DNA from: Ardenticatenaceae bacterium
GTDB lineage: Bacteria > Chloroflexota > Anaerolineae > Promineifilales > Promineifilaceae
DNA: 64,000 bases
NCBI GenBank assembly: GCA_020634415.1
Contig: JACKBT010000012.1
Span: 1 to 64,000 of the forward strand
Direction: 5' to 3'
Below are positions 1 through 64,000 of the stretch, piece after piece (position 1 is the first letter of the stretch; each line of letters starts with the position of its first letter). The notes below the pieces were generated by a model, which saw only the letters and a list, made by a program, of their open reading frames with translations, was not told the origin of the DNA and did no database searches. A program made the translations under genes and the position numbers.

Positions 1-36
1 TTCTTAATAATCGTTCGTTTTTAACTTAGCGATTTT

Positions 37-76
37 GGAGATTGGAGACTGGTCAATCTCTAGTCTCTAGTCTCCA
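37..76. repeat. heptamer-type inverted repeat (GGAGACT family)
   Basis: Short runs of GGAGATT/GGAGACT are followed by the complementary CTAGTCT/CTAGTCTCC runs, forming an imperfect hairpin upstream of the cyclase gene. The same family recurs at 20455-20516, 20816-20875, 30007-30070, 35291-35350 and 36280-36331. Confidence 0.7.
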
Positions 77-131
77 ACGAAACCATGAAGTTATTTGTGA
101 ACGATTACTTATAAGGATCAAGGAGGTAAAT

Positions 132-1694
132 ATGAACAGGTCGAGGTTAGAAAGTCTGTTGAATCAACAGACTGGTTTTGTTCCCCCCAATCCCTATGAT
201 ACAGCCTGGGTGGCTTTAGTGCCCGACAAGCACAATCCCGCCCAACCAGCCTGGCCCCAGGCTCTGCAATATTTGCGTGATACCCAACTGGCGGATGGCG
301 GTTGGGGAGATGAGCATGTCTATCATGCTCACGGGCGCACAATTTGTACGTTGGCTGCTTTATGGGCCTTGTTAGCGTGGGATTGTGATGAGGATATGGC
401 TCGCATTGAGGCGGGGATTCAAGCCCTGCATGAATATGCGGCTTGTATGGCTTTAGAACCTTATGAAACGATAGGCTTTGAAATGCTGCTGCCACGATTG
501 GTGGCCGAGGTCAAAAAATTTGATCTCGATTTGCCTTTGGCGGCTTGGGCCAGGTTCGAGGCATTAACGGCGCAAAAGATGGCACTCATCGGCCGTTTAC
601 AGCCAAATTATGACTCGCCGCGTTCCTGGTGGTTTAGTATGGAAATGTTGTCGGAGGAGCAATTAGGGGAAATTGATGATCGGATACTGAATGTGTATGG
701 CTCGGTGGCAACTTCGCCAGCGGCGACGGCCGCCTATTTACGCGCCAAACGGTTAAAAGGTGAGGATTCCCGTTTGGCGACTGCCTATATTGCCCAGGTG
801 CTGCATGTCAGCCGCGCTGGGGTGGGCTTTTGTTACCCGTTAGAGCAGTTTGAAATGGTGTGGACGTTGGATATTTTGCGGCGGGCTGGTGTTGACCCAG
901 CTTCGCCGCATTTAACCCCATTCATCCATAAGTTAGCCAAAAGCTGGCAATCTTCACCACAGGGTATGTCTTGGAGCCAGACGTTTCCTATTGCTGATGG
1001 TGATATTACGGCCGTTAGCTATACCATCCTTTCTTGGGCTGGGATGCAGCCCAACGATGGCCCCTTCCGCCGCTTCTGGGGGGCAGATTACTACCTCAAC
1101 TATCCCGATGAACTGGTATCCTCCATTTCGGCCAATATTCATGCGTTGGCCTCGCTGCGCTATCAACCCGATAACCCGCAGCATTTGCACATGGCCGAGC
1201 GCATTACATCCTGGCTGCGCGAACAAATGGCCCGAAAAGGACAGTTCCACGACAAATGGCACTTTTCGCCCATCTACGCCACCTCACGCGCCATCGCCGT
1301 CTTAGCCGATTGGGATAATGAAATGGCCCGACAATGCCTTGATTTTCTGCTGGTGCAGCAGAATAGAAATGGCGGTTGGGGTAGTGTGGGGGCGGTTAAT
1401 TTGGAAGAGACGAGCTATGCCACATTAGGACTGATGGTTGCGCATCGCAAAGGCTTGTTGCCAGATAAAGGCCCTCTGAAAATGGCTGATGCTTTCCTCA
1501 AAAAACATATAGGCTGTAGACCTGTTGAACCTTTCTGGATTGGTAAAACATTGTACCAGCCAGTAGGAGTGGCTCATGCTTATGTGTATGGTGCCTATGT
1601 CGCTTTGCAGCAGTTGGATGTGGATTATAAACGGCCGTCTTTCTGGCCTAAACTATCCATATCCCAACTCAGACAGTCTTGGTCGTCATCATAA
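132..1694 (+). CDS. class II diterpene cyclase-like (prenyltransferase/squalene-hopene cyclase fold)
   Basis: Probable cytosolic class II terpene cyclase, which would cyclise a C20 diphosphate by protonation. The 520-residue protein has the alpha-barrel look of the family: an early YDTAWVA motif, DGGWG, and a C-terminal QQNRNGGWG box. The start at 132 is chosen because AAGGAGGTAAAT lies just upstream; an in-frame ATG at 42 has no such site and falls in a repeat. The catalytic box, normally DxDD, reads D289-G-D291-I: the middle Asp (proton donor) is kept but the last Asp is Ile. Related cyclases are known in Herpetosiphon (Chloroflexota). No class I partner is visible, and the next gene runs the other way. 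The family is fairly sure; substrate and product are unknown. Confidence 0.72.
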   Translation: MNRSRLESLLNQQTGFVPPNPYDTAWVALVPDKHNPAQPAWPQALQYLRDTQLADGGWGDEHVYHAHGRTICTLAALWALLAWDCDEDMARIEAGIQALHEYAACMALEPYETIGFEMLLPRLVAEVKKFDLDLPLAAWARFEALTAQKMALIGRLQPNYDSPRSWWFSMEMLSEEQLGEIDDRILNVYGSVATSPAATAAYLRAKRLKGEDSRLATAYIAQVLHVSRAGVGFCYPLEQFEMVWTLDILRRAGVDPASPHLTPFIHKLAKSWQSSPQGMSWSQTFPIADGDITAVSYTILSWAGMQPNDGPFRRFWGADYYLNYPDELVSSISANIHALASLRYQPDNPQHLHMAERITSWLREQMARKGQFHDKWHFSPIYATSRAIAVLADWDNEMARQCLDFLLVQQNRNGGWGSVGAVNLEETSYATLGLMVAHRKGLLPDKGPLKMADAFLKKHIGCRPVEPFWIGKTLYQPVGVAHAYVYGAYVALQQLDVDYKRPSFWPKLSISQLRQSWSSS

Positions 1695-1713
1695 AAAGCA
1701 GCAAGGGGCTATA

Positions 1714-2382
1714 TTATACTGCTCTCTCCAAAGCTGTGGGGAGAGCAGTTAAATCCTTCAGCACCCCATTTGCCAGATCATGCGCCAACAGACGGCGGTT
1801 AACCAGACAAGTGTGCATCCCCACCGCCTGCGCCCCCGCGACATAAGCTGGATCGTCATCAAGCAGCAGACATTCATCAGGTAGCACATCTAATTTCTGG
1901 GCTATGTGCTGATAAGATTCTGCTTGCGGTTTGGCATAGCCAATGACGGGGGCTGCTGCCGCATAATCTACCCACGTCCCTAACCCGCCCGCAGCCAATG
2001 ATTGATCTAAAGTTGCCAGTGAAAAGTTGGAAAGCACCCCCACCTTTAACCCCATCTGCTTACAATATTGCAGAGCAACGGCGGCATCGGCAAACGGCCG
2101 TATCACCCCCAAATAGTCAAAATCAAACAACTCCTGGCGCACAGCCTCACTCACCCCCACCAGATCACTGATATACGTCCAAAACCCCCGAAACAGATCC
2201 CCCTCCTCCACCTCACTTTTGGGCGTTCCAATCACATCACTCCACTTCACCCAACGCTGGGCCAGCTCAATAAGCGGCATATGCAGCCGAGGCTGTAAAA
2301 ACGCCTCGGCCGCATCAATATCAAACTCCGTTAAAACACCATCACGATCAAAAATAACTGCTCGAATTGCCACGCTGCACAC
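1714..2382 (-). CDS. HAD-superfamily hydrolase
   Basis: Cytosolic phosphatase-like HAD hydrolase of about 220 residues. Motif I is FDRDGVLT near the N terminus, with the nucleophile Asp and the acid two residues on. Motif II is LSNFS, motif III the Lys of KPQAESY, and motif IV LLLDDDP, so all catalytic parts are present. The substrate cannot be told. The start is a GTG; a second GTG at 2373 sits at a better distance from GGAG and may be the true start. The gene lies 29 bp downstream of gatB on the same strand, probably in the same transcript, separated by a TAATTACG-type repeat. Confidence 0.75.
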   Translation of the reverse strand: MCSVAIRAVIFDRDGVLTEFDIDAAEAFLQPRLHMPLIELAQRWVKWSDVIGTPKSEVEEGDLFRGFWTYISDLVGVSEAVRQELFDFDYLGVIRPFADAAVALQYCKQMGLKVGVLSNFSLATLDQSLAAGGLGTWVDYAAAAPVIGYAKPQAESYQHIAQKLDVLPDECLLLDDDPAYVAGAQAVGMHTCLVNRRLLAHDLANGVLKDLTALPTALERAV

Positions 2383-2411
2383 TACTCCTGGTAATTCAAA
2401 AATTTGTGTAA

Positions 2412-2443
2412 CTATGTAATTACGTAATCACGTAATTGCTGAT
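2412..2443. repeat. TAATTACG-type tandem/palindromic repeat at gatB 3' end
   Basis: Runs of TAATTACG and TAATCACG overlap the last codons of gatB, so that its C-terminal residues RDYVIT are encoded by the repeat. Similar sequence flanks the IS630-type insertion near 18470 and 19735. Confidence 0.55.
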
Positions 2444-3863
2444 CTAACAACTGATTTACTAAGGCCGGGTTGCCCTTGCCCCGCATGGCCTTCATCACCT
2501 GCCCCACAAAAAAGCCGCGCAACTTATCTTTGCCCCCCAAATAATCGGCCACCATTTTAGGATTATCGCGCAGAACCTGAGCCACTATCTCTGCAATGGC
2601 CGCCTCATCCGAAATCTGGGCCAGCCCCTTAGCTTCCACAATTGTCTGCGCCGACTGTCCCGTTGTGAACATCTCTGCCAGCACCTCTTTGGCTGTGTTG
2701 TTGTTGATGGTCTGTTTGTCTACCAGGGCAATCAACCCCACTAGCGCGGCGGGAGTGACTTGAATATCGGTAATGGCTTGCTTTTGCTCATTCATCAGGC
2801 TGAACAGGTTGTTAATCATCCAATTGGCGACAGATTTGGGATCGGCGTTGTGGGACACGGCCGTTTCAAACCACTCCGCCACCTCCCTTTCCGCCGTCAA
2901 CACCCCTGCATCATACGCCGACAAGCCATACTCAGTTTGGTAGCGTGCCAACTTGGCATCCGGCAGTTCAGGCAAGGCTGCCTGAACCTCAGTCACCCAT
3001 TCATCGGTAATGTCTAAGGGGGGCAAGTCCGGTTCGGGGAAGTAGCGGTAATCTTCCGCTTCCTCTTTGCTGCGTTGGCTAAAGGTTTCGCGCCGGCCTT
3101 CATGCCAGCCTCGTGTTTCTTGCAAAACTGTGCTGCCGGACTGAAGAACGGCCGTTTGCCGTGCAATCTCATAGGCCGTACCATCGGCCAACACGCGGAA
3201 GCTGTTCAAATTCTTCAACTCCGTGCGTTTGCCAAATTCGCTGCTGCCCACTGGCCGAATACTAATATTCGGCTCCACCCGCAGCACCCCCTTCTCCATA
3301 TCACCCGAATTCACGCGCAGATAGCGCAAAATCTGCCGAATCTTGGTGGCATAGGCCCGCGCCTCCTCGCCAGAACGAATATCCGGCTCCGACACAATCT
3401 CCAGCAGCGGCACACCAGAGCGATTGTAATCCACCAGCGAGCCGCCCTCATCCAGATGCGTCAGCTTGCCCGTATCCTCCTCCATATGCACCCGCCGCAC
3501 CCCAATCCGCTTTGTCTCACCCGACTCCAACTCAATATCCAGCCAGCCCTTCACGCCCAACGGCAGTTCATACTGGCTAATCTGGTACGCCTTGGGCAAA
3601 TCGGGGTAAAAGTAATTTTTGCGGGCAAAGATATTGTGCGACTGGATGGTGCAGTTCAAGGCCAGGGCCACGCGCATGGCATACTCCACTGCACGGCGGT
3701 TAATCACGGGCAACATTCCCGGCATCCCGAGACAGATGGGGCAAACGGCCGTATTTGCCTCCGCCTCCACACTATCCACCACCCTACAGCCACAAAACAT
3801 CTTCGAGTCCGTCATCAACTCGGCATGAATCTCCAACCCAATCACTGCTTCATAATTATTCAT
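2412..3863 (-). CDS. gatB: aspartyl/glutamyl-tRNA amidotransferase subunit B
   Basis: GatB of the GatCAB complex, which converts Glu-tRNA(Gln) or Asp-tRNA(Asn) to the amidated form. The 483-residue length is normal. The N terminus [16 protein letters not shown], the [18 protein letters not shown] box and the helical YqeY-like tail (ending around LLDQQLRDY) are all typical. The ATG is 3 nt after the stop of the retropepsin-like gene, so it is probably translated from an upstream operon. Its first 107 bp (3757-3863) occurs twice more upstream, at 4531-4637 and 5142-5242, each time between accessory gene pairs. gatA and gatC are not in the window. The identification is secure. Confidence 0.97.
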
Positions 3864-3866
3864 AGT

Positions 3867-4250
3867 TCAATCCACAAAAGTCAGGCTCAAATCCTGCAAA
3901 TTAATAACCGCCCCAGCCTGACGCAAGAAATCCATCCCCAGAATGCCATTAATTTCAAAACCATAATCCATCCCACCCACTTCAATCTCCAAATTTGGCA
4001 CTTGTTGCTCACCAATTTGAACGTAATCCACACGCCGTGTGAAAACAACCTCAGTGCCACCCACACCGCGAATGGTGTGCAAAGTATCTTGAGGTTCAGG
4101 GGTGATGTGAACGGCCGTTACCCGATCCGCCGCCAAAATCGTTGTTGCCGAACCCGTATCAATCAACACATTATCAATCGTCACCACCAGACCGCGATAA
4201 GCAACCGTAACTTGACTAAAAGGCAAATTATCAACCAACGTGAGCTTCAT
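3867..4250 (-). CDS. retropepsin-like aspartic protease (DTG motif)
   Basis: Small single-domain protein (127 residues) with the aspartic protease active-site motif IDTGSATT around residue 32 and the flap and second-loop signature GILGMDFLRQAGAVINL near the C terminus. It would act as a homodimer, as retropepsins do, in the cytosol; no signal peptide is seen. Its start overlaps the end of the 92-residue gene by 20 nt and its stop lies 3 nt before gatB, so it is the second gene of cassette 1 in the gatB array. The substrate is unknown; the partner protein is a candidate by linkage only. Confidence 0.72.
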   Translation of the reverse strand: MKLTLVDNLPFSQVTVAYRGLVVTIDNVLIDTGSATTILAADRVTAVHITPEPQDTLHTIRGVGGTEVVFTRRVDYVQIGEQQVPNLEIEVGGMDYGFEINGILGMDFLRQAGAVINLQDLSLTFVD

Positions 4251-4509
4251 GGCTTCTGCGAACTCCTAACCAATAACGCACTTCAATAGCCAACTCTTCG
4301 CGGCTAGTATGCACAAAATAAAACTCACGTTCAGGATATTGTTGATGAAGCCGACGATAACTTTGCATCGCACTACCACCATCATCACATTGCTCAATCA
4401 CTCCTAAACGCTCAACATCCCTTTGATTATCCTCGGTCGTATAAGCTTCCAATGCCTCAACTACCAACCATTGCTCAGGATAAGCCTTTCGTATTTCAGT
4501 CCACGTCAT
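4231..4509 (-). CDS. hypothetical protein paired with retropepsin-like protease
   Basis: A 92-residue soluble, acidic protein of unknown function with a [15 protein letters not shown] segment near the N terminus and [18 protein letters not shown] near residue 65. From memory, similar small proteins sit directly before small aspartic proteases in other bacteria, so the two probably work as a pair. The ATG overlaps the stop of the truncated gatB copy 2 (ATGA), which suggests translational coupling to that leader. It is the first gene of cassette 1. Confidence 0.6.
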
Positions 4510-4637
4510 AACGAACCTCCAACTTCATTCGCCTCCGCCTCCACACTATCCACCACCCTACAGCCACAAAACATCTTCGAGTCCGTCATCAACTCGGCAT
4601 GTATCTCCAACCCAATCACTGCTTCATAATTCGTCAT
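4506..4637 (-). pseudogene. truncated 5' copy of gatB (copy 2), 43 codons
   Basis: Bases 4531-4637 repeat the first 107 bp of gatB almost exactly. Visible differences are the second codon (MTNYEA for MNNYEA) and a TGTATC/TGAATC change. The frame stays open for 43 codons: the gatB N terminus as far as VEAEAN, then six unrelated residues, then TGA overlapping the ATG of the next gene. It is a remnant or coupling leader, not a functional GatB. It shares its differences with copy 3, so those two copies are closer to each other than to the intact gene. Confidence 0.9.
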
Positions 4638-4649
4638 GAATTTATCTCT

Positions 4650-4928
4650 CTATGGTTCGATATCCAATTGCTTTTGTAGCTGTGGCAGGAGCGATTGAAT
4701 ATGATCCTGTAAATGTTCCAACGCAATCGTCAGTTCAGCGGCCGTTTCTTGAGCATGATTGGCATCAGAACGATAACTATCGGTACGCAACACAGTCAGT
4801 AGTTCCAGTACATTCTCTGCTTCCGTTTCGATTTCTTGGAGGTGAACGGCCGTTAACCCACCATCACCCACCAACCCCAACAACTGACAAACTTCCTGCC
4901 AAATATCCTGTGTAATTGCTTGCTGCAT
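4650..4928 (-). CDS. hypothetical helical protein of gatB cassette 2
   Basis: Unrecognised 92-residue protein, acidic and mostly helical by composition (many Glu, Gln, Leu), with possible coiled-coil stretches around residues 25-45 and 65-90. It starts 4 nt after the coiled-coil gene upstream and ends 12 nt before the ATG of truncated gatB copy 2. That makes it the second gene of cassette 2. Function unknown; a paired role with the preceding gene is inferred from spacing alone. Confidence 0.55.
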   Translation of the reverse strand: MQQAITQDIWQEVCQLLGLVGDGGLTAVHLQEIETEAENVLELLTVLRTDSYRSDANHAQETAAELTIALEHLQDHIQSLLPQLQKQLDIEP

Positions 4929-4932
4929 CTTA

Positions 4933-5136
4933 CTATCTCCCGCGTCGGCGACGCTGCGCCAAACGCTCTTCTAAACGCTGCACACGAATTGTAAACCCTT
5001 CAATCTCCCGTTCCCAGTGCCGAATGACACCTTCATTTGGCTTGGATTTGAGGCGTTCTTGGGCAATCTTCCCCTCATGCAATTCAATTTGCTGCCGCAA
5101 ACTTTGAATAGCCTTGCGAATAGCACGATTACCCAT
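4933..5136 (-). CDS. small coiled-coil protein of gatB cassette 2
   Basis: A 67-residue basic protein starting MGNRAIRKAIQSLRQQIELH, with heptad-like Leu/Ile spacing almost throughout and an Arg-rich tail (QRRRRGR). It is probably one long coiled coil or helical hairpin. The start at 5136 is chosen over a longer in-frame extension because ATGGGTAA overlaps the stop of truncated gatB copy 3 by 8 nt, as at the other cassette junctions. No function is recognised; nucleic-acid binding is possible from the basic tail. Confidence 0.55.
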   Translation of the reverse strand: MGNRAIRKAIQSLRQQIELHEGKIAQERLKSKPNEGVIRHWEREIEGFTIRVQRLEERLAQRRRRGR

Positions 5137-5242
5137 TTCCTGCCTCCACACTATCCACCACCCTACAGCCACAAAGCATCTTCGAGTCCGTCATCAACTC
5201 GGCATGTATCTCCAACCCAATCACTGCTTCATAATTCGTCAT
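5129..5242 (-). pseudogene. truncated 5' copy of gatB (copy 3), 37 codons
   Basis: Bases 5142-5242 repeat the first 101 bp of gatB, missing one of two tandem GCCTCC hexamers at the inner edge. The frame encodes [16 protein letters not shown] to VVDSVEA, then GNG and a stop that overlaps the next ATG (ATGGGTAA). Its own ATG overlaps the stop of the DNA methyltransferase (ATGA). It carries one Phe-to-Leu change (SKML for SKMF). It is a remnant or leader, not a working gene. Confidence 0.9.
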
Positions 5243-6555
5243 TCGCATCTTTCCAAAATAAGAATATGTTCTTCCACATCTATCTTCGTCACTGTAGATA
5301 GTCGTGTACGCCACAATATCGTTTCCGATTCTCGATAGTTTAGCTTTTGACAGGCAATTAGGCTCAGAAGTTTAGCCGTATAAATCGGCACACGAAAATA
5401 GCTCATTTGATCCCCCACCACAAAAGCCAATTTGGCTCCAACAGGTGTAATCTCCTGCAACTGCTCTAAAACACGAAACATACCACCAAAATATTCTGTT
5501 ACCACACGATGGTATAGTCGCTCAAAACCAGAAGTTGCCCCACGTTCAATACGCTTCTGTTCAATCTCTTGGGCCAACTGCTGAATTTCTGGCACATCAG
5601 CCACATATTTTGAATCGTCATCAGCTACGTATATATTGCGCGTATGGGAACGCAGCATTTCCTTTTTGATAGTCCGCAGATCGCCTTTACTCTGCATAAA
5701 TTCCAGTAAAATCAATTCCAAGCGAGTGGTGCGGGTGTAATCCTTCTCATTGGGGTAGGGAGGTGAGCAGATAATGAAATCAACAGGTGTATCCACAAAC
5801 CCAGCCAACTGACGTGCATCTCCTCTAAAAACTGTTACCTGTCCTGGTTCTTCAATCTTCTGCACCTTTGCCAAATCAGTCCGCATCCGGCGCAATTTAT
5901 CTACAAACAAATTATATACATCCACATCTTTACGCTTTTTAGACACATACACTTCTGGTCCAAAACCCAAATTGGAAGCTGCTACAAATACATCCGCCAA
6001 AGCTAGACGGAATAAATCAGTCAAAGCATCCTCTGGTTCAGTATCTAGCACTTGCTTGATGATTAAACATTTCTGTAAAGGTGTGGAACTAATCCAGTTT
6101 TTAGGCAAAAGGCTCCGAATCGTTTCTCCATCTATTTCCAGTTCAGATTCCGCCAAAATCGTGCCGGGTTGCAACAAATCATCAAATGAAAGCTGAGTGG
6201 CGTACTGTTTACCAATAGCCCGAATCGGCTGCCGAATTCGCTGGCGGAGGGTTTGAAATCGGGTATCAAATTCAGCTAGATCAATATCCCAATTGGCTTT
6301 GACACGACTGGCAAAGGCGGTGACGGGGTTAGCATCTATACCAACGGCCGTAATTCCTCGCCGCTTACATTCCACCAGAGTCGTCCCCGTCCCTACAAAG
6401 GGGTCCAAAACTACATGATTGCGCTCAATGCCAAACGTCTCAATCAAACCAGACACTAGATGATCAGGATAAGATAAGACAAAGCGATACCAATCATGAA
6501 CAGTAGGATCATCAAGTTGCTGGGCTGTGTGATTTGGTCGTTGTAAATCAATCAT
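5239..6555 (-). CDS. DNA methyltransferase (N4-cytosine/N6-adenine type)
   Basis: SAM-dependent DNA methyltransferase of 438 residues. The SAM-binding motif DPFVGTGTT is at residues 51-59, followed by GIDANP (motif II), and the catalytic motif SPPY is near residue 265 (FIICSPPYPNEKDYTR). SPPY favours N4-cytosine methylation, though N6-adenine cannot be excluded. The start overlaps the stop of the restriction enzyme-like gene by 4 nt (ATGA), the layout of a type II restriction-modification operon. Its own stop overlaps the start of truncated gatB copy 3. The recognition sequence cannot be read from the protein. Confidence 0.85.
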   Translation of the reverse strand: MIDLQRPNHTAQQLDDPTVHDWYRFVLSYPDHLVSGLIETFGIERNHVVLDPFVGTGTTLVECKRRGITAVGIDANPVTAFASRVKANWDIDLAEFDTRFQTLRQRIRQPIRAIGKQYATQLSFDDLLQPGTILAESELEIDGETIRSLLPKNWISSTPLQKCLIIKQVLDTEPEDALTDLFRLALADVFVAASNLGFGPEVYVSKKRKDVDVYNLFVDKLRRMRTDLAKVQKIEEPGQVTVFRGDARQLAGFVDTPVDFIICSPPYPNEKDYTRTTRLELILLEFMQSKGDLRTIKKEMLRSHTRNIYVADDDSKYVADVPEIQQLAQEIEQKRIERGATSGFERLYHRVVTEYFGGMFRVLEQLQEITPVGAKLAFVVGDQMSYFRVPIYTAKLLSLIACQKLNYRESETILWRTRLSTVTKIDVEEHILILERCE

Positions 6556-7334
6556 GATTCTTGCACCAGTAAGTATCGTTTGTATCGCTTGGTGGCAATT
6601 TGGTTGGGGTCGGCAACGGCCGTAAATTCCAAAAACATATACGACCCATCAGACAACAGTTTGAGACCGATCGGCCGTACCATCAAATCAGGGAACTGCG
6701 CTTTGGCAAATCGAACCATTTGCGTCACTTGAATTACTCCCAACTGGTCTTTAGCTGAATCAACTTTGGCCTCAATCGGCAAAATAAAACCATTCCCGTC
6801 CGTATCTAGACCAATATACAAATCATCAATTTCAATCTGGCCTGTTTCAGCCACCGCCGTCCGAAAATGGCCTTGCAGATGATAAGTGGTCAACGAAGTA
6901 AAAATGTCTAACAGGCGATTATGGCGAATCCGCGCCAAGATTGCTTGTTCATCAGAGCTTTGATATTTCAACACAATTTGCGGCGTGGCATCAGGGATTT
7001 TAGTGATTTCGATGTCAGAAGGAATGTCAAAATAAGGCGAACAAGCTAACTTGCGAAAGGCATATTTACTTTTGCCCTTGCCTTCAATTGCCCAAGAGCC
7101 ATATTGCATAATAAATTCTGGCAAATCCGAGCGACCAGAGCGATAGGTATAAACAATATCAGGCACATTTCTGGTCGAAAGCTGCAATCCTAATTCACGA
7201 ATAGCTCTCTCAATATCTGCTTTCGAGAAAGGCAAATGATCGGCATTCGCTACAAAGACGCTTTCAAAAACTCGAATGATCACTTGATCATAGACTTTCA
7301 AACTTTCAGTTTCCAACAGATTCTCCTTACCCAT
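6552..7334 (-). CDS. putative type II restriction endonuclease (PD-(D/E)XK-like)
   Basis: A 260-residue protein partnered with the DNA methyltransferase. A possible PD-(D/E)XK core is visible: acidic residues in QIEIDDLYIGLD (residues 167-177) followed by ILPIEAK with Glu188 and Lys190. The call rests on that motif plus position; the fold is not proven. The start at 7334 makes ATGGGTAA overlap the aminotransferase stop. A longer in-frame extension inside the aminotransferase gene is unlikely to be translated. It is the outermost gene of the cassette array. Confidence 0.62.
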   Translation of the reverse strand: MGKENLLETESLKVYDQVIIRVFESVFVANADHLPFSKADIERAIRELGLQLSTRNVPDIVYTYRSGRSDLPEFIMQYGSWAIEGKGKSKYAFRKLACSPYFDIPSDIEITKIPDATPQIVLKYQSSDEQAILARIRHNRLLDIFTSLTTYHLQGHFRTAVAETGQIEIDDLYIGLDTDGNGFILPIEAKVDSAKDQLGVIQVTQMVRFAKAQFPDLMVRPIGLKLLSDGSYMFLEFTAVADPNQIATKRYKRYLLVQES

Positions 7335-8490
7335 GCCGCCGCATAAAGCGTTCCAGACGGTTGAGGGCTTCCTCGATTTTTTCGTAGGCGGTGGCGTAGG
7401 AGGCCCGCATGAAGCCCGCACCGCTAGCGCCAAAGGCTTCGCCAGGAACCATCGCCACCTCTTCCTCTTCCAGCAAGGTCATGGCAAACTCATCACCCGA
7501 CATGCCCGTGCGGGCAATGGAGGGGAAGGCGTAGAAAGCCCCACGCGGCTCGAAGCAGTCCAGCCCCAGTGTGTTGAAACCGCCCACAATCAGTTGGCGG
7601 CGGCGGTCATATTCCTGGCGCATCTGCTCCACGTAGCTGTCGGCTTCGGGGGTGAAGGCGGCGATAGCGGCGGCTTGGGCGGTGGTGGGGGCGGACATGA
7701 TGGTGTATTGATGCACTTTACGCATGGCGGCCAGCAGGTCGGGATTGGCGCAGGCGAAGCCCAAGCGCCAGCCCGTCATGGCGTAATCTTTGCTAAAGCC
7801 GCCCAGCAAAATGGTGCGGTCGCGCATTCCGGGCAGCGTTGGCACACAAATATGCTCAATGCCGTACACGAGGCGGTCGTAAATCTCGTCGGAGATGACG
7901 AGGAGGTCGTGTTTTTCGGCAACGACGGCGATGTCGGCCATGATGTTGGGGGTCATGACGGCACCGGTGGGGTTGTTGGGATAGCCAATGAGCAGGGCTT
8001 TGGTTTGGGGGGTGATGGCGGCTTCGATGGTTTCGGCCGTTACTTGAAAATCATCCGCCACATAACAGGGCACAGGCACGGCCACGCCGCCTGCCAATGT
8101 TACTTCGGGGGCATAGGAGACGAAGCAGGGTTCGGGAATGATCACTTCGTCGCCGGGGTCGAGAACGGCCGTACACGCCAAATACAACGCCTCACTGCCC
8201 CCCACCGTGATAATCGCCTCCGTCTCGGCATCATACTGCACCCCATACAGCTTGGCTAAATTAGCCACCAACGCTTGGCGCAGCTCTTGAATGCCGCTGT
8301 TGGAGGTGTACGCCGTCTCGCCGCGCCGCAGCGAGGCAATGCCCGCCTCCAAAATGGGCTTCGGTGTCACAAAATCTGGCTCGCCAATACCCAGCGAAAT
8401 CACATCCTTCATGGTGGCGGCAATATCAAAAAACTTGCGAATCCCCGACGGGGGAACCTGTTGGACTCGTTTGGAAATATAGCGTTGCAT
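7327..8490 (-). CDS. class I/II PLP-dependent aminotransferase
   Basis: Cytosolic aminotransferase of 387 residues in the aspartate/aromatic aminotransferase superfamily. Hallmarks are SLGIGEPDF near the N terminus, NNPTGAV, ISDEIYDRL, and the PLP lysine in GGFSKDYAMTGWRLGF. The start at 8490 (MQRYISKRV) follows AGGAGACAAG. Longer reading upstream would run through the 24-bp inverted repeat and is rejected. In the absence of the inserted cassettes it would lie next to gatB. The amino donor and acceptor are not predictable. Confidence 0.88.
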   Translation of the reverse strand: MQRYISKRVQQVPPSGIRKFFDIAATMKDVISLGIGEPDFVTPKPILEAGIASLRRGETAYTSNSGIQELRQALVANLAKLYGVQYDAETEAIITVGGSEALYLACTAVLDPGDEVIIPEPCFVSYAPEVTLAGGVAVPVPCYVADDFQVTAETIEAAITPQTKALLIGYPNNPTGAVMTPNIMADIAVVAEKHDLLVISDEIYDRLVYGIEHICVPTLPGMRDRTILLGGFSKDYAMTGWRLGFACANPDLLAAMRKVHQYTIMSAPTTAQAAAIAAFTPEADSYVEQMRQEYDRRRQLIVGGFNTLGLDCFEPRGAFYAFPSIARTGMSGDEFAMTLLEEEEVAMVPGEAFGASGAGFMRASYATAYEKIEEALNRLERFMRRHG

Positions 8491-8500
8491 CTTGTCTCCT

Positions 8501-8560
8501 GGTGTATTGGTATAGTGGTGTATTGGCATAGTCTTTAATACACCACTATACCAATACACC
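8501..8560. repeat. perfect 24-bp inverted repeat, 12-nt loop
   Basis: Arms at 8501-8524 and 8537-8560 are exactly complementary and are built from the octamer-like unit GGTGTATT/GGTATAGT. It lies just upstream of the aminotransferase start site. It could be an RNA hairpin or a repetitive element of the same style as the other short-unit repeats here. There is no U-tract on either side. Confidence 0.85.
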
Positions 8561-8626
8561 AATACACCCATTATTCCTTTATTTATATCCGCCACTATAC
8601 CGACAAATCACCCCTATGCAAAGCGC

Positions 8627-10483
8627 CTACGGCGTATCGGTGGCGCAGCGGAAGCCGAGGTTGGCGCGGGCCACGAGGGGGTCGAAGGAGGTGCGGGCGG
8701 TGGTGGACACGTCCTCGATGTCGGAGAGCCAGGAGCCGCCGCGAATGACTTTGAATTCGCCTTCGGTGGGGCCAAGCGGATTGGTGTCGCTGATGTCGCG
8801 GTAGGCGCGGAAGTCGTACCAGTCGTTGACCCATTCCATGACGTTGCCGCTCATGTCGTAGAGGCCGATGGGGGAACGGCCGTTCCCATAACTCCCCACT
8901 GGTGCCGTATCCCGATGTCCATCATCCACCGTCAAATCATGCCGCTCATTAGGGCAGTTGGCATCACAAAAATTCAGCTTCGTGCCATCAAACGCCTCGC
9001 CCCAGGGATAGCGCAATTTAAGCTGCTGCACCGGGTCGAAGCTGGCGGCCTTCTCCCATTCCGCCTCCGACGGCAGCCGCGCCTCGCGCCATTCACAAAA
9101 CGCCTCCGCCTGGAACCAGTTAACAAAGAGAACGGGATAGTCGTTGTAGGCAGGATCGTCATAATACGAATCGTGATAGGTGGCGCGGGGGCTTTGTGGC
9201 GGATTGCACACGCCAGCGGCCACGCATTGGGCATATTGGCCGTTGGTCACTTCGGTTTCGTCAATGTAATAAGGATTGAGCCGCACCAATTGCGACGGCT
9301 GTTCATCATCCTCGCCCTCATCGTTGCCAATGCGGAAGACCCCGCCGGGCATGAAGATCATCCGCGCTCCGGTTTCGGTGATGATGGGTTCGGGAGTGGG
9401 GGTGGGGGCTTCGGTGGGGGGCGGCAGGGGGGTGGGCGTGGGCGCGATGGCGGTGAGGGCGGCGATGACGACGGATTCGACGGTGGCGGTGGCCCCGATT
9501 TCGGCCTCGTTTGGTTCCTGGTTGCGGCTGGCATAGCTGAAGAGGCCGATGAAAGCGATGAGAAGGACGAGGACGGCCGTTAATCCCCAAATCGTCCTTT
9601 GTTCAATCTGTTTGCGGCGGACGGCGGGCAGGACGGGCGGCGGGGCGGCTGGCTGGGGAACGGCCGTTCGTCGCAGTTCCTCCGTGGGCAGCGGGTCGGG
9701 ATGGCCGATGGGGCGATTGAGTGCTTTGGCAAAATCAGCGGCCGTTTCGTAACGGGCATCGGCGCGAATGGTCATCGCCCGGGCGGCCACCAACGATAGA
9801 TACGGTTCCACATCGGGGTTCACCTCTCGCGCCGGCACCAAATCCACCAGCCCGCTTTCGCGGCTGAGGGCTTTGGGTGGCACACGCGCCGTCAGCAGGG
9901 TGTAGAGGGTGGCTCCCAGGCTGTAGATGTCGCTGGTGGCCGCAACCTCGGTTTGCGCCTGCTGTTCTGGTGCGCCGTAGCCATCAGCATGGGGCCGCAC
10001 GCCCAAACCCGGCAGGCCGGTGTCTACAAGATAGAGGGTGTTATCGGCCGTTAGCCGCAAATTGGCGGGCTTGATGTTGAGATGCAGCACGCCCTGCTTG
10101 TGCAAATAGCCCACTGGTTCACAGGCCGCTTGCATCCAGCCAATAATCAAATCGGAGGGCAGGGCGCCATACTGGTCAATCAGGCTTTGCAAATCTACGC
10201 CGTCTATATAGTCGCTGACGAGGTATTGCCCCACGCCTTCCAGGGGAAAATGATCGCGGAAAGTGGCCAGTTGGGGATGGCTGAGTTGGGTCAGGCGGCG
10301 GGCTTCGGCACGGAATCGCTTTTGAATGTCGGGCGAGGGATCGAGGTACTCTTTGATGGCGTAGTGGCGTTTGTCTTTGGTGTCATAGGCGCGGTAGGTT
10401 GCGCCGTATGGCCCCAAGGCCATCAGGCTGACAATGCGGTAACGGTAGTTGAGAATTTCGCCAGGAAGCAGGGGCATAATCAA
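8627..10483 (-). CDS. Ser/Thr pseudokinase fused to a formylglycine-generating-enzyme-like domain
   Basis: A 618-residue membrane protein in three parts. (1) A protein kinase fold at residues 14-270: Lys44 (YAIKEYL) and Asp154 (DTG for DFG) are kept, but the catalytic loop reads HLNIKPAN, with Asn136 replacing the catalytic Asp. (2) A membrane segment at about 290-315 and a Pro/Thr linker (TPTPTPLPP). (3) An extracytoplasmic FGE/SUMF1-like domain with MIFMPGGVFRIG, DETEVTNGQY, RLPSEAEWEKAA, GNVMEWVNDWY and IRGGSW. Kinase-FGE fusions are known in filamentous and gliding bacteria. Loss of the catalytic Asp suggests a sensor or scaffold. The strand and GC bias match its neighbours. Confidence 0.85.
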   Translation of the reverse strand: MIMPLLPGEILNYRYRIVSLMALGPYGATYRAYDTKDKRHYAIKEYLDPSPDIQKRFRAEARRLTQLSHPQLATFRDHFPLEGVGQYLVSDYIDGVDLQSLIDQYGALPSDLIIGWMQAACEPVGYLHKQGVLHLNIKPANLRLTADNTLYLVDTGLPGLGVRPHADGYGAPEQQAQTEVAATSDIYSLGATLYTLLTARVPPKALSRESGLVDLVPAREVNPDVEPYLSLVAARAMTIRADARYETAADFAKALNRPIGHPDPLPTEELRRTAVPQPAAPPPVLPAVRRKQIEQRTIWGLTAVLVLLIAFIGLFSYASRNQEPNEAEIGATATVESVVIAALTAIAPTPTPLPPPTEAPTPTPEPIITETGARMIFMPGGVFRIGNDEGEDDEQPSQLVRLNPYYIDETEVTNGQYAQCVAAGVCNPPQSPRATYHDSYYDDPAYNDYPVLFVNWFQAEAFCEWREARLPSEAEWEKAASFDPVQQLKLRYPWGEAFDGTKLNFCDANCPNERHDLTVDDGHRDTAPVGSYGNGRSPIGLYDMSGNVMEWVNDWYDFRAYRDISDTNPLGPTEGEFKVIRGGSWLSDIEDVSTTARTSFDPLVARANLGFRCATDTP

Positions 10484-10488
10484 ATCCC

Positions 10489-10517
10489 GTAGAGACGTTG
10501 CATTGCAACGTCTCTAC
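10489..10517. repeat. perfect 29-nt palindrome (GTAGAGACGTTGCA...)
   Basis: Two 14-nt arms around a single central T: GTAGAGACGTTGCA and its exact complement. It lies between the pseudokinase gene and the antiporter gene, just upstream of the former. Palindromes starting GTAGAGACG are, from memory, dispersed in cyanobacterial and Chloroflexota genomes. A shorter GTAGGG-type palindrome occurs at 12481-12498 and a similar one at 36385-36412. Confidence 0.8.
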
Positions 10518-10543
10518 ATTGCAACACGAATTATACCAGACCC

Positions 10544-12469
10544 TTACGCATCAAACCGCAGCATCACCTCTTCCAGCTTATCTGGTGCGCCTACCATGGT
10601 TACCTTGTCGCCCAGGTGCAGGCGGGTGTAGCCATGCGAGATGATGGTGTTTTGGCCGCGACTGACAGAGAGGACGAGGACATCGAAGGGCAGGCGCAGA
10701 TCGCGCAGGGTGAGGCCATCCAGATCGGGGTTGCGCACTTCGATGTCCATCACATCCTGACGGCCGTCCATGCCCAACAGCAGCGACGCGCCCACAGGTG
10801 AACGCACATATTGTTCCAGGAGAGTGACAACGGCCGTTTGCGGCTCCACAATCAACACCCCCAACTCATGCAAACGCGCCCCATTCTCCCACTCATTCAA
10901 GCGCACAATAACCGTTTCCGTGCCAAAATGCTCATAAATTAATTCACACAGTTCATAATTCTCCTCATCAGACAAAAGCGCCACCACACTATCCGCATTC
11001 GCCAAATCCAAATTGCGCAGCGTCTCCACATTCCATTCGGCCGCCAGATGAATCTCAATATCCGCCTGCTCTAGCTCCTGCTGATACATCTCATTGCGCG
11101 TGGCAATCTTCACCTGCCAATCATGCTGCCGTAATTGGCGGGCCAACTGCACCGATTGAGGCGATAGGCCAAAGATAATCACATCGCGGAGGCCATCAAA
11201 AGCACGGCTCTCGGCCCGCGTGTGGGATTCGCCCACGCGGTTGATGGCCCACTTTAGCAAGGGCGGCCCAACGATTTGGTTGAGAACAATCACCCCAATG
11301 GAAAGCGTGGCTAGTTCTGGCCCCCAAGTGGCAAACTCCACGCCAATCTCCTTGGCCAAACCCACACTCACCCCAGCCTGGGTGATGAAACCAAAGCCCA
11401 GCAAGGCATTGCTGCGGCTGCGGTCTTGGGCCGCCAGACTGCCAGCAAAACTGCCAATGAAAATGCCTGCCAGCCGCACTGTGAAGAGGATGAGGATGAT
11501 GCCCCAGGCTTCACCAATCACATCCAGCTCAAGCTCGATGCCCACCAGGGTGAAGAACAGCAGGAAAACCAGCGGGGACATCTCTTCGATGGTGTGTTGA
11601 AAGTCGGAGGCGAGGCGGGAGTAGTTGGCAACATAGAAACCGGCTGTCATGCAGATGAGCAGCGGTTCGGAAAAGAGGCCAACGGGCAGCGAGAAGAGAT
11701 GAAAATCATGAAGCTCGGTGGAAAGCAGGAAGACTCCCAGCCCTACCAGCAAGATGAGGACGCTTTTGAGGCTGTGGTGGGGGAGTTTGGTGATGGTGTG
11801 CAGAAGTAGGCCGATGAGGATGCCTAACCCAATGTCTAGCAAAATCTCGAAGAGAACCAGGATGAGCAGGCCGATGTTGAAATTGGCGCCTTCGACGAAA
11901 ACGGCCGCTATTGAAACCGATGCCGCAAAAATGATGATGACCACAGCATCCTTGAGCACCGTTGCGCCTAAGACTTTGTGCGTAAAAGGGCCTCGCGCTC
12001 GCAGCTCTTTGATAATGGCCAATGCGGACGAAGGCGAACGGGCAATCATGATGGTGGCCCCCAACAAGGCGATGGCCAAGACTTCGCGTTGGGGCAGTGA
12101 AGCCATAAAGGGAACCATCTCTTTGATGAGGACAAAGGCGGCGATGCCCAGGGCGAAGACGGCCACCACCTGGCCGCTGATGATGGCAATGATGCTGCGA
12201 AAGTAGCCGCGAATGACTTGTAGCTCTAATTCAGCGCCAGCGGCGAAGGCAATGAAGGCCAATGCCAGCTCGTCGAGCAGCAGAAATTGGGGGATGTTTT
12301 GCTCGTGAACGAAGTCCAGAACGAAGGGGCCAGTGAGGATGCCGACGAATAAAAAGCCGCTGATGAGGGGGAGTTTGAAGCGGGCGAAGATGTCGCCCAT
12401 TTGCCGTGAAGCCAGCACGAGAATGGACAGACCAATGAAGACGGGGGCGATTTCAAGTATTTTTTCCAT
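10544..12469 (-). CDS. CPA2-type cation:proton antiporter with RCK (TrkA_N/TrkA_C) domains
   Basis: A 641-residue inner-membrane Kef-type transporter. The first ~390 residues hold about 12 hydrophobic segments of the Na+/H+ exchanger fold (for example MIARSPSSALAIIKEL and FGFITQAGVSVGLAKEIG). Then comes an RCK N domain (VIIFGLSPQSVQLARQLRQ, ~residue 425; DSVVALLSDEENYEL) and a TrkA_C domain at ~560-640. It probably exports K+ or Na+ in exchange for protons under ligand control. It stands alone between the pseudokinase and NUDIX genes on the same strand. Confidence 0.88.
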   Translation of the reverse strand: MEKILEIAPVFIGLSILVLASRQMGDIFARFKLPLISGFLFVGILTGPFVLDFVHEQNIPQFLLLDELALAFIAFAAGAELELQVIRGYFRSIIAIISGQVVAVFALGIAAFVLIKEMVPFMASLPQREVLAIALLGATIMIARSPSSALAIIKELRARGPFTHKVLGATVLKDAVVIIIFAASVSIAAVFVEGANFNIGLLILVLFEILLDIGLGILIGLLLHTITKLPHHSLKSVLILLVGLGVFLLSTELHDFHLFSLPVGLFSEPLLICMTAGFYVANYSRLASDFQHTIEEMSPLVFLLFFTLVGIELELDVIGEAWGIILILFTVRLAGIFIGSFAGSLAAQDRSRSNALLGFGFITQAGVSVGLAKEIGVEFATWGPELATLSIGVIVLNQIVGPPLLKWAINRVGESHTRAESRAFDGLRDVIIFGLSPQSVQLARQLRQHDWQVKIATRNEMYQQELEQADIEIHLAAEWNVETLRNLDLANADSVVALLSDEENYELCELIYEHFGTETVIVRLNEWENGARLHELGVLIVEPQTAVVTLLEQYVRSPVGASLLLGMDGRQDVMDIEVRNPDLDGLTLRDLRLPFDVLVLSVSRGQNTIISHGYTRLHLGDKVTMVGAPDKLEEVMLRFDA

Positions 12470-12480
12470 GTTCTCCTAAT

Positions 12481-12498
12481 GTAGGGGCGCGGCCCTAC
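12481..12498. repeat. short palindrome GTAGGGGCGCGGCCCTAC
   Basis: An 18-nt near-perfect palindrome between the antiporter start and the NUDIX stop, of the GTAGGG-type also seen at 36385-36412. Confidence 0.6.
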
Positions 12499-13058
12499 GA
12501 ATAATCCATCCGCTCGAAGCGGCGCAGTTGGGCTTCTTCGTTGGCCCCTATCATTTCTACTTCTACCAGTGGGGCGGCTTGGGCCGATTCGGCAAATTCG
12601 GTGAGCATGGCGTAATCGCTGGGGATGATGCTGTTTTGCTGGTGCAGGGTGTGGAGTTCGGCGCGGGTGAACCAGGTGACAGCACCTTCGTATTGTTCGC
12701 GGGCGGTGCCGGCAACGGCCGTTACTTCACACACCAACAGCAAAAAATGGGCCGCTGTGCCATCGTCCACCAGCCGCTCGCTGACGAGGCCGCGCACCGC
12801 TACGAATTGGGTGTCGAGGCTGGTTTCTTCTTTGACTTCACGGATAACGGCCGTTGCCAACTCCTCGCCAAAATCCCACTTGCCCCCCACCAAGGCCCAC
12901 ATCCCCTTGTAAGGCTCGCTGTTGCGCCGAATCAGCAGATAACGGGAAACCGGCGCGGTTTGATCGCAGATAATCGCCACAATGATGGGCGCGGGGTATT
13001 TCTGTTCGCGCCAGCGTTGGGCCAGGGGCAAAGTTGTCAGTTGCTCAAAATGTGTCAC
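12495..13058 (-). CDS. NUDIX hydrolase
   Basis: A 187-residue cytosolic pyrophosphohydrolase. The NUDIX box starts GGKWDFGEEL and continues REVKEETSL, keeping the metal-binding REXXEE core; the usual Gly after it is Ser. The N-terminal strand PIIVAIICDQ and the RRNSEPYKGMWALVGGKW lead-in are typical of nucleotide-cleaning members. The substrate cannot be assigned. It reads in the same direction as the antiporter gene, 25 bp upstream of it. Confidence 0.85.
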   Translation of the reverse strand: MTHFEQLTTLPLAQRWREQKYPAPIIVAIICDQTAPVSRYLLIRRNSEPYKGMWALVGGKWDFGEELATAVIREVKEETSLDTQFVAVRGLVSERLVDDGTAAHFLLLVCEVTAVAGTAREQYEGAVTWFTRAELHTLHQQNSIIPSDYAMLTEFAESAQAAPLVEVEMIGANEEAQLRRFERMDYS

Positions 13059-13070
13059 GAATCTTCCTCA

Positions 13071-13133
13071 GGGTCTTTAGGATTTGAAGGGATGATCGGT
13101 ATTTGTGGTGTCCACCCCATGAATTCCCAAAGA
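13071..13133. repeat. dispersed element X, copy 1 (63 bp)
   Basis: From GGGTCTTTAGGATTTGAAGG to ATTCCCAAAGA. The reverse complement of almost the same sequence is at 36354-36449, where it carries an extra 33 bp containing a palindrome. The ends are weakly inverted (GGGTCTTTAGG against TCTTTGGG). No coding potential. Confidence 0.75.
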
Positions 13134-13155
13134 GACATCTTCCTCACTACTAATA

Positions 13156-13246
13156 GCCGTTGCGTCCTTGCGGGGCTGTGCCGGTCTCCTGACCGAGCTA
13201 CCCGTCTGGCGCGGTGTGACCCCGGACAGAGCAACTGCGTAAGTCT
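13156..13246 (+). repeat. 92-bp structured dispersed repeat, copy A
   Basis: Diverged copy of the repeat at 13406-13497 and 36167-36258. The core from GGGCTGTG to CTGCGTAAGTC is conserved with scattered substitutions, and the 5' end is more worn. See copy C for structure. Confidence 0.8.
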
Positions 13247-13405
13247 TGCTTAAATAATGTGCTGTGGTGCTTGAAGGTGCAGCTCATGTGGCCCACTTTT
13301 GGGGGAAATGATGATTTTGGATTGTTACCACTCACAGTGGAGTTTAACGGATGTTATAATGGGGGGCGAGAGATCAGATTTTTTTTTACAGATTGATAAC
13401 AATAA

Positions 13406-13497
13406 GGAGTTACACACTTGAAGGGCTGTGGCCGACCTCCTGGCCGAGCTGCCCGTCTGGCGTGGTGTGATAGCGGCCAGAGCAACTGCGTAAGTCC
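13406..13497 (+). repeat. 92-bp structured dispersed repeat, copy B
   Basis: Same length as copy C (92 bp), with terminal inverted ends GGAGTTACAC and GCGTAAGTCC. It ends 7 bp before the ATG of the methyltransferase gene. An open frame running through it into that gene is repeat-derived and not part of the protein. Confidence 0.85.
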
Positions 13498-13504
13498 TCA
13501 GAAT

Positions 13505-14377
13505 ATGATGAACAGTAAAAGTAGTTGGCAAGAAGCCTTATGGCAAATTTATCGGCGGCCGGATGTGCCCCAATCTTGGGTGTATGGAGATGGCAATTTA
13601 CCCTGGAATGATCCTGAGTTTTCGCAGCGGATGCTGCGGGAGCATTTGGATGAGGGGCATGGGGCGGCTTCGCGGCAAACGTCCGAACGCACTGTCCAAA
13701 TTGAGTGGCTGTGGCGCAAATTGCAGTTGCAGCCCGGTTGTAAGCTGCTGGATGTGACGTGTGGGCCGGGTTTGTATGCGGTGGCGTTTGCCCAACGTGG
13801 GGTGGATGTGACAGCGGTGGATTTTAGTCCGGCGGCGATTGGGTACGGGCGGGAATTGGCTGAGGCAGCGGGGATGAACGGCCGTTGCCACTTCCACCAA
13901 CAAGACATCCGCCACATGGAACTGGGTGATGACACTTTTGATGCCGCCATGCTGATATACGGTCAGTTGGCCGTGTTTCGGCGTGAGGAGGCGCAGGCTG
14001 TTTTGGCCGATATTCGGCGGCGGCTGCGGCCTGGCGGCAAACTGTGCCTCGAACTGTTGAATCCTGAGAAGGTAGACCGTAATGCCAGCCGTTGGTGGTT
14101 TACCGATGACAAGGGCTTGTGGGGCAATACACCGTTCCTGCATTTGGGCGAGCGCTTCTGGCTGGCGGAGGAGCAAACATCGGTGGAGCGGTTTTATGTG
14201 ATTGACATTGAATCGGGGCAGTTGATGCACATTGAACTATGTGACCAGACCTATTTGCCGGGTGAGATGGCGGGCATGTTGCAGGCGGTGGGGTTTACGG
14301 CCGTTGATGTCTACACCAACTGGGATGGCCTGCCCTTGTACGATGCAGCCGAATGGATTGTGTATGTGGCACAGTAG
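13505..14377 (+). CDS. class I SAM-dependent methyltransferase
   Basis: A 290-residue cytosolic methyltransferase with the Rossmann motif LLDVTCGPGLYAVAFAQRG near residue 80, the acidic motif VTAVDFSP, and motif IV/V region DDTFDAAMLIYGQLAVF. The start is at 13505 (or the next codon, also ATG), just after repeat copy B. An in-frame ATG at 13418 lies inside the repeat. The substrate is unknown. It is isolated, with long repeat-rich DNA before it and 228 bp without genes after it. Confidence 0.85.
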   Translation: MMNSKSSWQEALWQIYRRPDVPQSWVYGDGNLPWNDPEFSQRMLREHLDEGHGAASRQTSERTVQIEWLWRKLQLQPGCKLLDVTCGPGLYAVAFAQRGVDVTAVDFSPAAIGYGRELAEAAGMNGRCHFHQQDIRHMELGDDTFDAAMLIYGQLAVFRREEAQAVLADIRRRLRPGGKLCLELLNPEKVDRNASRWWFTDDKGLWGNTPFLHLGERFWLAEEQTSVERFYVIDIESGQLMHIELCDQTYLPGEMAGMLQAVGFTAVDVYTNWDGLPLYDAAEWIVYVAQ

Positions 14378-14605
14378 CATCAGCATCGCCAAAAGTCATA
14401 CCCAAATTACGACGATTGTCATAATTGTGTACAAATCTGACTTGATGCCATGAGCTTTATGAGCATACGCCCTCTATATACCTGACATGCCTGCCCCGAT
14501 TCCGTGACATTTGATTCTAGATACTGAGGGGCAAAAGGCTTAGAGTTATAACCATCACAACATTTTTTTAGACCTCGACACAGAGGTTAAATAGGAGAGA
14601 TAAAG

Positions 14606-15184
14606 ATGAAACAGGTTATAACACGCAAGGGAACAATTGTTCAGGACCCGCCTTTAGCCCAGATGCTCTTTAATGACACACGGATGGGTTGGATTTGGTT
14701 GGTTTTACGGATATGGATTGGTTATCAATGGGTCAGTGCTTCCATGCACAAAATATCCGAACCTGCCTGGGTGCAAACAGGTGAAGCACTGAAAGGCTTC
14801 TGGATGGGTGCGGTAAGCATCCCAGAAACAGGTCGTCCGGCCATTACTTTTGATTGGTATCGCAGCTTCCTTCAATTCCTGATTGATATGGAGGCCTACA
14901 CCTGGTTTGCTAAATTGGTAGCTTACGGGGAATTGTTAATCGGCATTGCCTTGATTCTGGGTCTTTTTACAGGCATCGCCGCCTTTTTTGGCAGCTTTAT
15001 GAACTGGAATTTCATTATGGCTGGTTCGGCTAGCAGCAATGGGTTGCTCTTCTCCCTCACCGTTCTGATTATTCTGGCCTGGAAAGTAGCTGGTTACATT
15101 GGGCTTGATCACTTTGTTCTACCCTACATTGGCACACCCTGGCGCAACAAAGAACCAGAACCAGACTTGGCTTACGCAAAGTAG
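14606..15184 (+). CDS. DoxX-family membrane protein
   Basis: A 192-residue inner-membrane protein with four hydrophobic segments (around residues 30-50, 95-115, 118-140 and 148-170). It begins LFNDTRMGWIWLVLRIWIGYQW and has the DoxX-type KISEPAWVQTG and YGELLIGIALILGLF. DoxX proteins are linked to thiosulfate:quinone oxidoreductase and to redox-linked membrane complexes; the exact role here is unknown. A clear GGAGAG precedes the ATG, and a rho-independent terminator follows, so it is transcribed alone. Confidence 0.82.
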   Translation: MKQVITRKGTIVQDPPLAQMLFNDTRMGWIWLVLRIWIGYQWVSASMHKISEPAWVQTGEALKGFWMGAVSIPETGRPAITFDWYRSFLQFLIDMEAYTWFAKLVAYGELLIGIALILGLFTGIAAFFGSFMNWNFIMAGSASSNGLLFSLTVLIILAWKVAGYIGLDHFVLPYIGTPWRNKEPEPDLAYAK

Positions 15185-15230
15185 CAAATAACGTTCATTC
15201 CTTTCTTGCTTAACTTAAAAGCAGCAGAAT

Positions 15231-15266
15231 AGCGGTACCATTGAAACATGGTACCGCTTTTTGTTT
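15231..15266 (+). terminator. rho-independent terminator after DoxX gene
   Basis: 10-bp perfect stem AGCGGTACCA/TGGTACCGCT, 8-nt loop, followed by TTTTTGTTTTT. Confidence 0.9.
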
Positions 15267-15392
15267 TTACGAGTTCTGCCTATTTTTCCAGTTGCCATCC
15301 CCTTAAATTCTGCTAATCTCCCCGCCAGAATTCAAGAGAACATGTGTTGACGGCACGCCCAACTGGGTGTGCCGTTTGTTATGAGGTAGGGT

Positions 15393-17120
15393 ATGTGGCG
15401 CGATTGGTTGGCAATGTGGCGGCGGGAGTTTGCCGGGTATAACCGGGAGACGTTGCAGAAGGATTTGTTGGCGGGGGTGACAGTGGCGGCGGTGGCTTTG
15501 CCCCTGGCGCTGGCTTTTGGTGTGGCTTCGGGGGCGGATGCGGCGGCGGGGTTGGTAACGGCCGTTCTCTCCGGCATTCTCATCGGCATTTGGGGCGGCG
15601 CACCTTACCAGATTTCTGGGCCGACGGGGGCCATGTCGGCCGTGCTCATTGTGTTAGCCACGCGCTATGGGCTGCAAGGTGTGTGGCTGGCTGGCGTGTT
15701 AGCCGGGGTGATGATTTTGCTGTTGGGGCTGTTTCGCCTGGGGCGTGTGGTTGCCCTTATTCCCAGTCCGGTCATTACGGGTTTCACCAGCGGCATCGCC
15801 ATCATCATCGCCCTGGGGCAGATTGATAACTTTTTGGGTGTGAAAACGCCAGCGGCCGAAAATATCCTGCTTAAATTGGGTCACTACTTCACCAACCCCA
15901 TCAGCCCCAACTTCCAGGCCATCATCGTGGCCTTGCTGGTGATGGTGACAATGATTGTGTGGCCGCGCTTCAAGTTTGGGCAGCGTGTGCCAGGCTCACT
16001 GGTGGGGATTGTGCTGGCAACGGCCGTTGTCCTCCTCACTGGCTGGCAAGTGCCCAACATCGGCACCATTCCCCGCACCATTCTGCTCGAAAATCGGCTG
16101 AACCTGGGCCAAATTGTGTGGGCCGACTTGCCCGATCTGCTCGTGCCGGCTATGTCTATTGCCGCTTTGGGGGCCATCGAGAGCCTACTGTGCGGCGCGG
16201 TGGCGGGCAATATGACCGGCATTCGCCTGCACAATAACATCGAACTGGTGGCGCAGGGGTTGGGCAACATCATCATCCCCTTTTTTGGCGGTGTGCCGGC
16301 CACGGCGGCTATTGCCCGCACCAGTGTGAACGTGAAAAGCGGCGGTGTCACCCGCCTGGTGCCCATTATTCATGGCCTGACGCTGTTGGTGGCGGCGTTG
16401 TTGTTGGGGTCGCTGATTGGCCGGGTGCCGTTGGCGGCGTTGGCCGGGGTGCTGCTCGTTACGGCCTGGCGCATGAATGAATGGCATGCCATCCGCTTTT
16501 ATTTCAGCCATCGTCTGAAACATGCCATTATTGCCTTTATTGTGACCTTGTTGGCGACGGTTTTTCTGGATTTGACGCAGGCGATTTTGATTGGGTTTGG
16601 TATTAGCACGCTGATTTTTATGGCGCAGATGAGTGAACTGCAAATTACGCGCCGCCCGGTGGAGCGGGAGCGGCTGACGGGGGCGGGGCAAGCCGTCCCC
16701 GATGCCAGCCATAATGTGAGTGTTTATTATTTGGATGGGCCGCTCTTTTTTGCGGCCTCGCGCCGCTTGATGGAGTTTGTGGAGCAGCATGATGACGCTC
16801 AGGCAACCCTCATTTTGTCTATTCGGGGTGTGCCGCTGGTGGATGCGACGGGGGTGGAGGTGCTGCGGGAGTTGTGGCAGCGGCAGCATGTGGGTGGGGG
16901 TGATTTGTTGGTGAGTTCGATGAACGGCCGTGTGCAAACACTCCTGCAACGCAGCGGCTTTTTGGCGCAACTGGGCCAGGAGCGGGTGTTTTGGAGTGCG
17001 GATCGGGCGATTGTGGCTTTGGGGGCCAGGCTGCAGCCGGGGCTGAATGCGGCGGAAACGGCCGATTCCACTCTCACCGAGTCTGTTCTCATGGCTCCCT
17101 TTGCTGAAAAAATGGAATAA
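15393..17120 (+). CDS. SulP/SLC26-family anion transporter with STAS domain
   Basis: A 575-residue inner-membrane transporter, probably for sulfate, bicarbonate or another anion. The N terminus has the SulP start (KDLLAGVTVAAVALPLALAFG), then YQISGPTGAMSAV and PVITGFTSGIAIII, with about 12-14 membrane segments to residue ~420. A cytoplasmic STAS domain (residues ~440-555) holds ILSIRGVPLVDATGVEVL. It stands just before the cysteine synthase region, so sulfate uptake is plausible but not shown. A purine-rich GAGGTAGGGT precedes the ATG. Confidence 0.9.
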   Translation: MWRDWLAMWRREFAGYNRETLQKDLLAGVTVAAVALPLALAFGVASGADAAAGLVTAVLSGILIGIWGGAPYQISGPTGAMSAVLIVLATRYGLQGVWLAGVLAGVMILLLGLFRLGRVVALIPSPVITGFTSGIAIIIALGQIDNFLGVKTPAAENILLKLGHYFTNPISPNFQAIIVALLVMVTMIVWPRFKFGQRVPGSLVGIVLATAVVLLTGWQVPNIGTIPRTILLENRLNLGQIVWADLPDLLVPAMSIAALGAIESLLCGAVAGNMTGIRLHNNIELVAQGLGNIIIPFFGGVPATAAIARTSVNVKSGGVTRLVPIIHGLTLLVAALLLGSLIGRVPLAALAGVLLVTAWRMNEWHAIRFYFSHRLKHAIIAFIVTLLATVFLDLTQAILIGFGISTLIFMAQMSELQITRRPVERERLTGAGQAVPDASHNVSVYYLDGPLFFAASRRLMEFVEQHDDAQATLILSIRGVPLVDATGVEVLRELWQRQHVGGGDLLVSSMNGRVQTLLQRSGFLAQLGQERVFWSADRAIVALGARLQPGLNAAETADSTLTESVLMAPFAEKME

Positions 17121-17509
17121 ATTGGGACGTAAGAAAACAGCCAAAGGCAGCATCAGTAAACTTGGCTAATGGACTGAAGTCCGTTTTTGTGAAAAATGCC
17201 CTTGAATTTGAAAAACGTTTTGTTATACTCACGGGCAATTGAATTTTTATCAATTTTTTCTTTTTTATTGGTGAGTGAAAGATATGTTTGAGCAATATTG
17301 CAGGTGTATGAAGCGAGAGTACTGATTACTTTTTGCTTCGCGGCTTCAACAAACGGCAAACAGTAACGGGTACTCTCGCGCAGCACGATTTTGTGTTCTG
17401 CCCTTGATGGCTGTTACTGTTTTTTTATGCCTATGTGTTGAAGAAAAGTAGCTGGCGATCTTCTGAGGAGTAAGCTCCTGGAGGGTCGGTTGTTACGAGG
17501 AAAATCTGT
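17121..17509. other. intergenic region with long imperfect hairpin
   Basis: 389 bp without a convincing gene. Arms GCGAGAGTAC (17313-17322) and GTACTCTCGC (17370-17379) are exact. Pairing may extend imperfectly inward through GATTACTTTTTGC and GCAAACAGTAAC, giving a hairpin of about 67 nt. Short open frames on the minus strand here have no homology I recognise and AT-rich unstructured products, so they are not called. The hairpin could be a repeat or a regulatory RNA of the downstream synthase gene. Confidence 0.45.
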
Positions 17510-18463
17510 ATGTTGCCGAAAATGTATCGAACGCTCCCAGCCGTCCGTGCTGGTTCATCTCTCAATTCAATTGACGCTCAGGTAGGGAATACGCCGCTGC
17601 TGCGTTTGTGGAAAACGGCCGTTGCCCATGACATCCCCGACACAGTAGCCATCTACGCCAAAGCCGAATGGTTCAACCCCAGCGGCTCGGTCAAAGACCG
17701 AGCGGCTCTTAGCATCATCCGCACTGCCGAGGCCAACGGCCAGCTTGAGCCGGGCATGACTTTGCTTGATTCCACATCGGGCAATATGGGCATTGCTTAT
17801 GCCATGCTCGGCGCGGCGCGGGGCTACCGAGTGCAGTTGGCGCTGCCGCGCAACGCCAGCCCCGAACGCATTGCCATCCTGCAAGCCTACGGCGCGGAGC
17901 TGGTTTTCACGGATCCGCTGGAAGGTTCGGATGGGGCCATTGTGGAAGCGCGGCGTATTGCGGCCGCCAATCCGTCCGTCTATTACGCCAATCAGTACAA
18001 CAATTCGGCCAACTGGCGGGCGCATTACCTGACCACAGGCAAGGAGATTTGGGAACAGACGAAGGGCAAAGTGACCCATTTTGTGGCTGGTTTGGGGACG
18101 AGTGGCACATTCACGGGCACGACCCGCCGTTTGAAGGAGTTGAATCCGCAAATTAAGGCCATTTCGATGCAGCCGGACAGCCCTTTTAATGGGCTGGAAG
18201 GGCTGAAGCATATGGCGACGGCGATGAAGCCGGGGATTTATGATGAGACGTTGGCGGATGAGGATACGGCCGTTCGTACCGAAGACGCACACAGTATGGC
18301 CTTGTTCCTGGCGCGACAAGAAGGGCTGTTTGTGGGCATTTCAGCGGCAGCGGCCGTTGTGGCTGCGTTGCAGGTTGCCCGCGAATTGGATGAGGGTGTG
18401 GTGGTGACGGTTTTGCCGGACAATGGCTTTAAGTATCTGAGCGAGAGGTTTTGGAAGGGGTAA
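17510..18463 (+). CDS. cysM: cysteine synthase family protein (CysM/CysK-like)
   Basis: PLP-dependent beta-replacement enzyme of 317 residues. Family marks are VGNTPLLRL, the PLP lysine in NPSGSVKDRAA, the phosphate-binding or substrate loop DSTSGNMGIAYA, and VAGLGTSGTFTGT. It would make cysteine from O-acetyl- or O-phosphoserine and a sulfur donor. The downstream JAMM peptidase, ThiS-like carrier and MoeB-rhodanese match the CysM-CysO-Mec pathway known in Mycobacterium, so the donor may be a protein thiocarboxylate. An IS630-type element now separates it from those genes. The symbol is by analogy. Confidence 0.85.
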   Translation: MLPKMYRTLPAVRAGSSLNSIDAQVGNTPLLRLWKTAVAHDIPDTVAIYAKAEWFNPSGSVKDRAALSIIRTAEANGQLEPGMTLLDSTSGNMGIAYAMLGAARGYRVQLALPRNASPERIAILQAYGAELVFTDPLEGSDGAIVEARRIAAANPSVYYANQYNNSANWRAHYLTTGKEIWEQTKGKVTHFVAGLGTSGTFTGTTRRLKELNPQIKAISMQPDSPFNGLEGLKHMATAMKPGIYDETLADEDTAVRTEDAHSMALFLARQEGLFVGISAAAAVVAALQVARELDEGVVVTVLPDNGFKYLSERFWKG

Positions 18464-18536
18464 TTAATTACGTCATGACGTAGTGCTTAGTTAAGAAAAA
18501 TTTTACACTATCAAAGAAGAGCGTACAATTACGCTC

Positions 18537-18992
18537 ATGAGTAAACATAGAAAAATAACCTTAACAACCGAAGAAAGAACAAGTTTAACCAGCATCATCA
18601 GAAGTGGGCAAACGGCGGCTCGTACCCAAACACGAGCACGCATCCTCTTGCTAACAGATTACAGTCAAGGGGAGCATTGGACAAATGCCAGGATAGCTGA
18701 GGCCATGCAGGTGAGTAAGAAAACAGTGGCCAATATTAGGAAACGCTACTTGGATGAAGGGATGGAAGCCACCTTATATGACAAACCTCGGTCAGGGTCT
18801 CCCCCAAAACTAACAGGGGAGGTAGAAGCGCAATTAACGCTTTTGGCCTGTAGCGACCCACCAGAGGGAGTGAGTAAGTGGACAATGAGATTGTTAGCCG
18901 AGCAGCTGGTAGAACTAGAAGTCATAGAGAGCATTAGCCACGTAGCCGTCTGGGAACGGTTAAAAAAAACGACCTCAAGCCATGGCGAGTGA
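18537..18992 (+). CDS. IS630-family transposase, first frame (HTH domains)
   Basis: 151 residues: a helix-turn-helix part (WTNARIAEAMQVSKKTVANIRKRY) and a second winged-helix part (KWTMRLLAEQLVE). Reading ends shortly after a run of eight A residues at 18962-18969. A -1 slip there joins it to the second frame without loss, giving a transposase of about 376 residues. Programmed frameshifting of this kind is common in IS630 elements, so this is not taken as decay. Confidence 0.9.
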   Translation: MSKHRKITLTTEERTSLTSIIRSGQTAARTQTRARILLLTDYSQGEHWTNARIAEAMQVSKKTVANIRKRYLDEGMEATLYDKPRSGSPPKLTGEVEAQLTLLACSDPPEGVSKWTMRLLAEQLVELEVIESISHVAVWERLKKTTSSHGE

Positions 18993-19666
18993 AAAGCTGG
19001 TGTATCGGTAAACCCTCAGCCCAGTACGTGGCTAAGATGGAAGATGTTTTGGAAGTGTATCAACGACCTTTTGACCCCAAGCGACCCCAAGTTTGCCTGG
19101 ATGAACAAAGTGTGACCTTGCATGAAACGCCTCGGGGCCATTTACCGATGACCCCTGGTGAGGTAGTTCGTCAGGATTATCAGTACACACGTAACGGGAC
19201 TGTCAACCTTTTTATCAAGGTACAACCTTTGACAGGCTGGCGCAGGGTTCATGTCACCAACCGACGCACAAGTCTGGATATGGCTCAAGAGCTACGCCTT
19301 TTGGTGGATGAGGACTTTCCTGAGGCGGAGAAGATTGTCCTTATCACCGACAATCTCAATACTCACTCCCCTGCCTGCCTTTATGCAGCCTTCCCCCCTC
19401 AAGAAGCCAGACGCATTGCGGCCAAGTTAGAATGGCATTACACGCCTGAACACGGCTCTTGGCTTAATGTGGCCGAATGTGAACTTTCCGTTCTCACCCG
19501 TCAATGTCTTAATCGTCGCTTGCCGAACAAGGAGACTGTCGCTCAGGAAGTTGCCGCTTGGCAGCTTCGGCGCAATTCCCTACAGGCTAAGATTCATTGG
19601 CAATTCACGGCTGAGGATGCTCGTATCAAACTGAGAAAACTTTATCCGGTTGTTAAAGAACAATGA
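18968..19666 (+). CDS. IS630-family transposase, second frame (DDE domain)
   Basis: Catalytic half of the transposase. The acidic triad is visible as VCLDEQSV (Asp), VLITDNLNTH (Asp) and SWLNVAECELS (Glu). The frame is shown from 18968, where the A-run slip would deliver ribosomes; the first ATG is at 18989. Both halves are intact, so the element may still be active. Confidence 0.9.
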   Translation, partial: NDLKPWRVKSWCIGKPSAQYVAKMEDVLEVYQRPFDPKRPQVCLDEQSVTLHETPRGHLPMTPGEVVRQDYQYTRNGTVNLFIKVQPLTGWRRVHVTNRRTSLDMAQELRLLVDEDFPEAEKIVLITDNLNTHSPACLYAAFPPQEARRIAAKLEWHYTPEHGSWLNVAECELSVLTRQCLNRRLPNKETVAQEVAAWQLRRNSLQAKIHWQFTAEDARIKLRKLYPVVKEQ

Positions 19667-19813
19667 ACGACGATTTTGGCTATTTTGTAGCCCTACATAT
19701 TGTGTAAAAATTAACTTAACTAAGCAGTAGTTACGTAATTTTCTTTGGGCAATTTGTTCATTGACCAATCCAAAGCCTCTTGTTAAGATTGCGACCAACA
19801 ATTCAATATGTTG

Positions 19814-19928
19814 CTTATCTTATCAAGAGAGGTAGAGGGAACGGCCCGATGAAACCTCAGCAACCGTCCTAATTGGGGAAAGGTGCTAATTCCGGCAGGT
19901 AGATGAACAATCTAGCCTGGAAGATGAG
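19814..19928 (+). promoter_or_regulatory. SAM-I (S-box) riboswitch aptamer
   Basis: Matches the S-box consensus in order: TTATCAAGAGAGGTAGAGGGA, GGCCCGATGAAACC, CAGCAACC, then GGTGCTAATTCC and a closing strand. The P1 helix pairs CTTATCTT (19814-19821) with AAGATGAG (19921-19928) using a G-U pair. Binding of S-adenosylmethionine would lock P1 and switch off the genes downstream. It controls the JAMM/carrier/MoeB-rhodanese operon. Confidence 0.93.
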
Positions 19929-19949
19929 AGAAGGGATGATGATTTTTAG

Positions 19950-19981
19950 ACACCTTCCTCATTTTCAGGAAGGTGTTTTTA
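19950..19981 (+). terminator. SAM riboswitch expression-platform terminator
   Basis: 9-bp perfect stem CACCTTCCT/AGGAAGGTG with a 7-nt loop and a T-run. An alternative antiterminator is visible: ATGAGAGAAGG (19924-19934), which includes the 3' P1 strand, can pair with CCTTCCTCAT (19953-19962). P1 and antiterminator are therefore mutually exclusive, the standard SAM-OFF design. Confidence 0.9.
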
Positions 19982-19995
19982 ATTGTATGCAGCAG

Positions 19996-20028
19996 AGATT
20001 GGCTCAATCTTCAAGATTGAGCCAATCT
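19996..20028. repeat. perfect 33-nt palindrome before JAMM gene
   Basis: Arms AGATTGGCTCAATCTT and its exact complement around a single C, just after the riboswitch terminator and 9 nt before the JAMM gene. It might be a second hairpin hiding the ribosome site, or a protein-binding site. Confidence 0.75.
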
Positions 20029-20037
20029 GGCAAAGAT

Positions 20038-20472
20038 ATGTTGAAATTTAGTAAGGAATTACACGAGCAGATTAAGGCGCATGGGGTAGCTTCGTACCCG
20101 TATGAAGGGTGTGGGCTGCTGCTGGGTCTGGTGGAAAATGGCGATAATGTGGTAACGGCCGTTCAGCCCATGGCCAATGTGTGGCCGGAAGAATCGGAAA
20201 AGCCGATTCGCTTTTTGATTGACCCCCAAGCGTGGCAAAAGGCCGAAGTGGAGGCCATGATGAATGGCCTGGACGTGATCGGCATCTTCCACAGCCATCC
20301 CGACGATGTGCCGGTGGCCTCGCCGCGTGATCTGGCCTGGGCCAGTTGGCCCGGTTACAGCTACCTGATTACGCAGGTGCTAAATGGTGAACCAACCTTC
20401 AGCCGCTCCTGGCAGTTGCAGACGGATCGGTCTGGTTTTTTTGAAGAAGAGATTGAGGAGACTAGAGACTAG
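20038..20472 (+). CDS. JAMM/Mov34 metallopeptidase (Mec/QbsD-like)
   Basis: A 144-residue zinc metallopeptidase. The JAMM motif is complete: HSHPDDVPVASPRD (HxHx7Sx2D), with the upstream Glu in YPYEGCGLLLGL. In related systems such enzymes cut after the Gly-Gly of a sulfur-carrier protein, releasing cysteine or trimming the carrier. The start at 20038 is chosen because it lies after the riboswitch terminator and matches family N termini; an earlier in-frame ATG would sit inside the riboswitch. The stop falls inside a heptamer repeat, so the last residues (ETRD) are repeat-encoded. Confidence 0.9.
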   Translation: MLKFSKELHEQIKAHGVASYPYEGCGLLLGLVENGDNVVTAVQPMANVWPEESEKPIRFLIDPQAWQKAEVEAMMNGLDVIGIFHSHPDDVPVASPRDLAWASWPGYSYLITQVLNGEPTFSRSWQLQTDRSGFFEEEIEETRD

Positions 20473-20516
20473 AGATTGGAGACCCTTCAGTCTCCAGTCT
20501 CTAGTCTCCAGTCTCT
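20455..20516. repeat. heptamer-type hairpin repeat
   Basis: GAGACTA/GAGACTAGAGATTGGAGAC units followed by complementary AGTCTCC/AGTCTCT units. It covers the last codons of the JAMM gene and the gap to the carrier gene. No T-run, so it is not an obvious terminator. Confidence 0.8.
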
Positions 20517-20545
20517 AAAAAATACAGAGAAGGAGAATTTTAATA

Positions 20546-20818
20546 ATGGCAACAATTCGCATTCCTACCCCATTACGGCCGTATACTGGCAACAACGCGC
20601 AGGTAGATGTGCTGGGTGGCACAGTTGGTGCGGCTTTGAGCAATCTGACGGAGAAGCACCCCGACTTGCGGCAGCATCTTTTTGATGGCGATGAACTGCG
20701 CAGCTTTGTCAACATCTATCTGAACCAGGAAGATGTGCGCTACCTGGATGGCGCGGATACAGAGGTGGGCGAGAAAGATACGTTGATGATTATCCCGTCT
20801 ATCGCGGGTGGAAGTTAG
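20546..20818 (+). CDS. ThiS/MoaD/CysO-like sulfur-carrier protein
   Basis: A 90-residue beta-grasp protein, start preceded by AGAAGGAGAATTTTAATA. It opens with TIRIPTPLRPYTGNN and ends TLMIIPSIAGGS. The di-glycine that carries the thiocarboxylate is present but followed by one Ser. In QbsE-type carriers residues after GG are removed by a JAMM peptidase first, and such a peptidase is the adjacent gene. Likely role: sulfur donor for CysM-type cysteine synthesis; molybdopterin or thiamine use cannot be excluded. Confidence 0.88.
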   Translation: MATIRIPTPLRPYTGNNAQVDVLGGTVGAALSNLTEKHPDLRQHLFDGDELRSFVNIYLNQEDVRYLDGADTEVGEKDTLMIIPSIAGGS

Positions 20819-20875
20819 AGATTAGAGATTAGAGATTGGGCAGCCACAATCTCCAATCTCTAATCTTTAGTCTCC
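20816..20875. repeat. heptamer-type hairpin repeat
   Basis: Three AGAGATT units, an 8-nt spacer, then complementary AATCTCC/AATCTCT/AATCTTT units, filling the gap between the carrier gene and the MoeB-like gene. Confidence 0.8.
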
Positions 20876-20891
20876 CCAATCTGGAGAAATT

Positions 20892-22100
20892 ATGAGAGAG
20901 TTAATTGATCAAGCCGCTATCGCTGATGTAAGCCTTTCCCACGAGGAGGTGCAGCGGTACAGCCGCCATCTCATCATGCCGGAGGTGGGGGCTGAGGGGC
21001 AAAAGAAGTTGAAGGCAGCCAGTGTTTTGTTGATTGGAGCCGGGGGGTTGGGATCACCTCTGGGGATGTATTTGGCGGCGGCGGGAATCGGCCGTATTGG
21101 GCTGGTGGATTACGATGTGGTGGATTACACCAATTTGCAGCGGCAAATTATTCACGGCACAAAGGATGTGGGCCGCCCCAAGCTGGAAAGTGCGCGGGAT
21201 CGCATTTTGGACATCAACCCCCATGTGCAGTTGGATTTGTATGAAGTGCCGCTGACTTCGGACAATGCGCTGGAGATTTTTGCGCCGTATGACATCGTCA
21301 TTGATGGCACGGATAACTTTCCCACGCGCTATTTGACCAATGATGCCTGTGTGCTGTTGGGCAAACCCAATGTGTATGGCAGCATCTTCCGTTTTGAGGG
21401 GCAGGCTTCGGTCTTTTATGCCGAAGAGGGGCCATGTTATCGCTGCCTTTTCCCGGAACCGCCGCCGCCGGGCCTGGTGCCAAGCTGTGCTGAGGGCGGT
21501 GTGTTAGGCATTCTGCCTGGTACGATTGGCGCGATTCAGGCGACGGAGGCGATTAAGCTGTTGTTGGGGATTGGTGAGTCGTTGATCGGCCGTTTGCTCC
21601 TCTACGATGCCCTAAACATGAACTTCGACTACGTGCGCCTCCGCAAAAACCCCAACTGCCCCGTATGTAGCGCCAACCCCACGCTAACCGAGTTGATTGA
21701 TTACGAGCAGTTCTGTGGTATGCCCGCCCATGATCGCAGCCTGTATGTGAGCAGCGAAAACGGTGACAGCGATGCTGTGCCGCAGATGTCGCCCGCCGAA
21801 TTGAAAGCGCGGCTGGACAAAGGCGACAACCTGTTCATCCTGGATGTGCGCGAGCCGCACGAGTGGGACATCTCCAATTTGGGCGATTTGGGTGCGGTGC
21901 TGATTCCCAAAGGGCAGGTTTTGGAGCGCATGGGTGAACTGGACACAGCGCAAGAAATGGTGGTGCAGTGCCGCACGGGCGTCCGCAGTGCTGATGTGAT
22001 TCGCCAACTGCGTGAACATGGTTTCAAGAAGATGTGGAACCTGGACGGGGGCATTAACCGCTGGGCGCAGGAAGTGGATGAGTCGCTGCCGACTTATTGA
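20892..22100 (+). CDS. MoeB/ThiF-type activating enzyme with C-terminal rhodanese domain
   Basis: A 402-residue cytosolic enzyme that would adenylate the carrier's Gly-Gly end and load it with sulfur. The ThiF part (1-280) has the nucleotide loop IGAGGLGSPLGMYLAAAG, DYTNLQRQI, and two zinc-type cysteine pairs (CYRCLF; CPVC). The rhodanese domain (~300-395) has the loop VQCRTGVRS with the persulfide Cys. The fusion matches MoeZ/MoeBR proteins that serve CysO-type carriers. Same operon as the two genes before it; a terminator follows. Confidence 0.93.
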   Translation: MRELIDQAAIADVSLSHEEVQRYSRHLIMPEVGAEGQKKLKAASVLLIGAGGLGSPLGMYLAAAGIGRIGLVDYDVVDYTNLQRQIIHGTKDVGRPKLESARDRILDINPHVQLDLYEVPLTSDNALEIFAPYDIVIDGTDNFPTRYLTNDACVLLGKPNVYGSIFRFEGQASVFYAEEGPCYRCLFPEPPPPGLVPSCAEGGVLGILPGTIGAIQATEAIKLLLGIGESLIGRLLLYDALNMNFDYVRLRKNPNCPVCSANPTLTELIDYEQFCGMPAHDRSLYVSSENGDSDAVPQMSPAELKARLDKGDNLFILDVREPHEWDISNLGDLGAVLIPKGQVLERMGELDTAQEMVVQCRTGVRSADVIRQLREHGFKKMWNLDGGINRWAQEVDESLPTY

Positions 22101-22104
22101 TTGG

Positions 22105-22143
22105 AATAGACCAGTACTGGAATGGGAGCAGTACTGGTCTATT
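22105..22143. terminator. bidirectional terminator between MoeB-like gene and toxin-like gene
   Basis: Perfect 15-bp stem AATAGACCAGTACTG and its complement with a 9-nt loop. T-rich on the right and A-rich on the left only weakly. It lies between convergent genes. Confidence 0.75.
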
Positions 22144-22155
22144 TAAATGTTTGCC

Positions 22156-22539
22156 TCAATAACTTTTCAAGATTTCATGGAGTACCTGAGCTATAGTGGG
22201 GGCATCCGATATTTCAACATTATCTGATGTATGTTTGTGTTCTGGCTTAGATAGGGGAGGACGATGTAGCGCGTTATCATAGCGAAAAATCAATTCGTCA
22301 TTTACATCCTGATAATGATAAGCATACATCAATCTTGGCTCAGACAATGTGACATCAACATATTCCCGAAAGTAAAGTTGTGACCCATTTTCAAATTGAA
22401 GCATACCAGCCAAAAAGCCGATAACGGCCGATCTGTGATCAACCTTAATGTCCCTTAATACAGCTTCGCCCGTACCAATCACCTCATCTAAAGCTGCCTC
22501 AATGTTGCGAACATATTCAGTGAAGCTGGTAGCGGACAT
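22156..22539 (-). CDS. TumE-like toxin of a toxin-antitoxin pair (DUF6516-type)
   Basis: 127 residues. The central YAYHYQDVNDELIFRYDNALHRP followed by KPEHKH is the pattern I associate with DUF6516/TumE proteins. The start overlaps the 3' end of the upstream antitoxin-like gene by 23 nt, the usual two-gene toxin-antitoxin layout. The target is not known. It could instead be an unrelated small conserved protein; assignment is from memory of the family motif. Confidence 0.6.
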   Translation of the reverse strand: MSATSFTEYVRNIEAALDEVIGTGEAVLRDIKVDHRSAVIGFLAGMLQFENGSQLYFREYVDVTLSEPRLMYAYHYQDVNDELIFRYDNALHRPPLSKPEHKHTSDNVEISDAPTIAQVLHEILKSY

Positions 22540-22813
22540 TTTTTAGCTCCGTTAACTCGGATTCTAACTTTTCCAAGATTCTTGCTTCACCTGCCCACTC
22601 AATGTATTCCATATCCCCGCCCTGTAAATCTTCGGCAGCCATATTTTGCAAAAAATATTTTGTAGAGACATTATATTTTTCTTCAAATTCCTGAAGATGT
22701 TGCTGTGTACGGCTAATACTTGTTTTCAGTTTGGCTTTGTAAACTTCAATGGCCTGTAAGATAGCTTCTGCACCTTGTTTTCGGCCTAACTCAAACACCA
22801 TTTGTACACTCAT
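22517..22813 (-). CDS. TumA-like antitoxin
   Basis: 98 residues, almost wholly helical and acidic, with EFEEKYNVSTKYFLQN and GGDMEYIEWAGEARILEKLE, resembling antitoxins that precede DUF6516 genes. The start at 22813 follows AAGGAGAAAATT. A coiled-coil stretch covers residues ~20-50. It lies 13 bp downstream of adenine deaminase, on the same strand. Confidence 0.55.
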   Translation of the reverse strand: MSVQMVFELGRKQGAEAILQAIEVYKAKLKTSISRTQQHLQEFEEKYNVSTKYFLQNMAAEDLQGGDMEYIEWAGEARILEKLESELTELKNVRYQLH

Positions 22814-22826
22814 AATTTTCTCCTTA

Positions 22827-24617
22827 TTAATCCACAAACAACGAGACAACTTCAAATTTCGTCACATCTACCAGGCCGAGGTCGGAGATGCGGAGTTCGG
22901 GGATGACGACGAGGGCCAGTAGACTAAGCTGCATGTAGGCGTTGTTGAGATGGCAGCCGCAGTCGTGGAAGGCTTGCACCATCCGCGCTGCTTTGTCGGC
23001 CACCACTTCGGCGCGTTCGTCGGACATGAGGCCAGCGATGGGCAGTTCGACGAGGGCGATCTCCTGCTCATCTTTGTAGACGACGATGCCGCCGCCAACT
23101 TCGCCCAGACGATTGGCAGCTAAGGCCATGTTCTTTTTGCTCGTGCCAACAACGATCATGTGGTGGCTGTCGTGGGCGACGGTGCTGGCGACGGCGCAGG
23201 GGACGTTGAAGCCAAAGCCGGTGACAAAGCCGTTGACCACGCCGCCTGTAGCCTGGTGGCGCTCTACCAGAGCAATTTGGGCGACATCTAGGCGTGTATC
23301 GAGTTGGACGATGCCATTTTCGACAGGCAATACGCGCTCTTCGGCGTGGGTGGGGGCCTGGTTTTCGACGACACCGATGACGCGCACTTTGGTGTGGGAG
23401 CGTGGGGAGTGGATGTGGAAGTCTTCGCGGGTGAGGGTTTTGCCGAGTTTGACTGTGTTTTTGGCGAAGTCGGGGTAGGTGTGTGGGGGGATGTTGGTGT
23501 GGAGACGGCCGTTTTCCGCCACCACCGCACCGCCAGCAATCACCATCTCAATGGGCAGCGCGGCCAAATCACTGCTAATGACTATATCGGCATAGCGACC
23601 GGGCGTAATGCTGCCAATATCCTTCTCCACGCCAAAATGTTGGGCCGTGTTTAGCGTTGCCATTTGAATGGCGGTGATGGGGTTTAGCCCCTGGGCAATG
23701 GCATGGCGCACCACGCGGTTCATATGCCCATCATGCACCAACGTGCCGGAGTGGGAATCATCGGTGCAGAGGATGAAGTTACGGCTGTCCAGCCCTTTTT
23801 CGGTGATGGCTTTGACCTGTGTGGCCACATCATACCAGGCCGAGCCGAGGCGCAGCATCGCCTTCATGCCCTGGCGCACACGGGCGATGCCATCTTCCAG
23901 GCGTGTGCCTTCATGGTCATCGCTGGGGCCGCCCGCCACATAGCCATGAAAGGGCAGCCCCAAATCGGGCGAGGCGTAGTGTCCGCCGATGGTTTTGCCA
24001 GCTTTCATCGTTTCGGCCATTTCGGCGTGCATTTTGTCGTCGTTCATGAACACGCCGGGGAAGTTCATCATCTCGCCCAGGCCGATGATGCCGGGCCAGG
24101 TCATGGCTTCGGCGACTTCGGCGGGGCCGATGGACGCGCCGGGGGTTTCCAGGCCGGGGGCGCTGGGGACGCAGCTGGGCATTTGCACGTAAACGTTGAT
24201 GGGTAAGGTTTGGGCTTCGTCGTGCATGAGTTTGACCCCAGGTAAACCAAGTACGTTGGCGATTTCGTGGGGGTCTATGAACATGCTGGTGGTGCCGTGG
24301 GGGATGACGGCGCGGGCGAATTCGGTGACGGTGACCATGCCGCTTTCGACGTGCATGTGGGCATCGCAGAGGCCGGGGATGAGGTAACGGCCGTCTGCCT
24401 GCACCACTTTCGTCTTTTCCCCAATGGTGTGGCTGGCATCTTCGCCCACGTAGGCGATGCGGCTGCCGCAGACGGCCACATCGGTGCCGGGGATGATTTC
24501 GCCGCTGTGGACGTTGACCCAACGGCCGTTTTTGATGACGAGATCGGCCGGCTGCCGTCCCATCGCTACATTGACCAAATTTTGTGCGGCTTCATACCAT
24601 GTTTGTCGTTTCGTCAT
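22827..24617 (-). CDS. ade: adenine deaminase
   Basis: Cytosolic metal-dependent amidohydrolase, adenine to hypoxanthine plus ammonia, in purine salvage. 596 residues, the normal length. The N-terminal composite-domain strand DLVIKNGRWVNVHSGEI is followed by the metal-binding HMHVESGMVTVTEFARAVIPHGTT, DPHEIANV and FILCTDDSHSGTLVHDGHMN. The C-terminal domain (GFGFNVPCAVASTVAHDSHHMIVVG) is diagnostic. The start overlaps the end of the sensor kinase gene upstream by 26 nt. Confidence 0.95.
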   Translation of the reverse strand: MTKRQTWYEAAQNLVNVAMGRQPADLVIKNGRWVNVHSGEIIPGTDVAVCGSRIAYVGEDASHTIGEKTKVVQADGRYLIPGLCDAHMHVESGMVTVTEFARAVIPHGTTSMFIDPHEIANVLGLPGVKLMHDEAQTLPINVYVQMPSCVPSAPGLETPGASIGPAEVAEAMTWPGIIGLGEMMNFPGVFMNDDKMHAEMAETMKAGKTIGGHYASPDLGLPFHGYVAGGPSDDHEGTRLEDGIARVRQGMKAMLRLGSAWYDVATQVKAITEKGLDSRNFILCTDDSHSGTLVHDGHMNRVVRHAIAQGLNPITAIQMATLNTAQHFGVEKDIGSITPGRYADIVISSDLAALPIEMVIAGGAVVAENGRLHTNIPPHTYPDFAKNTVKLGKTLTREDFHIHSPRSHTKVRVIGVVENQAPTHAEERVLPVENGIVQLDTRLDVAQIALVERHQATGGVVNGFVTGFGFNVPCAVASTVAHDSHHMIVVGTSKKNMALAANRLGEVGGGIVVYKDEQEIALVELPIAGLMSDERAEVVADKAARMVQAFHDCGCHLNNAYMQLSLLALVVIPELRISDLGLVDVTKFEVVSLFVD

Positions 24618-26802
24618 TGTTTTTCTCCTGTGATGTGTGGCTGAGGGGCAGCCACACGCGAAAAGTTGTGCCTTTGTTTAGTTCGCTTTCGATGTCAATA
24701 CGGCCGTTGTGCAGCGTCACAATCTCCTTCACAATGCTCAACCCCAGACCCGTACCGGGGATATTGGATTGACTCGTTGTTTCACCGCGATAAAACCGGT
24801 CAAACAACAAAGGAATTTCCTTCGCCGACACACCCATGCCCGTATCCGTCACCTGCAAACAGATCATCTGCTGTTCGGTATCTGCATAGGTAAACACATC
24901 AATCTTGCCTGATGAGGTATATTGAATAGCATTGGCAATCAAATTCTCTGCCACCTGCTGCAATTTAGAAGCATCCCCGCTGATCAGCGGCAGCAAATGG
25001 CCCGGCCAAAAGTTTAAGTCCAGCCCCATTAGCTCGGCTCGCTGCCTGTGCAGGGCAATGGCCCGGTCAATCAGCTCATTAAAATTGACGGGCAGAAAAA
25101 CCACCCGATCCACATCCGCCTCCAGGCGGGAAATATCCAAAATATCACGAATCAACATCTCCAGGCGGTCTGTTTGCTGGTTGATGACAGCCAGGTAACG
25201 GTCTCGTTTTTGAGGGTCGCCCCGGTCTAGCAGGTTTAGATACAGCTTGAGATTGGTGATGGGGGTGCGCAGTTCATGGCTGACATCAGAGACAAATTTT
25301 GTTTTCAGCCGATCCAGCTCTTTTAATTGCTCGTTGGCCTCGGCCAGCGCCTGGGTGCGCTCGGCCACCTGCCTTTCTAAATCTTGGGCGTAATGGCGCA
25401 GGCGTTCATATAAACGAGCGTTTTCAATGGCAGTGGCGGCCTGGTTGGCAAAGGCCAGGGCTATTTCGGCATCCTGCTGATTATAAAAGTAGGCCCGGCT
25501 GTGGGTGATGTTTAACATGCCGATGATTTCGTTGTGTGCAATAAGGGGCACGCCCAACCAGCAGCGTGTATAGGCTTTGGCGGCCAGTTTGTGCCAATGG
25601 GGCGACTCATTTGTGTCGTTTATGATGACGGGTTTGTGAGTGGTGAGAACCTCCTCGATGTGGGGGAACTGTTTGATGGTGAGTATGGGGTTGCTGGTTT
25701 GTTCGTAAATGGTGCGGCTGGCTAGCTGGTGTATTTCTTGATCGGCAAGCTGGTAGAGGGAGGCGCTGTCGTAGGTGACGACTCTAGCCAGTTGGTCGAG
25801 GATGATTTCCAGGACTTCGGCTGGTTCGAGGCTGTTGGTGAGGGTGTGGGTGATTTCGCGCAATGTTTCGGCTAACTGGCGCTGTTTTCGTTCGGAGTCT
25901 AGCAGTTGGGCTTTGGCGATGGCCAGGGCGATCTGTCCGGAGGCCTGTTCGCCGCGCTTGATCTCGTCGGGAGTGAAGGTGTGGGTTTGGTTGAAGGAGA
26001 TGAGGGCGGCTCCTAGTTTTTGTTCGGAGACGATGAGGGGCAGGGCCAGGATGGCGCGGGAGGGAAAGAGGGAATCGAGGCGGGGGCTGAGGTGGGGGGA
26101 TGTTTGGGTATCTTCTACGGCTATGATCTGGCCGGATTTTAGGACGTGGGCTGTGAGGGTGGGTTCGTTGGGTTTAACTTCTACTTGGGTGTAGATGCTG
26201 CGGAGGGGGCCGTAGGCGGCGGCGGGGATGGGTTTTTGCTGTTTTTCGTCCCATAGGGAGATGTAGCAGCCATCGGCGTTGAGGAGTTCGCCGAGGCGTT
26301 CGGTGAGGACTTGGAGCATTTGGTTGAAGTCTAACATGCCGGAAGCGGCCTGGGTGATTTCGTTGAGGAGGGTGAGGTTGCGGGCGTTGGCTTTTAGTTC
26401 GTCTTCAACGTGTTGTCGTTCGCGGCGCATTTGGGCTTCGGTGATGGCGCGGGCGACGGCGGGGATGAATCGGAGCCAGCGGCCTTTGACGATGTAGTCG
26501 TAGGCTCCGGCTTTGATGGCGGTAACGGCCGTTTCTTCCCCCACTGTGCCGGAGACGATGATGAGCGGGGTGTTGGGGGCGTATGTTTGGGTGAGGGTGA
26601 GGGCGGGGAGTGCGCCAAAGCCGGGAATGGTGTAGTCGGCGATGATAATGTCCCAGGGGTCGGCCAGGGCTGCCAGCATGGTTTCGGCCGTTTGCACCTG
26701 TAACCAGGTGGGATCGTAGCCGCCAAGCCGCAACTGCCGAATGAGCAGTTCTGTATCGTCAACGGAATCTTCTACTAACAAGACACGTAATGCCTGGGTC
26801 AT
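24592..26802 (-). CDS. hybrid sensor histidine kinase (REC-GAF-GAF-HisKA-HATPase)
   Basis: A 736-residue soluble kinase. An N-terminal receiver domain (residues 1-120; LLVEDSVDD, IIADYTIPG) precedes two GAF-like domains (~155-300 and ~320-475) and a coiled coil. HisKA follows with HELRTPITNLKLYLNLL, then HATPase motifs with N, DTGMGVS and GTGLGLSIVKEIV. The start at 26802 gives the receiver its normal N terminus; an earlier in-frame ATG would overlap the upstream gene. It forms a cassette with the PAS kinase 45 bp upstream. The signal is unknown. Confidence 0.88.
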   Translation of the reverse strand: MTQALRVLLVEDSVDDTELLIRQLRLGGYDPTWLQVQTAETMLAALADPWDIIIADYTIPGFGALPALTLTQTYAPNTPLIIVSGTVGEETAVTAIKAGAYDYIVKGRWLRFIPAVARAITEAQMRRERQHVEDELKANARNLTLLNEITQAASGMLDFNQMLQVLTERLGELLNADGCYISLWDEKQQKPIPAAAYGPLRSIYTQVEVKPNEPTLTAHVLKSGQIIAVEDTQTSPHLSPRLDSLFPSRAILALPLIVSEQKLGAALISFNQTHTFTPDEIKRGEQASGQIALAIAKAQLLDSERKQRQLAETLREITHTLTNSLEPAEVLEIILDQLARVVTYDSASLYQLADQEIHQLASRTIYEQTSNPILTIKQFPHIEEVLTTHKPVIINDTNESPHWHKLAAKAYTRCWLGVPLIAHNEIIGMLNITHSRAYFYNQQDAEIALAFANQAATAIENARLYERLRHYAQDLERQVAERTQALAEANEQLKELDRLKTKFVSDVSHELRTPITNLKLYLNLLDRGDPQKRDRYLAVINQQTDRLEMLIRDILDISRLEADVDRVVFLPVNFNELIDRAIALHRQRAELMGLDLNFWPGHLLPLISGDASKLQQVAENLIANAIQYTSSGKIDVFTYADTEQQMICLQVTDTGMGVSAKEIPLLFDRFYRGETTSQSNIPGTGLGLSIVKEIVTLHNGRIDIESELNKGTTFRVWLPLSHTSQEKNNDETTNMV

Positions 26803-26846
26803 TTGCGATCCTTCATTGCTGTCTTTGAACGAATGCCCGTAAGGGG

Positions 26847-28034
26847 TTAGCTCAGTGTAAAGTAAAAGGTAGTTCCCTGCTGTATGGCTGATTCGGCCCA
26901 AATACGGCCGTTATGCCGGTGAATAATACGCTGCACCGTGGCTAAACCGATGCCGAGGCCGGGAAACTCATCTTGGGGATGTAGACGCTGAAAGGGGCTG
27001 AACAGTCTATCTGCCTGAGCCATCTCAAACCCAACGCCATTATCCCGTACAAAGTAGATTTGCTCCCCATTGAATGTCATGCAACCTAATTCTATCTGGG
27101 GAAACGGCCGTAAGCTACTGAACTTCCAGGCATTATCCAAGAGATTATGCAAGGCCACATGCAGCAAATTGCGGTCACATTTGGCAACCAGATCCGGCTC
27201 AATCGCCACCGTTACCTCTTTCGTTGGCTCACTTTGCTGGAGTTCCTGCACAATTTGCCGGGCTAACTTGCTCAGGTTTATAGAATCCAGGTCTAGGGTC
27301 TGCACAGAAATGCGCGAGAGGTTCAATAGATCATCAATAAGCTGGCTCATGTGGTGGCTGTTGGCTTGAATGCGCTGCAAATAATGTTGGGCCATTTCGT
27401 CCAGATGCAGCCCAGATGTCTGGGCTAAAGCCTGGATGAAGCCGTCAATGCGGCGTAAGGGGGCGCGTAAATCATGAGACACGGCATAAGCAAAAGCTTC
27501 TAATTCTTGGTTGGCAGCCATGAGCTGGGCCGTTCGGCTTTCAATCCGCTGTTCCAATTCCGCATTCAGGCAGCGTAGCTTTTCTTCTGCTTCCACTTGT
27601 TGGGTGATGTCTTGTACCAGCGACCAGATAGAGAGGAGTTGTCCGTTTTTGTCAAAGAGGACAGATTCATACCATTCGCAGTGGAGTAAACGGCCGTTTT
27701 TGTGGTAATTTCTGTTGCGGTTGATGCTGCGTGTACGATGCCCCTCTATTAACTGAGACACCACCTCATGAACCCCTGCCATATCCTCTTCATGAATATA
27801 GCCAATATCCAGCGGGTGCTTGCCCACCACCTCTTGCGCCGTCCAGCCAAACATCTCCTCCGCTCGTTTAGACCAGCGCTTAATGTGAAACTGGTTGTCC
27901 CACTCAATCACAGCTAAAGGGGAATTTTCAATGTGTAGAGCCAGTACCCGCGTTGCAAATTCGCTCTCCATACTCGTTTCATCATCCCAAACTGTATTCA
28001 TGATTGCCGGGTATGATAACATAGTTGTGGTCAA
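26847..28034 (-). CDS. PAS-domain sensor histidine kinase
   Basis: A 395-residue soluble kinase: PAS/PAC at ~25-155 (SPLAVIEWDNQFHIKRWSKR, MFGWTAQEVVGKHP), coiled coil, HisKA with SHDLRAPLRRIDGFIQAL, and HATPase with NLLDNAWKFS, DNGVGFEMA and GLGIGLATV. This HDLRAPLR subtype is common in phytochrome-like kinases. It is the first gene of a run with the REC-GAF kinase, and the receiver of that kinase may be its phosphate acceptor (inference). Confidence 0.88.
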   Translation of the reverse strand: MTTTMLSYPAIMNTVWDDETSMESEFATRVLALHIENSPLAVIEWDNQFHIKRWSKRAEEMFGWTAQEVVGKHPLDIGYIHEEDMAGVHEVVSQLIEGHRTRSINRNRNYHKNGRLLHCEWYESVLFDKNGQLLSIWSLVQDITQQVEAEEKLRCLNAELEQRIESRTAQLMAANQELEAFAYAVSHDLRAPLRRIDGFIQALAQTSGLHLDEMAQHYLQRIQANSHHMSQLIDDLLNLSRISVQTLDLDSINLSKLARQIVQELQQSEPTKEVTVAIEPDLVAKCDRNLLHVALHNLLDNAWKFSSLRPFPQIELGCMTFNGEQIYFVRDNGVGFEMAQADRLFSPFQRLHPQDEFPGLGIGLATVQRIIHRHNGRIWAESAIQQGTTFYFTLS

Positions 28035-28241
28035 TTTACTGTTTTGAACGAAAGCACACTTGATAAAAGTGTCTGTATCTTGCCGTAAGCCATCTGTCGT
28101 GAATGAAATATGAAAAAACGATTCCTCTCTGGTAAATCGCCTTTTCCCCCTTGCTTTCCAGATACGTTTGTTTTAATATGGTCACGTTCAGGAGAGAACC
28201 ACCTGAGACAAAATTCTTATGTAAAGGAAGGAATTAAAAAA

Positions 28242-28436
28242 ATGGCATACAGTGTTCAAAATTCAAAAGGGACAACCTACTATTTACATCAACGTGAAAC
28301 GACGTTGAAGAACGGCCGTAGCCAAACTATCTACTTCTTCGCCAAAGAAGCCAAAGATGGTGTCCTTGATGCTGTACCCGCTGGCTATCAGGTTAGTGAA
28401 ACCAAGAATGGTTTGCCCGTACTCAAAAAGGCTTAA
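28242..28436 (+). CDS. small conserved basic protein, function unknown
   Basis: 64 residues starting MAYSVQNSKGTTYYLHQRE and ending NGLPVLKKA, preceded by GTAAAGGAAGGAATTAAAAAA. It is compact and strand-rich (YYLHQRETTLKNGRSQTIYFFAKEA), Lys-rich, with no signal peptide. A strong terminator follows, so it is a free-standing gene. I recall similar small proteins but no function. A longer frame from 28110 is less likely because the ribosome site is at 28221-28232. Confidence 0.75.
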   Translation: MAYSVQNSKGTTYYLHQRETTLKNGRSQTIYFFAKEAKDGVLDAVPAGYQVSETKNGLPVLKKA

Positions 28437-28457
28437 GCAAACATCACAGAAACTATA

Positions 28458-28491
28458 AAAAAGCCCTGCTCAAAATTAGCAGGGCTTTTTT
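28458..28491 (+). terminator. rho-independent terminator
   Basis: Stem AAGCCCTGCT/AGCAGGGCTT with a 7-nt loop, A-run before and T-run after. It probably serves both the small protein gene and the convergent membrane protein gene. Confidence 0.9.
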
Positions 28492-31465
28492 ATTGCGCGG
28501 GCACATACAAATTGGGGACGACCCATTTATCATCTAGCGCACGGCCGTTCTCATCGAGTACCGTGAGGCGGCGGGCATCCGCCAATAGATACCAGCCAAT
28601 AATCAGGCGGTATGTGCCAGGGGGCAGGGGGCTGGCAAGCTGCACCAGGTAGGGGTCCACAATCGTATCACCGGGCGACCATTGGCTGGTGGGCAATGTG
28701 CCTTGCAGCGGCCAGGCATCTACCTGCCCCACAATTTGGTCTTGCTCGTTTAGCACCTGAATGAAAACGGTGTAATCCTTATCCATCGCCGCCAGGCTTT
28801 GCCAGTGCAGGGTGAGGGGCAACTGCCCGCCCGGTTGCAGTTCGTTGGTGGCGAGTTCAACGCGCAGAAGGGCAATTTTGTCTTCGTAATTGGTGGCCTC
28901 AGCCGGCAGGGGCACGCCGCTGATTTCGACTTCGCCGATGATGCAGTGGGTGACGGCCGTTTGCCACCACCCACAAACCGCTCCCTCTGGCGACTGGGCG
29001 ATGAGCGCGTAACGGCCGTTTGCCCAATTGGTGTCCAGTTCGGTTTGCATGGTGAAGGGCGGTTGGGCGCGGGGCGCGGGGCGCGGGGCGCGGGGCGCGG
29101 GGCGCGAGGAGGCTGATAGCTGTAGGCTGATGGTGTGGGGATCGCCAAAGCCGGTGAGGGTGACGGGCAGCGGGGTTTGGGGGCGGATGGTGGCGGGGAT
29201 GTGGATGCCGGTCAGCACGGCGTTGGCAAATTGGGCGCGTAACGGCCGTAACCCTTCAATCTGCCCTGTGGGCGGAATGTCCACCACTGTGACCAACTGC
29301 CAGGCCAGATCACTGGCGGGCGTGAAAGGCGGGGCGAGGGCCACGTGCAGCCCCACAGTTTGCCCCGTGCCCGCAATGGGATTGGGCAGCAGATGAAAAT
29401 CGGCCACGATCTCGTCACCCTTCCAGGCCAGTGTGGGGTAATTGTTGTTGGCTGGGTGCTGCCCGGCGGTGGCTGTCTGGCTCTCTTCCCAGCGCAGATA
29501 CACTTGCTGCAATTGGGTGAGGGGCTGTGTGGCCTGCCAATAGAGGGTAACGGCCGTTTGCCCCTCGGCAAACAGCTCGCCCATCTCGTAACCAAGCAGC
29601 GAAATCGGGCCGAAATCCAGAGCCATGGGGGTGGCAGTTGGCGGCAGTTGGCGCAGCGGCTCGGTGCTAACCTCCGTCAGCGGGCCGACGGAGCGCAGGT
29701 GGTAAGCACCTTCCAGCCCCGGCAGAAAGCGGGCCAGGTAGATGGTTTGGTGGGCGATACGGCCGTTTAGCTCGGCACGATAAGCAGCTTCATCGGGCAG
29801 CACCATGATGTCCAAATCGGGGCGCATTCCTTCGGCCTGCTGCAAGTAGTAGAGTGGGGCGATTTTTTCGCTGTCGGCCAGGATGGCGGCATTTTCAGCG
29901 AGGGGGAGGTGGAGAACGGCCGTTCCCCACTGCGTCAGCCCATCCTCAGCCGAGCGGTCTAGCTGCGGCCAGTGGCGGATGGCAAGCAGCAGAACGGAAA
30001 GGAAGAGGAGACTGGAGACTAGAGACTGGAGACTAGAGCCTAATCTCCAGTCTCTAGTCTCCAGTCTCCCAATCCCCCCTATTGCCATCACCCCCGCCGC
30101 CCAGCAAATGCCGATGATGAGTTGGGCGGGGATGAGGAAGACGGCGAGATCGGGGACGTAGTAGTTGAGGGCGTAGAAGCTGAAGCCGAACCAGGTGATG
30201 AGGAGGAGAACGGCCGTGCGCCAACGCCGCCGCAGCAAATAAATCAATCCCACCACCGCCAAGGCCAGATTCACATAGCCCCAATTTTCTACGAACAGCC
30301 GACCCACCACCTCGTAGCGGGTAAAGTCGGTGCGCCAGGCCGACCACTGCAACGCACCTTGAAAACGGCCGCCTATCACCCAATCCACAAAACGGCCGAA
30401 TCCCATTCTGTCCTCATTCACCGCCGCCCAGCGCAGCGGTAGGTAAGCGTACAGCGTAAGCGGAGCAATGGCCGCCAGCAGCAGTTTGGGCAGCAGCCAG
30501 TAATCGGTAATCAGTAAGCGGTAAACATCTTTTAACGAACCGTATTTGTGAAGGGCAAAAATCGTAGCCGCGACGGCAGCAGGAATAAGGAAAACCGTCG
30601 TCAAATGATTCGTCAACCCCATTCCAACTACAAAAGCCAAAACAAGTGCCAGTCTCCAGTCTCCAGTCCCCAGTCCCCAGTCTCCTATTTGCAAAATCAG
30701 CCAAAGTGCCACCACCACCACCAGTGCATGAAGCGCATACACCTCCGCCTCAATCGCCTGGCTCCAAAAGGTGGGGGTCAGCCCCACAGCCACCGCGCCC
30801 AGCAGGGCGGGCAGCGGGCGAAAATCGAGTTGCAGGATGATGAGGTAGAGGATGGTGAGGGCGGCCAAGGCTAAAACGGCCGATGCCAAATTAATGCGCC
30901 AGGCCACTGAGCCAAAGGGGATGAAGGTGAACACCTTCGCCAGCAGCAGATAAAGGGGATAGCCGGTAGGATGGGCAATGCCCAACTGCGGGGCCACTAC
31001 CTGGAATTCAAAGGTGTCGGCGCGGCCTACGGTGTGGGGCATGGTTAGCAGGTAGATGGGCAGCAGCCCAGCCAGGATGAAGGTGAGGCCAAACCAGGGG
31101 AAGGGGCGCAGGGTGCGGTGGTGGTGGGTGATGAGAACGGCCGTTAACCACACCGAAGCCGCCAAAATAAGCCGACTTTGTACCAGATCAACGGTGGGGT
31201 TGAAGATGACGAACAGGTTGAGGAGCAGGGGGGTGAGGAGGGAGGAGGGGAGAGGGGAGAGGGGAGAGAGGAGGAGGTGGATGATGAGGGTGAGGGCGAG
31301 GGCAAAGAGGGTGGCGGGAAACGGCCGTGCTAACCACAACCAGTTCGGAAAAATCCCCTCATAGAGCAGACGGGTGGCGGCCAGACTGAAAATGAATAAT
31401 AACGTAAAACGTAAAACGTAAAGTTTGAGGGCCGCCAGGCGCGGCTGCTGCCAAATTGCCTTCAT
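28490..31465 (-). CDS. DUF2723-like polytopic membrane protein (glycosyltransferase-like)
   Basis: 991 residues. The N-terminal ~500 residues carry about 12 membrane segments and the DUF2723 signature around GRADTFEFQVVAPQLGIAHP and TGYPLYLLLAKVF. Members resemble GT-C glycosyltransferases using polyprenyl-linked sugars; activity is not proven. The C-terminal ~450 residues are extracytoplasmic and strand-rich. Three short-unit repeats are read in frame: GRLETRDWRLGSSLQSLVSS (30007-30070), GDWGLGTGDWRLAL (30650-30685) and RPAPRAPRPAPRA (29065-29108). It holds about 13 ACGGCCG sites in 3 kb. Confidence 0.82.
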   Translation of the reverse strand: MKAIWQQPRLAALKLYVLRFTLLFIFSLAATRLLYEGIFPNWLWLARPFPATLFALALTLIIHLLLSPLSPLPSSLLTPLLLNLFVIFNPTVDLVQSRLILAASVWLTAVLITHHHRTLRPFPWFGLTFILAGLLPIYLLTMPHTVGRADTFEFQVVAPQLGIAHPTGYPLYLLLAKVFTFIPFGSVAWRINLASAVLALAALTILYLIILQLDFRPLPALLGAVAVGLTPTFWSQAIEAEVYALHALVVVVALWLILQIGDWGLGTGDWRLALVLAFVVGMGLTNHLTTVFLIPAAVAATIFALHKYGSLKDVYRLLITDYWLLPKLLLAAIAPLTLYAYLPLRWAAVNEDRMGFGRFVDWVIGGRFQGALQWSAWRTDFTRYEVVGRLFVENWGYVNLALAVVGLIYLLRRRWRTAVLLLITWFGFSFYALNYYVPDLAVFLIPAQLIIGICWAAGVMAIGGIGRLETRDWRLGSSLQSLVSSLLFLSVLLLAIRHWPQLDRSAEDGLTQWGTAVLHLPLAENAAILADSEKIAPLYYLQQAEGMRPDLDIMVLPDEAAYRAELNGRIAHQTIYLARFLPGLEGAYHLRSVGPLTEVSTEPLRQLPPTATPMALDFGPISLLGYEMGELFAEGQTAVTLYWQATQPLTQLQQVYLRWEESQTATAGQHPANNNYPTLAWKGDEIVADFHLLPNPIAGTGQTVGLHVALAPPFTPASDLAWQLVTVVDIPPTGQIEGLRPLRAQFANAVLTGIHIPATIRPQTPLPVTLTGFGDPHTISLQLSASSRPAPRAPRPAPRAQPPFTMQTELDTNWANGRYALIAQSPEGAVCGWWQTAVTHCIIGEVEISGVPLPAEATNYEDKIALLRVELATNELQPGGQLPLTLHWQSLAAMDKDYTVFIQVLNEQDQIVGQVDAWPLQGTLPTSQWSPGDTIVDPYLVQLASPLPPGTYRLIIGWYLLADARRLTVLDENGRALDDKWVVPNLYVPAQ
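29065..29108. repeat. in-frame GGGCGCG heptamer tandem repeat
   Basis: About six GGGGCGC units inside the C-terminal half of the DUF2723-like gene, translated as alternating RPAPRAP. Confidence 0.8.
30007..30070. repeat. GGAGACT-family hairpin inside a coding region
   Basis: Same unit family as the intergenic copies, here in frame within the DUF2723-like gene, coding a hydrophilic loop followed by a hydrophobic segment. A related run of AGTCTCC/AGTCCCC units is at 30650-30685. Confidence 0.8.
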
Positions 31466-31545
31466 AGAGGGCCAATTGTATCGTAGGCTACTCAGTCGGC
31501 GAAGGCCGACTTCGCAGTCGTCGCCGCGAATTCATTCGCCCGCAA

Positions 31546-32265
31546 TCAGCCAAAGTGATAGACAGCACTGGCCGCATACACAATCAAAGCCTGCCCAGGG
31601 CCATACGTCAGCCAGATGACATCGCCGATCAGGGGAAATTGCAAGCCGCTAAACAGTTCGCCCGCCAAAATGAGATCGCTGAGGAGGAAGAGGGCTGCGC
31701 CAAGAGCCATCGGTACGAAATGGGAAGATTGCAGGGCTAGGCCAGTGGCGAGGCCAGCCGTGCTAGCCAGCAGCAGGGCATAGGGTAGAGCCGCCCAGTG
31801 CAGCATCGTCACCTCCTGGCCGCGAAAGACGACGACATACCAGCCAATCAGCCCTATCAACAGCCAGCCAGCCAGGGCTAACCAACGAGCACCGGGCGCA
31901 TTGAGCTTGTGTTGGTTGGCAAAGGTGAGAATGGCACTGATGTAGAAGATGTGACCGATGCCAAAGGCCACAATGCCGCCGATGACGGAACGGCCGAATG
32001 GCAGCACCCCCGCCAGCCACAAATCGCCCACAAAGCCCAGCGTCATACCCAGGGCCAACAGCAGAGAGAAGTTGCCCCGGTTAACCACGAACCAACTCCA
32101 GGCGGCTATGACTAAAACGGCCGATGACACCATCCGCGTCCAGGTCGGCATCCGCCGCTCACCTGAACCAAAAATAAAGCCGCCAAACAAAAAAACAGCC
32201 CACAAAATCAACAACCCTATCAACCAATATTGTTGTGTAGTACGAAGAAAAGAAAACATCTTCAA
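31546..32265 (-). CDS. lysoplasmalogenase-like YhhN-family membrane protein
   Basis: A 239-residue protein with about eight hydrophobic segments and the YhhN hallmarks FVGDLWLAG, GIVAFGIGHIFYISAIL and LGAALFLLSDLILA. YhhN/TMEM86 proteins include enzymes that hydrolyse lysoplasmalogen vinyl ethers; activity here is inferred from family only. Its stop lies 81 bp from the DUF2723-like start. Its own start is 3 bp after the stop of the kinase-like gene, so those two may be cotranscribed. Confidence 0.8.
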   Translation of the reverse strand: MKMFSFLRTTQQYWLIGLLILWAVFLFGGFIFGSGERRMPTWTRMVSSAVLVIAAWSWFVVNRGNFSLLLALGMTLGFVGDLWLAGVLPFGRSVIGGIVAFGIGHIFYISAILTFANQHKLNAPGARWLALAGWLLIGLIGWYVVVFRGQEVTMLHWAALPYALLLASTAGLATGLALQSSHFVPMALGAALFLLSDLILAGELFSGLQFPLIGDVIWLTYGPGQALIVYAASAVYHFG

Positions 32266-32268
32266 GAC

Positions 32269-32958
32269 TTACCCCTTATCAGCGGAATCATTTTGGTAAA
32301 TCGGCAATCCAATTGTTAATAGCAAGCTATTATTATTTGGTCGTTCCCATTCCAAGTAACCGCCCTGCTGCTCAAAACTCATACTTGCCCAAAGTAATAT
32401 AGGATCATTTTCAAAGACATAAAAATCTGTATCCCCCTGGATGAGAATTTGCAACAATACGTGAGTGGAACCACTCACTACTTCCATGAAAATCTTTCGC
32501 TCGTAATCAACATATGGCAGCAACAACAATTTTCCTAAGATTAATTGCGTCAAATGTTCATCAACCGAAACAGGTGGAAGATGTCCAAAGCTCTTTTTTC
32601 CCTCAATAACTGATACATTGAGTTGGTTAACAAGATGATCCAGATTTACGTCTTTGGGTTCACTCATTTGCCAATTGGGAAACTGTACAATGTGATACAT
32701 CGTAGTGATCTCATCAAAAATTCTGCTTAATCTTTGGGCAGCCTGGTAAACAGCATTCACAGACTCAGCTTGTTTCTCATTTAACGGCCCTAGTTCTTGG
32801 TGAAGCAATAAATTTGCATAGCCTTTGATGAGGGTTGTGGGAGTTCGTACTTCGTGTGACAAGCTTGAAAGCATAAAGGCTACTATCTCAGATACTTCTT
32901 GGAACTTTTTTAGTTTTTCATCACTCGATTCTTTTTTAGATTCAGGCAATTGTGTCAC
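32269..32958 (-). CDS. degenerate sensor kinase-like protein (HisKA only)
   Basis: 229 residues. An intact dimerisation and phosphoacceptor segment LSSLSHEVRTPTTLIKGYAN is followed by ~130 residues where the ATPase domain should be. The N box and the DxGxG and GxGLG boxes are not visible, though the tail NNNSLLLTIGLPIY resembles the last strand of that fold. It lacks sensor domains. It may be a phosphotransfer protein or a decaying kinase. Confidence 0.7.
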   Translation of the reverse strand: MTQLPESKKESSDEKLKKFQEVSEIVAFMLSSLSHEVRTPTTLIKGYANLLLHQELGPLNEKQAESVNAVYQAAQRLSRIFDEITTMYHIVQFPNWQMSEPKDVNLDHLVNQLNVSVIEGKKSFGHLPPVSVDEHLTQLILGKLLLLPYVDYERKIFMEVVSGSTHVLLQILIQGDTDFYVFENDPILLWASMSFEQQGGYLEWERPNNNSLLLTIGLPIYQNDSADKG

Positions 32959-33011
32959 TGCACATTCTCCTTATCTACGAGAGATTTCTTCTCACCCATG
33001 TCTAGTAGATG

Positions 33012-34064
33012 TCAGTTATCCTTCAGTAAACGGCCGATCTCCTCCGGCCCGCCCAACACAGCCAGCACATCCCCCGCTTGCAGCACCTTCTCGCCAGACG
33101 GATGAAAGTCCGAATCGTGGTTTTGGCGATGCAGCACCACACTCAGGTCGTACTTTTGCTCGATGTCGGCCATCGAACGGCCGATCAGCCCCGACTTTTC
33201 CCGCACATTCAACCGCGCCAGACTAAACGCCTCACCCTCCACCGTAATCGGCCGGGTAATATCCACCCCCGCCGCCGCCGCCGCAAACGAGGGCGAAGCC
33301 ATAAATGTGGCACTCATCGCCTTAAAGCCAAACTGATCTTCCAACATTTGGGCAAACTCATCGTCAAAAATCCGCATCACCACGCGGATGTCGGGCTTCA
33401 TCTTGCGGGCTTTGAGGGCGATTTGCAGATTCAGGCTGTCATTTTGCGTGCACAACACAATCGCCTTAGCCTTGCTCACCCCAGCACCGGTCAGGGCCTT
33501 ATCGTTGCGGGCATCATCGGCAATCACCGGAATGCCCATCGCCTGGGTGGTGGTAATCAAATCCTCCTTCGGATTTAGCTCAATCGCGGCCACATCCTGA
33601 TCCATCTCCACCAACTGCCGTGCCACACGATAGCCCAGATGGCCTAGGCCAATTAAAACGACATGGTTATTCAATGTTGAGGCTACTGCCATTTCCCACT
33701 CCTTGCTGCGTGCATGACGATTGAACAGTAAAAAGCCAAAATCGGCCAATCCCTGTGCCAAAATACTGAGGCCAACGATAGGCATAAGAAAGAAAAAGAT
33801 TTCCAAATACCAGACATCGGGAAAATCGCCCAACGGCTGTAAAAAGGTGAGGCTGATGATGAGATAGATGGCCTCGGCTCGATTGGCGGCGGCAAATGGG
33901 GTGGGCGCTGCCAGCGAAAAGTAGAGGAATCCGCCGCCGATCATGGCCAGGGAAAAGAGAAACAGGGGCCAGGCAAACTCCCGCACGAGTAAGAGGGTGT
34001 CGCGGACGCTGGCGCGAAAGCGCCGCCAGCGCAGATTGCGGGAGAGGGAGCGGGGGAGTTTCAT
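33012..34064 (-). CDS. TrkA_N/TrkA_C (RCK) protein with membrane N terminus, K+ channel-like
   Basis: 350 residues. Two or three hydrophobic segments come first (AWPLFLFSLAMIGGGFLYF; FFFLMPIVGLSILAQGLA). A Rossmann RCK domain follows (VVLIGLGHLGYRVARQLVE; DDARNDKALTGAGV), then a TrkA_C domain at the end (AGDVLAVLGGPEEI). The segment between the helices reads SLTFLQPLGDFP; the TVGYGD-type selectivity filter is absent. The start at 34064 is taken because upstream codons are GTGGCAA-repeat DNA. Confidence 0.8.
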   Translation of the reverse strand: MKLPRSLSRNLRWRRFRASVRDTLLLVREFAWPLFLFSLAMIGGGFLYFSLAAPTPFAAANRAEAIYLIISLTFLQPLGDFPDVWYLEIFFFLMPIVGLSILAQGLADFGFLLFNRHARSKEWEMAVASTLNNHVVLIGLGHLGYRVARQLVEMDQDVAAIELNPKEDLITTTQAMGIPVIADDARNDKALTGAGVSKAKAIVLCTQNDSLNLQIALKARKMKPDIRVVMRIFDDEFAQMLEDQFGFKAMSATFMASPSFAAAAAGVDITRPITVEGEAFSLARLNVREKSGLIGRSMADIEQKYDLSVVLHRQNHDSDFHPSGEKVLQAGDVLAVLGGPEEIGRLLKDN

Positions 34065-34075
34065 GGGGATGGTGA

Positions 34076-34108
34076 CAGGTGGCAAGTGGCAATTGGCAAG
34101 TGGCGGAA
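34076..34108. repeat. GTGGCAA heptamer run
   Basis: Several GTGGCAA/TTGGCAA units upstream of the RCK gene start. Confidence 0.55.
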
Positions 34109-34176
34109 TATGCTTGCCTGCCATTTGCTGCTTGCCCCCAATTTATGAAGGCAGAAAATTACTGGTCGCCAGTTCA

Positions 34177-35250
34177 TCAAAAATCTCCTAAGCGCACGGG
34201 CTGGCGGCGACGACCCCAGGTTCCGGGTTTGGCCTCAAAGACACCAGCGCAGGGTGTGCCACAGTTTTGACAACGGCCGTTTCCATCCAACCCCCACCCC
34301 GTCAGCACATACCAGTCTCGGCCAATCACCGGCTGGCCGCAGTTGTGACAATAGGTGCTGCCGCCATGCGCATCATGCACATTGCCCGTGTAGGCATAAT
34401 GCACCCCATTCTTAACGGCAATAGCCCGCGCTCGGCTGAGCGTGGCTGCTGGCGTAGCGGGAATGTCCATCATCTTGTAATCTGGATGAAAGGCCGTAAA
34501 GTGCATCGGCACATCCGGCCCTAATGCCGTCACCACCCACTGCGTCATCGCCTCCAACTCCTCATCCGCATCATTTTGGCCGGGAATCAGCAGATTGGTG
34601 ATTTCCAACCAGACATCTGTTTCCTGTTTCAGGTAAAGCAATGTGTCCAACACCGGCTGTAACTGGCCTGCACACAGCTTCTCGTAAAAGGAGTCCGTGA
34701 ACCCTTTCAAATCCACATTGGCGGCATCCATGTGCCGGTAAAATTCCACACGCGGCTCGTCGCAGATGTAGCCAGCGGTGACGGCCACTGCTTTGATGCC
34801 CACTTCGTGGCAAGCCTGGGCCACGTCTATGGCGTATTCCATAAAAATGACGGGATCGTTGTAGGTGAAGGCCACGCTGCGGCAGCCCAATTCGTGGGCA
34901 GCGTGGGCAATGGTCTCTGGTGAAGCAGCGTCGGCCAGGGTGTCAATTTCCCGTGATTTGCTGATGTCCCAGTTCTGGCAGAATTTGCAGAAGAGGTTGC
35001 AGCCGGCTGTGCCGAAGGAGAGGATGGGGGTTCCGGGCAGGAAGTGGTTGAGGGGTTTTTTCTCGATGGGGTCTATGCAGTAGCCGCTGGAACGGCCGTA
35101 TGTGGTTAACACAATCTCATCCCCCTCGGCCATGCGCACAAAACAGAGGCCGCGCTGGCCGTTTTTTAGCTTGCAAGCGCGGGGGCAAACGTCGCATTGA
35201 ATACGGCCGTCGGCCAGGGTGTGCCAGTAGTGGGTAGGATGGTTTGTCAT
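34177..35250 (-). CDS. amrS: AmmeMemoRadiSam system radical SAM enzyme
   Basis: 357-residue radical SAM enzyme. The cluster motif is CNLFCKFC (CX3CX2C), preceded by CDVCPRACKLKNGQRGLC and followed by CHNCGQP and CQNCGTPC, which may hold further metal sites. SFGTAGCNLFCKFCQNWDIS and AFTYNDPVIFMEYA are typical of the AmrS group. The chemistry of the system is not established. It faces the Memo-like gene across 111 bp, so the pair is divergently transcribed. Confidence 0.93.
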   Translation of the reverse strand: MTNHPTHYWHTLADGRIQCDVCPRACKLKNGQRGLCFVRMAEGDEIVLTTYGRSSGYCIDPIEKKPLNHFLPGTPILSFGTAGCNLFCKFCQNWDISKSREIDTLADAASPETIAHAAHELGCRSVAFTYNDPVIFMEYAIDVAQACHEVGIKAVAVTAGYICDEPRVEFYRHMDAANVDLKGFTDSFYEKLCAGQLQPVLDTLLYLKQETDVWLEITNLLIPGQNDADEELEAMTQWVVTALGPDVPMHFTAFHPDYKMMDIPATPAATLSRARAIAVKNGVHYAYTGNVHDAHGGSTYCHNCGQPVIGRDWYVLTGWGLDGNGRCQNCGTPCAGVFEAKPGTWGRRRQPVRLGDF

Positions 35251-35290
35251 GTCTGTATTATACTATGGGTTCGGACAAAAATAACTTATT

Positions 35291-35350
35291 GGAGACTGGG
35301 GACTAGAGATTGGAGACTGGGTAGTCTCTAGCCCCCAGTCTCTAGTCTCA
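35291..35350. repeat. heptamer-type hairpin repeat in divergent promoter region
   Basis: GGAGACTGGGGACTAGAGATTGGAGACT followed by the complementary TAGTCTCTAGCCCCCAGTCTCTAGTCTC, between the two AmmeMemoRadiSam genes. Confidence 0.85.
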
Positions 35351-35361
35351 CAGGCATAAAG

Positions 35362-36129
35362 ATGCGAATTCGGAAAACGGCCGTTGCCGGACAATTCTAC
35401 CCCGCTCAACCCGACCAACTGCAAGCCATGATTCGCGGTTTTTTGGCGCAGGCCAGCGGCAGCGGCCCCACCCCCAAAGCCATCATCGCCCCCCATGCTG
35501 GTTATCGCTTCTCTGGCCCCATTGCGGCTGCGGCTTATGCGCGGCTGCAAGGAGCCAGCTTCCAGCGTGTGCTGTTGCTTGGCCCGGCGCACACTGTCCG
35601 TTTGCAGGGCATTGCTGCCAGCAGTGCTGAAGTGTTTGCCACGCCTTTGGGTGAGGTGGTGGTGGCTGTAACGGCCGTGCAAACCAGCCTCACCCTCCCC
35701 TCCGTCCAACTGATGGACGAGGCCCATCTCCGTGAACATGGTTTAGAAGTGCATTTGCCTTTCCTGCAAATGGTGTGTCCCGGTTTTGAGCTGGTTCCCT
35801 TTGTGGTGGGGGTGGTGGAAACGGCCGATCTCACCCACCTCCTCACCACCCTCTACACGCCCCACACCCTCATCGTCATCAGCTCCGATCTCAGCCACTA
35901 TTATGATTACCACACCGCCCAGCAGCTAGACAGAACCACCTCTCAAGCCATTGAACAGTTGCAGCCCGCAGCCGTAGAGCAGGCATGCGGCCGTTATCCC
36001 ATTTGCGGCTTGCTGCAATTCGCCCGCCAACACCACTGGCAAGCCCAAACCATAGACCTGCGCAACTCCGGCGACACCGGTGGCCCCCGCGACCGCGTCG
36101 TTGGTTATGGCGCGTACATCTTCTCATAG
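35362..36129 (+). CDS. amrB: AmmeMemoRadiSam system protein B (Memo-like dioxygenase fold)
   Basis: 255 residues, the usual Memo length. Visible marks are AGQFYPAQPDQL near the N terminus, IIAPHAGYRFSGPIAAAAY (metal-site His), LLGPAHTVRLQG, HSLEVHLPF-type HGLEVHLPFLQ, VISSDLSHYYDYHTAQQ and RVVGYGAYIF. It is the partner of the divergent radical SAM gene. The third member, AMMECR1, is not in the window. Role unknown beyond the family link. Confidence 0.93.
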   Translation: MRIRKTAVAGQFYPAQPDQLQAMIRGFLAQASGSGPTPKAIIAPHAGYRFSGPIAAAAYARLQGASFQRVLLLGPAHTVRLQGIAASSAEVFATPLGEVVVAVTAVQTSLTLPSVQLMDEAHLREHGLEVHLPFLQMVCPGFELVPFVVGVVETADLTHLLTTLYTPHTLIVISSDLSHYYDYHTAQQLDRTTSQAIEQLQPAAVEQACGRYPICGLLQFARQHHWQAQTIDLRNSGDTGGPRDRVVGYGAYIFS

Positions 36130-36166
36130 ACCTGCCCTTCAGTGCTTAGGAATGAGGATTGAATTA

Positions 36167-36258
36167 GGAGTTACGTACTTGAAGTGCTGTGGCCGGCCTC
36201 CTGGCCGAGCCACCTGTCTGGCGCGGTGTGACACCGGCCAGAGCAACTGCGTAAGTCC
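36167..36258 (+). repeat. 92-bp structured dispersed repeat, copy C
   Basis: Best-preserved copy. The ends GGAGTTACGTAC and CTGCGTAAGTCC form an imperfect inverted pair (9 of 12). Inside are two hairpins: GTGGC...GCCAC, and TCTGGC-CGGTGT with ACACCG-GCCAGA. The design fits a small non-autonomous mobile element or a structured RNA. Copies A and B are at 13156-13246 and 13406-13497. Confidence 0.85.
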
Positions 36259-36279
36259 TATGAATAATCTACGAAACTG

Positions 36280-36331
36280 CGATTGGAGATTGGAGATTAG
36301 CCCAGTCCCCAATCGCCAATCTCCAGTCTCC
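36280..36331. repeat. heptamer-type hairpin repeat
   Basis: GATTGGAGATTGGAGATTAG followed by complementary AATCGCCAATCTCCAGTCTCC. Confidence 0.75.
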
Positions 36332-36342
36332 TGTAAGGTATT

Positions 36343-36458
36343 AAATTTTCGGATCTTTGGGAATTCATGGGGCTGACACCCAATGTAGGGTCGAGGCACG
36401 CCTCGACCCTACCACAAATACCGCTCATCCCTTCAAATCCTAAAGACCCTTAAATTTT
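36343..36458. repeat. dispersed element X, copy 2, with an inserted palindrome
   Basis: The core 36354-36449 is the reverse complement of 13071-13133 except for a few substitutions and an extra 33 bp that includes the palindrome at 36385-36412. The outer ends AAATTTTCGGATCTTTGGG and (complement) AAAATTTAAGGGTCTTTAGG look like imperfect terminal inverted repeats, suggesting a miniature mobile element. Confidence 0.75.
36385..36412. repeat. 28-nt palindrome GTAGGGTCGAGGC
   Basis: 13-nt arms around AC. It is absent from the otherwise matching element X copy at 13071-13133. Confidence 0.85.
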
Positions 36459-36472
36459 CATGCCTTAGCTCA

Positions 36473-36620
36473 CTTAGCGAATCCTCCGGGAGGGTTTCAC
36501 CAGAGGCAGCCTCCATTACAAAGTCTCCCGGAGGGTAATGTTTAGTTCAGTTCATTCTTAGCGAATCCTCCGGGAGGTTTCACCAGAGGCAGCCTCCATT
36601 ACAAAGCCTCCCGGAGGGTA
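36473..36620 (+). ncRNA. tandem pair of structured elements (candidate RNA motif)
   Basis: Two direct copies, 36473-36537 and 36557-36620, each starting CTTAGCGAATCCTCCGGGAG and ending CCCGGAGGGTA. In each, TCCTCCGGGAG pairs with CTCCCGGAGGG to form an ~11-bp outer stem, and GAGG-CAG-CCTC forms an inner hairpin within a conserved loop (TTTCACCAGAGGCAGCCTCC). The strict conservation of unpaired bases between copies suggests an RNA or a repeat family. It lies 234 bp upstream of a response regulator. No known riboswitch class fits by eye. Confidence 0.5.
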
Positions 36621-36853
36621 TGGAAGAAGTTGAACTTCTAAACGGGCAAATTAGGAAGAAATCATTATCCCCGAAGATAGATTTTTGTAAGATGATAAAA
36701 GAATGCTGATTTTTGCTGTATGATTGAAAGCCAAACGAAAATCCAAGTTTCTTAGTGGATTGCTGTTGTGATTTGCTTGCACTGAGAAGAAGATAAGATT
36801 AAGCTGTAAAGCAAAAAATCTCGTATAATTCCCACGAGAGGTATCAAGAAGTT

Positions 36854-37312
36854 ATGCTTGAGAAAAAAGTGACCGGTGCTCTGTTAAAAATTCTGCTTGT
36901 TGAAGACAACCCCGCTCATGCGGAACTGATTATCCGTAGTCTGGAAGATCACAAAGTGCCCAATGATATTTATCATGCGTATGATGGCGAAGTTGCCCTC
37001 GACTACCTCTTTCAGCGTGGGCCTTATAACGATGCTCTGCAAAACCCACGCCCCCACGTTATCTTGTTGGATATTCGTATGCCCAAAATTGATGGTATTC
37101 AGGTGCTAAAAGAGATCAAAGCTTCGACTGAGCTAAAACATATACCTGTTATCATTCTCACTACCTCAGAAGCTGAAGCTGACGTGCAGAAAGCCTATCA
37201 GAACTACGCCAATAGCTATCTGGTCAAACCAGTAGATTTTGATGAATTCATGCAACTGATGGATGAACTAGGATTTTACTGGCTTAATTGGAATCACCAC
37301 CAACTGTCGTGA
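36854..37312 (+). CDS. single-domain response regulator (Rcp1-like)
   Basis: 152-residue receiver domain with no output domain. ILLVEDNPAHAELI gives the acidic pair, VILLDIRMPKIDG the phosphoacceptor Asp, ILTTS the Thr, and YLVKPVDFDEFMQL the Lys. The long beta4-alpha4 loop and DYLFQRGPYNDA insert resemble cyanobacterial Rcp1 regulators. It is followed after 12 bp by a hybrid kinase, its likely partner. A TATAAT hexamer lies at 36824-36829, with no clear -35 box. Confidence 0.92.
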   Translation: MLEKKVTGALLKILLVEDNPAHAELIIRSLEDHKVPNDIYHAYDGEVALDYLFQRGPYNDALQNPRPHVILLDIRMPKIDGIQVLKEIKASTELKHIPVIILTTSEAEADVQKAYQNYANSYLVKPVDFDEFMQLMDELGFYWLNWNHHQLS

Positions 37313-37324
37313 TGGAGGCCGTTT

Positions 37325-39280
37325 ATGGCTGACAAGGTTCAGATTTTATTGGTTGAGGATGATGTTGCACATACAGAATTAATTCGTCGTGCCTTTGAAT
37401 CGAGAAGCGGTCGTATAGACCTGACCGTTGTGCATAACTTACGAGAAGCCCAAAAGCATATTGCGGCTTCAACCCCTGATTTAGTCATTGTAGATTTTCT
37501 GCTGCCTGATGGCACAGGCATAGAATTTTTGTCCAAAAATAAGTCCCAGTTTTCCTTTCCTATTGTGCTGATGACCAGTCATGGGGATGAGCAAGTGGCG
37601 GTTGATGCGATGAAGGCGGGCGCGTTGGACTATGTGGTGAAATCGGCCGATTCGCTGATGGATATGCCGCGTATTGCCGAGCGGGCCTTGCGTGAATGGC
37701 GGCATATGGTTGAGCGGCAGCAGTTTGAAAAAGCACTGAAGGAGAGTGAACAGCGCTTCCGCAGTGTGATCGAACAATCTACCGATGGGATTTTTCTGAC
37801 GGATGAGCAAGGGCTGATTATTGAGTGGAATCATGGAGCGGAGCGTATTACGGGGTTGACACGGCTGGCTGTTTTGGGCCGGCCCTCTTGGGATGTGCAG
37901 CAGCAGTTGGCGGCGCCTTCTGAGAAAGATGCCCCTATTGAATTTGATATTTTCAAGCAGGAGTTGATTGATTTTTATGCGACGGGTGAGGCTCCCTGGC
38001 TGAATAAGGTTGTAGATGCTTATTACTATCATGTAAATGGTCATCGCAGTATTGTGGAGACGCTCTCTTTTCCCATTAAGACGGAGAAGGGGTATATGGC
38101 TGGCAGTATTTTGCGCGATGTGACGGCCAGCCGTCAGGCGGAGGAGCAGTTGCAGCAGCAGCAGCGGTTGGCGGCGGTGGGGCAGTTGGCGGCGGGTATT
38201 GCTCATGATTTTAACAATATTATGGCGGTGATTGTGTTGTATGCTCAGATTTCTCTGCAAACGCCGGGTTTGCCGCTGCGGGTGCAGGAGCGGTTGGATA
38301 CGATGGTGAAGCAGGCGAAACGGGCGGCGGAGCTGATTGACCAGATTTTGGATTTTAGCCGCCGTACTGTGTTGGAGAGACGGCCGTTAAACCTCATCAC
38401 CTTCCTTAAAGAACATGTCAAACTATTACAGCGTACCTTACCCGAAAGCATCACCGTCACCCTTTCCCATGATGACCAAAACTGTGTCATCAATGGCGAC
38501 CTGACCCGCATTCAACACACCGTGATGAACCTGGCCCTCAATGCCCGTGATGCCATGCCCGGTGGGGGCAGGCTGGATATAACCATCAAGCGTCAGCATT
38601 TTGACACGCATGAAGTTCCCATCCCGCCCATGGAGGCTGGTGATTATGTGTGCTTGATGGTGACGGATTCGGGCACAGGCATCGCCGATGAGATTAAACC
38701 CCATCTTTTTGAACCGTTTTTCACCACCAAACGGCCGGGTGAGGGCACAGGACTAGGGCTGGCACAGGTTTATGGCATTGTGAAACAGCACGAAGGCCAG
38801 ATTGATGTCCAAACTAAACTGGGTGAGGGTACGACGTTCTCGATTTATTTTCCGGCCTTGTATGAACAACAGGACGATGTGGTGAGTGAGGGCAGCACAG
38901 ATCTGCTTTTGGGGCGTGGGGAGATGATTTTATTGGTGGAGGATGACCCATCGGTGCGGGAAGTAATGTCTGATAGTTTGAAGATGCTGAATTATCAGGT
39001 GGTGGATGTGCCCAACGGCCGTCAGGCCCTCAATGTCCTTGACCAAAACAATTTCAAACCAGCCCTTATCATCAGTGATGTAGTCATGCCAGAGATGGGC
39101 GGTATTGAACTGTTCCATGCCTTGCAGCGGCGGCAACTATCTTGCCCCGTGATTTTGGTGAGTGGTCATCCTTTAGATCAAGAAATTGTGCCGTTAAAAG
39201 CTCTGGGGCGTGTAGACAGCCTAGCCAAGCCGCCTGATCTCAGCCAGTTAGCCCAAATGGTTCACCAGATGATCCAGTAA
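37325..39280 (+). CDS. hybrid histidine kinase (REC-PAS-HisKA-HATPase-REC)
   Basis: 651-residue soluble kinase. N-terminal receiver (1-120; [20 protein letters not shown]), PAS domain (~140-270; [17 protein letters not shown]), HisKA with [18 protein letters not shown], HATPase with [20 protein letters not shown] and [11 protein letters not shown], then a C-terminal receiver (~530-650; [22 protein letters not shown]). The two receivers suggest a relay with the Rcp1-like regulator. No membrane segment. Confidence 0.92.
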
Positions 39281-39288
39281 ATCAGCCC

Positions 39289-39729
39289 ATGTACCAACTG
39301 CGCCCGGCTGTGTTCGCAGACTTTGATTTTCTTTACGAGTTACACAAAGCGGCCATCCGTCCGTCGGTGGAGGCTACCTGGGGGGCATGGAATGATGCCT
39401 GGCAGCGGGATTATTTCGCCCAAAAGTTTGGGACACAGGGGCGGCAGATTATTGTTTTTGAAGGTCAGGATGTGGGGGTGGTGCTGCTGGAGGAGCGGGA
39501 AGGGGCCATTTACATTGGCCTGATTGAGGTGCTGCCCGCGTTTCAGGGGCGGGGGATTGGATCGGCCGTTATTCAAGACATCATTCAGCAGGCTCAGTTG
39601 CAGCAGCGGCCGGTGATGCTGCATGTGCTGAAGGCCAACGAGGCGGCTAAACGGTTGTATGAGCGGCTGGGTTTTGGGGTAACGGCCGTTGAAGACCTCA
39701 AATACAAAATGCGGCACGCCACCGCTTGA
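39289..39729 (+). CDS. GNAT-family N-acetyltransferase
   Basis: 146 residues, complete GNAT fold. The acetyl-CoA loop is in PAFQGRGIGSAVIQDII, followed by MLHVLKANEAAKRLYERLGF, the usual last helix and strand. It starts 8 bp after the hybrid kinase and overlaps the long form of the pyrE frame, so it is in the same transcript. The substrate is unknown. Confidence 0.88.
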   Translation: MYQLRPAVFADFDFLYELHKAAIRPSVEATWGAWNDAWQRDYFAQKFGTQGRQIIVFEGQDVGVVLLEEREGAIYIGLIEVLPAFQGRGIGSAVIQDIIQQAQLQQRPVMLHVLKANEAAKRLYERLGFGVTAVEDLKYKMRHATA

Positions 39730-39761
39730 AAATCTCCTCACCTTGTGCCATGATCCCCGGC

Positions 39762-40352
39762 ATGATAACTGCACAACTTGCCCTCACTTTGTACGATATT
39801 GGCGCGGTCAGCCTTGGCGAATTCAAGCTGCACAGCGGCAAAATTTCACCCATTTACATTGATTTGCGGCTGCTGGCCTCTTTTCCGCACGCTTTGCGGC
39901 AGGCGGCGGCGGCCTATCGCACCGTCTTGGAGAAGCTGCAATTTGATATTATCACCACGGCTCCGCTGGCGGGCTTGCCCATTGGCACGGCCGTTTCTTT
40001 GGCTATGGACATCCCGCTGGTTTATCCGCGCAAAACGCCCAAGGCGTATGGCTCGGGTAAGTTGGTGGAGGGGAAGTGGGAGGTGGGACAAACGGCCGTT
40101 GTCATTGACGACGTAACCACCTCCGGCGACAGCATCTTACAAACCATTCAAGCGGTGCAGCAGGTGGGCCTGCACGTCACCGATGCCGTGCTGCTGATAG
40201 ACCGGGAGCAGGGCGGGGCCGAAAACATTCGCGCCGCTGGTTACAACTTCCACGCTGTGATTTCTCTGACGGAGATTTTGGCCCATTTAGAAGCGGCGGG
40301 CCGCATAACGGCCGATCAGCACCAGCACGTCCTCCGCCACCTTAAGGCGTAA
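39762..40352 (+). CDS. pyrE: orotate phosphoribosyltransferase
   Basis: Pyrimidine biosynthesis enzyme: orotate plus PRPP to OMP, cytosolic. About 196 residues. The N terminus MITAQLALTLYDIGAVSLGEFKL continues SGKISPIYIDLR, then TTAPLAGLPIGTAVSLAM, YPRKTPKAYGSGKLVEG and the PRPP loop VVIDDVTTSGDSI. The start at 39762 is preferred for its match to family N termini; ATGs at 39750 and 39726 are in frame. No other pyr genes are nearby. Confidence 0.92.
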   Translation: MITAQLALTLYDIGAVSLGEFKLHSGKISPIYIDLRLLASFPHALRQAAAAYRTVLEKLQFDIITTAPLAGLPIGTAVSLAMDIPLVYPRKTPKAYGSGKLVEGKWEVGQTAVVIDDVTTSGDSILQTIQAVQQVGLHVTDAVLLIDREQGGAENIRAAGYNFHAVISLTEILAHLEAAGRITADQHQHVLRHLKA

Positions 40353-40355
40353 TCG

Positions 40356-40389
40356 CATCATAACGCAATTCCGCGATTGCGATATGATG
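40356..40389. other. hairpin between pyrE and membrane protein gene
   Basis: GCATCATA and TATGATGC arms enclose a smaller GCAAT/ATTGC pair. No T-run. Confidence 0.45.
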
Positions 40390-40438
40390 CTTCTTCCCTC
40401 AACTCGCCTCTGCCTTATTTCTGGATAAAATGGGTTGA

Positions 40439-43400
40439 ATGCGCCGATTACCCGAACGAGTTTGGCATTTGTTGATGATGACGCTGTGGGGGCTGCCGTT
40501 GGTGACACCGCTGTTCCGGTGGACGGCCGTTCCCTGCACCCACGACGGCCATCTTCACTACCACCGCATCGCCGCCATGCGCCATGCCTGGGAGAATGGG
40601 CTGTTTTTCAGCCGTTGGCTGCCCGATCTGGCCTTTGGGTATGGCTATCCCTTCTTTGTGTACCGTGAACCTGTGCCGCTGTATGCCAGCTTAATTCCCC
40701 ATTTGCTGGGCGTGCCGCTGCCGGCTGCCGAGAATTTGTTGTATATCGTCTGCATTTGGGCGGCGGGTTGGTTTATGTATTTGTGGGTGCGCGATCTGTT
40801 TGGGGCGCGGGCGGGGTTGGTGGCGGGGCTGGCCTATATGGCAGCGCCGTATGTGCTGGTGGATGCGCTGATTCGGGGCAATTCGCCGGAGTCGGTGGCT
40901 CTGCCGCTGCTGCCGCTGCTGCTGTGGATTGGCCGGCGTTGGCTGGTGGGGGGCAGTTGGCGCAGTTTTGTGGCGGCGGTGTTGGCTTTGGCGCTGCTGT
41001 CGTTGAGCCATAATATTTCGCTGCTGTTGTTTACGCCCTTTTTGCTGGTTTATCTGGTGATGATTGGCTGGCTGCATGAGGTGCGTTGGCGGGTAACGGC
41101 CGTTCGTCTTCTCCTCCTCTTTGGCCTGGGTTTAGGCATGACCAGCTTCTATACTGGTGGGGCCTTGCTGGAGATGGATGCGGTGACGTTGAGCCAATCC
41201 ACAACGACGCGCAATAATGATTTTCATTATAATTTTGCCACGTTGGGCGAGATTTTTGCGCCAGTGCCGATTGAAGACCCGTCGCTGTTGAATCCGCCGC
41301 TGCCGTTTCGGTTGGGGTGGGTGCCGGTGGCGTTGGCGGTGTTGGGGGTGGCCCGTTGGCTTGTCTCCCGCAAAGGCGCAAAGGCGCAAAGGGCAGATCG
41401 GGAACAGGATTGGCATGTGGGGTTGATGGTGGGGGTAACGGCCGTTTACCTTTTCTTGGCCTTACCTGCTTCCCTGTGGCTGTGGGAAAACATCCCACTG
41501 ATTGATTTTACGCAGTTCCCCTGGCGCTTTGTGGGGCGGGCGGCCTTGCCGCTGGCGATGTTGGCGGGAGTGGGGCTTTGCGATTTACGATTTACGATTT
41601 GCGATTTACGATTTACCCCTTACGTTTTACGTTTTACGTTTTACGCAGCCCTCGTCCTGTTGGTTTTGGAGGCGTTGCCACTGCTTTACCCGGCCGTTTG
41701 TGAAGAGCCAGCTTTCCCCACCATTAACACGGTGCATCGTTATGAGGCGGAGACGGGGTTGGTCGGAGTTGATCCGGAGGGAAGTTATTTTCCGGTGACG
41801 GTGGAGCAGCGTCCGCAGACATCACCCCTGGTGGCAGATTATGGGGCGGGTGGGGAGATTGCGCGGTGGGATACGGCCGTTTTCCCCGCCGACACAGCAA
41901 TTGTTGACATAACGTATGAGAATCTGGCCGCAGCGGTGCATGTGGACGCGCCGGAACCCTTTACGGCGCGGTATTTGACCTTTGCTTTTCCAGGTTGGAC
42001 GGCCGTTGTGGATGGCGAACCTGTGCCCATTGAACCAAGCGATCCAGAAGGGCTGATCACCTTTGCTGTGCCTGCCGGTGAGCATACATTGGCTGTGCGC
42101 TGGCAGTCTACGCCGCTGCGGACGGTGCTGCTGGGGCTGAGTGTGATGGCCCTGGCGGGGGTGGTGGTGACGGCCGTTGTGCTGGGCAAGGGGCAGGTGG
42201 CAAGGGGCAAGGAGCAAGGGGCAAGGGGCAAGGGGCAGGTGGTGAGGGGTGAGGTGATGGCGTTGGTGTTGGTGGGAGCGGGGTTGTTGCTGGGGAAGGT
42301 GTTGTGGGTGGATAGGGGGGAGAGTTTGTTTAGACGGCCGTCTGTGCCGGATTTGGCGGTGCCGCTCGCGGTGCAGGGGGATGGGCTGCGGCTGTGGGGT
42401 TATAACTTGAACCGGACGGAAGTAGAATCGGGGGGGCTGTTTGATGTGGATATGGCCTGGACGGCCGTTGCGCCGCCCAGCACCACTTACCAGACCAATG
42501 TGTGGCTGGTGGATGAAGCGGGGCTGGTGTGGAGTGATAAGGAAACGCAGCGGCCCCGTCTGTATGAGGATGTGCCCCCCACGCCGTTTTGGCAGCCAGG
42601 GCAGTGGGCTTGGGACAGCCGTGAGGTGGCTGTTTTGCCGGGAACACCGCCGGGGGAATATCGCTTGCTGTTGACGTTGTTTGTGCGTGAGTCGTTGCAG
42701 CCGGTGACGTTGACGGATGTGAGCACGGGGGTTGTGTTGGGGCCAACGGCCGTTCTGGGCACAATCACTGTTACCCCACCCCCTGCTGCCCCGGAATTTG
42801 CGCCCCAATATCGGTTGGAAACGGCCGTTGGTTCAGCGCAGTTGCTTGGTTATAACCAGGATCGGCAGGTGGCGGAGCCGGGTGAGCCGGTGCTGCTGAC
42901 CTTCTTTTGGGCGCAGAGCGCGGGTGAGCGGCTGCCTTTGTCGCTGCAATTAGGGAATGAAGTGGTGCGTGTGTGGGAGGTGGTGCTGCCCAACGGCCGT
43001 TATCGCAGCCAACACCTCGTCACTCTGCCCGCCAGCTTGGAAAGTGGGGCGTATACCTTTGACTTGGATGGGGTTGCTTTGGGCCAGTTGCAGGTGAATG
43101 CGCCGCCGCGGATTTTTACGCAGCCTGGGGTGGCAACGGCCGTCAACACCCCCTTCACTCTGCCTGACGGTACACCCCAAGCCACCCTCATCGGCTACAC
43201 CCTCTCCCCCCTTACCCTCCTCTGGCAAGCCAACGCTGAGATGACCACGAGTTACCGCGTCTTCGTCCATCTGGTGGACGAGAACGGCACGATTTTGGCC
43301 CAGGCCGATGGTGAACCCGCCAACTGGACGCGCCCGACAACGGGCTGGGCGGTGGGCGAGTTCATTGTGGATGAACATCAACTGGCTGTGCCAGCCGAAC

Positions 43401-43507
43401 GGCAAGGCGGCGAATTGTCGCTGCGCGTGGGGTTGTATGAGGCAGAGACAGGGGAGAGATTGAGGGGGGAAACGGCCGATTATGTGACCATCCTACTACC
43501 GCCATAG
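40439..43507 (+). CDS. large PTPS-related (6-pyruvoyl-tetrahydropterin synthase-related) membrane protein
   Basis: 1022 residues. An early CTHDGHLHYHRIAAMRHAWE and SRWLPDLAFGYGYPFFVYREP match the membrane family misnamed PTPS-related, which resembles GT-C glycosyltransferases. About 10-11 membrane segments reach residue ~420, one more lies at ~565, and a strand-rich extracytoplasmic part fills the rest. Two short-unit repeats lie in frame: GATTTAC/GTTTTAC units at 41580-41645, which encode part of a membrane helix (CDLRFTICDLRFTPYVLRFT), and GGGCAAG units at 42184-42253. T-A-V and N-G-R marks from ACGGCCGT are frequent. Confidence 0.8.
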   Translation: MRRLPERVWHLLMMTLWGLPLVTPLFRWTAVPCTHDGHLHYHRIAAMRHAWENGLFFSRWLPDLAFGYGYPFFVYREPVPLYASLIPHLLGVPLPAAENLLYIVCIWAAGWFMYLWVRDLFGARAGLVAGLAYMAAPYVLVDALIRGNSPESVALPLLPLLLWIGRRWLVGGSWRSFVAAVLALALLSLSHNISLLLFTPFLLVYLVMIGWLHEVRWRVTAVRLLLLFGLGLGMTSFYTGGALLEMDAVTLSQSTTTRNNDFHYNFATLGEIFAPVPIEDPSLLNPPLPFRLGWVPVALAVLGVARWLVSRKGAKAQRADREQDWHVGLMVGVTAVYLFLALPASLWLWENIPLIDFTQFPWRFVGRAALPLAMLAGVGLCDLRFTICDLRFTPYVLRFTFYAALVLLVLEALPLLYPAVCEEPAFPTINTVHRYEAETGLVGVDPEGSYFPVTVEQRPQTSPLVADYGAGGEIARWDTAVFPADTAIVDITYENLAAAVHVDAPEPFTARYLTFAFPGWTAVVDGEPVPIEPSDPEGLITFAVPAGEHTLAVRWQSTPLRTVLLGLSVMALAGVVVTAVVLGKGQVARGKEQGARGKGQVVRGEVMALVLVGAGLLLGKVLWVDRGESLFRRPSVPDLAVPLAVQGDGLRLWGYNLNRTEVESGGLFDVDMAWTAVAPPSTTYQTNVWLVDEAGLVWSDKETQRPRLYEDVPPTPFWQPGQWAWDSREVAVLPGTPPGEYRLLLTLFVRESLQPVTLTDVSTGVVLGPTAVLGTITVTPPPAAPEFAPQYRLETAVGSAQLLGYNQDRQVAEPGEPVLLTFFWAQSAGERLPLSLQLGNEVVRVWEVVLPNGRYRSQHLVTLPASLESGAYTFDLDGVALGQLQVNAPPRIFTQPGVATAVNTPFTLPDGTPQATLIGYTLSPLTLLWQANAEMTTSYRVFVHLVDENGTILAQADGEPANWTRPTTGWAVGEFIVDEHQLAVPAERQGGELSLRVGLYEAETGERLRGETADYVTILLPP
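41580..41645. repeat. in-frame GATTTAC/GTTTTAC heptamer repeat
   Basis: CGATTTA units followed by GTTTTAC units within the PTPS-related gene; a related AACGTAA run is at 31402-31423 in the DUF2723-like gene. Confidence 0.8.
42184..42253. repeat. in-frame GGGCAAG heptamer repeat
   Basis: About nine GGGCAAG/GGGCAGGT-type units, translated KGQVARGKEQGARGKGQV, just after a membrane helix of the PTPS-related protein. Confidence 0.8.
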
Positions 43508-43578
43508 TAAAGCAAGTAATAGATGGTTTAATAAACGGCCGTTACTGTAAAACTATCACACCTTACAAGGAACAAGCG

Positions 43579-43668
43579 ATGCAAATAACAAAAGCCCTCC
43601 AATACAAACGCATTTTTGCCCTCATCACCCTCGTCCTCTTGCTGATTTCATTGACCCATCTGTTATAG
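43579..43668 (+). CDS. possible small membrane peptide (29 aa)
   Basis: MQITKALQYKR followed by a hydrophobic stretch IFALITLVLLLISLTHLL and a stop. A good AAGGAACAAGCG lies before the ATG. One membrane helix with a positive N terminus fits a small membrane protein, but a frame this short can arise by chance. Confidence 0.35.
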   Translation: MQITKALQYKRIFALITLVLLLISLTHLL

Positions 43669-43757
43669 ATACTCGTCAAACCAATGCAAAATATGATTCA
43701 ATCACACGATCCGCCTGTTCGTGTGCCCCCATACGCGAGATCTGATCTGGTGCGTCT
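43666..43757 (-). pseudogene. decayed C-terminal remnant of an S9 peptidase
   Basis: On the minus strand this reads SRMGAHTNRRIV-stop-LNHILHWFDEYL-stop. It aligns with the end of the intact S9 peptidase at 46904 (SRIGRTDRRIVRLNHILRWF). One codon has become a stop (CGC/CGA-type Arg to TGA). The rest of the gene is gone. Confidence 0.75.
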
Positions 43758-43910
43758 CTCTATAGTGGTTACAAGTTCCCCCTTTGTAAGTTGACGACCA
43801 GCCGAATAACGCCTTCCACTTTTAAGATGGGTTAAATTTGAATACAGTGCCGCTGCGCCACACACTAAGCCAGTCATTTTGAACCCTAATGGTCTTCGCT
43901 AAGTATCAAT

Positions 43911-45038
43911 TTATTCCTCATACCAATACCAACAACAGGAATTCAATCCCAAAACATCATCCAATTCAATTGGTTTGTTCTGTAGATCAGACAAATAAAC
44001 ATGATCTTGCCTTTCACCATCAATGAGCGTCATATTATTCCAGAGGACATGTTGCCCATTTGGAGACCAATAGAGAGGCCAACCGATATCATGGACTAAT
44101 TCAGTTAACTCGCCCGTTTCTAAATTAACCTCATAGAGGGTAACATAATCAGAAGCTTGAACATGGTTGTTAAAAAACCAAAGTTCTCCCACATAACCCA
44201 TCGAAACAGCAGGAATGTTTTTTTGGAGAGTCATGAAGGGATCGCGATTTGGGTCTATGTGCCAAATATGAATAGTTCCAGATGCCTGATAATGGAGTAG
44301 CGTTGTTTCATCTAGCCAAAGTGCATCATCACTTATTGGCCCAATGGTAGATTCAGGTACTTCTATGATGCGATTCGTGTCACGTTCGATAACGCGCAGT
44401 TCCCCATACTCAAAAAAGTGTTCTTCAATCAGTAGATAACGGCCGTCTGGAGACCACAGATAAGGTATGAACGTGGTAAAGACAGGGACAGGGTCTTTAT
44501 CTGAATCAGCTGGATTAAGCGAAGCCATAAGGAAAGTATTTGCGCTGGGAGCAATGGCTACAACAGGTTCGATAGAGCTACTATTTAGATCGGCAATCCA
44601 TATTCCAGATTCATCACTCCAACTGATTTCATTTTCCGTCGGCCACATCATATAATCGTAAGGCCAATTCCAACCGTTTCCTTGAGTTATTGTTAAAACA
44701 GGTTCGCTGAGAGTCAATTGTTGACCTTGAATTATTATCTCTCGAACCGTTATCACGGCCGAATCTTGAGAGTCGCCAGTCACATAAGTTAACCAACGGC
44801 CGTTGGGAGAGATGGCTGTATTACTAGACCTCAATACAGACGTTAATGAAGCGGATGTCCTCGATATTTCGATCTCAGACTGGGTAGGAATATGAAAAGC
44901 GACTAGTGCATATTCTTCGTCGGATACAATGTCCCGCTCAAACACAACTATGTCACCTGAATAAGAAATTCTACGAGGCTTTACATTTTCAACCAAAGTC
45001 GTAACCTCGCCCGTTTCAAACATTAATTGCTGTAAGGT
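43911..45038 (-). pseudogene. C-terminal part of a lipoprotein gene split by IS4 element (TolB-like propeller)
   Basis: About 375 codons with repeated propeller-blade motifs: SPNGRWLTYVTGD, SPDGRYLLIEEHFFEYGELRVIERD, SPNGQHVLWNNMTLIDG. These beta-propellers bind ligands or proteins in the envelope. The part begins with TLQQLMFETGEV directly at the IS4 target duplication. Joining it to 46745-46444 restores one frame. It might be re-initiated at the ATG near 45041 inside the element edge, but would lack an export signal. Confidence 0.82.
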
Positions 45039-46443
45039 CATCGGTTACAAGTTAAGGGTTTGAAGCAATTGTCAAGGGCCATGATTCAAACACAGACATC
45101 TCGTTTTTTCGCTTTCGTTTGACGATACCCAGGTCAGCAGAGCGGTCAGCCAGGTACTCAGGAAGAGGTCGACCATCGCCTCGCTCGACGGCTTTGGTGT
45201 AATAGTAAATCGAGCGAAAGAGCATCTCCACAGAGATGCGCTCAAATGGTAACTTTAACAATCCGGCAACCTCGTCACAGAGGTCAATTAACACGGTATA
45301 GACAATCCAGGTAGACCAGAGTTGCAGTTCCACCGCATTTTGGGAACCACACCAGAAGTAGGCCAAACCAAGTAATCGCTTGATGGTGGCGTAGGCGCGT
45401 TCAATCGTCCAGCGGCGATAGTAGAGGGCGACCAGATAACGAGCCGACAATTGCTCAGGGTTCAGTTCGTTGGTCAGGAAACGACGCCAGGTGTTGCCAT
45501 AGAGTACTTCTATCAGGCGCACCTGCTGGCGGTCATCGCCCGCCCCTATCCAGACAATGGTGTCCCGAAAAACGGGTGTTTTAACCAGAACTTGGGCTCC
45601 TTCATATTTCAAGTTGCTCTTGGCACGGGTGATGAAAGTGACACCCTTCTGGGTCAATTGACCAAAGCGGGTAAAGTTGGTATAGCCTAGGTCAAACAGG
45701 AGCAAACTTCCCGCTTGGATGTGAGCCAGAATTGCTTCCCAAAAGCTCTGGTCGTGACGGGTCGCCTTCGCCTCAAACCAGATTTTATCTGGCAGTTGCG
45801 ACCCCAAATGGAGCAAGGCAGTCATTTTGCCTGCCAACGGATGGCTCTCCAGGTCGCGCAGCAAGCCCACTTTGCGTATGAGCGCATCCAGCGTTGAGCC
45901 ATCGGCGATCAGGCAGGTAGTAAATCTCGCCTGTGCCCAGGCAATTTCTGGTGGTAACGGCCGTTCCCGTTTTTGCCATCGTTGCTGCATCAAAGGCAAG
46001 AACTGGTTCAGGACATTGAGAAACAAGATAGCTGGCAGCGTGTTGAATCGTTCTGCAAGAGCTTGTTGGCTGACCTTTTTGGGCTCTTCCCAGAGAATCG
46101 CTTCGTCACGAATCAGGCGCACCAATTCATTCACAGCGGCGATTTGCCGCCAAACGGCACTCAGCAATAGAGCCATCATCACTGGAAGTGTGAGCGTGCG
46201 TTCGCGCAAACCCATCTGCCGGAATACCTCACATTGCATCATTGTGAGCGGATGAACCAGGCTACGAAATAGAGCTTCTACGTCATCGGTTAAATTGTCA
46301 ACGAGCGGTCGTTTTTGCCTATCGGCCTGAATAGCCCGTGTATGCCGGACTGTACTTCTGGACTTTTGAGTTGTTTTTGTCATGCGCGAATTGTAGCCTT
46401 TTTATGCCTTGACAATTCACAAATTAGCTTAACTTGTAGTCTA
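45039..46443 (-). mobile_element. IS4-family insertion sequence with 11-bp target duplication
   Basis: Bounded by direct repeats TGCTGTAAGGT at 45028-45038 and 46444-46454. Subterminal inverted repeats: ACAAGTTAAG...CAATTGTCAAGG on the left from 45047 and ACAAGTTAAG...GAATTGTCAAGG on the complement of the right to 46437. One intact transposase gene inside. The duplication is clean and the host frame is restorable, so the insertion is probably recent. Confidence 0.9.
45052..46383 (-). CDS. IS4-family transposase
   Basis: 443 residues. DDE residues appear in CLIADGSTLDALI (Asp), SLLLFDLGYTN (Asp) and the YYRRWTIERAYATIKRLLGL segment (Glu, with the Y-(2)-R-(3)-E-(6)-K signature of IS4 transposases). 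Basic N terminus and tail. Frame intact, so the element may be active. Confidence 0.93.
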   Translation of the reverse strand: MTKTTQKSRSTVRHTRAIQADRQKRPLVDNLTDDVEALFRSLVHPLTMMQCEVFRQMGLRERTLTLPVMMALLLSAVWRQIAAVNELVRLIRDEAILWEEPKKVSQQALAERFNTLPAILFLNVLNQFLPLMQQRWQKRERPLPPEIAWAQARFTTCLIADGSTLDALIRKVGLLRDLESHPLAGKMTALLHLGSQLPDKIWFEAKATRHDQSFWEAILAHIQAGSLLLFDLGYTNFTRFGQLTQKGVTFITRAKSNLKYEGAQVLVKTPVFRDTIVWIGAGDDRQQVRLIEVLYGNTWRRFLTNELNPEQLSARYLVALYYRRWTIERAYATIKRLLGLAYFWCGSQNAVELQLWSTWIVYTVLIDLCDEVAGLLKLPFERISVEMLFRSIYYYTKAVERGDGRPLPEYLADRSADLGIVKRKRKNEMSVFESWPLTIASNP

Positions 46444-46745
46444 TGCTGTAAGGTGTTGTCACGTACCAACAAGAGCGTGTCCGTTGGCCACATTAATTCT
46501 GGTGTTGGTGTCAATGTAGGAGTGGGTGTGGCGGAAGGTTCTGGTGGGGGGGAGGTGTTAGTGGGTGTGAGTGTTAGTGTGGGTACAAGTGTAGGTGTGC
46601 TTGTAGGGGGAACGGCCGTTTCCGTCGCCACAACTGTATTCGTAATTACCACAACTAGCGTTGGTTCAGAAGTAGACGTTACAATCCTACAAGCCGCTAA
46701 CCATAAGAAAATTGGAAACAAGAGGAACTGCACTTTTTTGATCAT
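46444..46745 (-). pseudogene. N-terminal part of the IS4-split lipoprotein gene
   Basis: Lipoprotein signal MIKKVQFLLFPIFLWLAAC (lipidation Cys at 19), then a Thr/Pro-rich linker (TPTLVPTLTLTPTNTSPPP), then MWPTDTLLLVRDNTLQ up to the IS4 duplication. The original product would be about 475 residues: signal, linker and TolB-like propeller, anchored outside the membrane. The start at 46745 is chosen because the signal peptide begins there. Confidence 0.82.
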
Positions 46746-46903
46746 GCTATGAGTATAATTGTTTTTGTTCAACCAATTCGACGTTTATAGCACGGACACC
46801 CAACGACTTTTTAGGGGGTGTTGTTTTGTGGGAAACGGCCGTCCAATCGTAAACTGTCGATCACAAATCGTAAATGAATGGGGACGGCCGTTTCCTGTAA
46901 AAG

Positions 46904-48913
46904 CTACAAATAGGTCTCAAACCAACGCAAGATATGATTCAGGCGCACAATGCGTCTATCCGTGCGGCCTATTCTCGACAGCCCGTGCGATTCACCAGGG
47001 AATAACACCATCTCACTGGTGACGCCCAACTCTTGCAAGGCCAAAAACAACTGCTCCCCTTGTTCAATGCGGCAGCGGTAATCCTCTTCACTGTGAATAA
47101 CCAGCGTGGGGGTTTGGATATTGGCCACAAACTTCATGGGCGATTGATTCCAATAACTCTCGAAATCTTCCCAGGGCGGCTTGCCGCTCCACACATCTTC
47201 AAAGAAATAGCCCACATCGGATGACCCCCAGAAGCTGAGGGTATTGCTGACCACGCGCTGCCCAACGGCCGCTTTGAAGCGATTCGTGTGCCCAATCGTC
47301 CAGGTCGTCATGTAGCCGCCATAGCTGCCGCCCGTGATGCCCATACGCTCTGTGTCAATATAAGGCTGCTGCGCCAGATAATCGGCCCAGGCCATCACAT
47401 CGTGGTAATCATCCACGCCCCAATTGCGGTGGATGCTTTTGCTGTGGGCTTCGCCATAACCAGCCCCGCCACGCGGGTTGGTGAAGTAAACAACGTAATC
47501 ATGTGCCGCCAAAAAGTAGAACTCGTGCATAAAGGCTTCGCCATATTGCAGCCAGGGACCGCCATGAATTTCTAATATGGAGCGGTATTTTTGTTGGGGG
47601 TCAAAGCCGGGTGGCTTCAAAATCCAGCCCTGTAGATCGTTGCCGTCTACGCCCTTGTACCAGACTTCCTCAATTTGGCCCAGGTCCACACGGCGCAGCC
47701 AATTTTCGTTAAACTTGGTCAATTGGCGGACGGCCCCCTGGCTCATGTCACGCACATACACCTGGCCTAAGTCGCTGTTGGTTCCGTACCAATAAGCCAG
47801 CCGCGTTTGCTGGGCATCAAAGCTGAAGCCGCCCACCACACCGCCGCGAATGAAAGTTTGCCATTCGCCGCTGGCGATGTCTACACAGCGCAAATCTACA
47901 CGCCCATGTTCGGTAACTTGCACATACAGTTTTTGGCCGTCTAGCGACCAGGTGGGAGGGGTGGTGGGGCGGTCGCCGGTGTCGGTGAGGGTGTTGCTTT
48001 GCACTTCGGCATCTAGCACGGCGCTGAGGTTTTGGGCGGGGCCGCTGCCATCGGTGGGGTAGATGTAGAGTTTGGTGTTTTGCCAGATGTTGCCTTTGCC
48101 TTCACGACCGAGGTAGGCGATGTAACGGCCGTCTGGGGCCACGCTCATGGTAAATTTGGCTCCAGAGGGTGTGTTCAAGGCTTGATATGCTTCTTGCGGC
48201 GAAGGTTTGTCGGCGGGAATGGTGTACACATCCACCAGATGGGTGTCGTAATCGGGATTGGGGCTGCGGTTGGAGAGGAAGAAGAGGCGTGTGCCATCGG
48301 GCGACCAGCGCGGCCCGTTTTCGCTGTAAAAATCGCCATCGGTAAGCTGGGTGGTTTGGCCATTGCTGACGGCTACCTTCCAGATGTGAAACTCTTCTTT
48401 GGGCAGATAGCCAGCGCCGTCAAATTTATAGCGGGCGCGGGTGATGTGCCGGGAGACAACGCCCAGTTCCTTTTTTTGTTTGTCCTTTTCGCGCTCGATG
48501 GCTTCGGCATCTTTCTTGCGGAAGGCGAAGGCGATCTGGCTGCTGTCGGGCGACCAGGCAAAGCTGGCGAAGCTGCCTTGCAAATCGGTGAGGGGGCGGG
48601 CTTCGCCGCCATCTACGGGGATGAGGTAGAGTTGGAACTGCTTTTCGTCTTTGCGGTTGGAGAGGAAGGCGATGAAACGGCCGTCTGGCGACCATTGTGG
48701 CTGCATATCGCGCTGATTGCCATAGGTGAACTGGCGGGCTGCACCGCGCCCACTGGGCACGAGCCACAGGTTCATGTACTTCTTCTCGGTTTTCTCGTCT
48801 ACTCGCTGCACGCTGAAGATGATAGAACGGCCGTCTGGGGATAGCTCAGGATCGGCGATCAGTTCCATACGATATAAATCTTCAGCCGTCATACGTCGTT
48901 TTTGTTGTGCCAT
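46904..48913 (-). CDS. S9-family prolyl oligopeptidase / acylaminoacyl-peptidase
   Basis: About 669 residues. The N-terminal half is a propeller with repeated SPDGR motifs (LSPDGRSIIFSVQRVD, WSPDGRFIAFLSNR, WSPDGTRLFFLSNR). The C-terminal half is an alpha/beta hydrolase with nucleophile GGSYGGYMTTW, Asp in HSEEDYRCRIEQ and His in GESHGLSR. The start at 48913 (MAQQKRRMTAEDLYRM) matches family N termini; no signal peptide, so probably cytosolic. It cleaves peptides or acyl-amino acids. A decayed relative's tail lies at 43666. Confidence 0.92.
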   Translation of the reverse strand: MAQQKRRMTAEDLYRMELIADPELSPDGRSIIFSVQRVDEKTEKKYMNLWLVPSGRGAARQFTYGNQRDMQPQWSPDGRFIAFLSNRKDEKQFQLYLIPVDGGEARPLTDLQGSFASFAWSPDSSQIAFAFRKKDAEAIEREKDKQKKELGVVSRHITRARYKFDGAGYLPKEEFHIWKVAVSNGQTTQLTDGDFYSENGPRWSPDGTRLFFLSNRSPNPDYDTHLVDVYTIPADKPSPQEAYQALNTPSGAKFTMSVAPDGRYIAYLGREGKGNIWQNTKLYIYPTDGSGPAQNLSAVLDAEVQSNTLTDTGDRPTTPPTWSLDGQKLYVQVTEHGRVDLRCVDIASGEWQTFIRGGVVGGFSFDAQQTRLAYWYGTNSDLGQVYVRDMSQGAVRQLTKFNENWLRRVDLGQIEEVWYKGVDGNDLQGWILKPPGFDPQQKYRSILEIHGGPWLQYGEAFMHEFYFLAAHDYVVYFTNPRGGAGYGEAHSKSIHRNWGVDDYHDVMAWADYLAQQPYIDTERMGITGGSYGGYMTTWTIGHTNRFKAAVGQRVVSNTLSFWGSSDVGYFFEDVWSGKPPWEDFESYWNQSPMKFVANIQTPTLVIHSEEDYRCRIEQGEQLFLALQELGVTSEMVLFPGESHGLSRIGRTDRRIVRLNHILRWFETYL

Positions 48914-49099
48914 GGTTGCTCCAAATTTCACTTGAAATAAGCTGGTAATGATAGTAAGGTTGGGGTTTAGGGGCAACTTGACGGACAGACGGCAAGAGAA
49001 TATTATCACGTCGTATTCATAACGTTTGTCATTGTTCAAGAACTTATCCTCATCTAAGCTTTAGGCGCGGGATTGACCCTTTGATTGAAGGAGGTTGTT

Positions 49100-50392
49100 A
49101 TGTATAGAAGGTCTGGATTACTTGTTTTGATGATATTGGTGGCAGCTTTGGTTTTGGTGGGCTGCCAGGGCGACCCAGGGGAGACTGGCCCGCAAGGCCC
49201 AGAAGGCCCACAAGGTTTGCCTGGCCCCGCCGGAGAAGCTGGCCCGCCAGGTGCACCTGGCGGGCCGGGTGCGGATGGGTTAAGCTATGAACCCCCTTCT
49301 TTTATTGGCAGTGAGGCTTGCGCTGAATGTCATGAGGAACTTTTTGCTGTCTTTATGCAGAGTGGTCATCCCTGGCAGTTAACGGCCGTTAGCAACGGCA
49401 CAGCGCCCGAGTTTCCCTTTACCAACATTTCCGAGCCGCCCGATGGGTATAGCTGGAACGATGTCAGTTATGTGGTGGGCGGCTATCACCGCAAGGTGCA
49501 ATTCCTCGATCAGGATGGGTACATCATCACAGGCGCAGATGAAAACGCCACAACCCAATATAACTTCTTTAACGAGGAAGTGGAGTTGGGTGATGAATGG
49601 GTGGGCTACCATGCTGGTGAGGCTGAACTGGCTTATGATTGTGCCAACTGCCACACGACTGGTTATTCGGCGCGGGGGAATCAGGACGGCCGTGCTGGTA
49701 TTGCGGGTACATGGGCGCTAGACGGCGTGCAGTGCGAAGCCTGTCATGGGCCGGGTAGTCTCCATGCTAATACGCCGCTGGCTTTTAGGCCCATTATCGA
49801 GCGAGATGGGCAGGCTTGCGCTGAATGTCACAGTCTGGGCGATGTGTCTCAAGTAGATGCGGCTGAGGGCTTTGTGCATTATCAAGAGCAGTATGATGAG
49901 CTGTTCCAGGGCAAACATATCACCATGGATTGTGTGGTTTGCCATGATCCCCATACGGGTGTGTACCAATTAGAGCAGGCAGGAATGCCAACTACGCAAA
50001 CAAGCTGCGAGAATTGCCATCAACAGCAGGCTAATAATAAACCAAATGAAACGCACGCACGGTTGGCTATTGATTGTATTGACTGCCATATGCCGCGTGT
50101 GGGCAAGAGTGCTGTGGGCGATCTGGAGCAGAATACGGGCGATATTCGCAGCCATTTGATGGCGATTGATCCGACGCAGGCGGGGCAGTTTACGGAAGAT
50201 GGCACGGCTGCTTTGTCGGAGCTTTCGCTGACATTTGCTTGTGGCAGTTGTCACAATCCTGATGGTTTTGCCCAGGTGAAGCCGGAGGAAGAGATGATTG
50301 AGGCGGCGACGGGGTATCATGCTCCACCACAACCTACGCCGACACCTGAACCTGAGCCAACGGCCGTTCCCGAAGAAGAAGCGGGTTCGTAG
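49100..50392 (+). CDS. octaheme c-type cytochrome lipoprotein with collagen-like stalk
   Basis: 430 residues, with AAGGAGGTTGTT before the ATG. A lipoprotein signal ends VLVGC (Cys22). Residues 24-60 are an unbroken run of about twelve G-x-x triplets ([20 protein letters not shown] onward), a collagen-like stalk. The heme part then has eight CxxCH motifs: CAECH, CANCH, CEACH, CAECH, CVVCH, CENCH, CIDCH, CGSCH, reminiscent of cytochrome c554-type proteins. The tail is [12 protein letters not shown]. It is the first gene of the electron-transfer cluster. Likely on the outer face of the membrane, carrying electrons away from it. Confidence 0.9.
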
Positions 50393-50407
50393 CCAAAGGA
50401 ATACACC

Positions 50408-51976
50408 ATGAGTTATCCAAAACTCGGCCGTTTCCTGCTGGGGCTGCTAGCCGTTATCACTGGACTGTTGTTCTGGTGGCATAGTCCGGCTTATGCCGAT
50501 GTGCCGCAGCAAACAGGCGACGAGGCTTGCCGCCTGTGCCACAGTGATACCGATGCAGTGGTGACGCTGCCGTCTGGTGATGAGATACCGGCGCAAGTAG
50601 ATTTGGCGGTGTTGGCCCAATCGGCGCATGGTGATATGGCCGAATCACCTCTGGCCTGTGCCGATTGTCATCAGACCATTAATGATTATCAGTTTCCCCA
50701 TACGCCAGTGGAAGCGGCTGATTTGCGTGCGTTTCAACTGGAGAAGTCGTCTGAGTGTCAACGCTGCCATGTGCAGCCCCATCTTACCAGCCACCCCAAT
50801 GATGTGGAGGCGGGCAATGTTGTGGCTTGTGTGGATTGTCATGGTGGGCATGATGTGCAGCCGGTAGAGAGTTGGCACCAGGCGGGGGCAGCGGCGACGT
50901 GTGCGGCCTGCCATAGTGGCGCGGGTGTGGAATTGGTGGATGAGGGGGCGTTAACGGCCGTTATTCAAAATGGCCTCTTCACAGATCAGGTAGATAATGA
51001 TTACTGCCTTGCCTGCCACAGCTTGCCCGGATTGGAAATAACGTTTGCGAATGGCGAAACAAAGTCGGCGACGATTGATGGGGAGGCGTTTCATGCTTCG
51101 GTGCATGGGGTGGATTCGGAACGGCCGTTAAATTGTGTGAACTGCCACGAAAACTACAAATTTCCCCATGAACCTGTTACCGCCGAATCGGCACGGGCTT
51201 ACAGTCTGGAAAAATACCCCGTTTGTGCCAACTGCCATGAACCAAAGTATGAGCAAGCGCAGGATAGTGTGCATGAAGCGGCCTTGGCGGAAGGGAATTT
51301 GGATGCGGCCGTTTGTACCGATTGTCATGGTGCGCACGACACACCCGTGCCCAACGAACCCCGCGAACGCATCTCACATACCTGCCAACAGTGCCACAGC
51401 ACCATCTTTGATGAATATGCCACCAGCGTTCATGGGGATGCCCTTCTTAGCGAAAGCAATCCCGATGTACCCACCTGCATTGAGTGTCATGGCGTGCATA
51501 ATATCGGCGACCCAACCACCAATCTCTTCCGCATTCGCTCCCCACAATTGTGTGCCGAATGCCACGCAGATGAAGAGTTGATGGCCGAATATGAGATTTC
51601 GACGCAGGTGTTTGACACCTATGTAGCGGATTTTCATGGCTCTACCGTGACCATTTTTGAACACCAAGACCCAACGGTGGAAACAAATAAAGCGGTCTGT
51701 TATGATTGTCATGGGGTACACGCTATATTAGCACCAGATGATCCGGAGGCGGGCATTAAGGCAAATCTGTTAGCTACTTGCCAGCAGTGCCATCCCGATG
51801 CAACGGCTAACTTCCCGGATTCTTGGACAAGCCACTTTGAGCCATCACCAGAACATAACCCGCTTGTCTATTATGTTAACTTGTTCTACAAAATCGTCAT
51901 TCCTTTGACGGTAGGCTTTTTTGCCTTCATGGTTTTGACGGATATTTATCGGCGTATACGGCTGAGTTTGAAATAA
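50408..51976 (+). CDS. 14-heme c-type cytochrome with C-terminal membrane anchor
   Basis: 522 residues. The N-terminal signal segment RFLLGLLAVITGLLFWW is followed by fourteen CxxCH motifs (first CRLCH, last CQQCH) and a C-terminal membrane helix IVIPLTVGFFAFMVLTDIY with a basic tail. The cytoplasmic tail and anchor suggest contact with the cytochrome b-like protein encoded 11 bp downstream. Alternating CHG-VHN/VHA segments (CIECHGVHNI, CYDCHGVHAI) resemble periplasmic multiheme electron wires. The partner oxidant or reductant is not known. Confidence 0.92.
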   Translation: MSYPKLGRFLLGLLAVITGLLFWWHSPAYADVPQQTGDEACRLCHSDTDAVVTLPSGDEIPAQVDLAVLAQSAHGDMAESPLACADCHQTINDYQFPHTPVEAADLRAFQLEKSSECQRCHVQPHLTSHPNDVEAGNVVACVDCHGGHDVQPVESWHQAGAAATCAACHSGAGVELVDEGALTAVIQNGLFTDQVDNDYCLACHSLPGLEITFANGETKSATIDGEAFHASVHGVDSERPLNCVNCHENYKFPHEPVTAESARAYSLEKYPVCANCHEPKYEQAQDSVHEAALAEGNLDAAVCTDCHGAHDTPVPNEPRERISHTCQQCHSTIFDEYATSVHGDALLSESNPDVPTCIECHGVHNIGDPTTNLFRIRSPQLCAECHADEELMAEYEISTQVFDTYVADFHGSTVTIFEHQDPTVETNKAVCYDCHGVHAILAPDDPEAGIKANLLATCQQCHPDATANFPDSWTSHFEPSPEHNPLVYYVNLFYKIVIPLTVGFFAFMVLTDIYRRIRLSLK

Positions 51977-51987
51977 AGGAGTTTGTT

Positions 51988-52854
51988 GTGGCTCGTAAAA
52001 AGGAACAACAACAGCAATATCCCCGTTTTCGGGTGGGGGCACGCATTGAGCACATTGTCTTGCTGGTCAGCTTCACAGTGTTGTCTGTGACTGGCCTGCC
52101 TCAAAAGTATATTGAAGCACCGATTTCGGAGACGCTGATTGCGGCGATGGGTGGGATTGAAATGGTGCGTATTATTCACCGGTATGCAGCGTTTATGCTG
52201 GTAGCTGGTTCGACGTTCCACTTGTTTACCGGTGCGTATCGCAGTCTGGTAAAGCGTGAACGGATGCGGATTATGCTGCGGCTGTCTGATGCCCGTGATT
52301 TGTGGGAGACGATTCTTCATAATCTGGGTTTTAGGGCGGAGCCGCCGAAGATGCCGAAGTTTAATTTTGGTGAGAAGGCGGAGTATTGGGCGGTGATTTG
52401 GGGAACGGCCGTTATGGTTATTACCGGCTTTATGTTGTGGAACCCGATTGCGACCACATTCATTTTGCCCGGTCAATTTATTCCCGCTGCCTTAGCCGCG
52501 CATGGCGGTGAGGCAGTGTTGGCTGTTCTGTCTATCCTCATCTGGCATATGTACAATGTCCTCATCAAACATCGCAACTTCAGCATCTTCACCGGCAATC
52601 TGCCGCGCCATCAAATGGAAGAGGAACACGCTTTAGAGTTAGAAAGGCTAGAAAGTGGTGGTGATCCCTGGCCTGGGCTTAGTTTGCCTGTGCTAAGACG
52701 CCGCCGCCGCAATTTTTTCATTGTCAGCATCATCTTGGGTAGTTTGATAATGGTGGCTTTGGTTTGGCTTTTCACGTTTGAACAGACGGCTATTACCACG
52801 ATCCCGCGGGTGACGCGGGAAGTGTTTGTGCCTTTGGCAACGGCCGTTCCTTGA
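51988..52854 (+). CDS. cytochrome b-type membrane subunit (b561/FdnI/PhsC-like)
   Basis: 288 residues, GTG start after AAAGGAG. Four main membrane segments (around 20-40, 62-82, 140-160 and 178-200) plus one near 245-265. Candidate heme-b ligands are His in RIEHIVLLV, HRYAAFML, STFHLFTG and SILIWHMYN. Such proteins move electrons between quinol and periplasmic cytochromes. It sits between the 14- and 10-heme cytochrome genes and is the natural quinone link of the cluster. Confidence 0.85.
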   Translation: MARKKEQQQQYPRFRVGARIEHIVLLVSFTVLSVTGLPQKYIEAPISETLIAAMGGIEMVRIIHRYAAFMLVAGSTFHLFTGAYRSLVKRERMRIMLRLSDARDLWETILHNLGFRAEPPKMPKFNFGEKAEYWAVIWGTAVMVITGFMLWNPIATTFILPGQFIPAALAAHGGEAVLAVLSILIWHMYNVLIKHRNFSIFTGNLPRHQMEEEHALELERLESGGDPWPGLSLPVLRRRRRNFFIVSIILGSLIMVALVWLFTFEQTAITTIPRVTREVFVPLATAVP

Positions 52855-53001
52855 TGGAGAAACACTTTACCTCTACTGCAAACCCTCCTTCCAAGCAAGT
52901 GTGTGACAAATAACCAGACGACATGTGACAAAAAACACTCCATACACCTGACACCATTACCTATACTCCCAACTATTGCTACTCATTCCCTTGACTCGTC
53001 G

Positions 53002-53041
53002 TGCGTAGTGTGTAATGAGTCACGTCACTTCGCACTACGCA
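53002..53041. repeat. inverted repeat TGCGTAGTG/CACTACGCA
   Basis: 9-bp arms with GTGTAATGAG/ATTAGGAG-type echoes, in the gap before the decaheme gene. Confidence 0.6.
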
Positions 53042-53081
53042 TTAGGAGTTAATGCGAAATCAAAACCATAGGAGGTTATTT

Positions 53082-55310
53082 ATGTTTTACCCGAAGAGAA
53101 GCAAATTTGTCATCATCGGGCTACTTCTATTTTCGTTAATTCTTGTTGCTTGTAGCCAGGAACCGGTTGAAGTAACACGAGTTGTCGAAGTGGAAGTACC
53201 TGGCCCCGAAGTCGAAGTCGAAGTCACCCGTGAGGTGCAAGTCGAAGTCGAAGTCCCGGGGCCAGAAGTGGAGGTCACTCGCATCGTTGAAGTAGAGCCT
53301 GAAGGCGCAGTAGACGTGATTCCTTTCGAGGAAATGTGGGCTAATTCCCCTCACAACGCTGCTGATAGCGAAGCCTTCGTTCACTGGAACGAGGATGACC
53401 CCCAAGAAGTGACACCAGCTTGTGCCCGCTGCCACAGCACCCCCGGTTATCTTGACTGGATTGGGGCCGACGGTACCGAAGCTGGTGTGGTAGATGCCCC
53501 TGCGCCCATTGGCACCACTGTTGAATGTGCGGCCTGTCATAATGAAGTAACTGTCGAGATGGATAGCGTTGTCTTCCCCTCAGGTGTGGAAGTAACCGGT
53601 TTGGGTGATGAAGCCCGCTGTATGCAATGCCATCAAGGACGTGCTTCTGCTGTGACTGTCAATCAGACAATTGCCGATGCCGGCTTAACTGAGGATGTAG
53701 ACACTGTGAGTGAGGATTTGGGCTTCACCAATATCCACTACTACGCAGCGGCGGCAACTCAGTATGGGACCATCACCGAAGGTGGCTATCAGTATGATGG
53801 CAAGTCATATGACTTCAAAAATGATCATGTGGCTGGTTATGATACCTGCATTGGCTGCCACGATCCTCATACGCTAGAGGTTAAGGTTGAGGAATGTAGT
53901 GTTTGCCACACCGACGTTGACAGTGCCGAAGATTTGGTAGACATTCGTATGGCTGGTTCTCTGGTAGATTACGACGGCGATGGCGACATGGCTGAAGGCG
54001 TTTACTATGAGATCGAGGGTATGCGTGAGGTGCTCTACCAGGCTATGCAAGCTTATGCCACTGAAGTTACCGGGGCGGCTATTGTGTATAACGAAAGCAG
54101 TTACCCCTACTTCTTTGCCGATACAGATGGTAGTGGTGATGCCAGTGAAGGTGATGAGCGTTATGCTTCTTGGACAGCCCGCCTCGCTAAGGCTGCGTAT
54201 AACTATCAAGTGTCACTCAAAGACCCAGGCCGTTATGCCCATGGTGGTAAATATGTCATTCAATTGCTTTATGACTCTATTGAGGATTTGAATGGTGGTA
54301 TGTCATCGCCTGTGGATATGAGTGCCTTGTCCCGGATTGATCATGGTCATTTTGCGGGTTCGGAAGAAGCTTTCCGGCATTGGGATGTGGAAGGGGAAGT
54401 GGCTGGTTCTTGCAGCCGCTGCCATTCGGCGGCTGGTCTGCCGCTCTTCATTGAGCAAGGAGTTACCATTAACCAACCTGTTGCCAATGGTTTGGATTGC
54501 GCCACCTGCCACAATGACCTGACCACCTTCACACGGTATGAAACGGAAGAGGTTCCCTTCCCCAGCGGTGCTTCTCTGACTACGGGTGATCTGGATTCTA
54601 ATCTGTGTATTAACTGTCACCAAGGACGTGAATCTACGGTGAGTGTGAATCAACGGATTGGTGAACTGGAAGATGATGTTGTAGCTGAAAGTCTGCGGTT
54701 TGTGAATGTGCATTACTTTGCTGCCGGTGCTTCACTCTTTGGGACGGAAGCAAAGGGTGCTTATGAGTATACGGGGCAGGTGTATAACGGCCGTAACGAA
54801 CACGTTGGTGCCTTTGACTCCTGCATCGAATGTCACAATACCCATGCTTTGGAAGTAGAAGTAGCTGAATGTGCCGAATGTCATGAAGGCGTTGCTACCC
54901 AAGAAGACCTACGCAATATTCGTATGAGCGAGGCCGATTTTGACGGTGATGGCGATGTGGCAGAAGGCTTGGCTGGCGAGATTGAATCCATGCGTGAGGC
55001 TCTACTGGCTGGTATGCAAGCTTATGCTGCCAGCACAGATGGGGTAAATTCGGTTGGCTACACGCCCGCTGCCTACCCGTACTTCTACACCGATGTAAAT
55101 GGTGACGGCGTTATTGATAATGAAGAAGTGAGTAACCGGGATAACCAGTATAATACCTGGACACCACGTTTGTTACGCGCTGCTTATAACTATCAATACA
55201 CGGCTAAAGACCCCGGTGCTTTCGCTCATAACGGCCAATACATCATTCAGGTTCTGTATGATTCTCTGACTGATATTGGGGTTGATACGAGCGGTATGAC
55301 ACGACCGTAA
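53082..55310 (+). CDS. decaheme c-type cytochrome lipoprotein, internally duplicated
   Basis: 742 residues; the start at 53082 follows AGGAGGTTATTT. Lipoprotein signal to LVAC (Cys24), then a VEVTR/VEVEVPGPEVEVEV stalk at ~29-72, a linker style common in Chloroflexota lipoproteins. Ten CxxCH motifs fall as two sets of five in two homologous halves, for example CMQCHQGRASAVTVNQ and CINCHQGRESTVSVNQ. EF-hand-like loops (DTDGSGDASEGDE, DVNGDGVIDNEE, DFDGDGDVAEG) suggest calcium binding. Probably an outer-face electron carrier. Confidence 0.92.
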   Translation: MFYPKRSKFVIIGLLLFSLILVACSQEPVEVTRVVEVEVPGPEVEVEVTREVQVEVEVPGPEVEVTRIVEVEPEGAVDVIPFEEMWANSPHNAADSEAFVHWNEDDPQEVTPACARCHSTPGYLDWIGADGTEAGVVDAPAPIGTTVECAACHNEVTVEMDSVVFPSGVEVTGLGDEARCMQCHQGRASAVTVNQTIADAGLTEDVDTVSEDLGFTNIHYYAAAATQYGTITEGGYQYDGKSYDFKNDHVAGYDTCIGCHDPHTLEVKVEECSVCHTDVDSAEDLVDIRMAGSLVDYDGDGDMAEGVYYEIEGMREVLYQAMQAYATEVTGAAIVYNESSYPYFFADTDGSGDASEGDERYASWTARLAKAAYNYQVSLKDPGRYAHGGKYVIQLLYDSIEDLNGGMSSPVDMSALSRIDHGHFAGSEEAFRHWDVEGEVAGSCSRCHSAAGLPLFIEQGVTINQPVANGLDCATCHNDLTTFTRYETEEVPFPSGASLTTGDLDSNLCINCHQGRESTVSVNQRIGELEDDVVAESLRFVNVHYFAAGASLFGTEAKGAYEYTGQVYNGRNEHVGAFDSCIECHNTHALEVEVAECAECHEGVATQEDLRNIRMSEADFDGDGDVAEGLAGEIESMREALLAGMQAYAASTDGVNSVGYTPAAYPYFYTDVNGDGVIDNEEVSNRDNQYNTWTPRLLRAAYNYQYTAKDPGAFAHNGQYIIQVLYDSLTDIGVDTSGMTRP

Positions 55311-55333
55311 ACGTTTGATAGCCCTTTGAACCA

Positions 55334-55370
55334 GAAAAGGCCGGATGTGGTACTACATCCGGCCTTTTTT
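55334..55370 (+). terminator. rho-independent terminator after cytochrome cluster
   Basis: 13-bp stem AAAGGCCGGATGT and its complement, 6-nt loop, T-run. Confidence 0.93.
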
Positions 55371-55396
55371 TATTGGGAGGTGGGGATTTTTTGCCG

Positions 55397-55897
55397 CTAA
55401 CCTTTGTTAGGTGGTTCTGCCTCACCATACTGAAAGCCAGCCTGCTCGGCGAACAGGGTGAGGAATTTGGAGGTGGAGCGTTTGGGTTCGTAGAGGCCGG
55501 TTTCCCATTCGCTGATGGTTTGTTGGCGCATACCTAGCTTGTCTGCCAGTTCGGTCTGTGTCCAGCCCATCTGTTCACGGAAGGCTTTGATGAGATCGGC
55601 CGTCCACACAATTGTGTCTCCCTCTTTGCGCAGGTTGTACACCAAACCGGGTTTACGGAAGGTAATTTTCTCGTCAGCCAAATCAATTTCCACGACATGA
55701 TAACCAGCATCCATCCAGGCCCGCGACTGCACTGAGCCGGTGCTGCGGTTGCTCCACCAGGCCCGCTGCGTGCGGGCCGTCGGTGGCAGCTTCAAATCCA
55801 GCAGCCGTTCAACCTCCAGTATACTCAGGGCGATCTCGTCCTGGTCACTCGCCTGTAAGTGGCTAAAAAGGGGATAATATTTTGTACCTTCTTTCAT
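55397..55897 (-). CDS. XRE-family regulator with N-terminal DUF7662-like domain
   Basis: 166 residues. The N-terminal ~85 residues (YPLFSHLQASDQDEIALSIL, LPPTARTQRAWWSNRS, SRAWMDAGYHV) match the small domain I know as DUF7662. A helix-turn-helix follows at ~105-150 (MGWTQTELADKLGMRQQTIS, EWETGLYEP). It may regulate its own operon with the C39-like peptidase 5 bp upstream. Signal unknown. Confidence 0.75.
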   Translation of the reverse strand: MKEGTKYYPLFSHLQASDQDEIALSILEVERLLDLKLPPTARTQRAWWSNRSTGSVQSRAWMDAGYHVVEIDLADEKITFRKPGLVYNLRKEGDTIVWTADLIKAFREQMGWTQTELADKLGMRQQTISEWETGLYEPKRSTSKFLTLFAEQAGFQYGEAEPPNKG

Positions 55898-55902
55898 GCT
55901 CT

Positions 55903-56367
55903 CTACAGCTTTTCGATCACAGCAAAAAATGTATCGTAAGCGATCCAGGCTAAATCTAAATCTCCATGAGAAACAGCTTGTGGGGCATCATCAAATGCTG
56001 GATCATTTAGATAGAAATAATGCTCATCATAACCGATGATAACCACAGCATGCCAAGTCTCCAGATGCCAGTAAGGCAAGTCACCAGTCCACACAAAGAC
56101 AACAACGGCTTTGCCTGTATCAAGTAACTGAAATAAGTCAGTGATAGTCCCTTGTTTATAGATGACATGAACGCCTGGGGCAAGCTCTGCCAGTTTTTGA
56201 ATATTTCGATGTGGGGTTCCCCAAGGCTTAATGTCAAGAATAGATAATAGACGTGTATAGGGGAGTTGGATATTGAGTGTAGCCAACATCATAGCTGTGC
56301 AAGCTGCCAAACAATCGGATTCGGCCTTTTGCTTATGGTGCGGGACTGGCAACAACTGCTTGGGCAT
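55903..56367 (-). CDS. C39-like papain-fold cysteine peptidase
   Basis: 154 residues. Catalytic Cys in AESDCLAACTAMMLATL (residue ~19), His in LETWHAVVIIGYD, and Asp in FYLNDPAFDDAP. It is the double-glycine peptidase fold without a transporter. No signal peptide, so it acts in the cytosol. The start overlaps the next gene's end by 35 nt. Natural partner: the 118-residue hypothetical protein encoded by that gene, a possible substrate. Confidence 0.78.
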   Translation of the reverse strand: MPKQLLPVPHHKQKAESDCLAACTAMMLATLNIQLPYTRLLSILDIKPWGTPHRNIQKLAELAPGVHVIYKQGTITDLFQLLDTGKAVVVFVWTGDLPYWHLETWHAVVIIGYDEHYFYLNDPAFDDAPQAVSHGDLDLAWIAYDTFFAVIEKL

Positions 56368-56686
56368 GGATTTCTATTTGTTGAATAAAGTCTGTGGTAA
56401 CGAGAAGTTGCCCAGTACGGGCATCTACATCCAAATGACCAACATTTCCTAGCAATCCCCGCTGCGGAGAAGTGAGTAAAATTGGCACTCGCCATACCAA
56501 CCGACCCTGTGTCAGCAGGAGGGATGCCTCGCCACCCCCCATCATATGGCTAACATGACTGCCAACATAGCCGCTAACCTGTTGCCGAGCTGTGTAAGCG
56601 GTGATATTGACAATAGGCTCGCCGGGGGCAGCTATTAGATATTCATCTAGGGAGCGAGGTATGGTTTCTGTCATCAGTTGTGTCAT
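56333..56686 (-). CDS. hypothetical protein linked to C39-like peptidase
   Basis: 118 residues. Small beta-rich protein with YVGSHVSHMMGGGEASLLL and GRLVWRVPILLTSPQRGLLG, a pattern I associate with unnamed conserved proteins. Starts at 56686 or 56674 are equally plausible. It is the first gene of a three-gene run with the peptidase and the XRE regulator. No function is recognised. Confidence 0.55.
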   Translation of the reverse strand: MTQLMTETIPRSLDEYLIAAPGEPIVNITAYTARQQVSGYVGSHVSHMMGGGEASLLLTQGRLVWRVPILLTSPQRGLLGNVGHLDVDARTGQLLVTTDFIQQIEIHAQAVVASPAP

Positions 56687-56768
56687 CGCTTTGTGCCTCA
56701 TTCTTTATTATCTGCTAAGTGACATTATGCCATAGAGAGGTAAACCACTGCAAACCATCTGAACCAGC

Positions 56769-56807
56769 TAAGGCCTCGACTCCTACTTAAAAGGGAGCCG
56801 AGGCTTT
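56769..56807. terminator. hairpin downstream of A2M-like gene
   Basis: TAAGGCCTCGACTCC pairs imperfectly with GGGAGCCGAGGCTTTA. The T-run is weak, so termination is uncertain. Confidence 0.4.
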
Positions 56808-56824
56808 AGCCGGAAGTGAAAAGC

Positions 56825-59800
56825 TTATTCGGCTACGGTGAAGACGAGGCCATCAGAACGGCCGAATACCTCAGGGAAGAACTCTTGCCGTGCCGTCGTG
56901 GGCATCACCTGGAATTCACCGGGGATGGTGGCTTGCAGGTAATAGGTGTATTGGTACGTGCCAGCCGGTAAGAACTGCGACAAGAAGCGGACTTGCTCGT
57001 CGCGGTACTCGATGCGGTCGAAGTACCACCAGCCCCAGTAGCCGTAACGGAATTCGTCGTCGGTGCGGCTGATGCTGCCAACGTAGCCCGCCGCGCTGGT
57101 GTCCAGGGTGGGGTCAATGGCTTCTGCGCCGGCCGGGATGGGGTCTTGGACGATGACATTGAACATATCATGCTCGGCAATGATGGTTAGTTCCACGCGC
57201 ACCTGTTGGCCTGCCGCCAGTTGAGTGATAGGTTCGCATGTCTCAGTTTCGGGATCGCAGTCGGCATCGTAGTAGGTGCGCTGGACGGTGAAGCCGCGAT
57301 TAACGGCCGTTACACTGTTCGCATCTACAAAACTATCCAGGTGCATGGTGTAGTAGAGACTGCCGTTGCCCTCACCCCTTCTAAACTCGAAGAAATTCGC
57401 CACATCCCGCACCAGACGGTTGTTAGCCACACTCACAAAGTCATTGCTGGTGATGGTCTCTGGCGTGAAAGCGCCATCTGTCCATTCCTGCCCATTGACG
57501 AGTAAGCCATAACCAAAGTCGGCTTCCAATTCGCCAGAGATAAGCATGTAGTCGGTGAGGGCCGAGACGGCCGTTGCTGTATCCAGCGGTGTTTCCCAGA
57601 TGAGGGTCTGGCGGGCGGCCATCAGCCAGCGCACCGCCTGGGGCAGCAGGCCATTGTCGGGCTGAATGCGGGTCAGAGCGTCAATAATAACGGCCGTTCC
57701 CCGCACATCACTCATAAACGAACGGTAATCTTGGGTCGTGTTCTGCCAAAAAGCACCTGTCGCGCTTAAGATGGCCGCGTCGTTCACATCCGCCAGCAGC
57801 GATTCCTGGTTGTCGCCCGCGTCGCCGCTCAGTTCATAAACCAGGGCCAGCAGCGCTTTCGCTGCGGGATCAAGCAGGGCGCGATGTTCGTCGAACAACT
57901 CATCCGCCTCGGCGTTGGCCTGATAGGTGGCCTCCGCCAAAACGTAAAGGTAAAAGGCCTGGCGGTTGATGTCGTAAGTTTCGGTAAGGCTGGCAGCGGG
58001 GCGCACTTGCCGCGCCACATAGCTGATGCCGCCTTCGATGACGGCCGAATCTACCGCAAACCCGGCCTGCTGCGCTTTGATTAGTGACAGCAGGGTGATG
58101 GCCGAGATGTAGGGGTCGGATTGGGTGTTGTAGCACCATGTCCAGCCGCCATCGGACAGTTGCAGGGTTTCTAGTTGGGCAACGGCCGTTTCAATTAAGG
58201 TCGTCAATTCGGCCGTCAACGGCGGATTGTCCAGATTGAGTTCGTTGAGGGCACGCAGTGTAGCCACATTGGGCAGCAAGCGATTTGCCAGCCAGTGAGC
58301 GCAGGCCGGAATATAGTCAAGTTCGTTATGGGCCTGCAAGGTCTCGATCATGGCCGCTGCCAGCGATGGGCTAAGGGTGATGTCCACCGCGCCAATGCGC
58401 GTATCGGCGTTGGGGGGCAGCAGCAAGGCTTCCACGCGCCGCCCCGATTCGGCCAATACACCCGATGTACCCACCACATCTTCGGCATTGAAGCGGTAGA
58501 CGGGGATGAGTTGATCGTCGCCTTCGCCAAAGGTAGGTTTGCTGGCATCGCTAAAACCGCCGCCTGCGACGCGGAAGGTGAGGTCGGCCCACTGCACATC
58601 GTTTACGGTGACGGGCCAGCGTACCAATTCCTGGCTGTTGGCGGCGATGCTCACGGTTTGCTCGGCGGTGCGGAGGGTAAGGCCATCGGCTTCTAAGGTG
58701 ACGGTGGCTTCGATGGCGCTGCCGGTGTTGTTGTTGACGATAGCGCCCAACTGCACCACATCGCCCACGGTGAGGAAGCGGGGGGTGACGGGGCGGATGA
58801 GCAGGGGCAGGCTGGCGATGATGTCTACGTTGGTTTGCCCCACGAGGGTGTTATCGGTGACGGCTTTGCTGCTCAAGCGCCAGGTGGTGAGGTTGTCGGG
58901 CAGGGTGATGCTGACGCTGGCCTGGCCGTTGGCATCGGTGGTGATATGGGCCGTCCAATAGGCGGTGTCGCGGAAGTCGCGGCGCACATCGTCCTCTTCG
59001 CCGACAGCGCGGGCCAGGGCGGCATCGGCTTCTAGACCGCCGCCGCCGCCGCCAAAACCGCCGCCTTCAAAGGGGATTTCGGGTTCCAGCCCTTCGCCGG
59101 AGATGAAGAGGCCGGCGCCAACCTGGCTGCGATAGGGCTGGGGGGCGTAGAAGGCTTCCAGGATGTTGGGGGCGTTGTCTTCTTTGAGGGTGAGGACGGC
59201 TAAATCTACGAGGGCCAGGGAGAGATCGGCCGTTACGGGGTTGCCGGCGTAGTCGGTGACGAGAATGTCGTAGGTGACGGTGCTGCCGGGGGCGAAATTG
59301 CTGCCTTGTGGGGTGAGTTCCAGGTTGAGGGCAAGCTGCTCGGTTGAGACGGGCAGTTCGACAATGCCCAGGCGGATGTCGGCGTAGGGGTTATCTTCGC
59401 TGTTGACGGGTTTGATGGCGACGATGCTGACGTAGATGTTGGGGGCGTGATCGGCCGTTATGGGGATGTCTACCACTTCGCTGCTGCTGGGCAGGGTAAT
59501 CACGCGCTGTTCTATCAGCCGTCCGCGCTCGATGGTGAGCCAGGCTTGCACGGGTTCGGTGAAGGGGGACTGCACTAAAATGTGGGCCGTGTCGCCAGGG
59601 CTGTATTCATCCTGGTCGGCAGTCAGTTCCATGCTGCGCTCTTTGGGATCGGTGCGCCAGCCGCCATAACCGGGGTCAATGACCCATAGGTTGGTGCTGC
59701 TTTGCTGGGTGCGGCCGCTGCTGTCGGTGACGGTGGCGATGGCGACGTAGCTGCCGCCGAATTCGGGGGTGAAGCTGGCGCTGGCTTCGCCTTGGGCATC

Positions 59801-62800
59801 GGTGGTTACTTGGGCGCGGGCTACTTCGGTGTCTATGGGTTCCCAGGCGGTGTAGTAGATGCCGTAGTCGTTGGTGCGGGTGCTGCGCCATTCGCGCTGG
59901 TAGAAGATGACCTCGACGGACTGATTGCCGCTGGGTTCACCGGCCCAGTCGGTGGTGAGGAGGTTGACGCTGGCGGCTTGCCCGGCGTTGATGAGGTAGT
60001 CGCTGGGGATGATGCCGACGTAGCTGGCGGCGGCGTGCATGGTGACGCGGGTGCGGGTGCTGACGGGGAATTCGCTGAGGTCGTTGATGGTGACTTCGAT
60101 GGTGAGTTGGCGGCTGCCAGGGTCGAAGTCGTTGAGGAGGTCGGCGGGGAGGGTGAAGGTGAAACGGCCGTTGCCGTCTGTCTGGCCTTCGCCGCCTGTT
60201 ACCCATTCGCCCAGACCCGTCTCGCCAAAACCGCCGCCAAAGGGGCCGAAGTCGCGGTAATAGTAACCGCCGCCGTCACCAAATTCGTAGTAGGGGCCAG
60301 CCACGCGGGGCCGGAAGGTGTCGGCGTAGACGGTCCAGTTGAGGTTGAGGTCGGTGGCGGGGCCGCCGAAGAAGTAGTCGGCCTGGACGGTGATGTCTAT
60401 GGTTTCGCCGCGCAGGGCATCGGGGCGGTCGGGGGTGACGCTGGCGAGGAATTCGGGGGCGCGGTATTCGGCGACGGTGAAGGTGCGGAAGGCGTTGATG
60501 CCATCGCTGCTGATGCTGAACTGGTAGCTGCCGAGGGGGATGTCGTCGGGGATGAGGTATTCGCCGCTGAAGGTGCCGTCGCTTTCGACCTGAACGGTGA
60601 AGGTTTCGTCTACACCGTTCTCGATGTAGAAGTTGTAGCTGGTGAGGTTGATGGTGATGGATTGGGGTGTGGGGGGAGTGTAACGGCCGTAGTTGTTGTC
60701 GCGCACGATGCCTTTATAGGAAATGGTGTCTCCGGGGCGGTAGATGGGGCGGTCGGTGTAGAGGTAGGCGAAGGTGGGGCTGTCGGCGCTGTAGCCGATG
60801 TTGCTGATGCCCATCTCCCAGGGGTTGGCACCGCCGCTCCAACGGCTGCTGCCTACGCCGAAGCCGGGCTGTCCGGCTTCGCTGCTGATGACGGTGACAC
60901 CGGCGAGGTATTCCTGCCGGCTGTAAGCGAAGCTAGCGAAACCGTTGTTGTCGGAAACGGCCGTGCCTATCGGTGCGCCGCGATCATTGTAGAAGGTAAG
61001 ATTACGACCAGAGACAGGCTCGCCTGTAGCCAGGTCTGTTACCCACACATGCGCCTCATCGAACATCTCTTTGACGACGATGTTGGTGTCGGCGACGATG
61101 AGCAGGTGGCGGCGGTTTTGCCAGTACCGAACGTTGGGATCGTCGCCATCGGTAGCCAGGGAGAGATAGTAGATGCCGTTGGGCAGGGTGCTGCCATCGG
61201 CCAGGGGCAGTGTGTACAGCCCTGCCTGGTCGGCTTCGGTTTCGATGGGAATGGACCAGGTGCGCAGGGGGTTGGTGGCTGGGACGTAATCATTGAGTTC
61301 GTAGGGATTGTTGATGAAGTTGAGAGGCAGTCCGATGTCGTAAAGGGCTACGTCGAGTTGGGGTGTGTTGATGTGGATGATGCCGACGCGGGTGGGGAAG
61401 CTGCTGCTGAGTTGGCTGATTTGCTGGGGTAGGTTGAAGGAGGCGATTTGGCCGTAGCCTGGGGCGGTAAATTGCCAGGTGTAGTCGCGGCCGATGGTGT
61501 TGCCGAAGGGGTCGGCGGCGGTGTTGGGGATGGTGATGGTGTAGTCGGTGTTGCGCTCTAGGGCAAAGTCTACATATAGCTCGAAATTAAATTCGTTGAA
61601 GTAGTAGTTGATGCGGCCAGTGGGGGTGGGGTTGATGAGGATGTGGTCTTCGAGGGTGTCTACATCCATCGGTGCGGTGAAGCCGACGGTGAAGCCTCGC
61701 TGCCAGGGGTCGGCGGTGGCTCCGCTGCGGGGGGTCGTGCTGATGACGGCGGGGAAGGGGACGGTGCTGAAGTTGGTGACGGTTTCGGCATCCATGTTGG
61801 CCTGGCCGTTGGCGGAGCGGGCGAATTGACCGACGAAGAGACGGTAATCGGTTTCGAGATCGAGCGGCTGGCGGGGGATGATGGTGAGTACGCGGTCGTT
61901 GTCTGACCATTGGAAATCGAGTTGGCCGCTGCTGCCACCGCGCAGGGTGACGGCGTTTTCGGTGCTTTCTCGCTCCATGGGCATGTTGAAGGTGATGGTG
62001 AGGGGCAGGGTGGGGTTGATGTTGGCTGCGCCGGTGTCGGGTTGGGTGCTGACGACGCTGGGGCTGAGGGTGGTGAAGCTCCAGGTGATGTCGTTTTGGA
62101 GGAGGCCGCCGGTAACGTCTTCAAGGCCAGCGGCGATTTGGGCGGTGTAGGTGGTGGCTCCGTCTAAAGGCTGGGTGGGGGTGAAGCGGTAGATGCTGGT
62201 GGAGATCCATTCGCCTGTGCCGTCTACGGGGGGATCGAGGGTGAGGGGTTGGGGCAGGCCGGCTTGCTGGCTGGTGCTGACGAGGGGGACGACGGGGCGG
62301 TTGAAGAGGATGGTGATGGCGGTGTCGGTTTGGACGTTTTGGTTGCCGTCGGTGGGGATGAGTTGGCTGGCTTCGAGGTAGCCGATGGTTTCGAGTTGTA
62401 GGTTGATGGGGGCGAAGAGGGTTTGGCCGTTGGCGGAGAGGGCGGTTTGGCTGAGGCTGATGTTGTATTTTTGGGCGCGGTTGAGGTCGCTGCGGGGGGT
62501 GAAGACGAGGGTGTCGGGGCGGGGCCAGGTGAAGGTGCCGCTGGCGGTTTGGGCGGAATCGGCCGTTTCTACTACAAAGTTTTCTTCGACGGAGGCCTGG
62601 TCCATGGGCTGGTCGAAGCGCAGGGTGATGGCGCCATCGAGCAGGGCTTTTTCGCCGGGGGCGGGGCTGCTGTAGAGGAGTTGGGGCGGCCAATCTATGT
62701 CGGCGAGGTCTACGGCGGGCAGCGGCGGGGTGGTTGCTGTGGGTTGGGGTAGGGGTGTGGCCTGGCTAACGGCCGTTGGTTCCTCTTCGGTGGTGATATC

Positions 62801-62941
62801 GGTGGAGGTTGTTTGGCTAGTGGGGGTGGGGAGAACGGCTGTGGGGGCCAGGGTGGGCAGGGGCTGTTCTTCTTCCTCGCGGCGGCAGGCGACGAGGATG
62901 AAGATAAAGATGAGGATAAGAGGGAAAAGGTGTTTACGCAT
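56825..62941 (-). CDS. alpha-2-macroglobulin-like lipoprotein
   Basis: 2038 residues. A lipoprotein signal ends FIFILVAC (Cys19), then Glu- and Pro/Thr-rich linkers. Several Ig-like domains (SAPG.KALLDGAITLRFDQPM-type repeats) fill ~85-500. The MG2 mark YLYTDRPIYRPGDTISYKG is near residue 725, a Gly-rich FGGGGGG bait-like stretch near 1300, and the A2M mark WTAHITTDANGQASVSITLP near 1320. The thioester domain begins near 1540, but the GCxEQ site reads ACAHW: Cys kept, Glu-Gln lost. It is probably a periplasmic or surface protein that traps or braces without thioester chemistry. The usual pbpC partner is absent. Confidence 0.9.
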   Translation of the reverse strand: MRKHLFPLILIFIFILVACRREEEEQPLPTLAPTAVLPTPTSQTTSTDITTEEEPTAVSQATPLPQPTATTPPLPAVDLADIDWPPQLLYSSPAPGEKALLDGAITLRFDQPMDQASVEENFVVETADSAQTASGTFTWPRPDTLVFTPRSDLNRAQKYNISLSQTALSANGQTLFAPINLQLETIGYLEASQLIPTDGNQNVQTDTAITILFNRPVVPLVSTSQQAGLPQPLTLDPPVDGTGEWISTSIYRFTPTQPLDGATTYTAQIAAGLEDVTGGLLQNDITWSFTTLSPSVVSTQPDTGAANINPTLPLTITFNMPMERESTENAVTLRGGSSGQLDFQWSDNDRVLTIIPRQPLDLETDYRLFVGQFARSANGQANMDAETVTNFSTVPFPAVISTTPRSGATADPWQRGFTVGFTAPMDVDTLEDHILINPTPTGRINYYFNEFNFELYVDFALERNTDYTITIPNTAADPFGNTIGRDYTWQFTAPGYGQIASFNLPQQISQLSSSFPTRVGIIHINTPQLDVALYDIGLPLNFINNPYELNDYVPATNPLRTWSIPIETEADQAGLYTLPLADGSTLPNGIYYLSLATDGDDPNVRYWQNRRHLLIVADTNIVVKEMFDEAHVWVTDLATGEPVSGRNLTFYNDRGAPIGTAVSDNNGFASFAYSRQEYLAGVTVISSEAGQPGFGVGSSRWSGGANPWEMGISNIGYSADSPTFAYLYTDRPIYRPGDTISYKGIVRDNNYGRYTPPTPQSITINLTSYNFYIENGVDETFTVQVESDGTFSGEYLIPDDIPLGSYQFSISSDGINAFRTFTVAEYRAPEFLASVTPDRPDALRGETIDITVQADYFFGGPATDLNLNWTVYADTFRPRVAGPYYEFGDGGGYYYRDFGPFGGGFGETGLGEWVTGGEGQTDGNGRFTFTLPADLLNDFDPGSRQLTIEVTINDLSEFPVSTRTRVTMHAAASYVGIIPSDYLINAGQAASVNLLTTDWAGEPSGNQSVEVIFYQREWRSTRTNDYGIYYTAWEPIDTEVARAQVTTDAQGEASASFTPEFGGSYVAIATVTDSSGRTQQSSTNLWVIDPGYGGWRTDPKERSMELTADQDEYSPGDTAHILVQSPFTEPVQAWLTIERGRLIEQRVITLPSSSEVVDIPITADHAPNIYVSIVAIKPVNSEDNPYADIRLGIVELPVSTEQLALNLELTPQGSNFAPGSTVTYDILVTDYAGNPVTADLSLALVDLAVLTLKEDNAPNILEAFYAPQPYRSQVGAGLFISGEGLEPEIPFEGGGFGGGGGGLEADAALARAVGEEDDVRRDFRDTAYWTAHITTDANGQASVSITLPDNLTTWRLSSKAVTDNTLVGQTNVDIIASLPLLIRPVTPRFLTVGDVVQLGAIVNNNTGSAIEATVTLEADGLTLRTAEQTVSIAANSQELVRWPVTVNDVQWADLTFRVAGGGFSDASKPTFGEGDDQLIPVYRFNAEDVVGTSGVLAESGRRVEALLLPPNADTRIGAVDITLSPSLAAAMIETLQAHNELDYIPACAHWLANRLLPNVATLRALNELNLDNPPLTAELTTLIETAVAQLETLQLSDGGWTWCYNTQSDPYISAITLLSLIKAQQAGFAVDSAVIEGGISYVARQVRPAASLTETYDINRQAFYLYVLAEATYQANAEADELFDEHRALLDPAAKALLALVYELSGDAGDNQESLLADVNDAAILSATGAFWQNTTQDYRSFMSDVRGTAVIIDALTRIQPDNGLLPQAVRWLMAARQTLIWETPLDTATAVSALTDYMLISGELEADFGYGLLVNGQEWTDGAFTPETITSNDFVSVANNRLVRDVANFFEFRRGEGNGSLYYTMHLDSFVDANSVTAVNRGFTVQRTYYDADCDPETETCEPITQLAAGQQVRVELTIIAEHDMFNVIVQDPIPAGAEAIDPTLDTSAAGYVGSISRTDDEFRYGYWGWWYFDRIEYRDEQVRFLSQFLPAGTYQYTYYLQATIPGEFQVMPTTARQEFFPEVFGRSDGLVFTVAE

Positions 62942-63244
62942 GTTGTCTCCGATGACGTGAGGTGAGTGATGTAAATGGCTTTGGCTCCCGGCCCCACGGT
63001 CATGCTGTTTGATGTTTTTATAGAGCTGCGAGGTTTGTTAAACCAGGAGGTTTTGAGTGTACCAACGATTAGGAGTATACCACTTTCTGATGCTTATCAG
63101 AATGCGGTATACGGGATTCATAGTTGATTTTTATCATGTTGGAGCGGGGGGTGCATGTCGCCAGGGCGATGATTGGGCTACTGTTGGGCGATGATTGGGG
63201 AATTGTGTGGCAGGTTGGGCGGCGGTTGGTATAATGAGGGGGCT
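62942..63244. other. intergenic region with hairpin
   Basis: 303 bp. GTATACCACTTTCTGAT (63074 on) pairs with ATCAGAATGCGGTATAC to 63109 with a few mismatches. A TATAAT hexamer at 63229-63234 lies just before tadA. Nothing else is seen. Confidence 0.5.
63229..63234 (+). promoter_or_regulatory. possible -10 box (TATAAT) of tadA
   Basis: TATAAT 11 nt upstream of the GTG; no good -35 at 17 bp. If real, the transcript would start within a few bases of the start codon. Confidence 0.35.
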
Positions 63245-63742
63245 GTGACTGATGAATGGCTCGTTACCAAGGAAGATGATTTTGTAGCACCGGATGATGT
63301 GGTGTGGATGGGATTGGCTCTGGAGCAGGCGGGGCAAGCGGCCGTTTTGGACGAAGTGCCTGTCGGTGCAATAGCTGTCTATCAGGGACAGGTTATTGGT
63401 CGAGGCTATAACCGCAAGGAGTGCGATCTTGATCCGACGGCTCATGCGGAGATGATGGCGTTGAAGGAAGCGGCCGTTTTTTTGAACAATTGGCGGCTTT
63501 TGGATGTGACGTTGTACTGCACTTTGGAGCCATGCCCGATGTGTGCCGGGGCTATGATTCAGGCGCGACTGCCGCGTTTGGTGTATGGGGCGAAGGATAC
63601 ACGCTTTGGGGCCGATGGTTCGATTGTGAGTGTGATTCGGGCCCCGGGTTTTAATCATCGGGTGGCGGTAACGGGCGGGGTGCTGGCGGATGAAGCAGCG
63701 GAGTTGTTGCAGCAGTTCTTTCAAAAATTGCGTGGTCGGTAG
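63245..63742 (+). CDS. tadA: tRNA-specific adenosine deaminase
   Basis: Converts A34 of tRNA-Arg(ACG) to inosine. 165 residues from the GTG at 63245. The zinc motif is TAHAEMMALKEA (His and catalytic Glu) and TLEPCPMCAGAMI (PCxxC). An in-frame ATG at 63173 would add 24 residues not typical of the family, and the TATAAT at 63229 would lie inside it. GAGGGG precedes the GTG very closely, so the start is uncertain. Followed by tRNA-Ser. Confidence 0.9.
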   Translation: MTDEWLVTKEDDFVAPDDVVWMGLALEQAGQAAVLDEVPVGAIAVYQGQVIGRGYNRKECDLDPTAHAEMMALKEAAVFLNNWRLLDVTLYCTLEPCPMCAGAMIQARLPRLVYGAKDTRFGADGSIVSVIRAPGFNHRVAVTGGVLADEAAELLQQFFQKLRGR

Positions 63743-63830
63743 ACAAGAGGGGCGAGACAATCGGAATGTTTGGTTCTTTCATGATTGTTGTGTCATAGCT
63801 GATTGTCCCGCCCGTACAATTATATGAAAT

Positions 63831-63917
63831 GGAGAGGTGCCGGAGCGGTTGATCGGGGCGCTCTCGAAAAGCGTTGTGGCCTTGCGGTCACCGTGGGTTC
63901 GAATCCCACCCTCTCCG
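63831..63917 (+). tRNA. tRNA-Ser (CGA)
   Basis: Acceptor arms GGAGAGG and CCTCTCC. The D arm follows. The anticodon stem is GCGCT/AGCGT (one G-U) with loop CTCGAAA, anticodon CGA. It has a long variable arm typical of serine tRNA (TGTGGCCTTGCGGTCACC) and a T arm GTGGGTTCGAATCCCAC. CCA is not encoded. Confidence 0.97.
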
Positions 63918-63925
63918 CCTTTTGT

Positions 63926-63962
63926 TAAAAAGCCTTCCTGTGTAAATGGGAAGGCTTTTTGT
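63926..63962 (+). terminator. rho-independent terminator after tRNA-Ser
   Basis: AAAAAGCCTTCC pairs with GGAAGGCTTTTT, 10-nt loop, T-run. Confidence 0.93.
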
Positions 63963-64000
63963 TTGGTAAGGAATGGGTTGGTTGAGTAATCAGTACGTTG

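Follow-up and report, generated by a model that had tools for sequence, protein, structure and literature searches.

Gene Content of the AT-gatB Junction

Between an aminotransferase gene (AT) and a complete gatB, the window (the whole 64,000-nt stretch of DNA that was analysed) carries three pairs of genes and two truncated copies of the gatB 5′ end. The features, listed in the direction of gatB, are as follows:

7327..8490, minus strand: PLP-dependent aminotransferase (AT; Pfam/NCBIfam), conserved upstream neighbour and left edge of the junction
6552..7334, minus strand: type II restriction endonuclease-like gene (RE; PADLOC REase_II, 6.8e-60, 200.6 bits)
5239..6555, minus strand: DNA methyltransferase, N4/N6 type (MTase; Pfam N6_N4_Mtase, PADLOC MTase_II)
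5142..5242, minus strand: gatB 5′ copy 1, bp 1-101 of gatB, in a 37-aa open frame (5129-5242)
4933..5136, minus strand: short coiled-coil ORF (coil) of 67 aa, with a family member at the G012 AT-gatB junction (G012 being a relative's genome)
4650..4928, minus strand: 92-aa ORF partnering the coil, no family assigned by Pfam, NCBIfam or PADLOC
4531..4637, minus strand: gatB 5′ copy 2, matching gatB bp 1-107 with a weak extension to 4527, in a 43-aa open frame (4506-4637)
4231..4509, minus strand: PDC-M08A, 92-aa ORF, candidate defence gene (PADLOC 8.7e-33)
3867..4250, minus strand: retropepsin-like aspartyl protease, PDC-M08B, candidate defence gene (PADLOC 5.3e-45; Pfam Asp_protease_2)
2412..3863, minus strand: complete gatB (Asp/Glu-tRNA amidotransferase subunit B; NCBIfam equivalog, 662.9 bits)
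3757..3863, minus strand: third repeat copy, bp 1-107 of full gatB, inside the complete gene

The order in the gatB direction was AT-RE-MTase-[gatB 1-101]-coil-92-aa-[gatB 1-107]-PDC-M08A-retropepsin/PDC-M08B-full gatB. The gene pairs had been described correctly in the original prediction, with REase_II/MTase_II and PDC-M08A/PDC-M08B recognised by PADLOC HMMs and all genes lying in the gatB direction on the minus strand. The RE start codon lies within the AT stop region (ATGGGTAA overlap). RE had no Pfam match at E ≤ 0.001; it was found in 10 genomes of the order, with an MTase homologue adjoining it in nine. The restriction-modification (R-M) genes are one of three units; they have AT on one side and copy 1 on the other, and thus no gatB copy on both sides. 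No family was assigned to the coiled-coil ORF by Pfam, NCBIfam or PADLOC, a Tropomyosin match falling below the curated cut-off, and the family of its 92-aa partner (4650..4928) occurred in 5 of 56 genomes of the order, in three of those five at the AT-gatB junction. PDC-M08A and PDC-M08B are adjacent in the window (PADLOC), and a retropepsin adjoined M08A at 10 of the 16 M08A loci examined. The ORFs between AT and gatB gave no transposase family match (Pfam, NCBIfam, PADLOC), and none of the three inverted-repeat pairs of at least 25 nt within positions 1-14000 bounds the gene units.

Direct Repeats of the gatB 5′ End

A direct-repeat scan located the gatB 5′ end at 3753-3863, 4527-4637 and 5132-5242, all on the minus strand, as one of five direct-repeat families of at least 45 nt within the window. 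The predicted threefold presence of this end in one orientation is real, copy 1 spanning 101 bp and copy 2 107 bp. Compared over 101 positions from the ATG, copy 1 (5142-5242) has a single difference from copy 2 (4531-4637) and four from full gatB, and copy 2 has three differences from full gatB. Identity among the two truncated copies and the full gene is 96-99%, a similarity far above chance. The match to gatB stops after bp 101 in copy 1 and after bp 107 in copy 2 (weakly to 111), so that the single inner endpoint once proposed for all copies gave way to ends that lie near each other and are not identical. Both truncated copies form open frames, of 37 aa (copy 1) and 43 aa (copy 2); the stop of the former overlaps the coil gene start by 8 nt and the stop of the latter overlaps the PDC-M08A gene start by 4 nt (ATGA).

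The AT-gatB Junction in Relatives

AT adjoins gatB in 26 of the 46 relative genomes examined. Eight of these AT-linked junctions were short (≤159 bp) and 18 were occupied by 0.46-3.0 kb of differing cargo, frequently a single gene, with toxin-antitoxin (TA) or R-M-type genes in 9 of the 18 (some assigned by homology only, and DUF433 counted among them). All eight short-junction genomes are distant from the window, and none of the relatives compared is a close strain that would give a true before/after pair. The search of relatives for short, singly occupied and multiply occupied junctions returned all three, with differing contents; the constant flanks, varied defence-type cargo and short forms are those by which a defence-gene hotspot is recognised, and the junction is an accessory-gene hotspot in these relatives. 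Remnants of cargo were also present. The 3′ end of the LRR-Roc gene of G003 is left as 65 bp in G032 and 25 bp in G033, the short G001 junction holds 48 bp of an MNT gene, and the 92-aa gene of G005 has an internal deletion; these remnants are turnover scars.

A convincing gatB 5′ copy was absent from 17 of the 18 occupied junctions, the exception being G031. This count leaves out weaker matches in G032 (E 5e-4) and G035 (E 0.003), and a shuffled gap control gave 7 matches at E ≤ 0.05 across 23 junctions x 5. Extra matches to the gatB 5′ end occurred in 4 of 49 genomes (G007, G015, G031, G038), of which three can be put down to overlapping or ending contigs (G007 judging from locus length), while the AT 5′ end, used as a control, gave exactly one match per genome in 32 of 56 genomes, always in long frames. 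Genomes sharing cargo displayed no clear excess identity at the gatB 5′ end, most bins lying at 0.6-0.8 nt identity, with the relatives too diverged. Since 17 of 18 occupied junctions had no convincing copy and the cargo was often one gene, a gatB copy is neither required nor usual. The proposal that the same process acted repeatedly stands in part: the hotspot and the parallel gatB 5′ copies support it, but just 1 of 18 occupied relative junctions carries such a copy. To call the locus a new kind of island was too strong.

Comparison with Genome G012

The order in G012 was AT-coil-92aa-HTH-RE-MTase-gatB, of which the window order AT-RE-MTase-[gatB5′]-coil-92aa-[gatB5′] is a circular permutation. 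Amino-acid identity between the window and G012 was 72% for the coil, 78% for the 92-aa protein, 75% for RE and 71% for MTase, and for the flanking genes 73% (gatB) and 80% (AT). Beyond the copy 1 joint, the window resembles the bases preceding the coil in G012 (CAGGAAATG vs CACGGAATG). Because this core-like divergence contrasts with gatB copies that are 96-99% identical, the coil/92-aa and R-M pairs seem to have resided here for a long time, and the scars to be recent. A rearrangement scar is the better reading of at least copy 1, since the coil/92-aa and R-M genes lie at the same G012 junction, in permuted order and diverged like AT and gatB; for these pairs the same evidence did not support the predicted fresh insertions. 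A proposed fusion of RE to the AT 3′ flank by deletion gave a weak alignment, its score being reached by 7 to 21 of 500 shuffles (five genomes).

Independent Parallels

The expectation that gatB 5′ copies would occur beyond the window was confirmed in G031, another lineage with copies of its own, in the order AT-gatB5′(124 bp)-glycosyltransferase-decayed gatB piece-MntA-HepT-gatB. Its two good gatB copies differ in 13 codons, nine of them synonymous, and the truncated copy has CCC at codon 25 in common with the functional gatB of G035, as if the copies had come from separate lineages. The more decayed gatB copy of G031 is the one closer to gatB. In the distant Anaerolineae genome G127, a BrnT gene lies, in the opposite orientation, between 164-bp gatB 5′ repeats. 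These differ at 9 of 63 aligned positions in the leader and at 1 of 99 in the coding part (Fisher p ~0.001), as if the copies had diverged as working genes. G096 lacks the BrnT insert, as does G058 as far as its sequence is visible. At the opposite end of the gene, the relative G024 has HicAB followed by a gatB 3′-end copy, with a 117-bp repeat. The inner ends within gatB were at 101 and 107 in the window, 124 in G031, and 98 and 99 in G127.

In some short metagenomic gatB leaders a foreign tail takes over at codons ~34-39, clearly in P0001 and P0006 and by eye only in P0002, P0004 and P0008. A 71-aa gatB query matched 239 proteins, of which 120 were listed. An automatic tail test of 131 proteins returned 25 with an unaligned tail of at least three residues, including the short leaders P0001 and P0006; the short tails of P0002, P0004 and P0008 escaped it. 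The remaining tails, mostly at codons 49-116 and from many lineages, looked on inspection like frameshifts, contig ends or adapter read-through and were left out of the count. The gatB leader of P0001 is the same as in the window, and its tail is similar but not identical (RIGGSS vs EVGGSL), as seen in a protein whose source could be a related sample.

Origin of the gatB Copies

The gatB 5′ copies are best explained as scars of recombination that used the gatB start as a homologous anchor while cargo was gained, lost and shuffled, an explanation to which we give about an even chance. The end of an island piece lying ~100 bp inside gatB would be fused to the upstream edge of the cargo, either as a tandem-duplication joint or when a linear fragment, from the same strain or one related to it, became circular. 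One crossover within the gatB 5′ end would then produce gatB(1-~100)-cargo-full gatB, leaving an intact gatB and one short leftover copy, and differential gene loss from two such units could give the permuted order. RecA dependence, a circular or tandem intermediate and the order of losses are steps that we infer. One study describes circular entry by single crossover after which part of the homologous gene end was duplicated, over 109-950 bp in 14 sequenced clones (PMC3240628); the gatB coding lengths seen here (98-124 bp) are narrower than the broad range expected under such recombination. The G031 decay pattern, with the nearer copy more decayed, is a poor fit to simple stacking with the newest unit next to gatB. 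The PDC-M08 unit may be a real import, because the M08A family, present in 14 of 56 genomes of the order, had no match within any AT-gatB junction. Two further observations speak against recombination of this kind, namely the single convincing copy among 18 junctions and the opposite orientation of the G127 insert.

The main rival, an R-M-type insertion at a ~100-bp staggered break in gatB, with fill-in duplicating the target and twice in succession, is somewhat unlikely. The gene types and the duplication size match published R-M cases, where duplications are "in the order of 100 bp" (PMC3874152); the 164-bp BrnT repeats of G127 and the 117-bp HicAB repeat of G024, at either end of gatB, are in keeping with this, and in G096 the site occupied in G127 is seen free of the insert. 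However, the R-M and coil/92-aa genes are present at the G012 junction with core-like divergence, the G031 copies differ mostly synonymously with one matching another lineage at codon 25, and the G127 repeat is more diverged in its leader than in its coding part. Given the G012 divergence, the G031 codons and the G127 leader, copies from different lineages fit better than duplication in situ.

A site-specific recombinase with an attachment site ~100-124 bp inside gatB, for which incoming units would carry the gatB 5′ end and restore the gene, much as tRNA-targeting islands restore their target gene, appears highly unlikely. The clustered inner ends (101, 107, 124, 98, 99) and the metagenomic leaders with foreign tails at codons ~34-39 would suit it, as would the integrase traces in distant genomes: a gatB 5′ copy in G058 (a distant family) immediately preceded by a complete integron integrase, the 3′ end of that integrase upstream of full gatB in G058:C3 and its 5′ end before the truncated copy of G127, and a weak 37-bp match upstream of gatB in G096. 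Yet the window has no IntI homologue at 1e-5, the end positions differ by up to 26 bp, in the window no more than ~20 bases separate a unit from the gatB ATG that follows, leaving no room there for attC, and G024 has a like pattern at the opposite gatB end. IntI occurred in 21 of 56 order genomes at E ≤ 1e-60, never on a gatB-matching contig, which in fragmented genomes is not proof of distance. The least probable account is an assembly chimera joining strain variants with different cargo through a common gatB start. The window could come from a metagenome assembly, and contigs of G015, G018, G031 and G038 end or overlap near the gatB 5′ end, which points to strain variation at the locus; the copies nevertheless have their own differences and run straight into the cargo with overlapping start and stop codons, P0001 repeats the same gatB leader with a similar tail, and the same architecture lies within single contigs in G127 and G031.

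Anchored recombination would have a wider form if the first ~100 bp of gatB were a portable docking sequence, with [cargo + gatB 5′ end] units circulating between strains and even distant Anaerolineae, a proposal that we regard as decidedly improbable. Such units would enter any gatB by recombination there, always restore the gene and stack in arrays, with the window, G031, G127 and the metagenomic short leaders as members. They would amount to a recombinase-free integron counterpart (or one with a trans-acting recombinase) built on a housekeeping gene.

Relation to Known Systems

Defence islands and integrons are compared here by their generally known features. As in defence islands and accessory hotspots, two conserved genes enclose a varying set of TA, R-M and candidate defence genes; the gatB hotspot differs in its small size (0.46-3.5 kb), its gatB 5′ scars and the lack of a mobile element seen in the window junction. 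Like integrons, it has small units stacked one way beside a fixed point, and in G058 an integrase next to gatB, but the window has no integrase and there is none on the gatB contigs of the order. R-M systems reportedly insert with long target duplication, in work attributed to Nobusato et al. 2000 and Furuta et al. 2010. The likeness lies in R-M-like genes and in gene units flanked by direct repeats of ~100 bp (101 and 107 bp in the window, 124 bp in G031, 164 bp in G127). The differences are two scars at one gene, a locus that is a hotspot within an order, a candidate defence pair and a pair without family between the copies, and G031 copies seemingly of different lineage origin. R-M units flanked by ~100-bp direct repeats, some moving unlinked to mobile elements, are described in three papers (PMC3874152, PMC3031569, PMC1643837). 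Homology-facilitated illegitimate recombination and circle integration by single crossover (PMC3240628) have in common with the present case a homologous anchor, an illegitimate joint and partial gene-end duplication; the present case differs in being deduced from sequence alone, and more than once at one natural locus.

One housekeeping gene records several gain and loss events as scars of differing age in at least two distant lineages, and gatB itself stays unbroken while defence-type genes come and go beside it. The locus bears on how small defence and TA pairs move without a mobile element. In a limited look at the open literature, we know of no report in print of the gatB hotspot. The locus lets strain sequencing separate insertion with target duplication from homology-anchored recombination, and short open frames starting as gatB are a cheap genomic signature for finding further cases.

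Repeats of 55-600 bp were also sought in 0.97 Mb of loci, and those of L126, L142, L201, L009, L134, L131, L208 and L203 were examined, leaving out those of L006, L143, L151, L155 and L219. The repeats of G024:C110 (L203), considered as attC sites, look instead like nested ACGGCCGT-bounded intergenic repeats. L126 (G024) has a gene-end copy around a small unit, and L208 (G012) has a partial retropepsin copy, likewise a gene-end copy around a small unit and less clear than L126.

Truncated gatB copies in the window

The original prediction that the 5' end of gatB is present three times in the same orientation was borne out by a repeat search and alignment of the window, with the first ~100 bp of the gene recovered in three occurrences. 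In bacteria relying on its pathway, gatB is an essential gene. All genes between the PLP-dependent aminotransferase gene (AT) and gatB are on the minus strand, and read in the gatB direction the order is as follows.

7327–8490, minus strand: AT
6552–7334, minus strand: restriction enzyme gene (RE)
5239–6555, minus strand: methyltransferase gene (MTase)
5142–5242, minus strand: gatB bp 1–101 (copy 1)
4933–5136, minus strand: coil ORF
4650–4928, minus strand: 92-aa ORF
4531–4637, minus strand: gatB bp 1–107 (copy 2)
4231–4509, minus strand: PDC-M08A
3867–4250, minus strand: PDC-M08B (retropepsin)
2412–3863, minus strand: complete gatB

Copy 1 differed from copy 2 at 1 of 101 positions, and the full gatB differed from copy 1 at 4 of 101 and from copy 2 at 3 of 101. 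The events that made the copies were therefore recent (96–99% identity). Each of the two copies forms an open frame that runs into the following gene, its stop codon overlapping that gene's start by 8 nt in copy 1 and 4 nt in copy 2, and the truncated frames may be translationally coupled to the downstream genes. The 64-kb window contains 94 occurrences of the palindrome ACGGCCGT (about 1.3 expected from composition), one of them beginning at gatB bp 112, directly beside the repeat ends. A second direct-repeat family of ~105 nt (65–88% identity to the reference copy) was present at 13150–13505 and 36162–36266, with two copies 251 bp apart and a third 23 kb away.

PADLOC identified the RE as REase_II (200.6 bits) and the MTase as MTase_II, the latter also matching N6_N4_Mtase (Pfam), and named PDC-M08A/PDC-M08B as a candidate defence pair, PDC denoting phage defence candidate. 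Homologues of RE and MTase adjoin in 9 of the 10 RE-bearing genomes of the order. No family could be assigned to the coil ORF or the 92-aa protein, and the PDC-M08 unit was found at no other AT–gatB junction.

The junction in related genomes

Loci were taken from named MAGs and from 56 genomes of one order. A match to the gatB N-terminus was present in 49 of the 56, and 46 of these were examined (G055, G056 and G057 were left out). AT was located upstream of gatB within the examined stretch in 26 genomes and was not in the other 20, in some because the contig ended. The comparison of upstream regions proposed in the original prediction revealed both short junctions (8 of 26; 8–159 bp) and occupied ones (18; 462–3039 bp), with differing cargo. 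Cargo families were assigned by family search for scanned proteins and by a homology table for the remainder. The junctions contained MntA-HepT (G031, G033), TumE-type genes (G005, G013, G014, G015), PIN genes (G013, G035), DUF433 (G018), R-M genes (G012), the 92-aa family (G012, G015, G032), glycosyltransferase-like genes (G002, G004, G023, G024, G030, G031), an LRR-Roc-COR-EAD7 protein (G003) and other cargo (G044, G045). TA- or R-M-type genes were present in 9 of the 18 occupied junctions, counting DUF433, which we take to be TA-type. A convincing gatB 5' copy was found in only one of the 18.

Remnants indicate both gain and loss of genes at the junction. The LRR-Roc gene, whole in G003, persists as 3'-end fragments of 65 bp in G032 (E 2.7e-23) and 25 bp in G033 (E 1.1e-6), 48 bp of an MNT gene remain in the short junction of G001 (E 1.3e-12), and the 92-aa gene, whole in G015, retains both ends in G005 with its middle missing. 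Several contigs (G015:C549/C339, G018:C153, G031:C18/C65, G038:C141/C259) terminate or overlap inside gatB close to its 5' end, probably reflecting strain variation at the junction; in contrast, all 32 matches to the AT 5' end lay within long frames.

Amino-acid identity between the window and G012 was 72% for the coil ORF, 78% for the 92-aa ORF, 75% for RE and 71% for MTase, the accessory genes being as diverged as the core genes (gatB 73%, AT 80%). This fits a long residence of the four genes at the junction, or an ancient transfer. Relative to G012, the genes of the window are circularly permuted, and the bases just beyond the copy 1 joint resemble those preceding the coil ORF in G012. The RE start now lies within the AT stop region; the bases after it show a weak similarity to the sequence 3' of AT in relatives, which is no more than suggestive.

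gatB copies in G031, G024 and G127

G031 (L117) displayed the order AT, 228 bp, gatB bp 1–124, glycosyltransferase, decayed gatB piece, MntA-HepT and gatB. The decayed piece corresponds to bp 19–51 (BLAST E 3.5e-6); its alignment scored 25, whereas 500 shuffles of the region, which was selected once the match was known, reached at most 17. The bp 1–124 copy has 89.5% identity to the full gatB, differing in 13 codons, nine of them synonymously. Of the four non-synonymous differences, that at codon 19 also separates the two overlapping contigs. Codon 25 of the truncated copy reads CCC, a codon shared with the functional gatB of G035. Such a pattern is typical of separate lineages and not of a decayed duplicate. 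In G024 (L126, 3093–3975) HicAB lies downstream of gatB and upstream of a gatB 3'-end copy (91% over 117 bp), mirroring the arrangement in the window.

In the distant Anaerolineae genome G127, a 164-bp repeat, consisting of an untranslated leader and gatB bp 1–99, flanks a BrnT gene together with an ORF of 84 aa without family assignment, both in opposite orientation. Its copies differ at 9 of 63 aligned leader positions plus 2 gap columns and at 1 of 99 coding positions, and are probably of separate ancestry. The insert is missing at gatB in G096, and in G058:C3 the visible sequence before the full gatB (~200 bp) corresponds to an integron integrase 3' end, not to the G127 insert. A separate G127 contig carries a third copy, which extends to bp 98 and is matched by a gatB 5' copy in G058:C44 (L239), located 72 bp downstream of a complete integron integrase (18–1249; TIGR02249, 496 bits). 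The 5' end of this integrase was also observed upstream of the truncated gatB copy in G127, as was a weak 37-bp integrase match upstream of gatB in G096 (further loci concerned in G058, G127 and G096: L238, L216, L237).

Origin of the repeats

By its anatomy, with direct repeats of ~100 bp, the window belongs with R-M long-target-duplication insertions, for which PMC3874152 describes target duplications on a scale of 100 bp. Two observations nevertheless favour recombination anchored on gatB homology over staggered-break insertion with such a duplication: this cargo also resides at the corresponding junction of G012, and separate ancestry is indicated for the copies of G031 and, probably, for those of G127. 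A tandem duplication, or the re-entry of a circularised fragment through a crossover in the gatB 5' end, would give two units, and if each then lost different genes the permuted order would result. Homology anchoring does not explain why the inner ends fall within a narrow range (98–124 bp of coding sequence), and this keeps alive site-specific recombination near the gatB 5' end, against which the ORFs between AT and gatB matched no recombinase family and no IntI homologue was found in the window. For the circular route there is a laboratory precedent in PMC3240628, where circular incoming DNA left partial gene duplications of 109–950 bp.

Similar arrangements elsewhere

Locus L203 (G024:C110, 1–3800) carries a row of TA-type genes, including BrnT (Pfam), HicA/HicB-like genes (by eye) and a PDC-M08 pair (homology), separated by nested 44–107 nt repeats bounded by ACGGCCGT. 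After the PDC-M08 pair at L208 (G012:C16, 5484–8506) come genes of 345 and 339 aa, in that order, with a partial retropepsin copy (95 bp, 80%) between them, possibly a tandem-duplication scar at another locus.

Among 15 matches to metagenomic short proteins, five (P0001, P0002, P0004, P0006, P0008) begin as gatB and, by eye, switch at codons ~34–39; the remaining 10 were classed as distant gatB, contig-end partials or adapter artefacts. Of the five, only P0001 and P0006 were flagged by an automatic tail test, and P0001 has a tail resembling the one in window copy 2.
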